DNA of 55,461 nucleotides, taken from an uncultured Bacteriovoracaceae bacterium. Lineage in GTDB: Bacteria > Bdellovibrionota > Bacteriovoracia > Bacteriovoracales > Bacteriovoracaceae. Shown in pieces: positions 1 to 55,461 of the stretch (positions are counted from its first letter, which is position 1; the number at the start of each line of letters is the position of its first letter). The stretch covers positions 1-55,461 of the forward strand of contig CATLOT010000025.1 of assembly GCA_950054155.1 (NCBI GenBank), written 5' to 3'. The position numbers and the translations under genes were made by a program. The notes beneath the pieces are model-generated. The model saw only the letters and a list, made by a program, of their open reading frames with translations. It searched no databases and was not told the DNA's origin.

Positions 1-84
1 CGGATATATGGCAGTTTAGCCTTTTGGTTTTTGAGAAAATTTACTTGTGCGAGGAGTCGGGTTCATATATGGCACCTTATGGTA
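1..84. other. left-edge sequence without a clear gene
   Basis: Downstream of the porin remnant I see no convincing gene. Two plus frames are open from the window edge to stops near 140, but both lie antisense to the porin tail and resemble no family I know. The 10-mer atatatggca occurs twice (4-13 and 66-75), 62 bp apart. It could be the start of a short repeat or chance. Confidence 0.3.
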
Positions 85-279
85 TCACAGCAAAAAGAGG
101 TATTCGAGATAAAAGAAGCGAGAGGCCTGTGGAGATGAAGTAAAATAATCTCCATGGAGAAATGTACTTAGTCCAAGAGTTAATTTTTCATAGTTATTTT
201 TTTGAAAATGAAGACTGAGGTCGAACTCGTTGCCAATGTCAGAGTTATTTCGGTCGCCATTAATGAGAGAAGCTACAGC
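85..279 (-). pseudogene. C-terminal porin remnant in frame after a TAA stop
   Basis: Reading the minus strand past the TAA at 282-280 in the same frame gives 64 further codons up to a TGA at 87-85. This stretch looks like the last strands of an alginate-export-type beta-barrel: a segment with GNEFDLSL, then alternating polar and hydrophobic residues, then HGDYF, and an aromatic ending RFFYLEYLFLL suited to a final outer-membrane strand. Together with the upstream part it would give a protein of about 382 residues, nearer the family's usual size. One base change (TAA from AAA, CAA or GAA) would explain the interruption. A sequencing error or true readthrough remain possible. Confidence 0.6.
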
Positions 280-1233
280 TTAGTCGTAAGCCCCTATTCC
301 CTTGTTCATTTGATTAAAATTCATCCATTTAAAATTGAGCTTCCAACGATCATCAATTTTATAGTTGGTTCCTGCGAAAAAGCCTTCTAAGTTCCGTCTT
401 CCTACAATATCAATCATACCATTGTAAAAATGACGATTGGTATAGAGCTGGTTATAGCGTCCGGAACTCTGAGTCCAACCAATAAAGGTGCGAAGGCTCG
501 ACTGAACGAAGAAAGAGCCTTCGAGATCAATCGTATGCTCGACGTCGTTTGTTTTAGGAAGGGACTGTAAGACAATCTCACTTCTCCATCCCCACCTTCG
601 TTTTTGCCCTTTGTAACGAGATCCTAAAGCCCACACCTCATCTCCCTGACGATCATTATTATGAATAATATAGGCGTCAAGGTTAAGATCCTTCTCCTTA
701 ATTATTTTATAGTAGAGGAAAGCTAAATTAATATCATCGTTGGTGCTAACGATGTCACTTCCTTCAGATACTTTAGCATAAGCAAAATCAAGATCACCCT
801 GCCCTAATTCAAAGCTCAACTTAAGGGCATCAAAGACCAGTCCGCCATTTGTCCAATTGCGAGTACCAAGAATTAGATGGTCTCCGTAATTGAGCTTTTG
901 TCGCCCTATCTGATAAGAAAATCCCTCCTCCTGTGAAAAAATAGAGGCTTCAAAAATATCGACTCTGCTATGAAATTGATCTCCACTTGTGAGTAAGGAG
1001 TTTTGAACTTCGCCATAAGTTTTTGTGGTCTGAGGGGTCAGAGTAAAAGTTATCCCTTTTTTTACCAATACTTTCAAACTCGCTCTTGCTCTCAATTGAA
1101 TCAAGTTTCTTCGGTCCCCGTTTGAGCTCGTCAGTTCACGATTTTGATTCCTTACCCTGAACTGGCCCTTGAAATCATAGTCAACAGCAGAGAGAGAGAA
1201 TTGAAGGAAAAAGAAAAAGAGAAAACTACGCAT
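280..1233 (-). CDS. alginate-export-type outer-membrane beta-barrel (truncated by an in-frame stop)
   Basis: The 317-residue product begins with a signal peptide (hydrophobic run FLFFFFLQFSLSA) and continues as alternating amphipathic strands typical of outer-membrane porins. Motifs such as GRQKLNYGDHLILG and RNWTNGG resemble the alginate_exp (AlgE-like) porin family, which lets small solutes or polysaccharide through the outer membrane. The ATG directly follows the T-run of a terminator hairpin, and the only Shine-Dalgarno-like sequence (AGGA) lies in that hairpin's 3' arm. The frame stops at 282-280 although porin-like sequence continues in frame to 85. The short form would lack its last strands and probably would not fold as a closed barrel. 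The substrate cannot be told. Confidence 0.7.
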   Translation of the reverse strand: MRSFLFFFFLQFSLSAVDYDFKGQFRVRNQNRELTSSNGDRRNLIQLRARASLKVLVKKGITFTLTPQTTKTYGEVQNSLLTSGDQFHSRVDIFEASIFSQEEGFSYQIGRQKLNYGDHLILGTRNWTNGGLVFDALKLSFELGQGDLDFAYAKVSEGSDIVSTNDDINLAFLYYKIIKEKDLNLDAYIIHNNDRQGDEVWALGSRYKGQKRRWGWRSEIVLQSLPKTNDVEHTIDLEGSFFVQSSLRTFIGWTQSSGRYNQLYTNRHFYNGMIDIVGRRNLEGFFAGTNYKIDDRWKLNFKWMNFNQMNKGIGAYD

Positions 1234-1273
1234 AAAAAAAGTCCTATTCTAATTTCTTAATCAGAGTAGGACT
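1234..1273 (-). terminator. Rho-independent terminator after the L25 gene, abutting the porin start codon
   Basis: On the minus strand an 11-bp stem (AGTCCTACTCT pairing with AGAATAGGACT, one G-T wobble, 12-nt loop) is followed by seven T, and then directly by the porin ATG at 1233. It lies just beyond the L25 stop at 1307. The 3' arm contains AGGA, which could be the porin ribosome-binding site, so the structure may also act as an attenuator. Confidence 0.75.
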
Positions 1274-1306
1274 CATTATTAGTTATATCAATCTTTGTTT
1301 GGGAGG

Positions 1307-1942
1307 TTAGCTCTCCTCAGGGAACATCTCTTCTTGATGATTTTGAACTTCAACTTCAGCTGTGCTTCGCTTCTTAAGCGTCACAATCCCTAAGTCAGTT
1401 TCCTCCTCTAAAACGCGCACCCCTCGCGGCAGCTTTATGTCTCCGGCATGAATGGGCTGATCAGGTCTTAGATTATCTAGTGAGACTTCAAGATGGTTTG
1501 GCAACTTTGTCATAGGGCCTACAAGAGTAATCTCCGTTAAAACCGGTTGGACGATCCAATCCTTACTCAGGTCACTTGGTCTTTCTCCAAAGTGAAGAGG
1601 TACCTTTCTCGTCATATCCTCACCTTTAAGTTGCTCTTTATTCATAAACTTCAGATTAAAGTGAATGGGGTGATGAGTGACAGGATCCTCTTGCCAATCA
1701 AGTAAAATTGCATGACCAATACTTTGACCATCAAGTTTGATTTTCATGGCATCATTTTTATGAACAATCATTTTTCTTAGGACCCTCTCATCGAGTTTGA
1801 CCATCGCACCTTGGGGATCATTAAACACTGCTTCGTCTTTTTGCGTATCAACACTTAAGTGCCCTGGTATGTGACCAAGTCTACGCATTGAGTTAAGTCC
1901 TTCGTTAGACTGATTTCTGCTTTCTAGTGATACATTTAGCAT
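1307..1942 (-). CDS. rplY: 50S ribosomal protein L25 (CTC-type, with C-terminal extension)
   Basis: The protein resembles the CTC form of bL25, which binds 5S rRNA in the large ribosomal subunit. The N-terminal domain shows the family pattern SMRRLGHIPGHL near residues 18-29. The C-terminal domain contains the proline-rich IHAGDIKLPRGVRVL segment, close to the usual DI.LP.GV motif, followed by an acidic tail. I chose the ATG at 1942 because GGAG stands 7 nt upstream. A longer frame starts at 1987 but has no such site. The length (211 residues) fits the CTC form. The N-terminal domain is rather divergent from typical L25, so 5S rRNA affinity may differ. No pth gene follows, unlike in many genomes. 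Confidence 0.85.
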   Translation of the reverse strand: MLNVSLESRNQSNEGLNSMRRLGHIPGHLSVDTQKDEAVFNDPQGAMVKLDERVLRKMIVHKNDAMKIKLDGQSIGHAILLDWQEDPVTHHPIHFNLKFMNKEQLKGEDMTRKVPLHFGERPSDLSKDWIVQPVLTEITLVGPMTKLPNHLEVSLDNLRPDQPIHAGDIKLPRGVRVLEEETDLGIVTLKKRSTAEVEVQNHQEEMFPEES

Positions 1943-2117
1943 TTTGTTCTCCTTCGCTAAGGTTCTTCTCAAGACTAACGTATTCAATTGAAGTGTTAAT
2001 CAGCTCAATGTAAATTCTTTGTTAAGCAGATCTTCTTTAGGAAATCCCTATGACTCAGCGCAGATGCACGACTTATTTCGTCATCCGTAGAATAGGTAAA
2101 AAAAAATGGAGCCCCCA

Positions 2118-2660
2118 ATGAAAGAATTAATTACAACACTTTGTGCCCTACTCTTTAGCACCTCACTCAATGCAGCCGATATCGTCCCCTTAGAGATTGA
2201 GTTTGGTATGTGGAAGAATGAACTCGCTGAAAAAATTACAGCGTCTCTTAATCTCAAAGAGGGACCTATGGCAAAGGCGATGGCCCAGATGGAAGAAGCG
2301 GCGAAAAAGAATCCCCAAATGGCCAAACAATATGAAAAGTATATGAAGATGATGAAGGCCCAACAAAAGAACCTAAGCGCTGCCTCGTCTGCTTCTTGCC
2401 TCAATGAAAAAACACTTAAAGAGGGAATTGATAAAATCGTTAATCAGAAAAAAGACGATAAATGTGTTAATAAAATAGAGAAATCCACAGGGACATTTTT
2501 AAAAGGAAAGACAACCTGTGAAGGAAAAACTCACTCCTACGAAATGAAAGTTACAAACCCGAAGACGATTGAAGTGAAGTTACAAATGGATAACGACAAG
2601 GGACCAAAGAAGCTAAACTTTAAGATGTTTTGGGTTAGTTCGGAGTGTGCTAAAGGGTAA
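2118..2660 (+). CDS. secreted DUF3617-like protein
   Basis: The 180-residue product starts with a signal peptide ending near LNAADI. The mature part opens with a G-x-W motif (FGMWKNEL), then a lysine- and methionine-rich helical stretch, and a second half with cysteines in a beta-rich context (C..K..T..L and T.CEGKTHSYEMKV). This order resembles DUF3617, a periplasmic family of unknown function. The ATG at 2118 is preferred over 2106 because GGAG lies 6 nt before it. The next gene begins 2 nt after the stop, so the two may be co-transcribed. No catalytic role can be proposed. Confidence 0.6.
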   Translation: MKELITTLCALLFSTSLNAADIVPLEIEFGMWKNELAEKITASLNLKEGPMAKAMAQMEEAAKKNPQMAKQYEKYMKMMKAQQKNLSAASSASCLNEKTLKEGIDKIVNQKKDDKCVNKIEKSTGTFLKGKTTCEGKTHSYEMKVTNPKTIEVKLQMDNDKGPKKLNFKMFWVSSECAKG

Positions 2661-2662
2661 TT

Positions 2663-3529
2663 ATGAATTTAAATAAGATCGCCGTTCTCGGTGCCGGAAC
2701 AATGGGGGCAGGAATCGCCCAGTGGTTTTGCCAGGCCGGCTGTAAAGTAGAACTTCAAGACGCTGGACTAGAACAAGGACAAAGGGCCTATCAAGGTATT
2801 CTTAACTCTTGGGATAAACTTCTCTCTAAAGGTAAGTTTACTTCCGAGGAAGTTTCCGCCTTTAAAGAAAATCTCTCCCTTGTCGCGCCTGAAGAAAGTT
2901 TAAAAAAAGACACTGATCTTTTGATTGAAGCCATTATAGAAAATCAGCAAATAAAGATTGATGTCTTTCAAAAGCTTTGTGCTCACTTTAATGAGAGTAC
3001 TCTTCTTGCAACAAATACCAGCTCTATTCCCTTAGATGCGATCGCAAGGGAGCTCCCTTCTTCGAGACAAGAGCAATTCTTTGGTCTGCACTTCTTTAAC
3101 CCCGCCCCTATTATGAAGCTTGTTGAAGTGGTCTGTGGTCATTGGAGTAATAAGAAAACAGGACAAGAGCTCCTTAATTTCTTTCAAGAAAGAGGAAAGA
3201 AGCCAGCTCTGTGCCAAGATGGCCCAGGGTTTATTGTTAACCGCTTAGCGAGAAATTTCTATGGCGAAGCTCTAAGGCTCGCTAATACTGAAGACAAAGA
3301 AAAGTTTCAAGAAATAGACACCACTCTTAAAGAAGTGGGAGGTTTTCGAATGGGCCCCTTTGAACTGATGGACCTCATTGGAATTGACATCAATTACTCA
3401 GTCTCGGAATCAGTGTGGAAGTCCTTTTACTATGATGATCGTTTTGCTCCTCATCCCCTGCAAAGAAAAATGGTCACCAGTGGACGCCTTGGGAAAAAAA
3501 CCAAAGGAGGCTTCTATGACTACGAGTAA
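2663..3529 (+). CDS. 3-hydroxyacyl-CoA (3-hydroxybutyryl-CoA) dehydrogenase
   Basis: This NAD-dependent enzyme oxidises (3S)-hydroxyacyl-CoA to 3-oxoacyl-CoA in the cytoplasm. The Rossmann motif GAGTMGAG occupies residues 10-17. The catalytic region shows NTSSIP (118-123) and the histidine H143 in GLHFFNPAPIMKLVEVV. PGFIVNR (188-194) begins the helical dimerisation domain, and the protein ends with KTKGGFYDYE. At 288 residues it matches the single-module Hbd/PaaH-type enzymes. Its stop overlaps the next start by 14 nt, and a thiolase follows, so the block looks like a beta-oxidation operon. Chain-length preference cannot be read from sequence. Confidence 0.9.
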   Translation: MNLNKIAVLGAGTMGAGIAQWFCQAGCKVELQDAGLEQGQRAYQGILNSWDKLLSKGKFTSEEVSAFKENLSLVAPEESLKKDTDLLIEAIIENQQIKIDVFQKLCAHFNESTLLATNTSSIPLDAIARELPSSRQEQFFGLHFFNPAPIMKLVEVVCGHWSNKKTGQELLNFFQERGKKPALCQDGPGFIVNRLARNFYGEALRLANTEDKEKFQEIDTTLKEVGGFRMGPFELMDLIGIDINYSVSESVWKSFYYDDRFAPHPLQRKMVTSGRLGKKTKGGFYDYE

Positions 3530-4190
3530 TATCATGGTTTTGGCCACAAATGATCACCCTCTTTTTGAACAGCTCAAGGCCCAAGACTACCTCTTCTTTG
3601 ACCTTAAAACGAAAGATCCTTTTGAAGAGAGAAAGACTTTAAAACCAGACGTCATTTTTGACTTCACTCTTCTTGACCACGATAAGAAAGAAAAGCTTTT
3701 AAAGAACCTCTCCATGCAATTTGAGGCTCCTCTTGTAAGTGACCTCTCTTGCTTATGGGGCGAGTACTTTATGGAAAAATTTCCTAATCTTATTGGTGCT
3801 ATGGCCGCGGCCATTTGGTCACCCCAAGCAAAGGTTGAAGTGTGCTCTAAGAATGAGTCAGATCTTCCTATGGTGAGAGATGTTCTTAGAAGCTGTAACC
3901 TTGAACTTCATTGTGTGAAGTCGGCAGGACACGGGTTTATTTATCCACGCACGATTTCTCTTCTTATTAACGAAGCTTATTTGGCCGTGGAAGATGAGCT
4001 GGCAACGGAGACTGACCTAGACACAGCGATGAAATATGGTGTCAACTACCCCTTAGGTCTTGTAGAGTGGAGCCGTAAAATCGGTCTTAAGCCAGTGGTG
4101 TCTCTTCTTGATGACCTCTTTGAAAAGACTAAACAGAACCGCTATAGGGCCAGCGTGAGTTTAAGAAAGCTCGCCCTCTTAAAAAGTTAG
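3516..4190 (+). CDS. stand-alone 3-hydroxyacyl-CoA dehydrogenase C-terminal-domain protein
   Basis: The second half (from about residue 135) resembles the 3HCDH C-terminal domain: GFIYPRTISLLINEAYLAVEDE, then LDTAMKYGVNYPLG, then a final RASVSLRKLAL. The first half is a small alpha/beta segment without a visible glycine-rich NAD loop. PaaH-type and FadB-type enzymes carry a second copy of this domain fused to the active module. Here it is a separate gene overlapping the dehydrogenase by 14 nt, so it may supply that domain in trans. The ATG at 3516 is supported by a strong site, AAAGGAGG. The frame extends further upstream, but only inside the dehydrogenase gene. Likely non-catalytic alone (inference). 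Confidence 0.7.
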   Translation: MTTSNIMVLATNDHPLFEQLKAQDYLFFDLKTKDPFEERKTLKPDVIFDFTLLDHDKKEKLLKNLSMQFEAPLVSDLSCLWGEYFMEKFPNLIGAMAAAIWSPQAKVEVCSKNESDLPMVRDVLRSCNLELHCVKSAGHGFIYPRTISLLINEAYLAVEDELATETDLDTAMKYGVNYPLGLVEWSRKIGLKPVVSLLDDLFEKTKQNRYRASVSLRKLALLKS

Positions 4191-4198
4191 GAGAAAGA

Positions 4199-5395
4199 AT
4201 GAAACCTATTTATATTGTCCACGCTAAACGTACTCCTATTGGCCGCATCGGTGGACTCCTTGCCCCCGTGCGTCCCGATGATCTTATGGCCCACCTCTTT
4301 AGAGATTATAAAGAGTCACTCACCTTTGATCCCACTGAGATTGATGATGTGATTGTAGGCTGTGCTAATCAGGCCGGTGAAGACAATCGTAATGTGGGCA
4401 GAATGAGTGCAGTGCTTGCTGGTCTTCCCTATAGTGTTCCTGGCGTTACTCTTAATCGTTTGTGTGGAAGTAGTCTTGATGCCGTCATAAGTGCTTGTGG
4501 ACGCATTAGCACAGGCCTTGCTGAGTGTATTCTTGTGGGAGGAACAGAGAGCATGACCCGAGGTCCCCTCGTTATCTCAAAAGGCTCAACTCCTTTTGGC
4601 CGCGACTCTCAAATGTTCGATACGACTTTTGGCTGGCGCTTTCCCAATCCTAAAATGAAAGAAATGTTTCCCCTTTATGGAATGGGAGAGACTGCTGAGA
4701 ATATTGCTGACCGCTACCCCATCAGCAGAGAAGAACAAGATAAGTTTGCACTCGCTTCTCATCAAAAAGCTGTCAAGGCCACAGAGAGCGGCGCCTTCGC
4801 TGATGAGATTCTGCCTTACACGGTGAAACTCAGAAAGAAAGAATATACGGTAGAAAAAGATGAAGGCCCACGGGCTGACACCAGTCTTGAAGTCCTTTCA
4901 AAACTCCGTGCAGTCTTTAGAGAAGGGGGCTCTGTTACCGCCGGTAACTCCTCAAGCATGAATGATGGTGCCGCTATGGTCGCCGTTGTGAGTGAAGAGT
5001 TTCTAAAAAAGCATAACCTCACTCCCCTTGCCTGCATCACAGGTCTTGGTGTCGCTGGTGTTCACCCCGATGTCATGGGTCTTGGTCCTATCGAGGCGAC
5101 AAAGAAGCTTTGCGCTAAATTTGGCCATAGAACAAGTGACTTTGACGCTATTGAACTTAATGAAGCCTTTGCCGTCCAAGCACTTGCCTGTATGCAGGAC
5201 CTAGAACTTGATCCGACCAAAGTTAACCAACATGGGGGCGCTATTGCTCTTGGTCACCCTCTCGGATGCTCAGGTGCTCGTATCCTCACAACGCTTCTTG
5301 GTGTCATGAAGAAAAACCCTGCTCAAAAGAAGGGTCTTGCTACAATGTGTATTGGAGTTGGTCAGGGAGTCGCTCTCTCTGTTGAGAAATGCTAA
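4199..5395 (+). CDS. thiolase, 3-oxoadipyl-CoA/acetyl-CoA acyltransferase type
   Basis: Thiolases cleave 3-oxoacyl-CoA with CoA to acetyl-CoA and a shortened acyl-CoA. The nucleophile is C89 in LNRLCGSSL. H353 lies in GGAIALGHPLGCSGAR and C384 in CIGVGQG, with NEAFA between, so the catalytic set is complete. The stretch around DTTFGWRFPNP resembles PaaJ/PcaF-type 3-oxoadipyl-CoA thiolases more than FadA. The length of 398 residues is typical. GGAG lies in the 9 nt separating it from the preceding gene, and with the two dehydrogenase genes it forms the last steps of beta-oxidation or aromatic-acid breakdown. The exact substrate is uncertain, because no ring-opening genes are nearby. Confidence 0.88.
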   Translation: MKPIYIVHAKRTPIGRIGGLLAPVRPDDLMAHLFRDYKESLTFDPTEIDDVIVGCANQAGEDNRNVGRMSAVLAGLPYSVPGVTLNRLCGSSLDAVISACGRISTGLAECILVGGTESMTRGPLVISKGSTPFGRDSQMFDTTFGWRFPNPKMKEMFPLYGMGETAENIADRYPISREEQDKFALASHQKAVKATESGAFADEILPYTVKLRKKEYTVEKDEGPRADTSLEVLSKLRAVFREGGSVTAGNSSSMNDGAAMVAVVSEEFLKKHNLTPLACITGLGVAGVHPDVMGLGPIEATKKLCAKFGHRTSDFDAIELNEAFAVQALACMQDLELDPTKVNQHGGAIALGHPLGCSGARILTTLLGVMKKNPAQKKGLATMCIGVGQGVALSVEKC

Positions 5396-5416
5396 CAAGC
5401 TGTGCTATGACAAGGC

Positions 5417-5824
5417 ATGAAAATCGTAAGTGCCTGCCTTGCAGGAGTTCCATGCCGCTATGATGGCCAGGCAAAACCTCGTCTGGATCTGATTGAGCTC
5501 GTTCAAAAAGGCGAGGCCATAGCTCTTTGCCCTGAAGAGCTCGGTGATCTCGGAACGCCGAGACCCCCTTGTGAAAATGTTAGTGGTAAAATCCTCACTC
5601 AAGAGGGTGAGGATAAGAGTGAGGCATTTCATCGTGGAGCGCAAATTGCTCTCGCCAAAACTTTAAAAGTCGGTGCGACTGAGGCCATTTTAAAGAGCTG
5701 CTCACCCATGTGTGGCGTGGGAAAAGTTTATGATGGTACCTTTAGTGGCACCCTAACGACAGGTGACGGCGTTTTCACGCAACTTCTTAAACAACATGGT
5801 ATTAAAACCAAAGAGAGAGATTAA
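5417..5824 (+). CDS. DUF523 family protein
   Basis: The 135-residue protein has the family opening VSACLAGVPCRYDGQAKP and a second cysteine motif LKSCSPMCGVGKVYDG, together the hallmark of DUF523 (YbbK-like). The conserved cysteines suggest metal binding or redox chemistry, but the function is not established. It starts 21 nt after the thiolase stop, with a short AAGG just before the ATG, and its stop overlaps the next start by one base (TAATG), so it is translationally coupled to the DUF501 gene. Confidence 0.8.
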   Translation: MKIVSACLAGVPCRYDGQAKPRLDLIELVQKGEAIALCPEELGDLGTPRPPCENVSGKILTQEGEDKSEAFHRGAQIALAKTLKVGATEAILKSCSPMCGVGKVYDGTFSGTLTTGDGVFTQLLKQHGIKTKERD

Positions 5825-6357
5825 TGTTAGAACTCAAACCAAGTGAAATTCTCTATAGTGACGAGGATCGTCTCTGGGTCAGTGAACTCCTAGGCCGCGA
5901 GCCAAGAGGACTTTACAAGGTTGAAAAATACCATCCCGTTCACAAGCATCCGATGGTCATAAAAGTTCTTCCCTATGTTAAAGGTGCCCCCTTTCCCACT
6001 CTCTTTTGGCTAACCTGTCCCCTCTTAAAGAAAGAAATCTCCCACATTGAAAAAGATGCATGGATTGAGAAAATTGAAAAAGAGCACTTTGCTAAGGGAA
6101 GCGAAAACTTAGAACTTCTCCACTCCCACCACCAGGCCTACGCTCGTGAAAGACGAGAGCTCTTTGAACAAAGTGGTGGTGATTGGGATCAAATCCCTGA
6201 GCCCATGGCGAAAATCCTCAAAGAGAGTGGCATTGGTGGCATTGCTGACTTTGATCACATCAAGTGCTTCCATCTTCATTACGCCCACCATCTCGTAAGG
6301 GAGAACCAAGTTGGAAAAATTCTAGATGAGCGCTTTGACTTTAAGCGCTTCTATTAA
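5824..6357 (+). CDS. DUF501 family protein
   Basis: The motif PFPTLFWLTCPLLKKEISHIEKD (residues about 56-78) is the signature of DUF501, a family of unknown function found across bacteria. The C-terminal part has CFHLHYAHHL, with closely spaced histidines and a cysteine that could bind metal. In other genomes DUF501 often lies by cell-division or Ppx/GppA genes, which are absent here. The gene overlaps DUF523 by one base. Confidence 0.75.
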   Translation: MLELKPSEILYSDEDRLWVSELLGREPRGLYKVEKYHPVHKHPMVIKVLPYVKGAPFPTLFWLTCPLLKKEISHIEKDAWIEKIEKEHFAKGSENLELLHSHHQAYARERRELFEQSGGDWDQIPEPMAKILKESGIGGIADFDHIKCFHLHYAHHLVRENQVGKILDERFDFKRFY

Positions 6358-6393
6358 AAGATCCTGATCAACCTAGTAGTGATTCACTGCAGA

Positions 6394-6422
6394 TTGTGCG
6401 CAAGTTTTGCGTAAGTTAAAAT
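6394..6422 (+). promoter_or_regulatory. putative sigma70 promoter for the small acidic protein gene
   Basis: TTGTGC (6394-6399) and TAAAAT (6417-6422) are separated by exactly 17 nt, about 28 nt upstream of the start at 6450. The -10 is good and the -35 only partial. An imperfect palindrome (TGCGCAAGTTTTGCGTA) covers the spacer and could be an operator. Confidence 0.4.
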
Positions 6423-6449
6423 AGACTTATCACAAACAAAGGAGCACTT

Positions 6450-6641
6450 ATGCAGACACACACAACAACACAAGGAAATAACCCAAGCAGCGCAGAAGAG
6501 AGCGCGCCTTTTCGCGGTCTTCTTACTCGCCTCCTCCACGAGGCCTTCTATCTAGAAGAGGAGGTTCCCCTTCTCGAAAATGATGACTCTGGTGATGATG
6601 CTGACTTTATCCGCCAATTTCTTGGACAATTAGCAAGTTAA
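6450..6641 (+). CDS. small acidic protein of unknown function
   Basis: The 63-residue product has no signal peptide or membrane segment. It starts with a Thr/Asn-rich stretch, has a central helix with FRGLLTRLLHEAFYLEEEV, then a run of acidic residues (ENDDSGDDADF) and a short hydrophobic end. It is taken as real because of a clear ribosome-binding site (AAAGGAG, 6 nt before the ATG) and its own putative promoter. I do not recognise a family. The acidic middle might bind metal or a basic partner, but this is a guess. Confidence 0.55.
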   Translation: MQTHTTTQGNNPSSAEESAPFRGLLTRLLHEAFYLEEEVPLLENDDSGDDADFIRQFLGQLAS

Positions 6642-6696
6642 GGGAAAAAAAGACAAAAGAAGGGAGCCTAGATTGTCATTTTTTAGGTAGAATAAG

Positions 6697-7863
6697 GTGA
6701 TGCCTAATTTTAACCAAGAGATTACCTACCTTATCCTTTTTAGCGCGGTTCTTATTCTACCGAAGCTTATGAGGCGTCTTCGTCTTCCAGAAGGAATAAG
6801 CTGTATTCTCTTGGGGCTCCTCTCCTCATACTTTTGGGAGTCCTTTCAAGAGGATCAGCTTCTCTTGCTCCTCTCGCGCCTAGGGATCACTTCTCTCTTT
6901 CTCTTTGCGGGAATGGAAGTTGATATCAAGACTCTTAAGACCCACAGTAATGGTCTTTTAAAACACCTCAGTGTCTCCCTAATAATGATGGGTCTATGCT
7001 CTGCCTTTTTGGCCAATATCTTTCATCTTCCCACTCAAGTCGCGATCATCTTTTCTCTCGGACTTCTCACTCCGAGCACAGGATTTATTCTCGAGTCCAT
7101 CAAAGACTTTCGCCTTAGTGAAGGTCAAAAGTACTGGATTAGCTCTAAGTCAATCGCTGAAGAGATCCTCGCTGTGATGGTGCTCTTTATTGCTTTGCAA
7201 TCAAATGATATGCAAAAGCTTGGCATGAGTCTTGGGGTGCTTATCTTTCTACTTCTCGCACTGCCCCTCATTTTTAAGATCTTTCTTAAATTTGTTGCTC
7301 CCTACGCTCCTAAGTCAGAGGTTGCTTTCCTTATCCTTCTCGCGCTTATTTGTGGTGTCGTCACGAAGAAAATAGGCACTTACTATCTCGTTGGCGCTTT
7401 TATCGTGGGGATCATTGCTGGTCGCTTTAAGCATTTTCTTGGAAAGGTTGAAGGCATCAATATCTTTAATAGCCTCTCAATTTTCTTTGGTATTTTTATC
7501 CCCTTCTACTTCTTTAAAGCAGGACTCAGTCTATCGGGTAATCTCTTTAATAAAGAAAGCCTCCTCATCGGTATAGGCTTTGCCATTTTTATTATTCCCA
7601 TGCGCTACAGTGCTGTCTTTTATTCACAGAAGAACTTTATTTCAGATAAGGTCAAGAGGCCTTGGAAAGTTGCTCTTTCCCTTATGCCAACGCTAATCTT
7701 CGGTCTGGTCATTGCCTCAATCCTTAGGGATCGCTTTGAAGTAAAAGACTCTCTTATTGGTGGGCTCTTTATCTATACACTCATTTCAAGCTTTCTCCCT
7801 GCCTTCGCCTTTGAACGCCTTCCTCCAAAGCGCTACACAAGTGAAACCGTAACGAATGATTAA
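6697..7863 (+). CDS. CPA2-type monovalent cation/proton antiporter
   Basis: The 388-residue protein consists of about 11-13 membrane helices and resembles the Na+/H+ exchanger domain of the KefB/CPA2 superfamily. LRLPEGISCILLGLLSSYF near the start and LFLFAGMEVDIKTL match the family's second and third helices, and GLLTPSTGFIL corresponds to the discontinuous helix of the transport core. There is no C-terminal TrkA-N domain, so it is the short form. The start is either GTG 6697 or ATG 6700. A -10-like TAGAAT ends 6 nt before the ATG. The transported ion (Na+ or K+) cannot be decided. It precedes the sensor kinase by 83 nt. Confidence 0.8.
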   Translation: MMPNFNQEITYLILFSAVLILPKLMRRLRLPEGISCILLGLLSSYFWESFQEDQLLLLLSRLGITSLFLFAGMEVDIKTLKTHSNGLLKHLSVSLIMMGLCSAFLANIFHLPTQVAIIFSLGLLTPSTGFILESIKDFRLSEGQKYWISSKSIAEEILAVMVLFIALQSNDMQKLGMSLGVLIFLLLALPLIFKIFLKFVAPYAPKSEVAFLILLALICGVVTKKIGTYYLVGAFIVGIIAGRFKHFLGKVEGINIFNSLSIFFGIFIPFYFFKAGLSLSGNLFNKESLLIGIGFAIFIIPMRYSAVFYSQKNFISDKVKRPWKVALSLMPTLIFGLVIASILRDRFEVKDSLIGGLFIYTLISSFLPAFAFERLPPKRYTSETVTND

Positions 7864-7917
7864 GATTTATTAATTCTAGCTCCCCCTCTAAGAATCTAAA
7901 ACGATCAGCTTTATAAT

Positions 7918-7941
7918 GATCCTTATTTGTTATAAAGGATC
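7918..7941 (+). promoter_or_regulatory. hairpin sequestering the kinase ribosome-binding site
   Basis: GATCCTT (7918-7924) is perfectly complementary to AAGGATC (7935-7941) with a 10-nt loop. The 3' arm contains the Shine-Dalgarno of the TTG-started kinase gene at 7947, so in the folded state translation would be blocked. A TATAAT hexamer sits directly upstream at 7912-7917, which would place transcription start within or just before the hairpin. Confidence 0.45.
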
Positions 7942-7946
7942 TCAAC

Positions 7947-9479
7947 TTGACCCTCTTTGGAATTGATAGCTCAGAGTTCATGCCCCATGGCCATTGCGTT
8001 CTCTGGCGAGAAGAAATCCTTTGGCCCATGGTGGCAAGTGACGTTCTCATTTTCTTAAGCTATAGCGCCATTCCCTTCTCGCTCTATACTTTCTACAAGA
8101 AGAGAGAGGATATTAGTCCTAGTGTTACTCGTCTTCTTATCCTCTTTGCTCTTTTTATCCAACTTTGTGGCATCACTCACTTTATTGGAGCCTACAACTA
8201 TTGGCACGCTGAATACTTTATTGAACTCTTTTTTAAAGTTTTTACGGCCATTGTGAGCATGGCCACCGCTGCCGTTATCTTAAAGAACACAAACGTTCTT
8301 CTCGCTCTTCCCTCTCCAAAGCAGTTTGAACAGGCAAACGAAGAACTAAAGCGACTTAATGAAGGCCTTGAGGAGAAGGTTCAAGAACAAACAAAGATTA
8401 TCAATGCCCGTAAGAACTATCTCGAATCTATTTTAAATGTCCTTAATGATGGCATTTTAGAATTCTCTCCTCGAAAGAATCAAATTGGAGATGTCATTGA
8501 TTTTTCCTGTCGTGTAATAAATGAGCAAGTCCTCCAGCACACGGGTTTAAAAAAAGAACAACTCGAAACAGATAGCATTGTGAATCGAGAGTCGCCCTAT
8601 GGGGAAGTCGGTCGCTTTAGGCTCATTAGGGATATTTACCTTACAGGTCTCTCAAGAACATATGATCCAAGCCCCTTAAAATTTAATAACAGAATTTTTC
8701 GAACAACCTATACACCTAATAAGAATAATGACTCCGTTCTTCTAATCCTTTCTAATGTCACGGAAAGAGAGGAACTAAGGCTTCACTCTATATCTAACTC
8801 GCGCTTGTCGGCCCTTGGAGAACTAGCTGGTGGAGTCGCTCATGAAATAAACACTCCCCTACAAATAATATCGGGAAGTGCTCGCCAACTGGTGCGCGGT
8901 ATTGAAAATCCAACCCAGGTGCAAAAAGAAGCACGAGTTCAGATTGAAACAACGGTCAATCGCATCAGTAAGATCGTGAAAAATCTTAAGCGATTAAGCC
9001 AGGGTGATCTCGATGATATCTATGAACTCGACTTACAGGCCTTTCTCAAAGAAATAAGTGACTTTGTCAGTGAAAGAATAAGAACCAATGATATAAGCTT
9101 TAAAGAGTCTTTTCTTGAAGGCAGGGCTCACTTTATTAAGGCCAATGAAATCGCTCTCTCTCAAATCGTCATCAATCTTATCAATAATGCGGTCGACGCC
9201 TTAAGAGAAGAGCAAAATAAGGAAGGCAAGGAGATAGAGATCTCCATCCTTGATGAGGGTGAAAAAATCATTATTGAAGTCGCTGATAATGGAGCAGGAA
9301 TACCACAATCAATAGTTGAAAAAATCTTTACCCCCCTCTTTACAACTAAGGACGTTGGAAAGGGAACGGGTCTTGGTTTAAGCTTATCAAGCCGTCTCGC
9401 CACTGGTATGAAGGCCCAATTACGCCTCAAACAAGACGAGAGAACTAAGTTTCAAGTAATTTTTAATAAAGGAGTTTAA
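7947..9479 (+). CDS. membrane histidine kinase with ethylene-receptor-like sensor domain
   Basis: The first about 115 residues form three membrane helices resembling the ETR1 ethylene-binding domain. D32, Y39, I42-P43, I71, C74 and H78 fall at the same spacing as the plant residues needed for copper and ethylene binding. A coiled coil (about 125-150) leads to a PAS-like segment (about 155-275), a HisKA domain with H299 in [13 protein letters not shown], and an ATPase domain with [17 protein letters not shown] and [11 protein letters not shown]. The start is TTG with AAAGGAT upstream. A receiver-only protein follows 2 nt later and is the probable partner. The true ligand in bacteria is unknown. 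Copper binding with ethylene or another small molecule is an inference from the residues. Confidence 0.85.
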
Positions 9480-9481
9480 GG

Positions 9482-9832
9482 ATGAATATCGTTTTTTGTG
9501 ATGATGAGGAGTCAATTCTCGAACTCTATATCTCAGAGATAGAATATGCACTGCCGGAACATAAAGTTGTTGGAATCTCCTGTCCTCTCAAAGCATTAGA
9601 TTACTGTCAAAATAACAGCGTTGATCTTCTTTTCACTGATGGACGCATGCCAAAGATGAATGGGATTGAACTTGCAAAAAATATTAAAGATATTGAAAAT
9701 GCCCCTCAAGTGATCCTCATCACTGGCTACGTAGGAACACCTGATCAGCCTCTAGAAGAAGTTGGCATTTCAAAGGTTTTTAATAAGCCCATCAATTACG
9801 ATGAGCTCATCGACTTTATTCGTCTCTATTAA
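9482..9832 (+). CDS. single-domain response regulator
   Basis: This 116-residue receiver has the acidic pocket DDEE (residues 6-9), the phosphoacceptor D53 in FTDGRMP, and K102 in FNKP, so it should be phosphorylatable. There is no output domain. It begins 2 nt after the kinase stop with a good site (AAAGGAG) and is its likely partner. The 3' end overlaps the convergent VWA lipoprotein gene by 17 nt. Confidence 0.9.
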   Translation: MNIVFCDDEESILELYISEIEYALPEHKVVGISCPLKALDYCQNNSVDLLFTDGRMPKMNGIELAKNIKDIENAPQVILITGYVGTPDQPLEEVGISKVFNKPINYDELIDFIRLY

Positions 9833-10925
9833 TCCCATCGTCAACGTCAAAGTCAATAACGAAGCGGTCATTTTCAAGGTCTTTTACGAAGCTTACGCTG
9901 TAAAAATTAATGGTATTCGTTGAAGCATCATAGTACCACTGGCCACCATCAGGCTTACTTCCACTTTTTAACTGGATACTTTCAGGATAGCTAACAGCAC
10001 CGGTATTAGGGTCATATTTTGCTTCTTGGTAGTAGACCTTAATAGTCTCCCCTTTAGGCCTTCTTTTAAGAAGAAGACTTGGAAGGCTAACAAGAGAGAC
10101 AATATCTTCGGCGATACGAGAAAGTTGGGCGCCAAAGTCAGCGATGCAAGCACTAATAGCAAAACCTTCTGAGGCATTGATAATAACGTCAAAAGGATTA
10201 CCGTCCCAATCTTGAGTAAAGTAGAGACCTCGACAATCCGTAAAAACCTTATGATCAAAGGCCCCATAAAAGCGAACCTTCTTATTACTTCCCGCAAAGC
10301 TTCTTATCCTATTTAAAAAAGTCGTTGCTTCATAATTTACACCAAAGTCTTTTTCACTTTGCTCAATTTCATCACTCACAAGAATAAAGAAGAGATGACT
10401 GCTTGAGCGAACAAAGGCCGGTTGAGAAGGAGTTGAACCCGTAAAGGTATTAAGATGCCTCTCAAGGTTGTAAAAAGAATATTCACTGGCCGAGCCACTT
10501 GTTCCAAGATCGTCAATTGCCGATTGAAACTTTCTCACAGCAAGATCAAAACTCGTGGGATCATACGAGAGGATTTGTTCACTATCAAAGGGTTTAGCAA
10601 AACCTAAGAAGGGTTCCTGGTTTTGATCCGTAGAGATTACACCAAGCTTCCATTTTAAGTAGTCTTGCTTAGCGAACTCAGTAAAAAAGAGACTCGCATT
10701 GGCCTTAATATTATCTTGAATGGATCCCATAGAACCTGAATTATCGATAATCATGACGACATCGACAGTATCGAGTTTAAGAAGATCCATAGGATAAAAG
10801 CGCTCGTCACGTTCTTGAATAGGCAGAGGGTCACTGACATAGAGATAGGCAGGATCCTTCCCTCCACAACTTGGTAAAAGCGAAAGGCCCAAAAGAAGAA
10901 GAGATTGGTATAACCTATTTTTCAT
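9816..10925 (-). CDS. VWA-domain lipoprotein, CglB-like gliding adhesin candidate
   Basis: A lipoprotein signal ends at LLPSC (C20). The von Willebrand A domain starts at about residue 54, with the MIDAS motif DNSGS at 61-65 and later FILVSDEIEQS for the remaining metal ligands. The mature part contains paired cysteines (TDCRGLYF and SACIADF). In Myxococcus the adhesin CglB is an outer-membrane lipoprotein with this kind of integrin-like domain, and this gene closes the gliding cluster, so the same role is inferred. The ATG at 10925 has AAGGTAAG upstream and overlaps the preceding stop by 11 nt. Identity with CglB needs a profile search. Confidence 0.75.
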   Translation of the reverse strand: MKNRLYQSLLLLGLSLLPSCGGKDPAYLYVSDPLPIQERDERFYPMDLLKLDTVDVVMIIDNSGSMGSIQDNIKANASLFFTEFAKQDYLKWKLGVISTDQNQEPFLGFAKPFDSEQILSYDPTSFDLAVRKFQSAIDDLGTSGSASEYSFYNLERHLNTFTGSTPSQPAFVRSSSHLFFILVSDEIEQSEKDFGVNYEATTFLNRIRSFAGSNKKVRFYGAFDHKVFTDCRGLYFTQDWDGNPFDVIINASEGFAISACIADFGAQLSRIAEDIVSLVSLPSLLLKRRPKGETIKVYYQEAKYDPNTGAVSYPESIQLKSGSKPDGGQWYYDASTNTINFYSVSFVKDLENDRFVIDFDVDDGINRDE

Positions 10926-12459
10926 AAAACTTACCTTGCATACAATTATTGGTAACCTCAGCACTCATATTGAAGAGTTCATCACTCCAGAACATTCCGT
11001 CATGAGGAAAGACCAATTCGTTGCGGCTCTTTCTGACAGTTGCCGCATCATATCTTTGCACCATATCTTCGGTTGGAAGTTGATCTTTGAGTCCCTCAGC
11101 AACAGCGTGCATACGGCTAATCAGCTCAATCCTCACAAACTTCATTTTATAGAGTGCCGAATCTAAGATTTTCTCTTTATTGCGCCACTGCCTCTTCGCT
11201 TCATCTTTCAGTTCTAAAGAAGCGTGTGCCTTCATCGTGGAGAGCCCATTTGAAAATCTTTCAATTCCCCACTCTGCTAAGGTCTTTTGCTCGGCTTCGA
11301 TACTCTTAAGTTGACTCTTTATTCTAAGAGAGTAGAAATTATCTTCGGCGAGAGGTGCCTCATCACTCTCTTTGTACTGACCAATGAGTTGAGCCCATTT
11401 CTTATTCACACTCACAAACTGGTGAATGGACTTTCTAGCGTCACTGAACTGGCAAAGCATGGTATGCCCAATGGCCGAAGCGAGATAAACTTCCGGATAG
11501 AATTGATCCTCAAAAACACCTAGTTTTAAGGTCACCAATTCCCCCATGGCCTGGCTAAAGTCTCTTTGCTGCAACAAGGACCACAAATTCTCTGTTCGTG
11601 CTTGGAGAAAGAACTCACTCGACTCAGGAATCCTCTTGTAATAGGAACTTGCGGCCTTAAAGGCACGGGCCTGATAAAGAAGACGGCCAAGAGTCAGGTA
11701 GTAAAGAGCGATCTCTTCACTCTTCTCACTCTTTTCCATCCAAGGCTCTACTACTTTTTTAATAAACTTTCCGGAAGCCCCAAGCTTTCCCTTCTTGCCA
11801 TAAGCAAGAAGAGAGGTATGCGCTAACTGAACACGAAGCTCATCATTAAGAGCGAGCTTACCAATCCACTGAACGGCGTCCTCACCACTTTTAAGTGCTT
11901 TGAACGCTTGAAGAGAAATATTAACTCGGCTGTCTTTAAAAGACTCGGTCTTTTTTAAAGACTCCCGCATACTCTTATCGAGAGTAAAACCACTGGAAAT
12001 GAGAAGTTCACTCGCCTTCTTAGCGATAACTTGGTCAAGAGCAAGACCAGTTTCGGTTTTAAGAAAGTTATTTTGTGAGGTGAAACTAATCCACTCTTTA
12101 AAGAAACTTTGGTGCAGACCTAATCTATGAAGAAGATAGAGTTCCATTGGCTTCTTAAGATCATTCACCTTCGGATCATCGAGTTTAGGGAGTGCCTTTA
12201 AGACCTCTTGATACTTCTTGGCAAAGAAGGCATCCATAACGATATTTGTCTTTGCACTAACGACTCCTTTTGCCTTCCAACGACTAAAAAGTTGAATGCG
12301 AAAAGAGTCATCTAATTTAAGGTCCTTTTGAACCGCCAATTGATTTGAAAAATCAAGTTCGGATCCTGATTCATCAAGGAGAAGATCAGTATTGGCGACC
12401 GCCATTGACATCGACAATGAAAGGCCTATGAATTTGAGTCCAGCACTAAGCTTCATCAT
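10915..12459 (-). CDS. periplasmic helical-repeat protein of the gliding cluster (Glt-like)
   Basis: The product has a signal peptide (ending near AVANTD) and then mostly alpha-helical repeats resembling TPRs, clearest around LYYLTLGRLLYQARAFKAASSYYKRIPESS. Near the C-terminus lies the aromatic and acidic motif FPHDGMFWSDELFNMSAEVTNNC, similar in character to the ends of Glt-type TPR proteins of delta-proteobacteria (from memory, not searched). It is followed by the VWA lipoprotein, which overlaps it, and preceded by the beta-barrel gene with a 2-nt gap. Role inferred: periplasmic scaffold linking motor and outer membrane. Start choice between two adjacent ATGs (12459 or 12456) is open. Confidence 0.6.
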   Translation of the reverse strand: MMKLSAGLKFIGLSLSMSMAVANTDLLLDESGSELDFSNQLAVQKDLKLDDSFRIQLFSRWKAKGVVSAKTNIVMDAFFAKKYQEVLKALPKLDDPKVNDLKKPMELYLLHRLGLHQSFFKEWISFTSQNNFLKTETGLALDQVIAKKASELLISSGFTLDKSMRESLKKTESFKDSRVNISLQAFKALKSGEDAVQWIGKLALNDELRVQLAHTSLLAYGKKGKLGASGKFIKKVVEPWMEKSEKSEEIALYYLTLGRLLYQARAFKAASSYYKRIPESSEFFLQARTENLWSLLQQRDFSQAMGELVTLKLGVFEDQFYPEVYLASAIGHTMLCQFSDARKSIHQFVSVNKKWAQLIGQYKESDEAPLAEDNFYSLRIKSQLKSIEAEQKTLAEWGIERFSNGLSTMKAHASLELKDEAKRQWRNKEKILDSALYKMKFVRIELISRMHAVAEGLKDQLPTEDMVQRYDAATVRKSRNELVFPHDGMFWSDELFNMSAEVTNNCMQGKFYEK

Positions 12460-12461
12460 GA

Positions 12462-13154
12462 CTATCCTCTATCACCTTCACCAAAGAGATAACCTATTTC
12501 CATGTATCCCATAGCATTGTGAGTAAATTCTGATCCCGTTCGTTTTTCTTGATTGTAGAATTCATTTTTCACCCCGACACGCATGCTGAAGTGATTACCG
12601 ATCCAAAAAGCGAGACCAAGGTCAGCTAATCCGTGATTAACATCACCTGAAGCAAGCTCCAATTGTCCGGCACCAAGAGAAATATATTGATCAAAGTAGA
12701 CAACAGTGTCTGACGACCAGCGAAGCTTACCGTAGATCGTATTATAGGTCGCAAAGATCTCCTGAGAGTTATAAGCAAAATCTTGATCGGGCACGATCTG
12801 TTGGTTCTCAAGTAACTTCTCACCTGTCGTTGTGAGTTTATTCGTGTAGCGGTTATAGCGCAGACCAAAAGACCATTTGCTATTGAGGTGATAACGATAA
12901 CTAAGAGCAGCTTGCTTAACATCAAGATGACTATCAGCTGTAAAGTTATACGCTCCTTGTAATGTCACCTCATGACGATTCACAAGACTCGAGTAACGGG
13001 TATTAATGATATAGAACTTATCTTTCGTTAAAACCGGCGTTACCTTATCGTCAGGCAAGAGAAGACCATCGAGTTTATTTTCAAGAGCGGTCTTCTCTTC
13101 AGCGAAAAGAGATGTTCCTAAAAGTAAGCTTAAAAAGACACATTTTAACTTCAT
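12462..13154 (-). CDS. outer-membrane beta-barrel of the gliding cluster (GltA/GltB-like)
   Basis: After a signal peptide (FLSLLLGTSLFAEE) comes a short helical linker and then about ten amphipathic strands, such as HEVTLQGAYNFTAD, KWSFGLRYNRYTNKL and NAMGYMEIGYLFGEG. The layout resembles the outer-membrane beta-barrel domain family seen in myxobacteria, to which GltA and GltB belong. The ATG is supported by AGGGA 6 nt upstream. The gene sits 8 nt after the large lipoprotein gene. It probably forms the outer-membrane part of the gliding complex (inference from context). Confidence 0.65.
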   Translation of the reverse strand: MKLKCVFLSLLLGTSLFAEEKTALENKLDGLLLPDDKVTPVLTKDKFYIINTRYSSLVNRHEVTLQGAYNFTADSHLDVKQAALSYRYHLNSKWSFGLRYNRYTNKLTTTGEKLLENQQIVPDQDFAYNSQEIFATYNTIYGKLRWSSDTVVYFDQYISLGAGQLELASGDVNHGLADLGLAFWIGNHFSMRVGVKNEFYNQEKRTGSEFTHNAMGYMEIGYLFGEGDRG

Positions 13155-13162
13155 AATTATCC

Positions 13163-15202
13163 CTAGAACTGAGCGTTAAGTAAGGTGTTAAACCAAGATT
13201 CTGCAATCCCCTCATCATCGGCACCGGCATCGAGATCGGCCCATTCCGTACCGAGAATAGAGAGCTTGCCGCCATTCTTTCTCTTACAGTTAACACCAAT
13301 TCTTAATGGATTATTCCCTGTGTCTGTAAGACCGAGAACGCCTTTACAAATTTTATCAGGCTCATCAAGGCCACCGTTAAAGATAATGGGATCGGGCGAT
13401 TCAGAAGTTGTCGAACCTTTTAGTTTCACAGCACCTTTTGGAGTTTGGAATTGCCCCGTTGTCTGAAACCTCATTTCACTTAGAGGGGGAAGATTCGGAA
13501 GTTCACTATATCTGCCGATTGCACGCAGATCATAATCCTCTTCAAGACGAGTTAAGAATTCCTCAGGAAGCTTTTGGTAAAGAGCTGAAGCGATTACGAC
13601 GTGATCAACTTCTTCAACAGCAGCGAAGATTTCTTTCTTATTAGAAGGATCAAGAAGCGTGCTCGTTGTCAGAATGATAGTATCGCGACCAGAAAGATTT
13701 CTTTTGTCGACAGTCTGTATCGCAGGATTCATAAGATCCATTTTCTGCTTGAAGCGCTCTTTATAGAAGGTGACTTCCTTATCCCTCGTCGAGTCAGCAA
13801 AAATTAGGGTCTTATTTCTATTTTCAGGGAAGACTTCGACAATGAACGACTCTGTTGAGCTAACATTGTAGTCACTTGTCGCCTTTACATTGAATTGGAA
13901 GGTTCCCGCTTTATTAAACTTCATTACAAGTTTATTTCCATTCCAACCGTCTTTCTCATAACTCACATACTCTCTCATCTCCTCAGGGAAAATCTCAACC
14001 TTCGGTTCAAGTTTGCTGTCTTCAGCATCAGTAATGGGTATTTCTCTTTCAAGAGTTTTATTAAAACCAAGGTAGACGAGTTCTCCTACCGGCCACTTCT
14101 TACGATCGATAACAGGGGGTTTTCTATCTTTTAAGAAGATTTTAATTTTCGTTTTCTGGGTTTCACAAGCTGACTCACGCCCACGATTGTCTAGCACACA
14201 GGCTTCATAAGAGATCTCTTGGACCGTGTTATTGTAGCGAGGTGGAATGTCTTTCCACAGAATGCTGAGGACACTTGAGAAAGTGGCTGGATTCTTCTTA
14301 ATCTCAGTTTTGAAGTCACCAAAATTAGGTCTATTCACACTTAAGGTCATATTAGGAGCAATCTCACGATTGAGGTCGTAAGCGGCAACTTGAAAGCCAG
14401 CATCAAGCCCTTGCTCAATCTCCTCAGGTGCCACGAGTTTTACCCCTTGGCGAACATCATCAACCTGAATACGATAATCAAATGATTTCGTATTATTTCT
14501 TGGATTGGTCGCCACAAGCTTCCCCTCGTAACGAACATAACTTCGCCCTGCCTGACGGCGGTTAACATGAAAGTAATCTGGAGTGAACTTTAAACGAAAA
14601 GTTGTCCCATCAACCTCTTCGACTTTTAAACCAGAAGGAAGATCTTTAGTCGTAAGCTTAAAAGGTCCGTCAGGAAAGTCGTCATTCTTAAAGCGAACTA
14701 TTTTTTCAAAAGTTTCATTCTCATTCACAGAAGGTGTCACACTTCTTGTATCGAGTGTAATTGGCCTTGGAGTATCGTCGACAATAAGCTTAACAGTTCT
14801 ACTGGTTCCAGCAGTATCAAGAACGGTACTATTAAGATAAATTGTCACTGGATATGTTCGACTATCAACTGTCGCATTATTTGGATCATTCGCAGCAAAG
14901 TAATCAGGCATCCAAGTGATGGTATGGTTGACTTCATCAAAGGTAGCCCCTTCAGGAAGACCCTCGACCCAAACAATCGGCTCCCCGGGTTCTTCAACAG
15001 CGACTCTAATTTTAAATGAAGACTGGAGCCCCTCTCTAAACTTAATGTCCTCAATTGGCTCGATGGCCACAGGAGGAAGTGGTTTTACCGGATCTTGTCT
15101 TTGAACGACTCGTATTTCCTGGTCAGTGGGATAAGGATCCTGATCACAGCCAACAGTTAGGCCAAGAAGAGGGAGAAGTAATAAGATTTGTAATGCTTTC
15201 AT
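13163..15202 (-). CDS. large lipoprotein with repeated Ig/cadherin-like domains
   Basis: A lipoprotein signal ends at LTVGC (C19). The body holds several beta-rich segments of about 100 residues. Two share the pattern LPEGATFDEVNHTITWMPDYF and LPSGLKVEEVDGTTFRLKFTPDYF, typical of putative-Ig/cadherin-like repeats. The last about 200 residues (from LIFADSTRDKEV) form a different alpha/beta domain with two late cysteines. I recognise no enzyme motif. The gene lies inside the gliding operon between the AgmX-like protein and the beta-barrel, so a surface or periplasmic structural role is likely. I know of no equivalent in the classical Glt set, so it may be lineage-specific. Confidence 0.6.
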   Translation of the reverse strand: MKALQILLLLPLLGLTVGCDQDPYPTDQEIRVVQRQDPVKPLPPVAIEPIEDIKFREGLQSSFKIRVAVEEPGEPIVWVEGLPEGATFDEVNHTITWMPDYFAANDPNNATVDSRTYPVTIYLNSTVLDTAGTSRTVKLIVDDTPRPITLDTRSVTPSVNENETFEKIVRFKNDDFPDGPFKLTTKDLPSGLKVEEVDGTTFRLKFTPDYFHVNRRQAGRSYVRYEGKLVATNPRNNTKSFDYRIQVDDVRQGVKLVAPEEIEQGLDAGFQVAAYDLNREIAPNMTLSVNRPNFGDFKTEIKKNPATFSSVLSILWKDIPPRYNNTVQEISYEACVLDNRGRESACETQKTKIKIFLKDRKPPVIDRKKWPVGELVYLGFNKTLEREIPITDAEDSKLEPKVEIFPEEMREYVSYEKDGWNGNKLVMKFNKAGTFQFNVKATSDYNVSSTESFIVEVFPENRNKTLIFADSTRDKEVTFYKERFKQKMDLMNPAIQTVDKRNLSGRDTIILTTSTLLDPSNKKEIFAAVEEVDHVVIASALYQKLPEEFLTRLEEDYDLRAIGRYSELPNLPPLSEMRFQTTGQFQTPKGAVKLKGSTTSESPDPIIFNGGLDEPDKICKGVLGLTDTGNNPLRIGVNCKRKNGGKLSILGTEWADLDAGADDEGIAESWFNTLLNAQF

Positions 15203-15219
15203 TTGCTATTCCTTATTTT

Positions 15220-16440
15220 CTAAGAACCCATCGGTCTAAGCATAAATGGATATTTCACTGGTACTTTTACAGCACCCTTTGGCTTTGGAAATTGCCATCC
15301 CATCATTTTCTTTTGAATACACTTAAGAACTTGAGGATCTTTTAAAGTCGCTCCCGTCACTTTGGCATAATTCAATTTCCCAGCGGGGTTAATTTCAAAA
15401 TTTGTTTGAACAAGGCCTTGAATCCCAGGCTTAACTTTAAGCCTTTCTTCATAACAACGCCTTACTTGACTCAAGTACTTGGCAATAGTGGCGTTAATTG
15501 CATATCGACTAATACCGCCCTCAAGAACCATATCAGAACTACTGACAGCAATAGCAGAAATACCAGTCCCACTTCCTGAGGCTACGAGCGTGTTGCCATA
15601 GCCGCCTTTACCACCGCCAGAGGTTCCCTTTGTCACAAGCTTACCACCTAGCCCTGCGACCCCAGTGTTTCCAACAGTCGTTTTCTTCAAACCTTTACCC
15701 AGGTTGGTAAGAACCTCACCACCACTTCCAGCGTCTCCGCCTTTACCAGCGCCGGCCGTCGCCTTTTTAAGGTCTTGAGGAACTCCACCGACAACATCTT
15801 TTACTGTCTTTGAGCCAACCATTCCAAGAAAGCCGAGATTTCTCTTTACTGCTCGCTTAGAACGCTGAGCTTTGGTTAGAGGTTTAACTTTAATATTGGG
15901 TTTAACCTCATTTCTTTGCACATTCACAGTTTTTACTTTTTTGATGATCTGTACTTTGAGAGGCTCTACAATCTTCTCTTCTTCAACTTCCTCTTCAACA
16001 GGAGTGTCCTGCATGAAGTAAATAATAGGAATCAAAAGAAAGGTAAGAAGGAAGGTTAATTCCAACACACGACTCATCCAACTCGCATTATCTTCATGAT
16101 CGACTAGTAGAGTATTTACGTAATCAGCCTGACCATTAACGAGTTTATAAGAGCCTGCTTTAGTTTCTAAGAGCCAACCACCGTCAATAGCTCGGGCTTC
16201 GCAATTATCAAGATTCTTAACTGTAAAGCCGGCCTTACTCTCCTTGTCTTCCACAAGGTCAAAGCGACAGGCCCAAGCATGCTTGGTGAAATCAAAGCCT
16301 TGCCTCTTTCTCGTGGCAACCCGCTCTTCAGCGCGTGATTGGCTAATGAAGCCAAATTGCTCGTGAAAGCCAAAATCCCCACTTACAACGTTTTTAAGAA
16401 TTTTTATGAGCTCTCCCTGCTCCGTTTCAATAGCAATCAT
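15220..16440 (-). CDS. AgmX/TonB-like envelope-spanning protein (GltG/GltJ-like)
   Basis: The N-terminal about 120 residues are cytoplasmic and carry no FHA motif I can see. One membrane helix spans about 124-143. A proline/lysine-rich and then glycine-rich periplasmic linker (about 145-310) follows. The C-terminal about 95 residues match the AgmX/PglI-type TonB-like domain: VRRCYEERLKVKPGIQG, then LNYAKVTGATLKD, then CIQKKMMGWQFPKPKG, ending VKYPF. Such proteins carry energy from the proton channel to the outer membrane in gliding. The start overlaps the preceding stop by four bases (ATGA). Confidence 0.8.
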   Translation of the reverse strand: MIAIETEQGELIKILKNVVSGDFGFHEQFGFISQSRAEERVATRKRQGFDFTKHAWACRFDLVEDKESKAGFTVKNLDNCEARAIDGGWLLETKAGSYKLVNGQADYVNTLLVDHEDNASWMSRVLELTFLLTFLLIPIIYFMQDTPVEEEVEEEKIVEPLKVQIIKKVKTVNVQRNEVKPNIKVKPLTKAQRSKRAVKRNLGFLGMVGSKTVKDVVGGVPQDLKKATAGAGKGGDAGSGGEVLTNLGKGLKKTTVGNTGVAGLGGKLVTKGTSGGGKGGYGNTLVASGSGTGISAIAVSSSDMVLEGGISRYAINATIAKYLSQVRRCYEERLKVKPGIQGLVQTNFEINPAGKLNYAKVTGATLKDPQVLKCIQKKMMGWQFPKPKGAVKVPVKYPFMLRPMGS

Positions 16441-16685
16441 TCAACTGCCTCCCCGAAATCGTCTGCCATGACGTCTAAGAAATCTTCGCGAAACTTCAAA
16501 AGTCCGCTATCTTTTTCACCAATATTACCTGTTACCACTGCCATTTCTGGCTTCTTGCGCTCACCCTCGATAAGAAGCGACTCAAAGTCAATGCGCCCTG
16601 AAGCCTTATACTTAACCTTAGGTTTCTTCTCTTGTGCGCTGACACTCAAAGAGATAATCGCCAAAATAATCAAAAGCTTATTCAT
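16437..16685 (-). CDS. small periplasmic protein of the gliding cluster
   Basis: The 82-residue protein has a signal peptide (LLIILAIISLSVSA) and a short mature part with the motif IDFESLLIEGERKKPEMAVV, an acidic and amphipathic end, and no cysteine. Its position between the TPR protein (8-nt overlap) and the AgmX-like protein (ATGA overlap), with AAGGAG before the ATG, argues it is a real subunit. It could correspond to a small Glt protein such as GltF, but that is by position only. Confidence 0.6.
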   Translation of the reverse strand: MNKLLIILAIISLSVSAQEKKPKVKYKASGRIDFESLLIEGERKKPEMAVVTGNIGEKDSGLLKFREDFLDVMADDFGEAVE

Positions 16686-19575
16686 TACTCTCTCCTTTGG
16701 GGACTACGACAGGTTCTGGCCCAAGAGCTTCAAGACGACCCTTATAATAAGCAGCAAGCCTTGCCACACTCTGATCTTCATAAAAAGACTTAAGCTCTTT
16801 AAGGGCTGATCTATTATTAGGCTCTTCTAAAAGTTGAGCTTTGAGCTCGCTGGCCCCTTTCAATTCCTCAAGAGCAAGCTCTCGACTTGGAGTTTTTTCT
16901 TCCATTGGAATTAGGGAAGCATACTGAGTAGGGTTACTTTCAAGATTAGAACTAATTCTCTTTAATTCATCTTCTTTAAGCTCTGTCTTGAGATCTTTCA
17001 TCTGCTCTTCTAGAAGGCGTTGATAATCACCTCTTACAGTCTCAAAGGGAACCGCCATTTGCTGCAGTTGAATCTGTACTTGAGCTAAAGTGGCCTCATC
17101 AAGGTCTTTAGGTAATGGTGTTGCCAGGATATCCTCGACCATTTTCCCATAAACACGAGTAACCATATGAAGGATATAGACTCTTGTTTCAAGATCAGCT
17201 CCCTCGAGATATTTCTTTGATAGAGTGACAAAGTTTTCGATTCGCTTTGTTCTCTTTTTAAAGCGGTACTGACTATAGCGGCCATAGAACTTGTAATTCA
17301 TGGCATTCTTCATCGGCTTTTCAAACTTCTTAAGCACGATGCGCGACCAGATCGGTCCTTGAGACTCGCTTTGGGCCATAATGAGCTTTCTGTTTTGAGC
17401 GCTTGGTTTCTCAAGTTCCAATCGACGTGCAAGGCTTAACTTTCTCTTCAGACTCCACGGAAGAAAGAGGGCCTTAGAGTCAATGAGCCCAGCTTCATCA
17501 AGAGTTAAGAAGAGAACCCCTTCGATTTCTTTGGGGAGGCTTTGAGAGCGCTTCATTTTCTTCATCATTTGACTCAGGATACGATCTCTTTGTCCTCTAT
17601 TCTTATCGAGCTCATAGAGAAGAGCAATTTTAAGATAGAGTTCATAGGGAGCCTTAAGACCCTGCTTTTTGAGGTTGAGCTTCTCCTGGAGTCGAGCGGC
17701 ATCAGAATAACGTCCCATAAGCTCATACTCATTCATGAGTGCTTCTTCATCATTGGCCTTTTCAAGTAGCTTGATCAGCTTTTCCTGGTCTTTAAACTTA
17801 ACGGCCAAGACCTTTGCATTGGAACAAGATTTCTTTTCATAAACCCCTTCAAAGCAAAACTTATAAAACTCATCGAGACTCTCTTTGGAGTCCGTCATTT
17901 TAGCTGCTAAGGCAAAGCGAGCATCAGTTTTAAGCTTACTCATTTCCTGGTTTTCAGAAGCAAGTTTCTTATCTTTTAAAGAAAGCTCTTCCGTTGCGCC
18001 CTTCCATAATTCAACTTGATCAATAATGCTGGAATAATCATCCTTAGAATTAAAAATATCGAGAACAAGGTTTTGAGAAAGAAGGGCCCATTTTCCAAGG
18101 GCTTCGCCCTTAGCTTTTCTCTCTAAGGCCGCGTCAACAAGACCTTTAAAGAGAGGAAGAGCTGCCTCAAAATTCTTCTGAGAGTAATACTCGCGAGCGG
18201 CGACATAGCGAAACTCTTCAGCTTCTTTAGTAGGGCTTAGAATTTCAGCGAGGGCGAGGGCCTCCTCAATAATAATGGGACTTAGCTTAAGCTCAGTTTC
18301 TCCTTTCTTAGTCTTAACTTCACTCTGTAGTTTTTGGGCTAAGGAAAGTCTTGTTTGGCGAAGTTTTCGAATCTCACTCTTTTTAAAGCCAAAGCCAATA
18401 TCTTCTTTTATCCACTCTCCAAGGCGAATAATCTTATTCTGCTTATTCTCCTCAGCCTTGAGCCAGCCTTGCTGAAGTTTCTTTCTCAAGTCGTCATTAG
18501 GATAGATGGTGAGATAAATATCAATGGATCTTTTAAGGTGAGTATTCAGTTCTGGCGCAACATTGGCCTCACTATCGACTTGAACGAGGTAGCGGCGAAA
18601 GATCTTCTTAACTTCACTAGCATGATCTTTCTTGGTTGGGATATCTTTTGCGCTTCGTTTTTCCATGGCGAGAAGAAGTTCATCAACTTTTTCCCACTTT
18701 CTAAAACCGTAAAATTCTTCGAGGAGACGAGTTTCAAAGTAAAGGCTTGGTGTCTTTGCATTGACCTCTGAAAGGAGATTTGCGCCCGCACGACGATTAC
18801 CGGCAACATAGAAGGCTTCAACGAGCTTTTGAACGAGCTCAGGTCGCCCCGTCTTCTTTGCAAGAGCCGAAGTATACTCCAGTTCTTTAAAGCCATCTGT
18901 ATCGGCATTGGACATAAAGAGAATAAGATCTTGAAGAGAAGATTCCCTCACTTGATCACCTTCTGTCCAAAGCGATGCTTTCATTTCAGCTATAGCATCA
19001 TCGAGCTTTGTATCTTTAAAGTAGAGCCAGCCTTTTCGATAGTGAGCGTAGTTACAACTCGCCTTAACATCACAAAGCTCTATCGCTTGGTCATAGAATT
19101 TCTTGGCCTTGGGATAAACTGCATCTTGCTCATACCACTCAGCTAGGGCAAGAGAAGCCTGTTCTTTCATTTTCTTAGGAACTTTAGGATGGGCCTGAAC
19201 TTCAAGATAGTAGGGTTCAGCGCGCTCATACTGGTCAAGGCGACTTAAAAGTCGCGCCATCTGAAACTGAATTTTAAGTCTTGTTAGCCCTTCAGCTCTC
19301 TTCACTCCATCCGTGCCTTCAAGGCTATGACGGTAGAGGACCAAGGCTTTTTCACGGTTCGCCTTAAGCTCCTCGTGATTTCCCTCCCCTCCTTCTTTGA
19401 TGGAAACATCAAAGTAGAGGTCGGCAAGGCGCAGAGTGAGTTCAACTCTGGCCGGATCATCAAGTTCAAGAGAGTCTCTTAATTCCTCCATCTCTTGAAT
19501 CAAAAAATGTAAATCCTTAGCCTGTGAAGACAGACAAAAAAAAGTGAATAAGAAGAGGATCCCAATGACTTTCAT
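16678..19575 (-). CDS. large periplasmic TPR protein of the gliding cluster
   Basis: The 965-residue protein has a signal peptide (ILFLFTFFCLSSQA) and many helical repeats. Clear TPR-like units include LTLRLADLYFDVSI, ARLLSRLDQYERAEPYYLE, ALAEWYEQDAVYPKAKKFYDQAIE and HYRKGWLYFKDTKLDDAIAEM. Later repeats are more divergent and the C-terminus is coiled and charged. Large TPR proteins of this type (AgmU/GltD, GltE) are periplasmic scaffolds of the Myxococcus gliding machine, and the same role is inferred here. The stop of the preceding TolR-like gene overlaps its ATG by one base. Confidence 0.65.
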   Translation of the reverse strand: MKVIGILFLFTFFCLSSQAKDLHFLIQEMEELRDSLELDDPARVELTLRLADLYFDVSIKEGGEGNHEELKANREKALVLYRHSLEGTDGVKRAEGLTRLKIQFQMARLLSRLDQYERAEPYYLEVQAHPKVPKKMKEQASLALAEWYEQDAVYPKAKKFYDQAIELCDVKASCNYAHYRKGWLYFKDTKLDDAIAEMKASLWTEGDQVRESSLQDLILFMSNADTDGFKELEYTSALAKKTGRPELVQKLVEAFYVAGNRRAGANLLSEVNAKTPSLYFETRLLEEFYGFRKWEKVDELLLAMEKRSAKDIPTKKDHASEVKKIFRRYLVQVDSEANVAPELNTHLKRSIDIYLTIYPNDDLRKKLQQGWLKAEENKQNKIIRLGEWIKEDIGFGFKKSEIRKLRQTRLSLAQKLQSEVKTKKGETELKLSPIIIEEALALAEILSPTKEAEEFRYVAAREYYSQKNFEAALPLFKGLVDAALERKAKGEALGKWALLSQNLVLDIFNSKDDYSSIIDQVELWKGATEELSLKDKKLASENQEMSKLKTDARFALAAKMTDSKESLDEFYKFCFEGVYEKKSCSNAKVLAVKFKDQEKLIKLLEKANDEEALMNEYELMGRYSDAARLQEKLNLKKQGLKAPYELYLKIALLYELDKNRGQRDRILSQMMKKMKRSQSLPKEIEGVLFLTLDEAGLIDSKALFLPWSLKRKLSLARRLELEKPSAQNRKLIMAQSESQGPIWSRIVLKKFEKPMKNAMNYKFYGRYSQYRFKKRTKRIENFVTLSKKYLEGADLETRVYILHMVTRVYGKMVEDILATPLPKDLDEATLAQVQIQLQQMAVPFETVRGDYQRLLEEQMKDLKTELKEDELKRISSNLESNPTQYASLIPMEEKTPSRELALEELKGASELKAQLLEEPNNRSALKELKSFYEDQSVARLAAYYKGRLEALGPEPVVVPKGESNE

Positions 19576-20090
19576 TAACGATGTCCTACAACGGCCAATT
19601 CAATGGACTGGAACTGGCTACTCGTTAAAATACCCATAATTTGAGCGACAACCGTTGATTGGATCTCCTTATCAGCTTGGAGGTTAATCTCACCTGTAAA
19701 AGGAGTTGTGTGAGACTTCGCCCAATTCTTTTTAATAACATTAAGTTTCTTTAAAAGACCGTTAGGTTTTTTTGAAATGTCCTCAGTCTTTCCTACTTTT
19801 TCTTGGTCAAGGTAGAGAAAACCATCACTTGAAATAGCAAGGACAGGTGCTTCTCTTACTTGAGCTGGAGTGATGGAGTTAGGAAGCTCTACCCCTTTGG
19901 TCACAAGTATCTCAGGAGAACTTGAGAAAGTTTGAAGAAGAAAAACCACCAACATACTGAACATATCAACCATTGATGTTAACATGAGGGTGAAACCAGC
20001 CGCTTTTAAGCCCCAATGCTTCTTTCGTTTTCTGTTAACGAGATGTTTTTCAAATCCATCTGCTGCTACCATACTTTGATTTAAAATCAT
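19575..20090 (-). CDS. aglS: ExbD/TolR-family proton-channel subunit (second copy)
   Basis: A single membrane helix (about residues 30-55) carries the essential aspartate in LTSMVDMFSMLVVFLL, where protons pass in TolR/ExbD/AglS proteins. A periplasmic domain follows. A cytoplasmic stretch of about 30 basic residues precedes the helix, longer than usual. It is the second of two TolR-like genes after a TolQ-like gene, the order of aglR-aglQ-aglS, so the symbol is assigned by order only. GGAG lies 8 nt before the ATG. Confidence 0.75.
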   Translation of the reverse strand: MILNQSMVAADGFEKHLVNRKRKKHWGLKAAGFTLMLTSMVDMFSMLVVFLLQTFSSSPEILVTKGVELPNSITPAQVREAPVLAISSDGFLYLDQEKVGKTEDISKKPNGLLKKLNVIKKNWAKSHTTPFTGEINLQADKEIQSTVVAQIMGILTSSQFQSIELAVVGHR

Positions 20091-20101
20091 GGTGAGCTCT
20101 C

Positions 20102-20584
20102 CTAGTTACCGCTTGCGGTCAATACACCGATATTGACGATCTTATTCTTTCTGAGAACATCCAGTGTAGAAATAAGACTGCCATAGTCCACAGTACTTCG
20201 TGGTGTCACTGTGGCAGTTGCAATTTCGATGCTTTTCTTTTTAAAAGTTAAAACTTGAGAGATGAGGGTTTCATTAAGGTTCGCCATAAGCGCCTCAAAT
20301 GTCTCCCCCTCGACTTTTAGGCCTTGCACACGCTTGCCATTCTTCTTGAGATTGACATTCATTTGGGTAGGGTCTTTAAAAACAAGATCCAGATCAAAAG
20401 TTTCCTTCTTTTCTTGAGCGGCACTTGTGCCGTGGCTTTGCTTAACCTCAACAGTTCCAATTTCAATCCAAACTGCAGTGATCAAGAGGAAACACACACA
20501 TGTTGAAAGAAGGTCAATAAAAGGAGTTAGGTTCAATTGAGCATCGAGCTCTTTCTTTTGTCCTAGTCCTGTTTTCTTTCTCAT
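20102..20584 (-). CDS. aglQ: ExbD/TolR-family proton-channel subunit (first copy)
   Basis: The membrane helix starts at LNLTPFIDLLSTCVCFLLI, with the conserved aspartate in FIDLLS that carries protons in ExbD/TolR. The periplasmic part ends with a short beta-alpha domain (TVDYGSLISTLDVLRKNKIVNIGVLT), as usual for the family. The length of 160 residues is typical. It follows the TolQ-like gene by 45 nt and precedes the second copy by 11 nt. Probably forms a motor channel with both. Confidence 0.8.
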   Translation of the reverse strand: MRKKTGLGQKKELDAQLNLTPFIDLLSTCVCFLLITAVWIEIGTVEVKQSHGTSAAQEKKETFDLDLVFKDPTQMNVNLKKNGKRVQGLKVEGETFEALMANLNETLISQVLTFKKKSIEIATATVTPRSTVDYGSLISTLDVLRKNKIVNIGVLTASGN

Positions 20585-20629
20585 AACTACCCCAATCCGT
20601 TGGTGCTTATTAAATCCTTAAAAAATCTC

Positions 20630-21334
20630 TTAGTTTCTCGTAACACTCTCTGTTTTGCCTTGAGAGGCTTGAAGAGGAGCTTGATCTTCTTCATTCATGT
20701 GACTTTCTGTGTAGAAAAGGAAGTCATGATAAATCTCACTCGCTTGTTCTGTAAGAGATGAAATGATCTTTTCCGTTCTGTTTTGGAAAATCGCGTAGGC
20801 AACAAGCGCTGGAATTGCGGCAACAAGACCAAAGGCTGTTGAGTTTAGGGCTTCAGAAATACCTTGAGAAAGAAGGTTTGCTCTTTCAACAGGTGAAGCT
20901 GCGGCCACACCAGCAAATGAGCTAATAAGACCTGTAACAGTACCGAGGAGACCAAATAGAGTTGAAACGTTACCAAACATGGCAAGAAAGCCTGTTCTTT
21001 GGTCATAGCTAGAAATTTCTTTAGAAAGTTGCTCGTCCATTCTGGCCTGAAGAGCTTCGTCTCCTGCACCAGCACTTCTCATCTTACAAGCGATAGAGGT
21101 GATTTTACCTAGGCTCGTCTCACCTGCGCCCATGTCAATATAATCTTGAGCTGCTTTGAAATCCCCTTGAGCAATGAAGCTAAGGATATTCTTTCTAAAC
21201 TCCTTAGGAGCTTCCTTATGCTTGAGATAAAGCGAGATCGTTCTTTCTACAATAAATGCGACTGTTAATAGACCAAAAGCCAAGATGAAATACATAAAGA
21301 AACCACCGGCTTGGAACTGCTGTACTAAACTCAT
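20630..21334 (-). CDS. aglR: ExbB/TolQ/MotA-family motor subunit of the gliding machine
   Basis: The 234-residue protein has three membrane helices in the TolQ arrangement: one near residues 12-30, then a long cytoplasmic loop, then two near 120-142 and 160-185. The family motifs FGLLGTVTGLISSF and GISEALNSTAFGLVAAIPALVAY line the proton path. It is the first gene of the ten-gene minus-strand cluster, has a very strong ribosome-binding site (AAGGAGGAGGG) and a probable promoter about 60 nt upstream. Context with two TolR-like genes and Glt-like proteins favours AglR over TolQ, because no TolB or Pal gene is nearby. Confidence 0.82.
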   Translation of the reverse strand: MSLVQQFQAGGFFMYFILAFGLLTVAFIVERTISLYLKHKEAPKEFRKNILSFIAQGDFKAAQDYIDMGAGETSLGKITSIACKMRSAGAGDEALQARMDEQLSKEISSYDQRTGFLAMFGNVSTLFGLLGTVTGLISSFAGVAAASPVERANLLSQGISEALNSTAFGLVAAIPALVAYAIFQNRTEKIISSLTEQASEIYHDFLFYTESHMNEEDQAPLQASQGKTESVTRN

Positions 21335-21387
21335 GAACCCTCCTCCTTAAGATAATTCAGAATTGTGATAAATGTTGGACAAAAATA

Positions 21388-21415
21388 GTCTTATGACTGA
21401 GCAATCGTCTGTCAA
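21388..21415 (-). promoter_or_regulatory. putative sigma70 promoter of the gliding operon
   Basis: On the minus strand a perfect TTGACA (21415-21410) is followed after 16 nt by TAAGAC (21393-21388). The -35 is consensus and the -10 weak, which suits an activated promoter. Two direct repeats lie just upstream. The start codon of the first gene is at 21334. Confidence 0.5.
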
Positions 21416-21420
21416 CGAAT

Positions 21421-21442
21421 CCCAATGAAAACCCAATGAAAG
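21421..21442 (-). repeat. two 11-bp direct repeats upstream of the gliding promoter
   Basis: On the plus strand CCCAATGAAAA is followed at once by CCCAATGAAAG. The units repeat at 11 bp, close to one helical turn, and end 6 bp upstream of the TTGACA at 21410-21415. This is the usual place for an activator site overlapping or abutting the -35. Confidence 0.5.
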
Positions 21443-21469
21443 TATGAAAAAGTAAGAATTAGGTTAAGA

Positions 21470-23230
21470 TTATGAGGGGCCGCATCCAAAAGAGCCGAGG
21501 TCGCTCTTTTCAATTCGCGCTTCACCCTGACCAGGTCTTGGGCTATGTTCACGCATATAATAAAGACGAATGCTTTGAAGTTTCTTATCTGGGTCTTTAA
21601 AGTGTTGATTCCACTCGCGACAAATATAACGCACGAAGCTTCCCCGATAACCAGAATAGTTACTGCTGCTGAGCCTTTCCCAGACTTTACGCCAAAAGCC
21701 ACTGGGATACTCCGTTTTTAGGTCTCTTGGCCTTTCAAAGCTTACATTTTTTTTACGCCAAGGATCAAACTTCTTTCCATTGGCAAGCTTTCCTGACAAG
21801 ACAGGCCAGCCTTCCATTGTTGCCGGAAAGGGAGAGAACATATCCCAACGCTGATCCAGCCCGAAAAGATAGTAAGCATTATGGGCATAGCCTGTGAGTT
21901 TATACATCTTCAAGCTTTCAAAGCCCGTGGCATTAAAGAGAATTCCCATGACTACAAAGAAAGTAAGGAAAACTAATTTTACCCTTTTAATAACTAATGA
22001 TGGTGACTTTACACCACCAGCTCCCACAAACTTTAAAATAGGCGCAAAGTAAGCCCTTCTCGTCGCGACAAAGTCGTAGACTCGTTTACCAAGTCCCTTT
22101 GGGAATAGAGAAAAGAGGAAAAAGAAAAGAGGTGTGCCACTTTGCTTTAAAATCATGAGAAAGTTTTCCCATGCAAAATAGACTTCTCCCTCTTCATCTC
22201 TTCCGGCCCAGGATCGTCTCCTGATGATCTCTTGATGAATTTCCTCATCCTTTGAACTAGGAAGAATTTCAATCTCTTGCACCAAAAAGAGAGTTTTAAT
22301 GAGATTGACCATCCGTTTGCAATAGCTGCAATCCTTGTCATAGAAGACTGTATAGGTTTTCTCAGGGCGGCGTGTGAGGGCGTCCCAAAAAGACCCCGGT
22401 ATAAATATTAACCACATACTTATGCAAATATAGGGAAAGAGACCAATTGAAAATGTCACACTTATTCCCAAGTGAAACCCAATAAAGAGCACCACACTTA
22501 AGAGCCTCATAAAGTTTCTTTTAAAAGGGATCAAAAGTAAGAGCGGTCCAATAAGCTCAAGTAAGAAGGTCCCAATACTCATCAGAGGAAGAAGCGATGG
22601 CGCCCTTAATAAAAGTCTTCCTAGACTCGTTGTAAAAGTATCAAGATGAAGAGCAAAATGGAGAGCTTCCCCCGTACTATGCCAATAGGGATGCCACTTA
22701 AAGAGCGCCGTTGTGAGGTAAATGAGAACTGCTTGAATTATCCAGGCGGCGACACTTAGGCCACTAAACTCAAAATCCTTAAGCTCTTCACTCTCCTCAA
22801 TAAAGTAACCCCTATCCCAACTCGCGATTTTTTCCATGGGAAGGAAATAACTCCACAGAAAAAGAAGAGGAAGAAGAACATCACCACCGTTCATACTTAA
22901 AGGAAAGCGACTTTGAATGTTGAGAAGATAGATCCAGATGATAATATTAACAACTTTTGTCCTGTACCCTAGGGCAAAGCATAGGCTTAGAATCATTCCG
23001 CTTATAAAGACAAAAAGAGCAAAGGTTGGCGAACCGAAATAATAGAAGAGATTGAACTTCTCTATAGGACCAAAGTAGAGGTCCATCTCAGAAGTTCCTA
23101 TTATTCCTTGATGGGAGTAAAAAGCTGTAGCGTATGGAATTCGTTCGAAGAAATAAAAAAAAGTAACCAGCCCTAGGAATACTCTCACTAAAGCAATCGA
23201 TCTTAAATCAATGGAGAATACTTTTTTCAA
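21470..23230 (-). CDS. HTTM membrane protein fused to a DCC (DUF393) thiol-disulfide domain
   Basis: The first about 290 residues contain several membrane helices resembling the HTTM domain related to vitamin K-dependent gamma-carboxylase. From about residue 296 a DUF393-type domain starts with VFYDKDCSYCKRMVNLI, whose CxxC pair is the DCC redox motif. One more membrane helix and a soluble tail with LDQRWDMFSPFP follow, as in other HTTM proteins. The start is TTG with AGGAG 7-9 nt before. It lies between flagellin and the gliding operon, on the same strand as both, with a terminator before it. Function is unknown. A role in thiol oxidation or modification of exported proteins is a guess. Confidence 0.75.
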   Translation of the reverse strand: MKKVFSIDLRSIALVRVFLGLVTFFYFFERIPYATAFYSHQGIIGTSEMDLYFGPIEKFNLFYYFGSPTFALFVFISGMILSLCFALGYRTKVVNIIIWIYLLNIQSRFPLSMNGGDVLLPLLFLWSYFLPMEKIASWDRGYFIEESEELKDFEFSGLSVAAWIIQAVLIYLTTALFKWHPYWHSTGEALHFALHLDTFTTSLGRLLLRAPSLLPLMSIGTFLLELIGPLLLLIPFKRNFMRLLSVVLFIGFHLGISVTFSIGLFPYICISMWLIFIPGSFWDALTRRPEKTYTVFYDKDCSYCKRMVNLIKTLFLVQEIEILPSSKDEEIHQEIIRRRSWAGRDEEGEVYFAWENFLMILKQSGTPLFFFLFSLFPKGLGKRVYDFVATRRAYFAPILKFVGAGGVKSPSLVIKRVKLVFLTFFVVMGILFNATGFESLKMYKLTGYAHNAYYLFGLDQRWDMFSPFPATMEGWPVLSGKLANGKKFDPWRKKNVSFERPRDLKTEYPSGFWRKVWERLSSSNYSGYRGSFVRYICREWNQHFKDPDKKLQSIRLYYMREHSPRPGQGEARIEKSDLGSFGCGPS

Positions 23231-23241
23231 TATCTCTCCTC

Positions 23242-23271
23242 AAAAAAAGAAACCCCCAATTCTGGGGGCTT
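23242..23271 (-). terminator. Rho-independent terminator of the flagellin gene
   Basis: On the minus strand CCCCCA-GAAT-TGGGGG forms a 6-bp GC-rich stem with a 4-nt loop, followed by TTTCTTTTTTT. It lies 27 nt beyond the flagellin stop and before the TTG start of the HTTM gene. Confidence 0.85.
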
Positions 23272-23297
23272 TCCATTTATGCTATTTAAACTTTGGA

Positions 23298-24131
23298 TTA
23301 ACCAATAAGTTGTAGAGCATTTTGACCTTGAGCATTTGACTGCGCAAGAACTGAAGTACCAGCAGCGTTAAGGATATTAAGCTTAGCGTTTTTGGCCGTT
23401 TCAGCAGCATAGTCAGTATCACGAATTCGTGAATTTGCCGCACTCAAGTTTTCATTACTTACTTGCAGGTTTTGAACAGTTGAAGTTAGTCTATTTTGTT
23501 TCGCACCAAGCTCCGCTCTTTGACCAGAAACTTTCTGGATTGCAGTATCAAGGGCAGCAAGAGCATTTTGAGATTCTTCCTTAGAAGTTACCGCAAGGTC
23601 TCCTACTCCAAGACTATCTAGTGAACTGTTAAGCATTTCTGTATTAAATTTAATACGGTCTTGGAAGTCGTCGTTATTGATACCAATTTGGAAATCATAT
23701 GTTTCTCCAGTACCATTAAGAAGTTTCTTACCGTTAAATTCAGTAACTTGAGAGATACGCTCGATTTCCTGCTTGAGGTTTTGATACTCAAGATCAGTAA
23801 ATCCTCTTTCAGTATCCCCTACTGTATCAGAAGCAGCTTGTACTGAGAGTTCTCTCATACGAATAAGAATGTTTCCGACTTCGCTAAGACCACCTTCAGC
23901 AGTTTGAATCATTGAGATACCATCGTTAGCGTTTCTTTCAGCTTGAGCTTGACCGCGAATCGTTGCTTTCAATTTTTCACTGATCGCAAGACCTGCAGCA
24001 TCGTCAGCTGAACGCACGATACGTGTCCCTGAAGACAACTTACCGAGTGATTTAGCTTGTGCTTCGTTGTTAACGCCTAGAGTACGTTGTGCACTAAGAG
24101 ACGTCGTGTTTGTGTTAATACGTAAACCCAT
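23298..24131 (-). CDS. fliC: flagellin
   Basis: The 277-residue protein is a short flagellin. The N-terminal D0/D1 part has MGLRINTNTTSLSAQRTL and SSGTRIVRSADDAAGLAIS, and the C-terminal part ends ILNAAGTSVLAQSNAQGQNALQLIG, all family signatures. The central variable domain is small (about residues 140-195). It polymerises into the flagellar filament after type III export and so lacks a signal peptide. AAGGAGG precedes the ATG. A strong terminator follows and a possible sigma28 promoter lies upstream. It is a single gene here, whereas related predators often have several paralogues. Confidence 0.95.
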   Translation of the reverse strand: MGLRINTNTTSLSAQRTLGVNNEAQAKSLGKLSSGTRIVRSADDAAGLAISEKLKATIRGQAQAERNANDGISMIQTAEGGLSEVGNILIRMRELSVQAASDTVGDTERGFTDLEYQNLKQEIERISQVTEFNGKKLLNGTGETYDFQIGINNDDFQDRIKFNTEMLNSSLDSLGVGDLAVTSKEESQNALAALDTAIQKVSGQRAELGAKQNRLTSTVQNLQVSNENLSAANSRIRDTDYAAETAKNAKLNILNAAGTSVLAQSNAQGQNALQLIG

Positions 24132-24262
24132 TAGATCCTCCTTGTCTTCTTGGCGCCGCTTCCTTGGTGCTTAATCCCTAACCGTGAGGAAAAATGAGCT
24201 TACTGCTCTCTGAAACTTATGGTTTTAAAAATTTCTGACTTACCACAAGGCAGTCACAAACA

Positions 24263-24289
24263 ATTTCGGACTCTCTGGCTAGACCTTTA
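24263..24289 (-). promoter_or_regulatory. possible sigma28 (FliA-type) promoter of flagellin
   Basis: On the minus strand TAAA (24289-24286) is separated by exactly 15 nt from TCCGAAAT (24270-24263), compared with the consensus TAAA-N15-GCCGATAA. It lies about 130 nt before the flagellin ATG. A second, less well spaced candidate (TAAAGATT with a later CCGA) occurs further upstream near 24334-24356. The rest of the 24132-24410 intergenic region shows only AT-rich sequence. Confidence 0.35.
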
Positions 24290-24410
24290 GAATTTTTTTC
24301 CGTTTTTTTCTTTTTTTTACCAGAGTAAAACACTCGGAATTATTAAGAAATCTTTACACCTTTCCTTAATATATCCCTTTAAATTTTACCTGTGATTTCC
24401 GATAAGATTG

Positions 24411-27224
24411 ATGAAGATGAGCCAAGCAACAAAGCCCCTTATATTTATTGAACCCCTTTCTGACACTCTCAAAAAACTAAAAGAGGTGGTGGAAGAAAAT
24501 GCTGAAAACGAGGGCATCGAGGTCTATGAAATCGATTCACTAGAGGAAGCGGCACAACTCCTCCCTACTATCGGTCAAAGCTTAACCCTCATGGCGAGCC
24601 CTAAGAAATGCGCCATGATGCTTCAATCCAATCGCAAGACGATCAAAAAGCTTCAATCAAAAACAATTTTACTCTCCCCTAAATCGATTCCAAGAAAAAC
24701 CCTTGATAAATTTATGAAAGTGGGGCTCACAGAATGTGTGGTGGAACCTGTTAATCCCAAAACACTTCTCTATAAAGTTCGCCTTCAGCTGCGCTCAATT
24801 GCGACTCGTAAAGATGAAGAAGAGGAGATGAATAATAAAATTGGTCAAGGAGACACAGAAGAACAAGTTGATACCAACTCAAAGATGCGCGCTGAAAAGG
24901 GAGTTATCCTTGATGAGGGAGACGATAACCCTACAAAAGAAAAGAAGAAGAACCAAGAAGAAAATGTTTTAGAGGATTATCACAAACCTAAGAAGAAGAC
25001 CTATAAAGAAGAAAATATTTCGGGGTTTTATAAGAATAAAACGAAGAAGCGAGAAGACTCTGAAGAAGAAGAATATGAAGAGGAACCCAAGAAAAAAGGC
25101 TATCAAGAAGAGGCCATAGACGGCCACTACAAAGGCAGTATCGAAAAGGCTCAAGAAGTTGAAGAAGAGGAAAAGGAAAAGAAGAAAGCGCCCTCCTTTG
25201 ACTTAGAAGATGATATTGATCAAATCAAAAAACAAATTAATGATGAAGTTGAAGATGAAGTTGCCAAGAAAGAAAAGAAGAAGCAACTTGAGTTTGCTGA
25301 AGAGACCCTTCAAAAAAAGAAGTCTTCCTCATTAGATGTAGAGGAAGATGGGCCTTCTTTAACCCAAGAAAAAGAAGGTGGGGAAGATCTTGGTGGTCAC
25401 TATAAAGGCGAAAGCACTAAAGGGCTTGATATCGAGGAAGAAGGTCCTGAGTTTCGAGAGCGCGCCGAACTAAGTTCGGAAGATTTAAAGGAAACAGAGG
25501 CCTCTAAGAAGCTTGATATAGTCGAAGACGATCCCGAAAAGGATCTGCTTGACGAAAGAGAGGATGAGGCCATCGATGGACATCTGCGTGGAAAAGCTCA
25601 AAAGCACCTCGACATTGAAGAAGATGAAACCGACTTTGTCGAAAAAGCTCCCGAAGCAGAAATTGAAAGACAAGAAGATGAGGTTTATAAACTCGATGTT
25701 GAAGAAGACCTTACCCCCTCACAAAAGAAGGCGAAGGAAGACGGCTACGATCCCAATGAGGAAGAGGATAAAAAACAAGATGCCAAGGCTGATGACATTG
25801 ATGGATACCTCCGCGGAGGGGCTGCTAAGAAGAATCTTGATATTGAGGAAGACGAAGACCTCTATCATGATGAAGCCCTCGCCCAATTAAAAGAGCGAAA
25901 GAAGAAAGAGCGCAACTCTCTTGACATTGAGGAAGATAGTGAAAAAGACCCTCTCCTTCAAGAAAAAATACTCGAAGAGGAATACAAGAGAGAAAAGACT
26001 GAAAAGCTTAGTGTCGTGGAGGACCACGACAGTGATCATCGCCAAGAAAAAGGCCTTCAAGAGGAAGAAGACGATTTTAAGAAAAAGAGTCAAAAACTTG
26101 ATATCGACGAAGATGGTTTCTCAAAAAGAGAGGGGGCCCAGGCAAAAGAGAAAGAAGAAGGCGGAAACAACCGCACTAATGCCCGTGCTGACCATATAAA
26201 GACTCATTACTCAAGTAAAGAAAGTATCCGTCATGATAATAATGATTGGGGAAATGGTTGGGATAAGAAGGGAAAAGCTCAAGATGACTTTCCTACTGAG
26301 AAGAATGAAGAAAAGGAACTCATTATTGAAAGTGAGGACCTAGGAGAGCAGACCATCGATTATGGGCAACTCAAGAAGGAGTTTGAAGGCATCACTATTG
26401 ATGGCATCCCTAACAAGAAGAAAAACTATGGTCTCTTTGATAATGTCGCCGAAATAAAGACCTATACCAAAACAGTACTCAATCCTGAGGGTCAACTTGA
26501 AGAGATGGCCTTTGAGGAAATTCAAAATGAAGTTGAGGAAGAGGAAAAAGAATTAGTTTTTGAGCCAGATTCAAAGGGTATGGAAATCGCTATCGAAGTG
26601 CTTGATTTTTATTTTGATGAAAAGGCAGATCCTGAGAAGCTCTGTGCGTTTATCTCCCAAAAAGTCAGCGAGAGGTTCTCAGGTGACACTATCTTTTACA
26701 CCAGTAAGAGAGGAGCGGAACTCACTTGTCTGTTCAATGGCTTTATTGAAAATAGCGCCGGAAAAGAGCCCGTAAGGCCATCAGCTGAGGAGCTAGAGAG
26801 TCTCTCAAGAGGTGAAAGAAAAGAGGTTGAAGATGATTTTAAAAAGGATCATCACGACTATGAAAAACAAAGAGATGCCTTTAGGAAATCATGGGAATTT
26901 GGCGCTTTTCGCCGCTTTGATCAGTGGAAGGAAATGAAAACTCCTCAGTGGCTAGATCACACCTTCCAAGCGAGTGAAAATGAATTTGTCTTTCCTTTTT
27001 ACGAAGGCGTGACTCTCTTAGGTCTCGCGGTATTTGTTCCTAAGGAGAGCTTTAACCCTGAAAAAGCCGAATCTCTTGAAGCTATTTTTGAAGCCGCGAG
27101 AGGCCTTTACCTCACTGAATACTATCACGAAGTTGGCTCCACTAAGCAAAGAGAAAAGACAGAGAAACCACCAGAGCAAAAGAAAGGTGGCTTCTTTAGT
27201 AAATTCTTTAAGAGGGGGGCGTAA
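24411..27224 (+). CDS. acidic repeat protein with degenerate receiver and GAF-like domains
   Basis: The first about 125 residues resemble a receiver fold (PLIFIEPLSDTL, then LTLMASPKKC, then VEPVNPKTLLYKVR) but lack the phosphoacceptor pocket. Residues about 135-630 are extremely acidic and lysine-rich, with about ten copies of an LDIEED-like motif and about five of a GHYKG/GYLRG-like motif, and are probably disordered. The last about 230 residues (from MEIAIEVLDFYFDE) resemble a GAF-type domain. The end is basic. The start is ATG 24411 or 24417, neither with a good ribosome site. It overlaps the next gene by one base (TAATG). Role unknown; a scaffold for signalling proteins is plausible. Confidence 0.6.
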   Translation: MKMSQATKPLIFIEPLSDTLKKLKEVVEENAENEGIEVYEIDSLEEAAQLLPTIGQSLTLMASPKKCAMMLQSNRKTIKKLQSKTILLSPKSIPRKTLDKFMKVGLTECVVEPVNPKTLLYKVRLQLRSIATRKDEEEEMNNKIGQGDTEEQVDTNSKMRAEKGVILDEGDDNPTKEKKKNQEENVLEDYHKPKKKTYKEENISGFYKNKTKKREDSEEEEYEEEPKKKGYQEEAIDGHYKGSIEKAQEVEEEEKEKKKAPSFDLEDDIDQIKKQINDEVEDEVAKKEKKKQLEFAEETLQKKKSSSLDVEEDGPSLTQEKEGGEDLGGHYKGESTKGLDIEEEGPEFRERAELSSEDLKETEASKKLDIVEDDPEKDLLDEREDEAIDGHLRGKAQKHLDIEEDETDFVEKAPEAEIERQEDEVYKLDVEEDLTPSQKKAKEDGYDPNEEEDKKQDAKADDIDGYLRGGAAKKNLDIEEDEDLYHDEALAQLKERKKKERNSLDIEEDSEKDPLLQEKILEEEYKREKTEKLSVVEDHDSDHRQEKGLQEEEDDFKKKSQKLDIDEDGFSKREGAQAKEKEEGGNNRTNARADHIKTHYSSKESIRHDNNDWGNGWDKKGKAQDDFPTEKNEEKELIIESEDLGEQTIDYGQLKKEFEGITIDGIPNKKKNYGLFDNVAEIKTYTKTVLNPEGQLEEMAFEEIQNEVEEEEKELVFEPDSKGMEIAIEVLDFYFDEKADPEKLCAFISQKVSERFSGDTIFYTSKRGAELTCLFNGFIENSAGKEPVRPSAEELESLSRGERKEVEDDFKKDHHDYEKQRDAFRKSWEFGAFRRFDQWKEMKTPQWLDHTFQASENEFVFPFYEGVTLLGLAVFVPKESFNPEKAESLEAIFEAARGLYLTEYYHEVGSTKQREKTEKPPEQKKGGFFSKFFKRGA

Positions 27225-28291
27225 TGAAAGGCGTTGATCAAAATAGTGAAAACTACTTCCATGTTGACTTAGAGCTTCTCAAGCCCAAAGCTTACGCCAT
27301 TTACCCCTTTCAAATATTTGTTTATCACCCTATTGCAAAGAACTATAATGTTTTTCTTCATGGAAACTCCCCCCTCACCAAAGAGAAACTTGAATTTCTT
27401 AAGTTTATTACTCAAAAAGGAGGAGAAGTCGCTATCTCGCGAAAGCAAAAGCGAACCTTTCTCCATTCCTGCCGAGTCAAAGAAGAAGATATCCCTTCCT
27501 TAAAAGAAGTGACGGAACATGAGTTTATCACCAGGCAAAGAGAAAGAGCGAAGAAGAGAGAGCAAAAAGAGTCTAAAGAAAAGTTCCACTTTAAAGATGA
27601 GTTAGAAAAGGCGATTAAAAGCGACAACTGGATGCCTCTTATTGAGGAGATTCGCGATCTTGCCCTCACCTTCCCCTATACTATTAGTCATACTGTTAGC
27701 CTGGCGAGCACTCTCGCTGAGAAGCTTCTAACCAAGGATAGCCCGACGAATCGTGTGGTTGCTCTTAGTGCACACTTAGCTCAAGGCTGTGGCATGAAAG
27801 ACCCTCTTGCCCTTGGAGATCTCATTTGTGCGGCCTTTCTCGCCCATCTTGGTCACACCCAGATGCAAATGCTTTTCTCTCAAAAGGCATACCTCGAACT
27901 TAGCTCCCCTCAGCGACGAGATTATAGCAAACACCCTGGTCTCTCTCAGCACATGATTAGAAAGTCTGGTCTGATCATAAGTGAGCGCTGTAATAAGATT
28001 CTCTATCAACACCACGAGCGCTTTGATGGAAGTGGTTATCCCGAATATAAACAGGGTCAGTTTATAGAACCCTTAGCTCTTGTACTCGGTGCGAGCGCTC
28101 ACATCCTCGAGTACAGCAGTGGAAAAATCACAGGCAGTCCAGTGGCCATGAGTGTTGTCATTAAGAACATGAAAGAAAAAACACTTTCACCTGGCCTCGA
28201 AATTGAGTTTGGCGACACAATTTATGAAAGTTTGATATACTTATTAGATAGTCCCAAGAAGGAAAATGAGAACACGGCCAATGCGGCTTAG
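27224..28291 (+). CDS. degenerate HD-GYP-like protein
   Basis: The C-terminal about 200 residues match the HD-GYP fold: a histidine in ISHTVSLAS, SKHPGLSQHMI, and HHERFDGSGYP near residues 263-273. The signature HD dyad is altered: AHLGH (H208, L209) stands where LHDIGK is expected, so the metal-ligand aspartate is lost. The protein may bind rather than hydrolyse cyclic di-GMP, or act by contact. The N-terminal about 130 residues are charged with no clear family. It is coupled to the acidic repeat protein (TAATG) and followed 20 nt later by a pseudo-receiver. Confidence 0.7.
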   Translation: MKGVDQNSENYFHVDLELLKPKAYAIYPFQIFVYHPIAKNYNVFLHGNSPLTKEKLEFLKFITQKGGEVAISRKQKRTFLHSCRVKEEDIPSLKEVTEHEFITRQRERAKKREQKESKEKFHFKDELEKAIKSDNWMPLIEEIRDLALTFPYTISHTVSLASTLAEKLLTKDSPTNRVVALSAHLAQGCGMKDPLALGDLICAAFLAHLGHTQMQMLFSQKAYLELSSPQRRDYSKHPGLSQHMIRKSGLIISERCNKILYQHHERFDGSGYPEYKQGQFIEPLALVLGASAHILEYSSGKITGSPVAMSVVIKNMKEKTLSPGLEIEFGDTIYESLIYLLDSPKKENENTANAA

Positions 28292-28311
28292 GAGTATTGA
28301 AGGATAGTTTT

Positions 28312-28707
28312 ATGGCATTAAAATCGAGTATGAGAATTCTTTTAACTGACCCCTCTTCTGGAAATCGTCAGGCCATAAAAAGTATGCTTGGTAATATAGG
28401 TTTTAAAAATGTCACCGAAGCGATTGACGGTGAAAAGGCCTGGCAAAAAATTGAAGAAGCCGGCAGTGAATCTCCTTTTGAACTCATTATTGCAGCCTGG
28501 GAAATTGATAAAATCAGTGGGCTTGATCTTCTCAAAAAAGTTCGTGGAAATGGGACCATCGCTAAAACCAAGTTTCTAATGATTACAAGTGAAGCTGATC
28601 AGCAAAATATTGTTATAGCCGTTAAGTCTGGTGTTAACAATGTTGTGGTTCGCCCTTTTTCTTCAAACACCTTAATGGAAAAGATTGGCAAAATCTTTGG
28701 GGTCTAG
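28312..28707 (+). CDS. receiver-like protein lacking the phosphoacceptor aspartate
   Basis: The 131-residue protein follows CheY along its length (LTDPSSGNRQAIKSMLGNIGF, then ISGLDLLKKVRGNG, then FLMITSEAD, then VVVRPFSSNTLMEKI). Where CheY has the phosphorylated aspartate before a tryptophan, this protein has alanine (A62 in IIAAWEID), and the conserved lysine is arginine in VVRPF. It is therefore probably not phosphorylated in the usual way. The ATG at 28312 has AAGGAT 7 nt upstream. The gene ends with a 4-nt convergent overlap with the hybrid kinase gene. Confidence 0.8.
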   Translation: MALKSSMRILLTDPSSGNRQAIKSMLGNIGFKNVTEAIDGEKAWQKIEEAGSESPFELIIAAWEIDKISGLDLLKKVRGNGTIAKTKFLMITSEADQQNIVIAVKSGVNNVVVRPFSSNTLMEKIGKIFGV

Positions 28708-30227
28708 TCAAGAAAAGCGAGAGTCTTCATTAACGTCGCCATCAATTCTCTCTTTTGAATGGGTTTAGAAATATAGAAATTCATTCCACTATCAAGGGCC
28801 TTATCACGGTCCTCTGAAAAGGCATTTGCAGAAACCCCAATAATGACTGGTCCTTTGGGGATGTCTTCTCGTATTTTCACTGTAGCATCTAACCCGTTAA
28901 GGTTTGGCATTTGAATATCCATAAAGACGATATCAGGCTTTTCTTCTAAAGTACTTTTAACGCCTTCATGACCATCTTTAGCAGTAAGAATCGTTTGAAA
29001 GCCAAGTTTACTCAAAGTCTTATAAAGAACAGCGGTATTGATATCATTATCCTCTACAATGAGGGCCTTCACGTGTTGAAAGGCTTCCGCCTCAAATGAA
29101 GCGGTGACGTCTTCTTGAGATGCAACCCTAACATCACATTCTTTTGCCGTTAAATCGATGGTGACGATCGTCCCCTCTCCATAAGTGCTCTCTATTCTAA
29201 GTTCTCCGCCCATCAAATCAAGGAGCCTCTGACAAATGGAAAGTCCTAAGCCAGTTCCTTCATACTTGCTCGATTTTACATTTTCAACTTGAACAAAGGG
29301 CTTTTTAATAAGCTCGACTTTATCCCCAGGTATTCCAATTCCCGTATCCTCAACACAAAGAGAAAGTCGACCATTTTCATACTCAAAGGAGACAGAAATA
29401 CTCCCATCATCAGTAAACTTAACACTATTTCCAATAATATTAATCAGAATCTGGCGTAACCTCTTCGCATCCTGAACTAAGAATTCAGGAACACTACGGC
29501 TTAGATAATAGCTAAATTCGAGACTCTTATGCTCAATCTCGCTTTTAAAAATTTGCTCAACTTCTTCAATTAAAGTACGCGGAGAAAATGATTCCTTCTT
29601 AATCTTCATTTTCCCTGCTTCTAGTTTTGAAAACTCAAGAATGTCATTGATAATATGGAGGAGCCCATCTCCAGCATTCTTGATGTAACCTAAAAAGTCC
29701 CTCTTTTCTGAATCCACTTCGTCCTCTAAGAGGACTTCCGTAAACCCAAGAATCGCATTTAAGGGAGTGCGGATTTCGTGGGACATATTAGAGAGAAAAT
29801 GAGTCTTAGCTTCAAGGGCGCGCTCTGCCTTTTCTTTTTCTTGTCTGAGGCGCTCCTCATGAAGCTTTCTTTCATTAATATTTTGAATTTGGGAGATAAA
29901 GAAGTCTGGTGAGCCATCACTCTTCTTAACTAAGGAAACTGAGAGCTCGGCCCAGATGAGATTCCCATTAGCATTGATGTAGCGCTTTTCTATAATGTAG
30001 TTTTTGATTTCACCTTTAATTAGCCTCTCCAGTTGAGTCAAATCATCGGCAAGATCTTTTCCATAGGTAATGCTTTGAAAATCAAGAGCAACCAATTCCT
30101 CTTCACTATAACCGAGGAGATCGCAAAGAGCTTGATTCGCCTTAATAAATTGTCCTTCAATAGAAACCAAAGCCATTCCGATCGTCGAATATTGAAAGGC
30201 ATTTAAAAAGAGTTGATCAAGTTTCAT
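28704..30227 (-). CDS. hybrid histidine kinase (PAS-HisKA-HATPase-REC)
   Basis: A PAS domain (about residues 5-125, with ALCDLLGYSEEELVAL and a PAC-like end) is followed by a coiled coil, HisKA with H150 in FLSNMSHEIRTPLNAILGF, an ATPase domain with NIIGNSVKFTDDG, DTGIGIP and GTGLGLSI, and a C-terminal receiver with D437 in VFMDIQMPNLNG and K in YISKPI. All active residues are present. There is no membrane segment, so it senses a cytoplasmic signal. Its ATG overlaps the upstream phosphoesterase stop by one base. No histidine-phosphotransfer partner is visible nearby. Confidence 0.92.
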   Translation of the reverse strand: MKLDQLFLNAFQYSTIGMALVSIEGQFIKANQALCDLLGYSEEELVALDFQSITYGKDLADDLTQLERLIKGEIKNYIIEKRYINANGNLIWAELSVSLVKKSDGSPDFFISQIQNINERKLHEERLRQEKEKAERALEAKTHFLSNMSHEIRTPLNAILGFTEVLLEDEVDSEKRDFLGYIKNAGDGLLHIINDILEFSKLEAGKMKIKKESFSPRTLIEEVEQIFKSEIEHKSLEFSYYLSRSVPEFLVQDAKRLRQILINIIGNSVKFTDDGSISVSFEYENGRLSLCVEDTGIGIPGDKVELIKKPFVQVENVKSSKYEGTGLGLSICQRLLDLMGGELRIESTYGEGTIVTIDLTAKECDVRVASQEDVTASFEAEAFQHVKALIVEDNDINTAVLYKTLSKLGFQTILTAKDGHEGVKSTLEEKPDIVFMDIQMPNLNGLDATVKIREDIPKGPVIIGVSANAFSEDRDKALDSGMNFYISKPIQKRELMATLMKTLAFLD

Positions 30228-31354
30228 TAGTACTCAGAGAAAGGAAGATTATTTACACCATGCCAAGAGCGAAGAGCAATCTCCGGTTGGTCTTCTTTAT
30301 CGTAAAAGTTTAACTGAGCATAAGTCAATTGAGGAGAAGGTCTATTTTTGCCCCAATCAAGATGATACATATCAGTCCACGTCCCCGTATTAATAAAAGT
30401 TGTCCCATCCACGTAAGTGCGATGAATAGGTTCATGGGTGTGTCCTACAATTAAACAGTGAATATCCTCTCTTTTTTCAAAGACATCTCTTGTGAGTTCT
30501 TCATAGTCACCAAAGAGCTCTAACTCTCCCAAACTTTGCTTAATCACTTCCTTGGCGCTTACTCCTTGCTTGAAGAAAGAAATAAAGCGCACCATTATAA
30601 AATAAAAAGCATTTGAAAGGATAAAACGAATCGTAAAAATGGTGTCGTAAATAAGGCCATTGATCATTGCCTTTTTAATAGGTCTAACGGCATTAATATG
30701 ACCACGGTCTTCTTTAAACTTATTGATAACCCGTGTGACGTAGTACGAGCCCCAAGGCGGAATAAAGTAGCGCTTCCCCTCTTCATCTGTAACAACAGAA
30801 CTTTTGGGGTCGAACTGGTGAGCGACTTCGTATTCATGACCATGCTTAAGGAGAACACCTTGATGAGGCTCATATTCTCCGCCAATTTCACATTTTATTA
30901 TAAAGTTATCCCTAATATCCTCTGGGAATTGATCAAGGAGAAACTCTTGTAAACGCGGCAGGGCCAATTCACCGTCGTGATTACCAATAATAAAAACAAT
31001 TTTCTTATTCTTCTTAGAGAGGAAATCTCTAAAGGCCTGCATGACCTCAGGGTGGGCTTCAAAAATTATTTTTAGTTTTTCAAGTGCAGCTTCTTCACTC
31101 CAAAATTCATCATCAAAGAACTCCACAAAAGGCACCGCTAACAGATCAAAGAGGTCTCCATTAATAATGAGCTCAACCTCTCTTTTTTCAAAGTCGCCAT
31201 TTGAGTAGTAATGAAGAAACTCAACCATTTCTTCGTCATAGTGAAAGTCCTCAAGAAAGTTCTTCACTCCCTTGACGTAGGCACCAGCTCCAAGATGAAT
31301 ATCAGAGATAACAAGAATCGTTTTATACGCCTTATTTTTGCGGAGGAATCTCAT
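30227..31354 (-). CDS. calcineurin-type metallophosphoesterase
   Basis: The metallophosphoesterase motifs appear in order: ISDIHLG (residues about 17-23), INGDLFD, IGNHDGE, LKHGHEYE and VGHTHEP, followed by FINTGTW. These bind two metal ions in the active site. The arrangement recalls LpxH-like UDP-diacylglucosamine hydrolases, but the protein is about 375 residues, much longer than LpxH, with a hydrophobic insertion near residues 235-260 that could bind membrane. Substrate is therefore unassigned. It overlaps both neighbours, by 23 nt upstream and one base downstream. Confidence 0.8.
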   Translation of the reverse strand: MRFLRKNKAYKTILVISDIHLGAGAYVKGVKNFLEDFHYDEEMVEFLHYYSNGDFEKREVELIINGDLFDLLAVPFVEFFDDEFWSEEAALEKLKIIFEAHPEVMQAFRDFLSKKNKKIVFIIGNHDGELALPRLQEFLLDQFPEDIRDNFIIKCEIGGEYEPHQGVLLKHGHEYEVAHQFDPKSSVVTDEEGKRYFIPPWGSYYVTRVINKFKEDRGHINAVRPIKKAMINGLIYDTIFTIRFILSNAFYFIMVRFISFFKQGVSAKEVIKQSLGELELFGDYEELTRDVFEKREDIHCLIVGHTHEPIHRTYVDGTTFINTGTWTDMYHLDWGKNRPSPQLTYAQLNFYDKEDQPEIALRSWHGVNNLPFSEY

Positions 31355-31694
31355 AAGGTTTATTTCCTAATTTTAGTTCTACTTTTTGACTTGGAGGAGA
31401 TAGGGGGACGAAGAAAATCTGAGTATCTTTAAGCTGCTTGACGCTCACACTTTTAGACTTTCCAGGCTCAATACGGACATAAGCTAAAACTTCACCTTCT
31501 TTGGTTTCTACTTTTGCTGTTAATTTGACGAGGGTTTTATTTTCAATGATGACATTTAAAAGGGGGTCATATTTCACAGGACTTAAAACCCTCACCTTTT
31601 CATCATAGACTTTGACAACAAAGGCATCCGCTTTTTCATAGGCAAAAGCCGAGGTAACCGACAAAAACAGTAAGGCTAAAATAATCTTAGTCAT
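31332..31694 (-). CDS. small periplasmic protein of unknown function
   Basis: A signal peptide (IILALLFLSVTSAFA) is followed by about 100 residues of mainly beta structure with no cysteine in the mature part and a proline-rich end. The middle (LNVIIENKTLVKLTAKVE) resembles small beta-sandwich domains. I recognise no family. The start codon stands 6 nt after a TATACT hexamer with no Shine-Dalgarno, suggesting a leaderless message. It overlaps the phosphoesterase gene by 23 nt. Confidence 0.55.
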   Translation of the reverse strand: MTKIILALLFLSVTSAFAYEKADAFVVKVYDEKVRVLSPVKYDPLLNVIIENKTLVKLTAKVETKEGEVLAYVRIEPGKSKSVSVKQLKDTQIFFVPLSPPSQKVELKLGNKPYEIPPQK

Positions 31695-31706
31695 ACACTT
31701 AGTATA
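31692..31706 (-). promoter_or_regulatory. -10-like hexamer abutting a start codon
   Basis: On the minus strand TATACT (31706-31701) is followed by 6 nt and then the ATG at 31694. No clear -35 or Shine-Dalgarno is seen. This spacing would put the transcription start at or next to the ATG. Confidence 0.35.
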
Positions 31707-31709
31707 ACC

Positions 31710-33701
31710 CTAAAAGAGAAGTCGCGCCTCATTGAGACTTTTTATCTCATCTCTTACTTTTGCAGCTTCCTCAAACTTAAGTTCTTTAGACAAGAGTTTC
31801 ATCTCTTTTTTAAGTTCAACTATTTTCTGATCAATGGCTTCTGGGCTCAGCTCTAGCTTTTTTACCTTCTCTTTCTTACGTTTTCCACCATGAGCACCCC
31901 GCAAGGTTTCAATCACCCCTCCACTGACTTCTTTAAGAATCGTTTGAGGGGTAATCCCATGCTCTTCATTATAGGCTTCTTGGATCTCGCGCCGTCTCTT
32001 AGTCTCGCTAATCGCTTTTTCCATACTCTTAGTCATTTTATAGGAATAGAGAAGAACACGACCTTCCGAATTTCGAGCAGCTCGACCAATCGTTTGAATC
32101 AAGGAGCGTTCACTCCTTAAGAAACCCTCTTTATCAGCGTCTAAGATACCAACCAGCGCCACTTCGGGAAGGTCGAGTCCTTCCCTAAGGAGGTTAATTC
32201 CAACAAGAATATCAAACTCTCCTAAACGCAAATCCCTCAAGATTTCCATTCTCTCAATGGTTTGAATATCACTGTGAAGATAGCGAATGCGCATGCCCAC
32301 ACTCTTAAAGTAGCTGGTGAGCTCTTCCGCAAGCTTTTTAGTGAGTGTCGTAATTAAGACACGATAACCTTCCTTAATCGTTTTCTTGGCCTCAAGAAGA
32401 ATATCATCCACTTGAGTTTCTGCATTTCTCACCTCAACGAGAGGATCAAGAAGCCCCGTGGGTCTGATGATTTGTTCAACATATTCCCCGTGAGTCTGCT
32501 CAAGTTCATAATTTCCTGGTGTCGCACTCACATAGAGAACTTTATCAAGCTTCTTTTCAAATTCATTAAACTTAAGAGGTCTATTATCAAGGGCTGAAGG
32601 GAGGCGAAAGCCAAAGTTCACCAAGTTCTCCTTTCGACTTCTGTCTCCTTTATACATGCCCCCCACCTGAGAACAAGTGATATGGGACTCATCGATAATC
32701 ATCAGAAAGTCTTTAAAAAAGAAGTCTATCAAAGTCGGAGGAGGATCACCGGCCTTAGCGCCTGTTAGGTGGCGTGAGTAGTTTTCAATCCCCTGGCAAA
32801 ATCCCATCTCTTCAAGCATTTCAAGATCAAGAAGCGTTCGCTGCTCGAGGCGCTGCTTTTCAACAAGTTTCTCTTTGGTTTCAAGATCTTTAAGCGTATG
32901 GCGCAATTCAAGTTTAATGGTCTCAATCGCCTTTTCTAGGCGATCTTCACTGACCACGTAATGGCTCTTAGGATAAATTGTCACTTTAGGAAGCTGAGTT
33001 AGAACACGACCTCTCAAAGGGTCAACAATACTAATGCCATCAATCTCATCATCAAAGAATTCAATGCGAATCACGTCGCTATCTTCATAGCTTGGAAAGA
33101 CCTCGACAACATCTCCTCTCACTCGAAAGCAACCTCGAGAAAAATCGATATCATTGCGCTCGTATTGAATACTCACAAGTGACTTTAAAAATTCGTCCCT
33201 ATCTAGTGTATCCCCCTGAAAGAGAGTCACTTTCTGACTTGAATATTCATCAGGTGAACCAATACCGTAAATACAAGAAACCGAACTCACAACAATGACA
33301 TCATCTCGCTCTAAGAGAGAGCGCGTAGCCGAGTGGCGCAGCTTATCGATCTCATCATTAACAGAGGCATCCTTCTCAATATAGGTATCAGAGCCTGGCA
33401 CATAAGCTTCAGGCTGATAGTAGTCATAATAAGAGACGAAATACTCCACTGCATTATTGGGGAAGAACTCTTTAAATTCAGCATAGAGTTGGGCCGCAAG
33501 AGTTTTATTGTGAGCAAGAATGAGAGTTTTCTTGCCTAAATTCTTAATCACATGGGCCATGGTGAAAGTCTTTCCGGAGCCCGTGACCCCAAGAAGGGTC
33601 TGGCGCTTCCTTCCCTCTTTAAATTGAGAGACAAGACTTTTAATGGCCGCAGGCTGATCACCTGTCGGTTCAAATTTAGACGTTAATTCAAATTGACTCA
33701 C
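31710..33701 (-). CDS. uvrB: excinuclease ABC subunit B
   Basis: UvrB is the damage-verifying helicase-like subunit of nucleotide excision repair. The Walker A motif GVTGSGKT lies near residue 40, followed by the beta-hairpin region ([21 protein letters not shown]), the DESH box (IIDESH), and helicase motifs [13 protein letters not shown] and QTIGRAARN. The C-terminal UVR motif that contacts UvrC ([24 protein letters not shown]) is present. The length of 663 residues is standard. The start is GTG with GGAGG upstream. Repair of damage caused by UV and bulky adducts is expected. Confidence 0.97.
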
Positions 33702-33775
33702 TATTCCTCCAAAGCCCCCACTATAGCATAGATTGTGAGAACTTCGGAGTCAGTGATTATGGACAGCGGGCCTGA

Positions 33776-34267
33776 TTAGCTCGCTGTTTCAGAGTTAGGA
33801 AAACAAGAGTCAATATCTTCCTTAATTTTAACAGTCTCCACGCCTCCAGAGATCGAAACCTCCTGAGCAATGAGATCTTTACATTGGTCCAACATCTTCT
33901 TTTCACCAAAGCTTAAGTTTTTCTTTTGCTTTAGTAAGAAGAGCGCACGCAGCACTTCTGCGATTTCAATGAGAGAGCCAGTCTTCACCTTGAGCATATA
34001 CTCACGGTAACGACGGTTCCAGGTAGAATTATCAACATCAACATCATGGTCTTTGAGAACATCAAAAACCCCTGTCACTTCAGTTTCATCCACTAGGGCA
34101 CGAATACCATTTTCTGAATTCGTGGGCACCATAACCTTCATCCCATTGGCGATGACTTTTACAATGTAGAATTTTAACGTCGCACCACCCATTTCTCTTT
34201 CTTCGATGTCGACAATCTGTCCAACACCATGACCGGGGCATACGGCGTAGTCGCCAATTTCAAACAT
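33776..34267 (-). CDS. carD: CarD family transcription regulator
   Basis: The N-terminal Tudor-like RNA-polymerase-interaction domain is recognised by IGDYAVCPGHGVGQIVDIEERE (residues 3-24) and the later KVMVPTNS, which contacts the beta subunit in the CarD/CdnL family. The C-terminal helical part (WNRRYREYMLKVKTGSLIEIAEVLRALF) is the DNA-binding half. At 163 residues the length is normal. The ATG has AAGGAGG upstream. Members stabilise open promoter complexes at rRNA and other promoters. It is a single gene with 143 nt to the divergent HD-GYP-type gene. Confidence 0.92.
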   Translation of the reverse strand: MFEIGDYAVCPGHGVGQIVDIEEREMGGATLKFYIVKVIANGMKVMVPTNSENGIRALVDETEVTGVFDVLKDHDVDVDNSTWNRRYREYMLKVKTGSLIEIAEVLRALFLLKQKKNLSFGEKKMLDQCKDLIAQEVSISGGVETVKIKEDIDSCFPNSETAS

Positions 34268-34416
34268 GATTCCTCCTTGAGCTCAATTTTAAGAGCGAAG
34301 CTCAACTCATAAATAACATGATCATAATATCGCATTGCGACATCACATGATATGGACCCTGTATCAATTACAGATAGCCGTCAAAATTTAAGACACCACC
34401 AATTAAGGACTTGGTG

Positions 34417-34431
34417 TACAATAAGTCTGTG
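34417..34431 (+). promoter_or_regulatory. -10-like hexamer abutting a GTG start
   Basis: TACAAT (34417-34422) is followed by 6 nt and the GTG at 34429. An alternative start at GTG 34414 has AAGGA upstream, so the leaderless reading is not certain. Confidence 0.3.
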
Positions 34432-35760
34432 AAATTAATGATTTTAGATGATAATGACCGCTTCCGGCAATTCCTCATCGCGACCCTAGAAGAGCGCTTG
34501 GGGGAAATAGATGTTGTAGAGGTCACGAGTGCGCGCACTGCGATCATGCTCTTTGAAAGTGATCCCTACTTTCAGGGCTTCATTGCGAGCCTTGATCTCA
34601 AGAAGGGCTCCTTTATGGAGGTCTTCCAGCACTTTCGTTCACGGGAATACACCGTGCCCTTTATAACCTATTCAAATGAGGATCAAGACCTTAATCTTCC
34701 TCACCTCCCCTTTCTCCATAAAGACGAGAAAGATCAGTTCTCCCAATTTACGAAGAAACTCTTTGAAACCCCACCCTTTGTTCAAAGTCCCCATGGTCCA
34801 GAGCAGTACTCCCGTATTCGCCTCTTCTTTTTTTGGCGCTTTCATAAACTCGACTTTCCTCTCTATGTGAGGCTCAACGATGATAAGTACGTCAAGGTTC
34901 TCAACCCCGATGAGCACTACGGTCCTGAGTTTCTAGAAAAGTACCATGATAAAGGCATTGATTATCTCTATGTGAGAAGTCAGGACTTTTCAAAGTTTGC
35001 CCTCTCTCTCTATAAAAAGCCCATTGTTGAAATGGACGAAACTCTTCCTGAAGAAGAAAAAGCACGGCGCAAAACACAATTCATCCAGCACATGGCCCTC
35101 ACCGTTGGCATCACTCCCGATGTGGTTGAAAGCGCTCAAGAAAATGTTGATGGAATTATTGCGGAAGCAAAAGAGAGAAAGACCCTCATTAAGCTTCTTC
35201 ATATCCTTGAAAAGGGCAGCACCTACAATTCTGACCATGCGACTCTCTTGTGCTATTTAACGGCAGCAATGTGTGATGAGCTTGGTTGGACAACCCGACG
35301 ATCAAAAGAGAAGCTTGGTTTTGCAAGCCTCTTTCATGACATCAGCCTTACTGATCCGCGCTTAGCTGTAGTCAACTACCGCTCTCTTAAAGCCCTTGAT
35401 CGCTTTGAAAGCACCCTTAAGCAGCGCTATCTTGAGCATCCTTTAAAGGGCGCCGATTTAGTGCTCGAAATTACAAATGAATACCCGCAAGTGGACACTA
35501 TTATTTCTCAACACCATGAAAGACCTGATGGGAGTGGCTTTCCCTATGGACGAGATTTTAATCAAATCACACCCCTTGCCTGTCTCTTTATTGTTGCCCA
35601 TGACTTTGTTAGCCGAGCCTACGAGCGGAACTTTGACCTCACAAAACCACAAGAAATTCTGGATGATATGTTGGGGGAATACACGCAAGGTCATTTCATG
35701 AAGTGCATGATCGCCTTACAAACAGTTGTGACTAAGAATCAGTTGGAAGAGCAGATTTAG
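34429..35760 (+). CDS. receiver-like / HD-GYP-type signalling protein
   Basis: Three parts can be seen. Residues about 1-115 are a receiver-like domain with DDND near the start but SLDLKKG at the phosphoacceptor site. A middle domain (about 130-190) has LYVRLNDDKYVKVLNPDEHY and LEKYHDKGIDYLYV, typical of the segment before HD-GYP domains. The HD-GYP domain (about 225-445) has SDHATLLCYLTAAMCDELG, FHDISLTD, LEHPLKGADL and SQHHERPDGSGFPYG. The HD dyad is kept but the following GK is SL. It probably degrades or binds cyclic di-GMP. The start may instead be GTG 34414. Confidence 0.75.
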   Translation: MKLMILDDNDRFRQFLIATLEERLGEIDVVEVTSARTAIMLFESDPYFQGFIASLDLKKGSFMEVFQHFRSREYTVPFITYSNEDQDLNLPHLPFLHKDEKDQFSQFTKKLFETPPFVQSPHGPEQYSRIRLFFFWRFHKLDFPLYVRLNDDKYVKVLNPDEHYGPEFLEKYHDKGIDYLYVRSQDFSKFALSLYKKPIVEMDETLPEEEKARRKTQFIQHMALTVGITPDVVESAQENVDGIIAEAKERKTLIKLLHILEKGSTYNSDHATLLCYLTAAMCDELGWTTRRSKEKLGFASLFHDISLTDPRLAVVNYRSLKALDRFESTLKQRYLEHPLKGADLVLEITNEYPQVDTIISQHHERPDGSGFPYGRDFNQITPLACLFIVAHDFVSRAYERNFDLTKPQEILDDMLGEYTQGHFMKCMIALQTVVTKNQLEEQI

Positions 35761-36137
35761 GCAATTTTCTTTGGCTGAAGTTCGTGCTGAGCTGCTCTGA
35801 TATGCACTTCCTCTTGCCAAGAAAGAACATCATGAATGAGCCCTTCGCGCTCATCTAAACTCAGTCCCTTAATCCACGCATGAAAGAGAGTGAAATTAAA
35901 GCTCAGGTCACTCCAATGAAAAACGGCCTCCCCTTCATTGAGCATGCGAAGACTCAAATCCACGTCAAAGGATTTGCCATGCACTTCAATCCCTATCACA
36001 TGATAGTCTTCACCCTTTTTCCAGGGAAGATGGGCGTAGCCCACGCCTAAACAGGTTAACGGAACCTTTTCCTGCTCCCCCTCTGGATGGGAGACCACGG
36101 CAAAAACTCTTAAAGGGCGAAAAATTTCATTGGCCAT
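35757..36137 (-). CDS. conserved-looking protein of unknown function
   Basis: The 126-residue cytoplasmic protein has a beta-rich first half (RPLRVFAVVSHPEGE, then YHVIGIEVHGKSFDVDLSLRML) and a helical end (GLIHDVLSWQEEVHIRAAQ). It somewhat recalls PilZ-like folds but lacks the RxxxR motif, so I do not assign it. AAGGAAAG precedes the ATG. Its stop overlaps the convergent HD-GYP-type gene by 4 nt. Its neighbour upstream is the divergent RND gene. Confidence 0.5.
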   Translation of the reverse strand: MANEIFRPLRVFAVVSHPEGEQEKVPLTCLGVGYAHLPWKKGEDYHVIGIEVHGKSFDVDLSLRMLNEGEAVFHWSDLSFNFTLFHAWIKGLSLDEREGLIHDVLSWQEEVHIRAAQHELQPKKIA

Positions 36138-36214
36138 AGCTTTCCTTTATCTACTCTAACTTTGTCGGCAATCCACGCAGGCCACATAAGTTTTCCCTTT
36201 AGAAAAGGTGTAAA

Positions 36215-39202
36215 ATGTCCGAAAATCAAAGACATAGAGACATTAAGGAGAATATGAGACCCATCATTTTTGAGCCCCATAAAAGGCCTACAATGACCTA
36301 CTCTTCCCGAGGAGGAGCAGAGGAATTGACGTTGACCCTGTATGAGGCAACGAGTGATGAGCTCATCTTTAAATCAAGCGATATGCCCTTCTTGCGAGGA
36401 CAAGTCCATTACAAGAACAAGAGCTATCAAGTGACCTTAAAAGATAGTCCTCATGAAGAGCGCCAAAGAGGTTTTTACACCTTTGAGCTTGAAGCGGGTC
36501 AAGAGCTCTATGTCACCCTTCTTAAAGAGCTTGATGCCGAAGAGCTCACCCGGTGGATTCTTGAAATTCCTCTCGATAAGAGCGAACAAGAAGAACCGCA
36601 ACACCACCACCTTGAAGAGCTGCCTCTTAAAAGAGGAGCGATAGCCCACACTCTAGAAGCTATCCTGGTGACCCTCTATCATAAGCCCTGGCTAAGTGCA
36701 CTTCTCCTTATACTTCTCTCGCTCTTTCCCGCCTATCAGTTAAAGAATATTAGTGTGGATCCAAGCCTCGATCGAGTGCTTGTTCAAGACAGCCCCTTGA
36801 TGAAGCAGTACAAGAAGTCTCTAGAACTTTTTGGTTCCGATAAGTCGGCCATTCTTTATTTTAAAGATAAAGACCTCTTTCAAAAAGAGAAGCTTGAAAA
36901 ACTGAGGGCATTCGCTTGGAAACTGCAAAAAGAAGATAAAATAGCGAGAGTGCGCAGTGTGTTCACTACCACCTTCATGCGCTATGAAAAAGAGGAGGAC
37001 ACTCTCTTTACGGAGCCTTTATTTCAAGACCTCGATATCTCTTCTGAGCTTTTAGCAAAGCGCCTTAAGCATGTCCAAAAGGACCCTAACCTTCATGGTC
37101 GCCTCATCGATGTGCCCCAAAAGACTCTGGTCTTTGTTCTCGAACTTAATCATCACAATAAGACGATGGTGCCTATCGCTGAGCTTCTCAATAGTGAGGT
37201 GAAAAAATTTAAAGAAGACTTCTCTGAAAGTTTTCAAACGGGAGAGCCCACCATTGAGCTCTTTCAAAAAGAAGAGATGGCCGAAAGCCCAAAGATCTTC
37301 ATGCCTCTCATCACTCTGGTTCTTCTTATCTGCTTTGTCTTCTTTCTTGGCAGCAGCTTTGCTTTTATCATCACTCTCCTCGCAACCCTTTTATCTACAG
37401 CCTGGGCCTTTGGTTGGATGACTTATATGAATATCCCCATCCAGATGATGGTTAACCTCGTTCCCGGAATTCTTCTTACCCTCAGTGCAACAGAAATAGT
37501 CCACATAGCGAGTAGCTTAAAAGTCGCAAAGGAGAATCACTTTAGTGATGTCGACTCCCTTCGCTACCTGGCCCGCGACATTGGAAAAGCCCTCTTTCTC
37601 ACTCTTTCCACAACTGCCCTTGGCTTTTTAAGTATCCGCTTCAGTGAAATTAAAATCTTACAAGAATTCTCAGTCGTCGCCTCTCTCGGGCTAATCTTTG
37701 CCTTTATTATCACCATTCTCTATATCCCCCTGCACTTGCGCCTCTTTCCCTATAAAAAGAAAAGCGGCTCCCAAGGCCACGCCCTCTTTAAAGGCTTTGA
37801 AAAGTACTTTATTCGCCTTACCTATCAATTTCTCTTTTCAAAGAAAGCTCTCTTACCTCTCCTTGCCTTCCTCATGCTTAACACCTACTTTGCCACGCAA
37901 GTCGAGGTTGATAATGACACCTTTCGCATGATTGCAAACCGTGCCCAAGTGAAGAAGAATCTCAATACATTTAAAGAGCGAATGGGGGGAATGAAGAGTA
38001 TTCACGCTGTCCTCTCCTTTAAAGACTCTACTGGTGAACAAGATCATAAGATGACAGACGCCAAAAACCTTAAGCACTTATGGAAACTTCACCAAGAGCT
38101 CGAAAAATATAAAGAAGTAAAACATATTGAAAGCTTTGCTGGGCTTATTGCGATCCTTAATCGAGAGATGCGTGAAGGAAAAGAAGAGTATTACAAAGTT
38201 CCTAATAGCCAAAATCTTATTTCTCAATACTTTATTATGCTGAGTAGAGATGATGTGGACCCTCTCCTAAGCGCTGACAAGTTAAAAACCAATATCAAAA
38301 TTTCTCACGATTTAAGCTCCTCTAAAAGAACCGAAGTCTTTATTAAGAAGCTTGAAAAGCATTTAGAACGGTTCACTAAAGACACCCCTTTTAAATTTCA
38401 CCTCACAAGTAGGAATATTTTAAATATCCATGCGGCCAACACCATCATTTCATCTCAAAGTGCCTCATTGATTACCATGGGCCTTGTTATTGTCGTTCTC
38501 ATCTCTCTTTTCTTTAAGAGCCTGCAAGCAGGTCTTTTAAGTCTCCTACCAAATCTCTTTCCCATCTTTGGACTCTTTGGGATTATGGGTCTTCTCAATA
38601 TTCCCCTTAATGTTGGAACGTGTGTTGTTGCTGCCATTACCATCGGTATTGCAGCAGATGATACCATTCACCTCTTCGCCCGCTATTTTCGCGACAAAGA
38701 GACAAGCCTTAATCCCCTCACCGCCTCACGCCTTACCATTGGGGATGAAGTTGTCCCGATTCTTACAACGAGCCTCTCCTTGGCCTTGTCTTTTAGCTTT
38801 TTTAGCTTTGCTCGCTTTATTCCCCTAATGCAATTTGGACTTCTAAGTGCCTACGTTTTGCTCTTAGCTGTGATAAGTGATCTCTATTTAGGTCCAGTTC
38901 TTCTAAGCCGCTATTTTCTTTTTAAAGAAGGGAACTCCAACTTCATAAAATGGATGTTAATTGACCAAAAGACCCTTAAAGAAGGTCAAGTATTTCATAA
39001 CCTATCAACTGCTGAAGTTGATACAATTTTGGCGCTTTCTCGCGTTACCTTTAAAAGAGAAAATTCACAGGGGCTCTTTATCCCACTAAAAAACTCAAGT
39101 GTGGATATCTATATTCACCTTCCAACTGATAAAGAAAGCCATCTTTCTCCTAGAACTTTTGAGAAAATTTGTCATAATTTAAAGACGTTAAATCTTTATT
39201 AA
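36215..39202 (+). CDS. RND/MMPL-superfamily exporter
   Basis: The 995-residue protein has the RND layout: a membrane helix at about 155-175, a periplasmic loop, five to six helices (about 360-520), another helix and loop (about 545-740), then five to six helices (about 745-905). MVNLVPGILLTLSATEIVHIASS and CVVAAITIGIAADDTIHLFARYFR are the paired helix motifs of this superfamily, with acidic residues likely to carry protons. An N-terminal soluble domain of about 140 residues and a C-terminal one of about 80 are extra. Substrate may be lipid or hydrophobic, as for MmpL-like exporters. It leads an apparent three-gene operon with a LolA-like and an outer-membrane protein. Confidence 0.85.
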   Translation: MSENQRHRDIKENMRPIIFEPHKRPTMTYSSRGGAEELTLTLYEATSDELIFKSSDMPFLRGQVHYKNKSYQVTLKDSPHEERQRGFYTFELEAGQELYVTLLKELDAEELTRWILEIPLDKSEQEEPQHHHLEELPLKRGAIAHTLEAILVTLYHKPWLSALLLILLSLFPAYQLKNISVDPSLDRVLVQDSPLMKQYKKSLELFGSDKSAILYFKDKDLFQKEKLEKLRAFAWKLQKEDKIARVRSVFTTTFMRYEKEEDTLFTEPLFQDLDISSELLAKRLKHVQKDPNLHGRLIDVPQKTLVFVLELNHHNKTMVPIAELLNSEVKKFKEDFSESFQTGEPTIELFQKEEMAESPKIFMPLITLVLLICFVFFLGSSFAFIITLLATLLSTAWAFGWMTYMNIPIQMMVNLVPGILLTLSATEIVHIASSLKVAKENHFSDVDSLRYLARDIGKALFLTLSTTALGFLSIRFSEIKILQEFSVVASLGLIFAFIITILYIPLHLRLFPYKKKSGSQGHALFKGFEKYFIRLTYQFLFSKKALLPLLAFLMLNTYFATQVEVDNDTFRMIANRAQVKKNLNTFKERMGGMKSIHAVLSFKDSTGEQDHKMTDAKNLKHLWKLHQELEKYKEVKHIESFAGLIAILNREMREGKEEYYKVPNSQNLISQYFIMLSRDDVDPLLSADKLKTNIKISHDLSSSKRTEVFIKKLEKHLERFTKDTPFKFHLTSRNILNIHAANTIISSQSASLITMGLVIVVLISLFFKSLQAGLLSLLPNLFPIFGLFGIMGLLNIPLNVGTCVVAAITIGIAADDTIHLFARYFRDKETSLNPLTASRLTIGDEVVPILTTSLSLALSFSFFSFARFIPLMQFGLLSAYVLLLAVISDLYLGPVLLSRYFLFKEGNSNFIKWMLIDQKTLKEGQVFHNLSTAEVDTILALSRVTFKRENSQGLFIPLKNSSVDIYIHLPTDKESHLSPRTFEKICHNLKTLNLY

Positions 39203-39216
39203 TTATGGAGTTTTTC

Positions 39217-40032
39217 ATGCCCTCACTATCAGCGAGCCTTATTCTCTCGTTCTGCCTCTCCTCTGGTTTCCTCTGTGCCCCTCTTCAAGCGGCGAAATGT
39301 GACAAAGAGGGAAATGCCATTATGAAAGAACAAGACAAGAGGCAATCGGCAAAGACCGAGGAAGAAAAACAAAAGATTGTCATTCAAGATGTAAAATCAA
39401 AGAAGAAAGAAGAGCGCGACCTTGTGCGCTTTGGAATAAAGCCAAAAGAAAATGATTCACGCTCTGTCCTCTACTTCAATTCACCGGCAACTATTAAGGG
39501 TGCAGGTCTTCTTAGTTGGAAAGAACAAGGTGAAGAAAACCAATGGCTCTATATCCCTGAAATAAAGAAACTTCAAAGAATCGCCAGCGGAAGTCGAAAA
39601 GAGTATTTTATGGGAACAGACTTCACTTACGCTGACCTCGAAGGTGAAAACCTTAAAAAGAATAATTACACCTGCCAAGGTGAAATGGCCTGTCCCAATA
39701 AGCAAGGCCAATGTTATATCATCGAAGCAAAACCCATTAACGAGAGTGAAAGCCGTAATATTGGCTATTCAAAGAGAATGCTCCTCGTGAATAAAGACAA
39801 GCTTATCACCCACAAGATCGTTTTCTTTGACCTTAAAGGCGCAAAACTAAAGACCGCAGAATATGTTCAGTGGGAACAAATAGGAAAACTCTGGCGGCCA
39901 AACCTCGCGATTATGGATCGCCATGGCGTCCAAAAAACATTCATCAAAGTTAATTCTCGAAAGCTCAATAAGCCTATTGATGACCTTGTCTTTGAAAAGA
40001 GGTTCCTAGAAAAAGAGATGCACATTAAGTAG
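39217..40032 (+). CDS. LolA-like outer-membrane lipoprotein-sorting family protein
   Basis: A signal peptide (LILSFCLSSGFLCAPLQAA) leads to a charged linker and then the domain often annotated as outer-membrane lipoprotein-sorting protein: WLYIPEIKKLQRIASGSRKEYFMGTDFTYADLEG, followed by cysteines in NYTCQGEMACPNKQGQC, and RMLLVNKDKLITHKIVFFD. Such proteins commonly accompany RND exporters and may carry hydrophobic cargo across the periplasm. I chose the ATG at 39217, which has GGAG 6 nt before it, over 39205. The stop overlaps the next GTG by one base (TAGTG). Confidence 0.78.
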   Translation: MPSLSASLILSFCLSSGFLCAPLQAAKCDKEGNAIMKEQDKRQSAKTEEEKQKIVIQDVKSKKKEERDLVRFGIKPKENDSRSVLYFNSPATIKGAGLLSWKEQGEENQWLYIPEIKKLQRIASGSRKEYFMGTDFTYADLEGENLKKNNYTCQGEMACPNKQGQCYIIEAKPINESESRNIGYSKRMLLVNKDKLITHKIVFFDLKGAKLKTAEYVQWEQIGKLWRPNLAIMDRHGVQKTFIKVNSRKLNKPIDDLVFEKRFLEKEMHIK

Positions 40033-42158
40033 TGGCCATAAAAGCAAGCCTCCTTCTTAGCCTCTTCATTCTCTCGTCCTCACTCATTGCACAGGACTTC
40101 ACCCGACGAGTCCCTCGAGTCCGCATAGGAAGCGTCAAAAAAGTAAGCGGCAGTCTCGTCGGCCTAGGTCGAAGTGACCGCAGCCTCACCTACCTTGGAA
40201 GAGGTGATCAGATTCTGGATAAGCAGACTCTAATCACACGGAGTTCAAGTCAGGCCATCATCAAGCTTGGGTATCAGAGTGAGGTCATCATTGGCGAAAA
40301 CTCAAAGCTCACAATCACTTTCATGCAAGGAAAGAACCGCTACCTTATTCGTCTGCTTCAAGGAGTTATCCGTGGCACTTATAATGGAGCTGGAAAACCA
40401 GAAGTCTACGTCACAGGAAATAGTCTCGATAAGAATTATGGCTCCTCTCAGTATGATGCTCTCTCTCGCTCGGGACGTTTTTATTTTAAACCCCGTAACA
40501 AAAGTCCAGTCTACAAGTTCTCCACTTCAAAAGAAGGGCGCTCTCAGTTAGAAATTAGCCGCGAGGAGATTGAGCTTCTCAGTCAAAGTGATCCCAATCA
40601 AAAGCCCGTATACTTCCTTAAAAAGACTAAGGCCAAAGTAAAGAAAAAAGAGGCTGCTCCCACCGTAGTCTCTTCTTCATCGGCAGTAAGTGAAGCCGCG
40701 GCCATCTTTGGTCTCTCAGAAACTGCGACGACCGCAGTTGAAGAGGCCTCCTCCATTTTCGGCTCAAGTGAAGCTAGTAACCGCGATGAAGCCGCGAATA
40801 TTTTTGGAGACGAAGTTCTCGAATCAAAAATCAAAGAGAAATTCAGTGATAACACAGGTGTGCTCCTTGAGAAAAAAGGACCTACCTTTAGAGAATTAGA
40901 AGTTGCCGCAAAGAAAAAGAAAGAAGCAAAGAATCCCCTTGATCTCTCCCTTTACCTAAAGTCCACACTTTACAGTTCTGCTCCTCGCGAAGATGTGGGT
41001 AATGTTGATCCTCAATCCTTCCATCAAGATGCCCGTCTGAACTTTGGCAATAAGTACTCCTTCAATGATGTGGAATCCCTGACCTTTAGTGCGTGGCTTG
41101 ATATCAGTAATCGAAAGGAAGTCTATAACGACATTGGGGAAACATTTGATCTCCAGTCAAGTAAGAGGAATTACCTCTACCTCAACGAACTCTACTACAC
41201 CTACACCACCCGCGATATGGATATCCAGTTTGGTAAGAAAATTCTTAAAACGGGTAAAGGGATCATCTACTCACCAAGTGATAGTTTTTCTCCCGCTGAC
41301 GGTACCGTTCCCACGGCCCCCCTCTTTCTTGGGAACTTCTTTATCAGCGCTGACTACTACCTTGGAGACTGGACCCTCACAGGCATTCTTCTGCCAACAG
41401 TTGTCCCCAATAAGAGCCCGACTCAAAATTCACGTTGGACCACTTTGTATTCGGACCTTGATTATCAACTCGAACAAGACCTTCCTAGTGGGTTTTCAAC
41501 AAGGGAAACGCAATTTCTCCTCAAGCTCGAGGGCACAAAATGGGGCACTGACTGGCTCTTCACTTTCTTTAATGGACCTAATACCAACCCTGTTATCAGA
41601 AACGACATTCAGGTCATTAATAACACCCCAACCTTTACCCTCATTCAAGAACATGTCCCTATAACCTATCTCAGTGCAGGCTTTTCAACGACCTTAAAAG
41701 GTTTTGAACTTCATGGTGAATTCCTCACACAAAATGCAGAGGATGGTCGTGATGACTCTTTCACAGCGATGATGATTGGCTTTCGCTATGTGATGGATAA
41801 CTGGCCTAAGAAACTAGGGTTAAATAATATCGACTTTGTCCTTGAGCATGGTAGAGAAACCCTAAGAAGCCCTCAATCCCAACCCTTCTATGCCCTGAGC
41901 TCTCTCAATGCCCGCTTCTATCAAAATAGCTGGGTAGGAACGATGATCTTTAACGTGAATGATAGCTTAAGCTTTAATTACGACTTTCATTTTGATCTCA
42001 AATATAATGGCAGCGCTCAAATTCTAGGAGCGAATTACAATAGTGGATCAAGTCAGTACAGGCTTAAAACAGAAGTCTTTAGTGGTGATGAGGAATCTAA
42101 CTTTGGAAAATGGGACCTCAATGACAATATTACTTTTGAATATGTCATAAACTATTAG
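40032..42158 (+). CDS. FecR-like domain fused to an outer-membrane beta-barrel
   Basis: A signal peptide (ASLLLSLFILSSSLIAQ) is followed by a FecR-like domain (about residues 35-130: GDQILDKQTLITRSSSQAIIKLG, then IRLLQGVIRGTY). A low-complexity Ala/Ser/Glu linker (about 195-300) contains three copies of an AxxIFG-like motif. From about 305 to the end there is a beta-barrel of many strands, ending FEYVINY. It is the third gene of the RND/LolA-like set, in the position taken by DUF1302-type barrels in similar clusters elsewhere. The GTG start overlaps the previous stop and has only a weak ribosome site, so translational coupling is likely. The fusion is unusual. Confidence 0.72.
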   Translation: MAIKASLLLSLFILSSSLIAQDFTRRVPRVRIGSVKKVSGSLVGLGRSDRSLTYLGRGDQILDKQTLITRSSSQAIIKLGYQSEVIIGENSKLTITFMQGKNRYLIRLLQGVIRGTYNGAGKPEVYVTGNSLDKNYGSSQYDALSRSGRFYFKPRNKSPVYKFSTSKEGRSQLEISREEIELLSQSDPNQKPVYFLKKTKAKVKKKEAAPTVVSSSSAVSEAAAIFGLSETATTAVEEASSIFGSSEASNRDEAANIFGDEVLESKIKEKFSDNTGVLLEKKGPTFRELEVAAKKKKEAKNPLDLSLYLKSTLYSSAPREDVGNVDPQSFHQDARLNFGNKYSFNDVESLTFSAWLDISNRKEVYNDIGETFDLQSSKRNYLYLNELYYTYTTRDMDIQFGKKILKTGKGIIYSPSDSFSPADGTVPTAPLFLGNFFISADYYLGDWTLTGILLPTVVPNKSPTQNSRWTTLYSDLDYQLEQDLPSGFSTRETQFLLKLEGTKWGTDWLFTFFNGPNTNPVIRNDIQVINNTPTFTLIQEHVPITYLSAGFSTTLKGFELHGEFLTQNAEDGRDDSFTAMMIGFRYVMDNWPKKLGLNNIDFVLEHGRETLRSPQSQPFYALSSLNARFYQNSWVGTMIFNVNDSLSFNYDFHFDLKYNGSAQILGANYNSGSSQYRLKTEVFSGDEESNFGKWDLNDNITFEYVINY

Positions 42159-42162
42159 CCGT

Positions 42163-42750
42163 TTATTTAGAGAGTTGCATGAAGTAGAGGCAGATAGGAA
42201 TAAAGTCTCCATCTGTACAACGCACACCATAGAAAAGAGAGCCCCTCGCAATGGAGTTTCCAAACTCTCCCACAAAGCCAGGTTCATCAACAATGAAAGC
42301 AAAATCTTGTAAGAGTCCCCTATTTCCCGTTGAGGTGTCCCCGGGTAAAGTCGGCGGAGTCGCCCCACAAATTTCAAGGTTCATTAAATCTTCAAGCTGA
42401 GTATCCGTTTCCTCAAATGGCCATCCCTCTTCAAGGCGAAACTTATTATTTGAAAAAACCTCTCCCCTTGCGACATGGTTGGTAACAACGCCTGGATGAT
42501 GTCCATAATTGGGGTAAGTATCATTAGTAGTCAAAACAACGCTCTTTCCAGAGACAACCAAGGTGGCACTCACTTCGGGACAAGTACGGTCTATAAAGTC
42601 AGGATCTGTTCCCGGGCCATCATAGACTTCCATAGAGCCCGTATAAGTACCATCATCACCGGAGGCATCATAATCATCAGGAGACAGCACACAACTGCTC
42701 AAAAGAACCAGCCCTAAATAAAAAGTGAAATAATTTCGTTTCAAATTCAA
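42163..42750 (-). CDS. lipoprotein of unknown function
   Basis: The signal ends in a lipobox, LSSC. The mature part is short, acidic and beta-rich with further cysteines (DRTCPEV, LEICGAT, VRCTDGDFIPIC) that may form disulfides. Ser/Thr and Asp are common (DDYDASGDDGTYTGS). I recognise no family. No ATG is available: the start is TTG at 42750 or 42744, and neither has a convincing Shine-Dalgarno. Its stop is 5 nt from the convergent beta-barrel gene. Confidence 0.55.
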   Translation of the reverse strand: MNLKRNYFTFYLGLVLLSSCVLSPDDYDASGDDGTYTGSMEVYDGPGTDPDFIDRTCPEVSATLVVSGKSVVLTTNDTYPNYGHHPGVVTNHVARGEVFSNNKFRLEEGWPFEETDTQLEDLMNLEICGATPPTLPGDTSTGNRGLLQDFAFIVDEPGFVGEFGNSIARGSLFYGVRCTDGDFIPICLYFMQLSK

Positions 42751-42957
42751 CTCATTTTATCAAGTTACCGATAAGCCCATAAGGTTATAAACCCTTAAAA
42801 CTATTATAAGCCGGCCAGCTCCCTAGGGGAAAGTCTCATAATTTTGGCAGTGAATTTTGCCGAAAGACGCTCCTTATGAACTTGTAAGCTACTGATTTTA
42901 GGAGAATAACCTCAGATTTCTAATATTAACCCCTACTAGAGCGATAAAATAAAACTT
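42751..42957. promoter_or_regulatory. divergent intergenic region between lipoprotein and giant repeat gene
   Basis: The 207 nt hold no gene. A GGCA/TGCC motif near 42845-42861 looks like a sigma54 element with wrong spacing and is not accepted. The plus-strand gene seems to be served by the TAAAAT at 42945-42950. Nothing else is recognised. Confidence 0.3.
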
Positions 42958-42960
42958 ATG
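42945..42960 (+). promoter_or_regulatory. -10-like hexamer abutting the giant gene start
   Basis: TAAAAT (42945-42950) is followed by 7 nt and the ATG at 42958, with no Shine-Dalgarno between. A leaderless start is possible. Confidence 0.3.
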
Positions 42961-45900
42961 AAGTTAACTGAGATCCTCTTCAAAATTGTCCTCCCCTTGA
43001 TGCTTTTGCTAAGCACGCCCGCCCATGCCAATAGTTGTGGCTACTCGGTCGACAATCCTCTCAATGCCGAGGCCTCAAGCTGTGCTTCAGCAGGCCATAA
43101 TTGGAATTGTAGCTATAACTTTTGTTTCACAGATAAAGAGCAGACATGGCTTCAAGGGGGATCGCTTGAATGTAATAAGAAAGTCAGTTTTTCAGAAAGG
43201 GAAAAGTGTAAAGAAGACCTCAATCAAAGTCTTTCAAGCTACACAAGCGAAGCTCGTGCCTGTAATGGAGATGCGCTTTGTTTGACCCGCCTTGATCAGT
43301 ATGTTGAAAAGTACATGGCCTGTACAACAAACTCATGTCGTGTTGAGCTTGAAAACCAGCGCGCTCTCTATTCTTCAGAACAAGCAAATTGCGAAAAGAA
43401 GAGCTCTCCTTTTAAAGAAGAGTGTTTGAATAATCTTGATACTTATGTCACACGATTTGAAAATTGTAATGGCGATAGTGTTTGTGAACAAAAGCTTGAT
43501 GAGCAGAGAATTGCTTATAAGAACGAGCAAACGCGCTGTGAAAACTACAGCAGTCCTCGCAACCAAGAATGCCTCAACAATCTAAAAAAATATGTTAGTG
43601 ATCTAGAGAAGTGTGAGGGAAATAAGACCTGTGAAAATAATCTAGAGGAGCGTCGTACCGCTTATCAACAAGAAGAAGCCAGCTGTATGGCCAAGAGTGA
43701 ACCACAGAAGTCACAGTGCCTAAGCCGTCTTACAGATTTCACTAATAAGTACAATTCCTGTTCAAATGATGCTTGTCGTGACCAGCTCATCGCTGATCAA
43801 GAACTCTATAGTAGCGAGAAAACAAAATGTGATGCCAAGACTGGAACAGAAAAAACAAGCTGTCACTCTCGCCTTGAGTCCTTTCTTGATAGCTACCTCG
43901 CGTGTGGAGAAGATCAGGCCTGTAAAGATCAGAAGATGGCCGAAAAAGATGACTATAATAATGAGCTCAATAAGTGTGAGGCCTTAGGCGGTGGTGAAAA
44001 GTCAGCATGCCTCAATCGCCTTAATGAATACACGGCCCAGTATGAGGCCTGTGGCAATAACCAGGCCTGTAAGAATAAACTTCAAGCTAATCGTGAAGAC
44101 TACAATCGCGAGTATAATGCCTGTATGGCCAAAGCCGATGCTTCCGCGCAAGCGAGTTGCCTCGGTCGCCTCGATGCTTTTACAGCAAAATATAAGGCCT
44201 GTAACGGAAATAGCACTTGTGAAAATGATCTTATCGCAAAGAAGAATGAGTACAATAGCGAAGCTGCTCGCTGCCAGGGCCTAGCAACAGCAAATGAAAG
44301 AACAACCTGTCAAAGTCAACTTGATCAATATCTCGCAAGCCTTGAGGCCTGTAACGGTAATAGCACTTGTGAGAGTAATCTTGAAAGTGATCGTCTAGCC
44401 TATCAAGCAGAGCATAGCCGCTGCCTTACTAAGACTGGATCGGATAAAACGGCATGTCTTGAAAATCTAGACTACTTCACCTCAAAGATGAATGAGTGTG
44501 GTAGCGATACTCAGTGTCGCGCGCAGCTTACGGCAGATAAAGATCTTATTCAAAATGAAGAGGCCCGTTGTAATTCTCTAACAGGAGAAAAGAAGACAAC
44601 ATGTCACGCGAATCTCTCTCAGTTTCTCACTTCATTTAAGGCCTGTAATGGCCAAACTCAATGTGAGAGCGACTTAAGAGACAGACAAGAAAGTTACACA
44701 GCAGAGAGAAGAAGCTGTGAAGCAAAGAGTACGAGTAGCGAGAGGAATGAGTGCCTCACTAGACTCGATCAATTTATGACAGACTACAACTCATGTAATG
44801 GCAATCAGAGCTGTATTGATCAGCTCATGGCCGATAAAGATGCCTATGAAGCGGAGAGAAGCCGCTGTCAAGCACTGACAGGCACTGAAAAGTCGATGTG
44901 CTTTGCCAATCTTGATACTTTTACAGCTGAGTATAAAGCCTGTGGAGAGGACCAAAGCTGTAAGGACGAGCTCAATAGACAAAGAGCAGAGTACCAAGCG
45001 GAAGCCGCAAAATGTGAGGCAAAACCAAGTGCACCAGAGAAAGAGCGCTGTCTAACAACTCTCAATGATTATGTGGCCCAAGTTACGGCCTGTGACAAAG
45101 ACAAAAGCTGTCTTGATCAGCTCTCAGAAAATAGGGCCCTATTTCAAGCTGAGAGTGCTCGCTGTGAAAAACTTCAAGGAAGTGAGAGAAGTCAGTGTTT
45201 TGCTAATCTAGATTCCTTTGTCGCTTCCTTTAATAGCTGTGGCAGTAATCAGGCCTGTAAAGATCAGCTCATGGCCGACAAAGAAGACTTTCAAGAACAA
45301 GAGGCCATTTGTCAGGCGAAACCCGCAAACGAAGCAGAGGCTTGTCTTTCACGCCTTAACAAATTTGTCACCTCTTATCAGGCCTGTGGCAACAACACGA
45401 CTTGTAAAAATAATCTCAAAAGAGATCGCGACGAATATTTAGCGGAAGAGGCCCGTTGTAGTGCCCTCTCCCCTCAAGCAGAAGTAAGTGCCTGCTTAGG
45501 CCGCCTCAACACCTATGTCACTCGCTATGAAGCGTGTGGAAATAACGAAACCTGTAAAGCAAATTTAAGACAAGATAGAGATGAGTACCTCGCTGAATTT
45601 AACCGCTGTGAATCTCTTAGCGCTAATGAGAAGCAAAAGTGTCATAGCAACTTAAGTGATTACATGGCTTCCTATGAAGCCTGTGGTACCAATACTCAGT
45701 GTATCGCCAAGCTCAGACAAGATAAGGCCGATTACGAGGCCCAAGTTGCTGCCTGTGAAGCAAAGACAGGGAGCGAGAAAACCCAGTGTTTTGCTGAGCT
45801 TGATGACTTCATGGCCAAGATGAAGGCCTGTGGAAGTGATGAACTCTGTAAGGAAAACTTAAGAAGAGAAAAAGAAGAATACCTCGCTGCCGTTGCAAAA

Positions 45901-48900
45901 TGTGACGAGAAACAAGGGGCACAAAAACAAAATTGCCTCGATCAGCTTGCTGCCTTCATGAAAAAGTATGAAGCCTGTGGTAGTGATGAAGCTTGTAAAG
46001 AGCGCCTTCTCACTCAAAAGAGTGATTACGAAGAAGAGCTGGCCCGCTGTGAGGCCCTCCCCTCCGATGAGCAAGGAAAGTGTATTGAAGATTTAAATAA
46101 CTTTGTTGCAAGCCTTGAGGCCTGCCAGGGTAATAAGAGTTGCGAAGAACAACTCATGGCCGACAAAGATCTCTATCAAACTGAGCTTAATCGCTGTCAT
46201 GCCATGAGTGGAAGTGAGCGCGACACGTGTTTATCAAATCTTGATAAGTTTATGGAGCGCTACAACGCCTGCGGGACGAATGCGAGCTGTAAGAGTGAGC
46301 TCCTTGCTCAGAAAGATGAGTATAAGAGTGAGGAAAATCGCTGCCTCGCCCTCTCTGCAAGTGAAAAGGAATCATGCCTCTCGCGCCTCAATGAATATAT
46401 GGCCGCCTATGAGGCCTGTGGAACAGATGCCGCCTGTATCGATGAGCTTGAATCCAATCGAAATCAATATATGGCAGAATATAATCGCTGTCAGACCTTT
46501 ATGGGTCCCCAAAAATCTCAGTGTCTAGAGCAACTCGACTCCTTTACAGAGAAGTTTAAGGCCTGTGGCAATGACCAGGCCTGCAAGGACAAACTTATTG
46601 CTGACAAAGATGCCTATCAGGCAGAGAAGGAGCGTTGTCAAAACCTTCCTCCAGCAGAACAGACCCAATGCTTAAGCAACCTGGACCAGTACCTGAGCAC
46701 CTATGAAAGCTGTGGCGATGATCAGGCCTGTAAAGACCAGCTTGAAGAGGACCGCACCGCCTATCAAGCAGAGCTTAATAAGTGTCGCGCAGAAGAAGAC
46801 CCTACCCTCGCTGCTAACTGCGAATCTAATCTTCAAGCTTTTCTCAGTGAATATCAAAAATGTGGTGGTGACCAGGCCTGTAAAGATCAACTTGAAGCGG
46901 ATAAGAATCAATTTCAAGCGGCTCTTGATAAATGTGAGTCTGAATCAAGCCCAGAGGCAATCTCTAGTTGTAAGAGCAATGCCTATGACTTTGTTAATAA
47001 GTACACAAGTTGCTCGAATCAAGCTTGTAAAGATGATCTCAGAAAAGATTATGAACGCTATGAATCTGCAATGGCCGACTGTGAGGCCAAAAACACTCTT
47101 GGAGAAAAGCAAGCTTGTCGTGATCAAGTAAACGCCTATGTCGCCGAAGTCCAAAAGTGTGAAGGCAAAAGTGGAGACGCCAAGAAACAGTGTATCGGTG
47201 AGGCTGAATACAGAATTGGAACAACAATTTGTGCCGAGAAACTTGAATGCCCAAGTGGTCAAACATTCAACTGCCAGACAAAGAGCTGTATGAGTCCTGA
47301 GGCCGAAGCCGACATGGCCCGCATCTTTATGGAATGTCATATGCAACCAAGCGAAAGTGAAAAAGACGCTTGTATGGCCAATTTGCAAGAGATTGCAGAG
47401 ACGGGAGCAACCCTTGAGAAAGATCTTGAAAATAGTGCGAATCAAATGGCTTCCGACTTTAAAAAGGGTGCGATGGTAGCCGGTATCGGTGGAGCAGCCG
47501 GAATCATTACTACTCTCCTCTCTATTCAAGGTGGCGGTGTTTGTGCTTCAGGTGGCCTTCTTGCTCTTGGGAGTGCTTATGCTCTCTTCAATGAAGTCGA
47601 TCACTCAAAGCAAGTTAAGCAGAGAATGGAAACCCTTCAATCTCAATACCAATCAAAAGTTGCGCAAATGGACCGTAACTCCTATGAGTATCAGCGCTTA
47701 TCTTTTGAATACGCTATTCTCGGTCACGAGGAAATTGCACGCGCCTATGATGAGAAAGGAAGAAATTATAAAATTATCATGGGTGTAGGCGGAGCTGCCG
47801 CAGCTGTTGGCGGTGTTGAATTGGCCATCGCGATGCAAATGCAATCTCTTGGTCTTCCTCCCCCTCCTTGTAATCAAAAACTCGCAGGCGCAAATATCGC
47901 AGCCGGTGCCCTCATGCTAGGCTCAGCCGCAAGCCTCAATGGTACAGCAAGTAGTGCTGCCAGTAAGCACCGCTCAGATGCAGGAGAACTTAAAGAACTC
48001 TTAGCTGAGTATGATAAATTTCATGAGGCAGGTGGTGTTGATGCCAATGCCAAAACTCTGGCACCAAGCTTAGCTGGTGTTGTTGAGCAGATCAGTGTTG
48101 ATCCCCTTATGAATGGCAACACGGTTAACACTATCAATCCAGATGCTGCTGCTGGCAGTGTCGAGGCGACAGAGAGTATTTCTGCTAATCCCGACACTCG
48201 TGCCTGTATTTCAAGTAATGGTCGCCCCGATGTAAGCTGTGGCTGTTCAGCAAAGAATAGCTGCTTGCAGACATCTCTCGACTTTAATGTCTCTGGAACG
48301 AAGAATACAATCGCAGCTCAGAAAGCTCAGATTAGCGGTATTAACTCAAAAACAGGAGCAGCTAGTCTTGTGACGGGCTTTAACCAATTTGCTGTTGGTA
48401 AGAAGACACTCTCTGAGTTTAAAAAGGAAGCTCTCGACTTAAGTGAGTCTCAAATTAAAGCAGGCCTTGCGGCGATCAATGATTTTAATGCCAATGCCAA
48501 TGACCTAGAAAAAATTGATATCTCTAAAGGTGGACTCAAAATACTCGCCACTCAATTTGGAACAACGCCAGCGGCCAGTACCGCTTCAAGATCACTTGCA
48601 AGCACTTCTGAGGAAGAAGACTCTCAGAAAGCAAAAGAGTCTCCCTCTGATGCCCCTGCCTTTAAATCAACACTCGCTTTTAAGAAAGACAAGATCCTAG
48701 GAAAGCTTGATTTTCTCTTTGAGGATGATGGTAGTGATGGGGATAGAGGTCTTGCCTCTCTTACTGCTGAAGACGAGCCTACTCTAGTTTCTGAGAACCT
48801 AATCGAAGAAGAGAATAAGAGTCGTAAAAACCGTTCAGGATATTCTAAAGAAGGCATCATTCAAAATCGTAATTTCGACCTCTTTAAGGCTATTTCCATG

Positions 48901-48936
48901 CGCTATCGTCGAAAATTCTTTGTCAAAAAGCAGTAA
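42958..48936 (+). CDS. giant secreted protein with about 27 four-cysteine helical repeats
   Basis: The 1992-residue protein has a signal peptide (VLPLMLLLSTPAHA) and a short cysteine-rich head. From about residue 100 to 1410 there are about 27 tandem units of about 49 residues with the cysteine pattern C-x5-C-x17-C-x10-C-x13. Between cysteines lie two charged helices, such as CKDQLMADKEDFQEQEAIC and CLSRLNKFVTSYQAC. A further cysteine-rich segment follows, then two glycine/alanine-rich hydrophobic hairpins (about 1500-1540 and 1600-1665) that may enter a membrane, a Ser/Ala-rich region, and a basic end (AISMRYRRKFFVKKQ). I know of no described family. A disulfide-stapled rod or fibre outside the cell is inferred. 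Confidence 0.8.
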   Translation: MKLTEILFKIVLPLMLLLSTPAHANSCGYSVDNPLNAEASSCASAGHNWNCSYNFCFTDKEQTWLQGGSLECNKKVSFSEREKCKEDLNQSLSSYTSEARACNGDALCLTRLDQYVEKYMACTTNSCRVELENQRALYSSEQANCEKKSSPFKEECLNNLDTYVTRFENCNGDSVCEQKLDEQRIAYKNEQTRCENYSSPRNQECLNNLKKYVSDLEKCEGNKTCENNLEERRTAYQQEEASCMAKSEPQKSQCLSRLTDFTNKYNSCSNDACRDQLIADQELYSSEKTKCDAKTGTEKTSCHSRLESFLDSYLACGEDQACKDQKMAEKDDYNNELNKCEALGGGEKSACLNRLNEYTAQYEACGNNQACKNKLQANREDYNREYNACMAKADASAQASCLGRLDAFTAKYKACNGNSTCENDLIAKKNEYNSEAARCQGLATANERTTCQSQLDQYLASLEACNGNSTCESNLESDRLAYQAEHSRCLTKTGSDKTACLENLDYFTSKMNECGSDTQCRAQLTADKDLIQNEEARCNSLTGEKKTTCHANLSQFLTSFKACNGQTQCESDLRDRQESYTAERRSCEAKSTSSERNECLTRLDQFMTDYNSCNGNQSCIDQLMADKDAYEAERSRCQALTGTEKSMCFANLDTFTAEYKACGEDQSCKDELNRQRAEYQAEAAKCEAKPSAPEKERCLTTLNDYVAQVTACDKDKSCLDQLSENRALFQAESARCEKLQGSERSQCFANLDSFVASFNSCGSNQACKDQLMADKEDFQEQEAICQAKPANEAEACLSRLNKFVTSYQACGNNTTCKNNLKRDRDEYLAEEARCSALSPQAEVSACLGRLNTYVTRYEACGNNETCKANLRQDRDEYLAEFNRCESLSANEKQKCHSNLSDYMASYEACGTNTQCIAKLRQDKADYEAQVAACEAKTGSEKTQCFAELDDFMAKMKACGSDELCKENLRREKEEYLAAVAKCDEKQGAQKQNCLDQLAAFMKKYEACGSDEACKERLLTQKSDYEEELARCEALPSDEQGKCIEDLNNFVASLEACQGNKSCEEQLMADKDLYQTELNRCHAMSGSERDTCLSNLDKFMERYNACGTNASCKSELLAQKDEYKSEENRCLALSASEKESCLSRLNEYMAAYEACGTDAACIDELESNRNQYMAEYNRCQTFMGPQKSQCLEQLDSFTEKFKACGNDQACKDKLIADKDAYQAEKERCQNLPPAEQTQCLSNLDQYLSTYESCGDDQACKDQLEEDRTAYQAELNKCRAEEDPTLAANCESNLQAFLSEYQKCGGDQACKDQLEADKNQFQAALDKCESESSPEAISSCKSNAYDFVNKYTSCSNQACKDDLRKDYERYESAMADCEAKNTLGEKQACRDQVNAYVAEVQKCEGKSGDAKKQCIGEAEYRIGTTICAEKLECPSGQTFNCQTKSCMSPEAEADMARIFMECHMQPSESEKDACMANLQEIAETGATLEKDLENSANQMASDFKKGAMVAGIGGAAGIITTLLSIQGGGVCASGGLLALGSAYALFNEVDHSKQVKQRMETLQSQYQSKVAQMDRNSYEYQRLSFEYAILGHEEIARAYDEKGRNYKIIMGVGGAAAAVGGVELAIAMQMQSLGLPPPPCNQKLAGANIAAGALMLGSAASLNGTASSAASKHRSDAGELKELLAEYDKFHEAGGVDANAKTLAPSLAGVVEQISVDPLMNGNTVNTINPDAAAGSVEATESISANPDTRACISSNGRPDVSCGCSAKNSCLQTSLDFNVSGTKNTIAAQKAQISGINSKTGAASLVTGFNQFAVGKKTLSEFKKEALDLSESQIKAGLAAINDFNANANDLEKIDISKGGLKILATQFGTTPAASTASRSLASTSEEEDSQKAKESPSDAPAFKSTLAFKKDKILGKLDFLFEDDGSDGDRGLASLTAEDEPTLVSENLIEEENKSRKNRSGYSKEGIIQNRNFDLFKAISMRYRRKFFVKKQ
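43257..47180 (+). repeat. tandem coding repeats of about 147 bp
   Basis: About 27 units, each encoding about 49 residues, run head to tail inside the giant gene. At DNA level most have diverged, but some neighbours stay close: GCCTGTAACGG followed by AATAGCACTTGTGA occurs near 44200 and again near 44350. A motif like CTCATGGCCGA followed by AAAGA recurs near 44823, 45267 and 46154. This suggests growth by duplication, some of it recent. Confidence 0.85.
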
Positions 48937-48953
48937 CACTAAGCATTGTTTAC

Positions 48954-49017
48954 GACCCCTTTTCCCATTGATACCGTTAGAGACGTACTATCAATCGGGA
49001 AAACCATAGGGGTCTTT
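48954..49017 (+). terminator. long hairpin with T-run between giant gene and next start
   Basis: GACCCC pairs with GGGGTC (outer 6 bp), then TTTTCCC with GGGAAAA and ATTGATA with TATCAAT (14 bp with one bulged C), with a 5-nt bulge between outer and inner stems. The outer arm is followed by TTTT and, 1 nt later, the ATG at 49019. It may terminate the giant gene transcript. Its 3' arm also holds the only Shine-Dalgarno-like sequence (AGGGG) of the next gene, so it could also control that gene. Confidence 0.65.
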
Positions 49018-49018
49018 T

Positions 49019-49339
49019 ATGAAACTTCTTCTTTGCGCACTCTTACTCTCTCTTTCTTCACTCTATGCTCAGGAAGATAATAAAGCCTGGTTTCCGGTAC
49101 GCTCAGTGTGCTATGTCGAGCAAGGCAGAATCGCCTATTGTCGCGCCTGTAATCACAATTTTCGCCCCATTTTCTGTCGTGGCCGTATCGAGGGAAGAAC
49201 CTACTATGGCTCTTTTCTTACAGCCCATGGCAATCAGTGGGTTATGCCTGGCCAGTGTATGACAGGTCAAATCTACGCTCAAAACCCTATTTATGACCCT
49301 CTCGTCTACGCGGACGCTCAAGTTAATTGCCACCAGTAG
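49019..49339 (+). CDS. small secreted six-cysteine protein
   Basis: A signal peptide (LLLCALLLSLSSLYAQ) is followed by about 90 residues containing six cysteines (SVCYVEQ, AYCRACNH, IFCRGR, GQCMTG, VNCHQ), likely three disulfides in the periplasm or outside. Aromatic and small residues suggest a compact beta fold. I recognise no family. Its start lies at the foot of a long hairpin. It follows the cysteine-rich giant protein and precedes a small beta-barrel on the same strand, so the three may act together (inference only). Confidence 0.55.
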   Translation: MKLLLCALLLSLSSLYAQEDNKAWFPVRSVCYVEQGRIAYCRACNHNFRPIFCRGRIEGRTYYGSFLTAHGNQWVMPGQCMTGQIYAQNPIYDPLVYADAQVNCHQ

Positions 49340-49388
49340 AAAATACTCGGGTAATTTTAGCCTCCTAAAACTTCTTAGTGAAAATTGA

Positions 49389-49403
49389 GACAATGGCCCT
49401 ATG
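49389..49403 (+). promoter_or_regulatory. -10-like hexamer abutting the small barrel start
   Basis: GACAAT (49389-49394) is followed by 6 nt and the ATG at 49401. No Shine-Dalgarno is seen. The hexamer is a weaker match than the others of this set. Confidence 0.25.
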
Positions 49404-49958
49404 AAAAAGCTAATCTCAATTTTTACTTTTATGACACTCCCCCTAAGCGCCCCCCTCTTTGCCGCCACGGGAGCTTCTCTTAATATTACTCCGGTCGTTG
49501 GTCTTGAAAGAGTCGTCAAGATCTCTCCCGTAAGAACAACGAAGACTCGGGCTATCCTTGGAGCTCGAGCAAGCTATGGTGTTCCCCTTCTCAGACTTGA
49601 GGCCCAAGTGACGCGAAGTCAGGATACTGAAACACTTCCAGAGCGTGATCTCAGTGAAGAAGAAGAAACCTATACCGGAATGCTTGGCATTCGTTCAAGT
49701 TTCAATATGGCCTTTGTTAATTGGTACCTTAGAGCGGGAGGCCATGCTCGAAAAACAGAGTACACGAGAACCGAAGCAGGTGTGACAACAACTCGTGAGC
49801 CCGCGATCTATGTTAGTCCTTACGCGGGCACAGGCCTCAATATTAATGTGATGGGAAATTTCTTTGTTAACGCGGGAATCACCGTTATCTTCACGGGTCG
49901 CCCCAAAGGAAGTGATAGAGATTATCAAAGTACCCTTTCCTTTGGAGTTAAAATCTAA
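49401..49958 (+). CDS. small outer-membrane beta-barrel protein
   Basis: The 185-residue protein has a signal peptide ending at LFAATG and about eight amphipathic strands (ASLNITPVVGLERVV, ILGARASYGVPLLRLEAQV, FVNWYLRAGGHA, YVSPYAGTGLNINV, FFVNAGITVIF, STLSFGVKI). The length fits an OmpX/OmpW-like 8-stranded barrel but I cannot name a family. It ends 21 nt before the convergent ABC permease gene. Confidence 0.6.
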   Translation: MKKLISIFTFMTLPLSAPLFAATGASLNITPVVGLERVVKISPVRTTKTRAILGARASYGVPLLRLEAQVTRSQDTETLPERDLSEEEETYTGMLGIRSSFNMAFVNWYLRAGGHARKTEYTRTEAGVTTTREPAIYVSPYAGTGLNINVMGNFFVNAGITVIFTGRPKGSDRDYQSTLSFGVKI

Positions 49959-49978
49959 GAGTTCCAATCTCTCTTCGC

Positions 49979-50788
49979 TCAGTTTTCTCTTCTTCTAAAA
50001 ATAAAGAGCCCGACAAGAAGAATCATAAAATAAGTGATCATAAAATGCGGAATCTCAATCCCTACTTTAAACTTAGAGGATTGCGAGAGGATAAAGGAAT
50101 TACCCCACCCATCCCAAAGGGCCGTATGGGGAATAAAGAGATGAATAAGAGCACCAACCGCTTTAATAAAACCAAAAGGTTTCAGTCCTTCAATAAAACC
50201 CTTCTCTCCATAAAAATTATTAGCAAAGCCGATCGAGAAAGTAAGAAGAACATTGAGAATAAATGATTGAATCGTGCCAAATTTAAAAGCAATAATCATT
50301 GCTGTGGTAATCGCCACAAGATTACTCAGGCTAATGATAAAGACCCCCAATAAAAGAGAAGGACTTAAGAGAAACTCTCCAACGGCCCATGAAATACTGA
50401 AAACACAAATGAGCATGGAAATGATGTAATAGCCCGTCACAATGGCGTAGGACCCCATGAGTCGACCAAGGAGATAGTCCTTGCGACTGAGAGGGAAAGT
50501 TAACATTTGAGAAATCACACCTGATTCAAAGTCAGAGCGAACAGTGCTCACTCCAACAAAAGTCGCAACGAGAAAGGACCAAAAGTTAATGCCCCAAAAG
50601 AAAACACCAAGAGTGGTCTGGGCAAGTCCTTCAAGTGGACTATCCGTAAGGACATTATTCTTAACATAGGAAAGCCCTACAGAGGCCAAGAGGACTATGA
50701 GAACTGTCGTTACTAAAAGGAAGAGAAGTGTTTTTGAGCGCCACTCTTTTTGAATCGTATTCTTTGCTATCAAACCTACTAAGTTCAT
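49979..50788 (-). CDS. ABC-2 type transporter permease
   Basis: Six membrane helices can be counted in 269 residues, with the first near 20-40 followed by a periplasmic stretch. The pattern FVGVSTVRSDFESGVISQMLTFPLSRKDYLLGRLMGSY, linking helices two and three, is typical of NosY-like permeases. It overlaps the ATPase gene by four bases (ATGA), and the pair should form an exporter. The substrate is unknown. Confidence 0.82.
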   Translation of the reverse strand: MNLVGLIAKNTIQKEWRSKTLLFLLVTTVLIVLLASVGLSYVKNNVLTDSPLEGLAQTTLGVFFWGINFWSFLVATFVGVSTVRSDFESGVISQMLTFPLSRKDYLLGRLMGSYAIVTGYYIISMLICVFSISWAVGEFLLSPSLLLGVFIISLSNLVAITTAMIIAFKFGTIQSFILNVLLTFSIGFANNFYGEKGFIEGLKPFGFIKAVGALIHLFIPHTALWDGWGNSFILSQSSKFKVGIEIPHFMITYFMILLVGLFIFRRREN

Positions 50789-51492
50789 CTGCCTACCTTT
50801 GAATAAAAATAATCAAGAAGATCTTGTTCTCCAACAAGTTCTTTAATAGCGCCGCTCACGATGAGTTCTCCATTATCAAGGATCGCCATTTTAGCACTCA
50901 CCTTTTCAACGCTATCGAGACCATGAGAGTTTATGAAGAGGGTCTTCCCCTGCCCACTTAACTCTTTAAAATAATCTTGAAGCTCTTTGGTTCCGATGGG
51001 ATCAAGACCTGAATAGGGTTCATCTAAGATGAAGAGCTCATTCTCGCCAATCATAGTCGAGGCCAAACCAGTTCGTTGCAGTTGCCCTTTAGAGCACTCA
51101 TTGACTCTCTTATGTTGCAAAGATCCTATGCCCCAGCGCTCAATGGCGCGATCAACTTGACCTGTAAGCTCCGCCCCTCTTAAGCCCTTCATTTCCCCAT
51201 AGAATTCACATACCCCTCTAAGGGTGTAGTAAGGATAAAAGCTAAACTTCTCTGGAAGATAAGCGACCTTTCGGCGCGCTTCCTTGGAGGAAACATCATG
51301 ACCAAGAAGCTTAAGACTTCCCTCTTGAAATCCAATAAGGCCAAGAAGACTTTTAACAAAAGTGGTCTTGCCAGCACCATTCTTTCCAAGAAGGGCGTAA
51401 CTCTCCCCTTCTTTGACCTCAAGACTAAAGTCCTTCAAAGCTTCAACACGCCCATAATTCTTATAAAGACCTTTGGCTTCTATTACATTCAT
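50785..51492 (-). CDS. ABC transporter ATP-binding protein
   Basis: Walker A is GKNGAGKTT (residues about 35-43), the signature is CSKGQLQRTGLA, in which the usual LSGGQ is SKGQ, Walker B is LFILDEP, and the switch histidine is in INSHGLD. The 235-residue length and order fit NosF/CcmA-type ATPases of ABC-2 exporters. The gene overlaps the thioesterase stop by one base and the permease start by four, so all three form one operon. Confidence 0.9.
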   Translation of the reverse strand: MNVIEAKGLYKNYGRVEALKDFSLEVKEGESYALLGKNGAGKTTFVKSLLGLIGFQEGSLKLLGHDVSSKEARRKVAYLPEKFSFYPYYTLRGVCEFYGEMKGLRGAELTGQVDRAIERWGIGSLQHKRVNECSKGQLQRTGLASTMIGENELFILDEPYSGLDPIGTKELQDYFKELSGQGKTLFINSHGLDSVEKVSAKMAILDNGELIVSGAIKELVGEQDLLDYFYSKVGR

Positions 51493-51884
51493 TAACTTTC
51501 CTCTTTGATAGGTCTTGGCCTACTGTTGTCATTAATTGCAACGTACGTAAAAACACCCTCAGTGATTTTTTCACGATCAGCCTGAAATTTACGAATGGTC
51601 CACGCTTCAACCTTTACAGCAATACTCGTGCGACCAATTTTAATTGTGTCACAATAACAACAGAGCACATCCCCAACATTAAGAGGCTTGTAAAAGGTCA
51701 TCGAGTCCACAGCAATAGTGACCGTCCTTCCCTTCGCAATTTTTTGAGAATAAATTCCCCCTGCAATGTCCATTTGACTAAGAAGGTATCCTCCAAAAAT
51801 ATCCCCTATGGGGTTAGTGTCCCTTGGCATCGCCATGGTTCTTACAGTTAACTCTCCAGTTGGTGCATCTTTTTCATTCATCAT
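51492..51884 (-). CDS. acyl-CoA thioesterase (YciA-like hotdog)
   Basis: The hotdog-fold motif NPIGDIFGGYLLSQMDIAGGIYSQK (residues 21-45) contains the catalytic aspartate and central helix of YciA-like acyl-CoA hydrolases. VDSMTFYKPLNVGDVLCCYCDTIKIGRTSI follows as the conserved strands. At 130 residues it is of usual length. It hydrolyses acyl-CoA to free acid and CoA. The link with the ABC exporter operon is by overlap only. The start is ATG 51884 or the adjacent 51881. Confidence 0.85.
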   Translation of the reverse strand: MMNEKDAPTGELTVRTMAMPRDTNPIGDIFGGYLLSQMDIAGGIYSQKIAKGRTVTIAVDSMTFYKPLNVGDVLCCYCDTIKIGRTSIAVKVEAWTIRKFQADREKITEGVFTYVAINDNSRPRPIKEES

Positions 51885-52011
51885 TAGCGCCTTTTTTAGT
51901 TTAATGAGCCTATTTTAAATCCCTTAGAGGATGGTGACAAAGAAATATTTCCCGAGCTTTTATCTCAAGAATGTCTTATTTTACTGTCTACCCCTTTCTC
52001 TCCCTTCGCAG

Positions 52012-52026
52012 TATAATGTCCTTATG
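52012..52026 (+). promoter_or_regulatory. consensus -10 hexamer abutting the lipoprotein start
   Basis: A perfect TATAAT (52012-52017) is followed by 6 nt and the ATG at 52024. No Shine-Dalgarno is present and no good -35 is seen. This is the clearest leaderless candidate in the window. Confidence 0.45.
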
Positions 52027-52209
52027 AAAAAAGTAATGAAAACAACATTGATCATTTCTCTTTTATCCCTCTCATTCGGCTGCGCCAAGCTTACTCCCAA
52101 GAGTGAAGGTCGTATTCCCGCTTCCGTCTCCCCCATGGAAGGTGCTCTTGACCAAGAAGCAGACCTCTTCATGAAAGAAATCGAAGAAGCACCTGCCAGA
52201 CGCTACTAA
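52024..52209 (+). CDS. small lipoprotein
   Basis: The 61-residue product has a lipobox, LSFGC, after a basic start (MKKVMKT) and hydrophobic run. The mature part is about 40 residues, polar and acidic, ending APARRY. The frame is open upstream to 51931 but the lipoprotein signal fixes the start at 52024. The stop overlaps the next ATG by one base (TAATG). Function unknown. Confidence 0.6.
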   Translation: MKKVMKTTLIISLLSLSFGCAKLTPKSEGRIPASVSPMEGALDQEADLFMKEIEEAPARRY

Positions 52210-52589
52210 TGGAACCCCGTCAATCCCTTAAATGGGCCAGACAAAAGTTTCTCGCGGCTGCGACAATTATCGCAAAGGATCCCAAGAAGATCCTAAGCCT
52301 CGTGACTGACGTTGAAGGAAAGCTCAGCACCCAAAAATTCAAAGATCAATTTAAGACCTTCTGGGATGACTTAAAGATTCTTCTCAATCTTCTCAAAGAC
52401 ACGGCAACCGGAAAGTATAAGCCTAAGTCAAAGAAGAATATCCTTCTCATTATTTTAGGTCTTCTCTATTTTCTAAGCCCCCTCGACCTTGTTCCTGACC
52501 TTTTAATCGGAGGCTTCCTTGACGATGCCGCCGTCCTCGCATGGATTGTCACAAAAGTGCAAGACGAGATCACTCACTACAAGAATTGA
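52209..52589 (+). CDS. YkvA/DUF1232 family membrane protein
   Basis: The C-terminal half carries the DUF1232 signature: ILLIILGLLYFLSPLDLVPDLLIGGFLDDAAVLAWIV, a helical hairpin in the membrane with the LSPLDLVPD motif. The N-terminal half is basic and helical. The function of the family is not established. It is coupled to the small lipoprotein gene and its end overlaps the convergent FtsX-like gene by 13 nt. Confidence 0.85.
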   Translation: MEPRQSLKWARQKFLAAATIIAKDPKKILSLVTDVEGKLSTQKFKDQFKTFWDDLKILLNLLKDTATGKYKPKSKKNILLIILGLLYFLSPLDLVPDLLIGGFLDDAAVLAWIVTKVQDEITHYKN

Positions 52590-55129
52590 GAGGCCTTCAC
52601 TTTAAGCGCCCCTCTCGTGGCAACAGAAGCCGTAAAAGCGCACATCAAAGTAATAATAATGATACTTCCTACTGGTAACCACCAAGAGACAACCCAAAGT
52701 CCATCAAAGAAAAGATGACTCACCGTAAAACTTACAATAAGCCCAAAACAAGAACCTAAGAGAGAAGAGCAAAGCCCAATTCCAATAAACTCCCTAAGAA
52801 CCATCTTACGAATATCTTTAAGTCTCATCCCAATAACTTTGAGCAGAACAATATCATTCTTTCTTCCTTCCATCTGATGATTGGCAAGAGAGAAGAGAAC
52901 AAGAATTCCCACAAAGAGGCAAAGAACACTCATGGCCTTAAGGGCCCAACTCATCTGCCCCATGACATCCAGTATCTTCTTGACGACTCGAGAAATATCA
53001 ACCGCACTCACATTGGGAAACTTATCATAGAGGCCGCTTTGAATAGTATCTTTTCTTTTCTCTTCCACTTTAGGCACAGCTGCCAACCACGTCTTAGGAG
53101 CATCATCTAAAACTCCTGATTGAAACTGAATGAAGAAGTTCGGCAGAAAACTGGTCCAGCGCACCTTTCTTAGGTTCCACACTTTACCAACAACCGGTAC
53201 ACCGAGAACATCAAAAGTAAGCAGATCCCCAAGTTCAATACCAAGGCGATCGGCATAACGCTGCTCCACTGATATAAGAGGGTGCTCATCTCGTGTCGTA
53301 TCGTAAGGCCCAGGAAAGGCCTCCCCTTCAACGATAGTCTCGCTCTCACTTAATTCATCACGATAACTAAGGTTGGTCCCTCTATTTCTAAAGCGTTGCT
53401 CCCGTTCCTGTTCACGGGTAAGAGTCTCTTTGTTTTCAACAAGCACAGCTTTGTCATTAATCTTTTTAATACGTGAACGAATAAAAGGACTTAAGGAGAG
53501 AAGCTTTGTTTGTTCTTTCTTTTCAAAGAATTCTCTCAGTGGTTCAACCTGCTCATCTTGAATATCAAAGAGAAAGAGGCTTGGCAGTCGACTCTCATTT
53601 TCCATGGATAACTCTGCTTGAATAGACTGTTGAAGCATCGGAATAAGATTGAGGAGCATACTTCCAAGAAGAAGACTTAAAAAGATCGATATCGTACTCA
53701 CTTTATAGCGACCCATATAACGAAAACTAAGCTTTGGGATTAAAGCGAGATTCTGGGAGGCCTTAACACCCCATCGCAAGAGGAATAACCCAAGAGGAAA
53801 AGCGATGAGAGTCACCCCAAAGAAAAGACCAAGAAAAGCCCCTCCTACCTTAAAGGAGCGTGCTGCATAGAGGGTCATCATACAAAAGAAGAAAAAATAC
53901 GGAAGATAGTGCATCCAAAATAGTGGTTTATCCCCTGAGCGCATTTCGGCCACCTCTTGAAAGAGTCCCGCCGGTTTGCCTTGAAGGGCACTTAAAATGA
54001 GAGGATAGGCCAATAAGAGGACTCCAATGAGACCAACACAAAGGCCCATTGCAAGAGCACGAAGACTTATTAATGCTGGAAGTTCAAAGGGCAGCACATA
54101 ACCCAGAAAAAAGTTTAAGGCCGGAATAACAAGACTTCCGATCGCCATGCCGAGGAAGCTCCCCAGAAGACTTAAGATAAAAACATGAAGAAGATAAAGC
54201 CTGAAGATGCGCCCCCTCTTTAACCCAAGGGATGAATAGATCGCAAAACTCTGCCTTTTGCCTCCAAGATGAGAGCGGTAGAGGTAGAAGAGGCCAACAC
54301 TCGCTAGGAATAGCGCCACCAGGGAGACAAGTCCCAAAAAGTCGGAGAGATAGGCTAAAATTCGACCAACCTGCTGAGAACTTTTTTGTGGTGTTGTGAC
54401 CTTTACAGCATTGTCGTCAATTTCCTCATTTAATTTATCGACAAAGTCTTTAGAGACATCCTTCGTTGTTTTTACCGCAACATAGTAGCGAATAGTCGAT
54501 CCCTTTTGAATAAGCCCAGCTGCTTTCGCATCGGATTCGAGAAGAAATACCTTTGGTGCCACAGAGCCCATTTCAAAGGTTTGTTGGGAGTCATCAATAA
54601 TTTCATGAGTGATGGCAAAGGACTTATTTCCAATTTTTAAACTCTCTTGAGAGAGTTGCTTGAGGACCTCAGGATAAACCCATAACTCCCCTTCCTTTAT
54701 TTGATGGTTTTCCTTTGATGGATAAGAAAACTCAGCTCCGGTTTTAAGATTGCGAACCCTTAAAGCACCATAAAAGGGAAACGGGCTCTTACTCTTATTC
54801 ATGGTTTCAAGAAAAATAAGTCTGCTTTTTTCTCTAGAACGGGCCATCGAAAACATGGTCATAAATTCGGTGTGGTCACTAAGAGCATTATCGTCTTTAA
54901 GGGCTTTGAGAAGAAGCTCCTCTTTTTCCCCTTTAAGTGAAAAGCGGCTTGAAAGAGTAAGATCTGCCCCGAGAAGATTCTTGGCCCTTTGGGCTAGCAC
55001 CGTCTCAAAACTTGTCTTAAAGTTTTCAATCGTTATAAGGCCAAGAAGACCAATGGCAACATTTACAACAAAGAGAAAAGAAAAGAATTTATTATAACGA
55101 ATCTCACGCCATGCCATTCTAAGGAGCAT
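52577..55129 (-). CDS. FtsX-like ABC transporter permease
   Basis: The 850-residue protein has the layout of long FtsX/MacB-type permeases (YbbP-like): one N-terminal helix (about 15-35), a periplasmic domain, helices near 265-290, 310-340 and 355-385, two more helices near 405-450, a second helix plus periplasmic domain (about 475-720), and three final helices (725-845). LKVIGMRLKDIRKMVLREFIGIGL is the typical link between the last helices. Its ATG overlaps the stop of the LolD-like ATPase by one base. Such pairs move lipids or lipoproteins or act in envelope stress. Confidence 0.85.
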   Translation of the reverse strand: MLLRMAWREIRYNKFFSFLFVVNVAIGLLGLITIENFKTSFETVLAQRAKNLLGADLTLSSRFSLKGEKEELLLKALKDDNALSDHTEFMTMFSMARSREKSRLIFLETMNKSKSPFPFYGALRVRNLKTGAEFSYPSKENHQIKEGELWVYPEVLKQLSQESLKIGNKSFAITHEIIDDSQQTFEMGSVAPKVFLLESDAKAAGLIQKGSTIRYYVAVKTTKDVSKDFVDKLNEEIDDNAVKVTTPQKSSQQVGRILAYLSDFLGLVSLVALFLASVGLFYLYRSHLGGKRQSFAIYSSLGLKRGRIFRLYLLHVFILSLLGSFLGMAIGSLVIPALNFFLGYVLPFELPALISLRALAMGLCVGLIGVLLLAYPLILSALQGKPAGLFQEVAEMRSGDKPLFWMHYLPYFFFFCMMTLYAARSFKVGGAFLGLFFGVTLIAFPLGLFLLRWGVKASQNLALIPKLSFRYMGRYKVSTISIFLSLLLGSMLLNLIPMLQQSIQAELSMENESRLPSLFLFDIQDEQVEPLREFFEKKEQTKLLSLSPFIRSRIKKINDKAVLVENKETLTREQEREQRFRNRGTNLSYRDELSESETIVEGEAFPGPYDTTRDEHPLISVEQRYADRLGIELGDLLTFDVLGVPVVGKVWNLRKVRWTSFLPNFFIQFQSGVLDDAPKTWLAAVPKVEEKRKDTIQSGLYDKFPNVSAVDISRVVKKILDVMGQMSWALKAMSVLCLFVGILVLFSLANHQMEGRKNDIVLLKVIGMRLKDIRKMVLREFIGIGLCSSLLGSCFGLIVSFTVSHLFFDGLWVVSWWLPVGSIIIITLMCAFTASVATRGALKVKASQFL

Positions 55130-55281
55130 TAGAGCTGCTCCTCTTTTAAGAAGCCGCCTTCTAACACAAAGGTTTTCTCACAACGAGCGGCAAGTTCTTT
55201 ATTATGGGTCACTAAAATCATGGCCTTCTTCTTCTCTTTCACCAGATTAAAAATAATTTCCATCACCTTTTCACCCGATGG
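55129..55281 (-). pseudogene. C-terminal fragment of a LolD-like ABC ATPase
   Basis: The minus frame ending at the TAA at 55131-55129 reads PSGEKVMEIIFNLV, then AMILVTHNKELAARC with the H-loop histidine, then a short basic and acidic end. This is the last about 50 residues of a LolD/MacB-type ATPase that partners the FtsX-like permease. Upstream, around 55275-55300, homology stops: no DEPTGNLD Walker B or signature appears, and the frame meets a TGA within about 20 codons. The gene is therefore broken at or near this point. Confidence 0.65.
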
Positions 55282-55461
55282 GCGCAGCGTTTTTGTGGGG
55301 ACATTGGAGGGCTTTCAGGTAATTCCACTAAAAGATCTGGGTCTATTTAATAACCCATTCACCCTTGGTTTTTCAGATGATGGGGGTGCATTGCAAGTCA
55401 GCAAAAAAGGAACAATTGCTGTCACAGCCGCTCGTAATAGTTCCTGTTTATTCAGAACGAT
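55265..55461 (+). CDS. beta-propeller-like reading frame, incomplete at both ends
   Basis: The plus frame reads TFSPDGRSVFVGTLEGFQVIP and continues open to the window end, with FTLGFSDDGGALQVSKKGTIAV. FSPDGR with following beta strands is typical of WD40 or similar propeller repeats. The frame has no credible start of its own, because upstream it lies antisense to the ABC ATPase fragment. Probably the inner part of a gene whose 5' end was lost at the junction. Confidence 0.4.

Follow-up and report, generated by a model that had tools for sequence, protein, structure and literature searches.

A flagellin-linked gene trio in Bacteriovoracaceae with a pseudo-HD-GYP protein and a degenerate CheY-type receiver

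Bd1817 of Bdellovibrio bacteriovorus (PDB 3TM8) is an unconventional HD-GYP protein, described as inactive in PMC4159591, and belongs to the same phylum as the HD-GYP-like protein analysed here. It is the best whole-length fold match of that protein, including the N-terminal domain. The two differ in the residues affected: Bd1817 keeps the metal-binding HD residues and is without the GYP tyrosine, whereas the family studied here shows the reverse, with the HD diad lost and Tyr or Phe mostly kept.

Among receivers, the Cle proteins of Caulobacter are CheY-like and no longer need phosphorylation (PMC5677366), which likens them to the trio receiver. They bind c-di-GMP via an added Arg-rich tail according to the same paper, whereas the trio receiver ends at IFGV and has no tail. 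A pseudo-HD-GYP or acidic partner of Cle is not mentioned in the sections of PMC5677366 available to us. The pseudo-receivers and aspartate-less receivers covered in PMC12632262 and PMC4395418 likewise lack key phosphotransfer residues. In contrast to these, the trio receiver is a single-domain CheY whose intact orthologues still occupy the same locus, which allows the transition from CheY to pseudo-receiver to be followed.

A further close system is found at the same locus in relatives, represented by locus L044, with CheY and CheX in the trio operon. Its receiver is homologous to the one studied here (56% identity); compared to it, the latter is without the phospho-switch residues, and genes for an Hpt-like protein and CheX are not adjacent. 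Searches of the open PMC library, where most subscription journals are missing, listed no publication on the trio operon. The switching of bacterial pseudo-receivers is described as a mystery in a 2025 review (PMC12632262). In these relatives of predatory bacteria, phosphorylatable orthologues of the pseudo-receiver persist at the same locus, with the same two partners and beside flagellin. Comparison of the intact and the dead operon state would show what a receiver needs once phosphorylation is gone. Since related genera hold both states (intact CheY with Hpt-like protein and CheX; dead CheY without), the conversion could be replayed experimentally.

Locus layout and flagellin neighbourhood

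The trio was found in a contig of an uncultured Bacteriovoracaceae bacterium (CATLOT010000025.1), of which a stretch of 55,461 bp, here called the window, was analysed. The initial annotation had proposed three signalling genes in a row with overlaps, near the flagellin gene and with key residues lost in all three. The ORFs of all three (acidic protein, HD-GYP-like protein and receiver) were confirmed. The features of the locus are as follows.

23298..24131, minus strand: flagellin gene, next to the trio and divergent from it (Pfam Flagellin_N 8e-39, Flagellin_C 3e-21)
24417..27224, plus strand: ORF of the acidic scaffold-like protein, about 935 aa
24417..24818, plus strand: conserved head of the acidic protein, possibly a pseudo-receiver (12-row alignment, 68% mean column identity)
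25017..26114, plus strand: acidic, probably disordered region with five GxYK/LR-type and nine LDxEED-type motifs, mostly with pLDDT under 50
26571..27134, plus strand: C-terminal domain of the acidic protein, putatively of GAF fold (AlphaFold full-protein model, residues ~740-908)
27162..27221, plus strand: short tail with GGFFSKFFKRG, similar in 3/3 aligned sequences
27224..28291, plus strand: pseudo-HD-GYP protein with a Bd1817-like layout of N-terminal domain, linker and HD-GYP domain (Pfam HD_5 7.5e-13)
27842..27856, plus strand: AHLGH in place of HDxGK (residues 207-211)
28010..28042, plus strand: retained HHERFDGSGYP with the GYP motif (H263, H264, G271, Y272, P273)
28312..28707, plus strand: degenerate CheY-type receiver with Ala as acceptor, D to P and K to R (Pfam Response_reg 6.7e-15)

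The acidic ORF is listed from a TTG at 24408; alignment with relatives makes the ATG at 24417 the probable start. The acidic and HD genes share one base (TAATG) at 27224. The probable start of the receiver is the ATG at 28312, with a TTG at 28297 as a possible one. This ATG leaves a 20-base gap after the HD gene, so the overlap is limited to the first gene pair.

The HD and receiver searches covered 129 genomes of the family, many of them incomplete. HD protein orthologues (match E <=1e-18) were present in 65 of these, and 66 HD loci were read, one genome carrying two. A flagellin gene was found within five ORFs upstream at 39 of the 66 loci and was divergent in every one of the 39, bearing out the noted proximity; it is missing within five ORFs at four loci, and another 23 loci end first. 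That the trio is kept beside flagellin argues against a random decayed copy. The residue losses, fixed in 65/65 aligned HD orthologues and found in the receivers of 12 genomes, are likewise more than chance.

Some neighbouring genes were recorded as well. A hybrid PAS-histidine kinase-receiver gene (28704-30227, minus strand) lies between the trio and a metallophosphatase gene; none was seen at the equivalent position of the other trio loci that were read. Upstream, on the minus strand, 21470-23230 encodes a fusion of an HTTM domain with a DCC1-like thiol-disulfide oxidoreductase domain. A row of TolQ/ExbB-like, two ExbD-like, TPR-like and TonB-like ORFs (15220-21334, minus strand), named by sequence reading, resembles a gliding-type motor cluster on the same basis; relatives of four of its genes directly follow the trio in genome G004. 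At 42958-48936 (plus strand), the window encodes a secreted-looking protein of 1992 aa that consists by eye mostly of Cys-containing repeats of ~35 residues.

The pseudo-HD-GYP protein and the acidic protein

The AHLGH motif was confirmed by comparison with 16 canonical HD-GYP proteins, all of which carry HDxG[K/M]. PmGH, for which alanine mutants of H221, D222 and K225 are reported as essentially inactive (PMC4159591), served as the reference for scoring metal-ligand and catalytic positions. The alignment and tree comprise 65 of the 66 loci, G001 being omitted because its locus, at the end of a contig, yields a fragment of 126 aa. Neither the HD diad nor the catalytic Lys (K225 equivalent) is intact in any of the 65 orthologues. 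The position of the Asp of HD (D222) is occupied by His in 49, Asp in nine, Asn in four and Arg in three proteins, with H208 in the window protein. The equivalents of H221 and D305 are lost in 56 and 57 of the 65, respectively. H250 has its equivalent in 63 proteins, H276 and H277 in 62 each; GxP is retained in 64 and Glu265 in all. In the numbering of the window protein, H263, H264, G271 and P273 are near-invariant, and position 272 has Tyr in 41 orthologues and Phe in 20. At the seven metal-ligand positions scored (E185 was left out), four ligands are kept in 38 proteins, three in 15, five in ten and one in two; the full set is thus absent from the 65 proteins. The positions of K317 and Arg314 of PmGH correspond to Gly and Lys in the window protein, in an alignment mapped by eye.

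The structural model of the HD protein has a mean pLDDT of 76, with residues 146-170 under 50. Its HD-GYP fold is supported by Foldseek (E 1e-4 to 1e-7) and VIA (Z 15.5-18.6), and Bd1817 matches over model residues 10-343. Taken together, the sequence comparisons give good support to the conclusion that the HD protein is non-catalytic throughout its family, with the GYP side of the pocket selectively kept. A second HD-domain protein of the window (34411-35760, plus strand), whose N-terminus is receiver-like by eye and unrecognised by Pfam, keeps the HD diad (LFHDISLT) without the following Lys.

The acidic protein as a whole has no Pfam or NCBIfam match. Its acidic repeats were confirmed, and Asp and Glu make up 32% of residues 136-720. 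For the C-terminal domain, which has no Pfam match, GAF domains account for most of the VIA-align rows (Z 8-10, at most 10.1; three-sequence model). The head, initially called receiver-like, has no receiver match in Pfam, and its pLDDT is mostly under 55 in the AlphaFold full-protein model. Its best solved-structure profile match is the ArcA receiver at a weak E of 0.04; hhalign against receivers gave a probability of 13%, and NCBIfam models of receiver-bearing proteins gave E values of 0.007-0.016. A receiver is hence only suggested for the head, and its assignment as a proven one was rejected based on the ArcA and hhalign values and the Pfam result. Strong matches of the head (E <=1e-29) are confined to the family among the 144 phylum genomes searched, with weak matches (E 9e-8 to 2e-5) in three genomes of other families.

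Intact and degenerate forms of the trio receiver

The best NCBIfam match of the window receiver is CheY (2.5e-27), under that model's cut-off. The alanine at the phospho-acceptor position, noted initially, was verified; in addition, Pro replaces the second acidic-pocket Asp and Arg the conserved Lys, while Thr is kept. The protein, a receiver by Pfam without phosphotransfer residues, is a pseudo-receiver by definition, and its sequence gives good support to the view that it cannot use the normal phospho-switch.

Most relatives carry an intact CheY as the trio receiver, and an Hpt-like gene and a CheX phosphatase usually come next. Across the 66 HD loci, the in-line receiver is intact in 33 and degenerate in 12; G080, counted apart, has both the Hpt-like gene and CheX, but Asn in place of the first acidic Asp. 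At six loci an intact receiver is encoded on the opposite strand, and the remaining 14 lack a receiver or break off too early. The 33 intact receivers are accompanied by both genes in 29 cases (27 plus two receivers hidden behind antisense ORFs), by CheX only in two and by neither in two (G078, G092), so the association is not strict. Neither gene lies directly downstream of a degenerate receiver at any of the 11 readable loci.

The acceptor of the 12 degenerate receivers is Ala in two, Glu in six and Asp in four (G003, G006, G079, G094), and the second pocket Asp is kept in G063 only. Ten of them belong to genera g1, g6, g17, g33 and g41. The one of g52 groups with these genera in the HD tree, and that of g8 is placed elsewhere. 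The HD tree needs three changes for receiver degeneration. In a 66-row receiver tree, built with three of the 11 g15 receivers and without L108, the degenerate forms group as one clade in 46% of bootstrap trees. The loss falls mainly in one clade, indicating few independent events. In g39 and two of the three g8 genomes, no receiver was found in the operon. Judged by sequence relationships, the degenerate receiver is derived from the operon's own CheY.

The losses, noted initially for all three proteins, do not represent one event: that of the HD protein is family-wide, that of the receiver lineage-specific, and the acidic head is only a possible receiver. Orthologues with intact active sites, proposed as the sign of a decayed copy, do not occur among the 65 aligned sequences for the HD diad and do exist for the receiver.

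Chemotaxis genes were also located elsewhere in the genomes. The window genome has an intact CheY beside CheA (REC C8:110755, CheA domain C8:111879), with a CheX adjoining too; this CheA features Hpt, H-kinase_dim, HATPase and CheW domains. In the CheA-domain survey of 18 chosen genomes, the same pairing was found in G003, G005, G006 and G022. The trio CheX of G008 is the only CheX found in that genome. For G013 and G063 of g8, the searches found neither a CheA domain nor an Hpt-like protein, yet the acidic and HD genes remain, so this pair seems independent of the chemotaxis phosphorelay. A genome-wide loss of Hpt and CheX was considered and proved wrong for most of the degenerate-receiver clade: an Hpt-like protein is encoded elsewhere in most of these genomes, and CheX in those checked.

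The relatives' Hpt-like protein (L044:10437-10940 and homologous loci) has Asp where the P1 domain of CheA has the phospho-His. This residue, D52, is invariant in eight aligned members and conserved to at least 90% in 43, and one of the eight has a weak CheZ match. Because an invariant Asp replaces His, the protein is not called a phosphodonor; possible identities are a pseudo-Hpt and a phosphatase-like bundle.

Proposed function and alternative explanations

Based on these results, we propose that a CheY has probably become independent of phosphorylation and now serves as a subunit of a non-catalytic pseudoenzyme complex linked to the flagellum. Binding rather than catalysis, as suggested initially, is well supported by residue losses in two of the proteins, HD protein and receiver, and is unproven for the acidic protein. 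For a cyclic di-GMP reader, a possible role also raised initially, the pocket retains its GYP side but not the residue at the K317 position of PmGH, as aligned by eye. The long acidic protein, with its possible pseudo-receiver head, disordered acidic repeats and GAF-like tail, would serve as scaffold, and the pseudo-HD-GYP protein would act as a sensor that binds a ligand or partner. In relatives, CheY may join or leave the assembly with its phosphorylation state (CheA/CheX). In the window lineage, whose CheA operon includes a separate CheY, the trio copy would act as a constitutive binding subunit. Gene neighbourhood and CheY ancestry point to the flagellar motor or the flagellated pole as likely output. 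More tentatively, the whole module could work without catalysis, the ligand-binding pseudo-HD-GYP protein and the scaffold deciding when the dead CheY face meets the flagellar motor, with allostery replacing the phospho-switch.

Sequence evolution is faster in the degenerate receiver than in the CheA-side CheY: within the genus, identity to the window copy is 61-80% for the trio receiver vs 83-97% for the CheA-side protein. As it is also missing from some trio loci, relaxed selection is real. These observations, together with an acceptor that varies among D, E and A, agree with decay, in which the CheA-side CheY made the trio receiver redundant and the degenerate copies are late stages of loss. 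We regard this as unlikely. The frame is open in 12/12 genomes, and dN/dS is ~0.08 for G000 vs G005 (dN 0.146, dS 1.93), the one degenerate-receiver pair for which it was obtained, with dS near saturation here and saturated for most pairs. Substitutions are common to several genera (NVVVRPFS-type strand), and a trio-specific signature on the alpha4-beta5-alpha5 face is retained. I103, A104, K106, S118 and A119 are the commonest residues of both intact and degenerate trio receivers and not of the CheA-side CheY (11/12 degenerate receivers, L140 left out; 21 intact; eight second-locus receivers), I103 in just 36% of the degenerate rows. D14, D63, F112 and K115 are changed in degenerate receivers. 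By its sequence, the degenerate receiver thus appears to be no obvious wreck.

An alternative in which the HD protein has kept enzyme activity through a rearranged metal site rich in histidine would fit His in place of the Asp of HD in most orthologues (H208 in 49/65) and the nearly invariant H237, H263 and H264. However, K225 is missing in 65/65 and the H221 and D305 equivalents in most proteins, and loss of activity in the corresponding PmGH mutants of H221, D222 and K225 (PMC4159591) also speaks against it, making a restored enzyme very improbable. Doubtful, though less so, is a competitor of the Cle type, in which a cyclic dinucleotide bound to the pseudo-HD-GYP protein presents the dead CheY to FliM against the real CheY. 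Flagellin linkage, CheY ancestry and the retained GYP side are in line with it, as is the phosphorylation-independent action of Cle proteins on the motor described in PMC5677366; yet the Arg-rich C-terminal extension is missing, and Gly and Lys stand at the base-contact Lys317 and the Arg314 positions, as mapped by eye. The acidic protein could also be a polar hub, i.e. a pole organiser like RomR or FrzS that acts on pili or gliding instead of the flagellum. The likeness stems from the domain layouts of FrzS and RomR, to which the possible receiver head and the long acidic disordered region correspond. In Bdellovibrio, RomR has further been reported as linked to the control of movement and to prey invasion. 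Linkage to flagellin, however, makes this hub role quite unlikely.

Follow-up and report, generated by a model that had tools for sequence, protein, structure and literature searches.

A giant exported protein of Bacteriovoracales with tandem four-cysteine helical hairpins, a candidate disulfide-locked rod of nearly fixed length

The window analyzed here, 55,461 nucleotides of DNA from an uncultured Bacteriovoracaceae bacterium (contig CATLOT010000025.1), encodes a giant protein in which 27 cysteine-bearing helical hairpins follow one another head to tail. The bacteria that make such proteins are for the most part uncultured and are related to predatory bacteria. The best-supported reading of this protein is a rod-like, disulfide-locked structure of nearly fixed length. 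The rod is well supported; its site and its role are what we infer. The fuller account, in which the rod is exported, held in the envelope by a C-terminal domain, and partnered by an outer-membrane lipoprotein, is considered somewhat probable. New here are the divergent lipoprotein linked to the array, an undescribed C-terminal family, and a tail motif, FxxISxRY, that recurs on unrelated exported proteins. Large bacterial proteins with so many regularly placed cysteines are rare, and no published description of this family was found in the literature searched.

Architecture and predicted fold of the giant protein

The contig is part of a 3.5 Mb genome. The features of the giant gene and of its linked neighbors, with the evidence for each, are as follows.

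36215..39202, + strand: MMPL/RND-type transporter, linked neighbor (Pfam PF03176; synteny)
39205..40032, + strand: LolA-like protein, linked neighbor (PF17131; synteny)
40032..42158, + strand: FecR-like N terminus and probable outer-membrane barrel, linked neighbor (weak FecR match; barrel by eye; synteny)
42163..42750, − strand: divergent partner, a 195-residue lipoprotein with lipobox LLSSC, V at +2, and four further invariant cysteines (co-occurrence, adjacency)
42958..48936, + strand: giant exported repeat protein, 1992 residues, 126 cysteines (open reading frame with ATG start, translation, orthologues)
42958..43029, + strand: Sec-type signal peptide, residues 1–24, ...PAHA/NSC (hydrophobic windows at residues 1–6; read by eye)
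43030..43320, + strand: N-terminal cysteine module C-x14-C-x8-C-x4-C and first variant hairpin, residues 25–121 (cysteine spacing)
43321..47157, + strand: array of 26 strict four-cysteine helical units, residues 122–1400 (cysteine spacing; AlphaFold2 model of six units)
47158..47397, + strand: C-terminal cysteine module, residues 1401–1480, with C-x7-C-x4-C-x15-C-x11-C (cysteine spacing, family alignment)
47455..47601, + strand: hydrophobic hairpin 1 with Cys1529 at the turn (hydropathy; cysteine nearly invariant in the C-terminal family)
47602..47757, + strand: charged helical connector between the hairpins (long helices in the second AlphaFold2 model, block pLDDT about 64–85)
47761..47943, + strand: hydrophobic hairpin 2 with conserved Cys1638 at the turn (hydropathy, family alignment)
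48205..48264, + strand: conserved motif C-x10-C-x-C-x5-C, residues 1750–1769 (cysteine columns invariant in alignments A1 and A3)
48871..48933, + strand: C-terminal basic tail NFDLFKAISMRYRRKFFVKKQ with the FxxISxRY tag (tail motif and profile searches)

The strict unit of the array has the form C-x(4,5)-C-x17-C-x(10,11)-C-x13 and is 48–50 residues long. The 26 consecutive copies are preceded by a variant first hairpin with spacings of x17, x5, and x13 (residues 84–121), which gives the total of 27 and bears out the count of about 27 head-to-tail units made in an earlier, sequence-only reading. That reading had described the spacings as x5, x17, x10, and x13; the x17 and x13 segments are exact, whereas the turns are in reality x4 or x5 and x10 or x11. 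When the giant protein was shuffled (n = 2000), a mean of 0.0115 and a maximum of 1 strict unit were obtained, versus 26 in the real sequence. The terminal hydrophobic hairpins and basic end that had also been described are both present by hydropathy and translation, with the hairpins at residues about 1500–1548 and 1602–1662. An N-terminal hydrophobic stretch is found in all orthologues, and a layout like that of the N-terminal cysteine module and variant hairpin recurs in the complete ones. A module resembling the C-terminal cysteine module is seen in short paralogues and inside a tandem six-cysteine repeat in genomes G110 and G111.

The helical nature of the repeat, as previously proposed, is reproduced by structure prediction. 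An AlphaFold2 model of six interior units, computed from an 86-row alignment containing only the window protein and its relatives, is ordered and all helical, with a mean pLDDT of 92.7, no residue under 70, and a pTM of 0.76. Each predicted unit comprises two antiparallel helices, helix A (residues 5–27) and helix B (residues 30–49), of about 22 and 20 residues, respectively. The cysteines had been placed at both ends of every predicted helix, which the model corrects: the helices overrun the cysteines by as much as about two turns, and the supposed x10 loop is mostly helix about a turn of 2–3 residues. The model of the C-terminal half is weak (mean pLDDT 64) and shows long helices whose ends are hydrophobic, with a disordered segment ahead of the tail; membrane insertion of the C-terminal hairpins is therefore a reading of hydropathy. 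Ordinary insertion of the hairpins into the inner membrane seems unlikely, as it would place the charged flanks outside and the conserved turn cysteines in the cytoplasm.

Searches with these models and with the sequence returned no family. Foldseek gave no match at E ≤ 0.001 for the six-unit model against the PDB and viral models, or for the C-terminal model against the PDB; a resemblance of the latter to α pore-forming proteins was discarded (E about 1 or worse). Scans of the giant protein against Pfam, NCBIfam, and PHROGs gave no credible match, with matches at E around 0.05–0.1 disregarded, and the repeat and C-terminal alignments, used as profiles against PDB sequences, gave chance matches only. 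The earlier statement that no described family has this pattern holds for Pfam and NCBIfam and appears to hold for the PDB, including the search with a repeat profile.

Conservation of the array and pairing of its cysteines

Orthologous loci were found by an alignment query of the genome contigs, on which a query with the single protein gave no match; loci L081–L090 are the same contigs as the genome-search matches and not further species. The eight complete orthologues, which represent four genera of Bacteriovoracales, contain 26 or 27 strict units in addition to the first hairpin, for a total of 27 in the three from the window's genus (g1) and 28 in the five from the three other genera. The array spans 1279–1284 residues in the 27-unit proteins and 1327–1332 residues in the 28-unit proteins. 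Across the 213 units of these orthologues, all 852 array cysteines are retained with none added, x17 and x13 are unchanged in every unit, and insertions and deletions are confined to the turns (x4, x5, or x8 and x10 or x11). The only other positions strongly kept in the unit are L11, Y18, L40, F/Y43, and a mostly aromatic residue 47. Elsewhere in the sequence, identity falls to about 35% across the four genera.

The drift extends to the register of the units. In-register identity with the window protein at non-cysteine positions is 0.56 for G003 and 0.43 for G006, against 0.29 off register within the window's genus, and between genera the unit register is nearly lost. The array is under purifying selection, as judged from the closest pair (L087 vs L090), for which pN is 0.065 against a saturated pS of 0.77. 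A near-constant unit number with drifting sequence is as expected if length matters. Alternatively, the constant number could reflect diverged repeats that are unable to recombine, and not selection on length.

The mature protein has an even number of cysteines, 126 or 130, in all eight orthologues. Invariant and even-numbered cysteines are as expected if all are paired, the simplest arrangement being a disulfide that bridges each turn (C-x5-C and C-x10-C). Such turn-flanking pairs leave four cysteines on the N-terminal side and 12 on the C-terminal side, whereas pairing that closes each hairpin on itself leaves an odd number at both ends; turn-flanking pairing is favored because only with such pairs are the leftover cysteines even at both ends. 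Cysteine parity thus favors the loop-stapling disulfides suggested in the sequence-only reading, although parity is not proof, and the geometry of the helix faces would also allow pairing of C7 with C50 within one hairpin. The genome encodes DsbA-type proteins, which speaks for disulfide formation, but DsbB (PF02600) was not detected there, which speaks against it.

The C-terminal family, the tail, and the linked genes

The region that follows the array belongs to a C-terminal domain family (alignment A1) defined by a cysteine module, two cysteine-bearing hydrophobic hairpins, a CxC motif, and the FxxISxRY tail. The giant protein has all of these features; its gene was part of the seed, which has no bearing on the matches in other genomes or on the tail control. 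The family occurs in 124 of the 129 genomes of the order Bacteriovoracales, in several copies, usually in proteins of 600–800 residues without the 49-residue array. In a 242-genome sample of the phylum, the 75 genomes with matches all fall in one taxonomic family. By these searches, the C-terminal family appears to be previously undescribed, near-universal in the order, and confined to it in the phylum sample. In G110 and G111, a different six-cysteine unit (x8, x4, x15, x11, x17, x9) is expanded in the same C-terminal-domain context, so tandem growth of cysteine hairpins on this domain seems to have occurred more than once.

The tail motif lies within the last 20–45 residues of the proteins that carry it; in the giant protein, the recurring segment comprises about the final 25. 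FxxISxRY was found near the C terminus of 40 of 341 unique open reading frames, a proportion that is not a genome-wide rate since the loci were largely chosen for the C-terminal family, compared with none of 1227 random internal segments and one in an equal number of shuffled tails. A tail profile search of the window's genome returned eight proteins: seven from the seed and an 815-codon frame outside it, which contains a YkuD-type L,D-transpeptidase domain (E = 1.1e-39). A tailed 713-codon frame (697 residues from its start) matches nothing in Pfam, and no match to the C-terminal domain was detected in it. The presence of the tail on otherwise unrelated exported proteins makes a sorting or anchoring signal the best reading, and its distribution suggests a C-terminal targeting tag. 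If the shared tail does direct sorting, it would imply that this order, some of whose members are predators, has a route of export or anchoring not yet known.

The array itself is far more restricted than the domain that follows it. Of the 129 genomes of the order, 12 contain the 49-residue repeat, and the 369 genomes of the phylum yielded no other carrier. Independent array-bearing genomes number about 11, because the G148 copy is probably a contaminating G083 contig. The divergent lipoprotein gene was found in exactly these 12 genomes (124 genomes searched), and in each of the eight complete loci it adjoins the giant gene at a distance of about 200 bp. Lipobox residues C20 and V21 are invariant in eight lipoprotein sequences. 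A lipobox cysteine without Asp at position +2 denotes an outer-membrane lipoprotein under a rule derived from E. coli, and these sequences conform to it. Partnership with an outer-membrane lipoprotein and a site for the giant protein in the envelope are reasonable inferences, and the signal peptide and lipoprotein partner fit the earlier placement of the protein in the envelope or outside. The co-occurring lipoprotein also offers a handle on the location of the giant protein.

Readings of the rod and comparison with known systems

In the preferred account, the giant protein would be exported by Sec, and its antiparallel helix pairs would stack regularly, with disulfides across the turns locking the stack into a stiff rod. 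The C-terminal domain, with its cysteine module, two hydrophobic hairpins, and FxxISxRY tail, would keep the protein in the envelope, and the partner lipoprotein would sit at the outer membrane. Within or upon the envelope, the rod would then act as a rigid strut or spacer whose length depends on how many units it has. At an assumed rise of roughly 1–2 nm for each unit, a 27-unit rod would measure 27–54 nm. The near-constant unit number across genera makes the idea that length is the function directly testable. A stronger version is doubtful: a protein ruler that works alongside an outer-membrane lipoprotein of its own, whose 27 or 28 units are maintained by selection since length sets an envelope distance, and whose sorting depends on a new tag, FxxISxRY, that serves a whole set of Bacteriovoracales exported proteins.

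As suggested in the sequence-only reading, the rod could instead project from the cell as an adhesin or fiber that touches prey or a surface, and the signal peptide, tail, and hydrophobic hairpins could anchor it there. Surface exposure has been reported for CagY, a comparable protein with cysteine-rich helical repeats (PMC2581425). Against a surface fiber, the giant protein has no RGD and no recognizable binding domain, and the neighborhood contains no recognized secretion machinery and no pointers to adhesion. Moreover, most genomes of the order lack the array, among them G008, the probable genome of the cultured predator Halobacteriovorax marinus SJ, and the named genomes with related loci are Bacteriovoracales metagenome bins, several labeled Halobacteriovorax, Halobacteriovoraceae, or Bacteriovoracaceae. 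For these reasons, prey contact is unsupported, and a surface fiber as such is unlikely.

A periplasmic scaffold for an MMPL/LolA-like/barrel export system, spanning the periplasm between inner- and outer-membrane parts, is rather improbable. It is consistent with the PF03176 and PF17131 matches in neighboring genes, with the outer-membrane-type lipobox of the partner, and with linkage of the triad, at least in part, in six of seven orthologous loci. This linkage survives inversion: in the g8 genomes, the giant gene and lipoprotein gene are inverted as one block relative to the triad, which is still adjacent. Locus L089 (G106) argues against it, as the pair is present there and the triad is absent from the flanks examined. 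For the envelope rod, these same neighbors make a role beside a trans-envelope route for lipid or lipoprotein export possible.

A thiol-rich metal-binding or redox-buffering protein in place of a disulfide rod, which the cysteine content (6.3% of the giant protein) and the failure to find DsbB (PF02600) in the genome would suit, is very improbable: no orthologue contains CxxC or CxxCH, on which ground metal or heme binding was rejected, the strictly constant x17 and x13 suit a structural role, and a signal peptide is accompanied by DsbA-type proteins, with DSBA-family matches above cut-off at four places in the genome.

Among known structures, designed helical repeats make up most of the best VIA rows for the six-unit model, and Z reaches 8.7. 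DHR76, DHR79, and RPB_PLP1 (Z 7.2–8.7) share with the giant protein a regular helical repeat, but they are artificial and have Foldseek E values above 0.3. Helical repeats often reach such Z values, so the match reflects shape and not kinship.

The Helicobacter proteins HcpB and HcpC are smaller and have 36-residue repeats. As summarized in PMC2581425, these Sel1-like proteins are built of α/α hairpin repeats, each with a disulfide. The giant protein is likewise built of helical hairpin repeats with cysteines; it differs in that two disulfides per unit are expected and that no Sel1 or TPR profile matches it at E ≤ 1 in Pfam.

The middle repeat region of CagY from Helicobacter pylori likewise consists of long α-helical tandem repeats in a giant envelope protein (PMC2581425, PMC10706595). 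In the published model, CagY modules of 31–39 residues have two paired cysteines each, 58 in total, and the conserved cysteines form one disulfide between consecutive helices per module; the unit number varies by deletion and duplication, and a VirB10 domain lies at the C terminus (PMC2581425, PMC10706595). The giant protein shares long cysteine-bearing helical tandem repeats and differs in its 49-residue units with four cysteines, its nearly fixed unit number (27 or 28 in a comparison across species), and its unrelated C-terminal domain. A CagY-like secretion-channel subunit, with repeats in the periplasm or outside and hydrophobic helices across the outer membrane, would account for a protein of about 2000 residues in which a long cysteine-bearing helical repeat region precedes hydrophobic helices. 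It is very improbable, since the CagY_M repeat (PF07337, a 32-position DC-EC profile) has no match in the giant gene and scores at best 12.4 bits elsewhere in the genome (cut-off 21), no VirB10 domain matches the giant protein at E ≤ 1 in Pfam, and no type IV secretion gene was recognized in the orthologous loci, part of whose genes were profiled. CagY and the Hcp proteins are the closest analogues in the literature searched, and by the profile tests neither is related to the giant protein. The authors of the CagY model were aware of no second large protein that concentrates as many cysteines in one region, 58 in that case (PMC10706595); the giant protein has 126–130.

The FxxISxRY tail

The C-terminal FxxISxRY tail of the giant four-Cys repeat protein is common to eight proteins in the window's own genome and is a candidate for a new sorting or anchoring tag in Bacteriovoracales. 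Among the eight are an L,D-transpeptidase and a Gly-rich protein that does not match the family of the C-terminal domain.

Window 48871-48933: FxxISxRY tail of the giant
L062 2888-4981 (-): tail-bearing protein
L126 2123-4489 (+): tail-bearing protein
L107-L109, L111, L112: further tail-bearing loci

Other genes of the window

The triad, possibly a trans-envelope lipid export system, is still linked to the giant and its divergent lipoprotein gene after an inversion. Pfam gave zero matches for either of two other large ORFs.

Window 36215-42158: triad of MMPL transporter, LolA-like protein and FecR/barrel protein
Window 16678-19575 (-): large ORF, 965 aa
Window 24408-27224 (+): large ORF, 938 aa

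Repeat giants in other genomes

Repeat matches at locus L060, on contig C140 of genome G148, have scores equal to those of G083, a genome of a different genus; G148 has 5% contamination, and this contig is probably a contaminant. The giants of G110 (L057) and G111 (L058; roughly 20 units) are built from a different tandem unit, with six cysteines spaced x8, x4, x15, x11, x17, x9, and carry the same C-terminal domain as the window's giant; their array is apparently an independent expansion.
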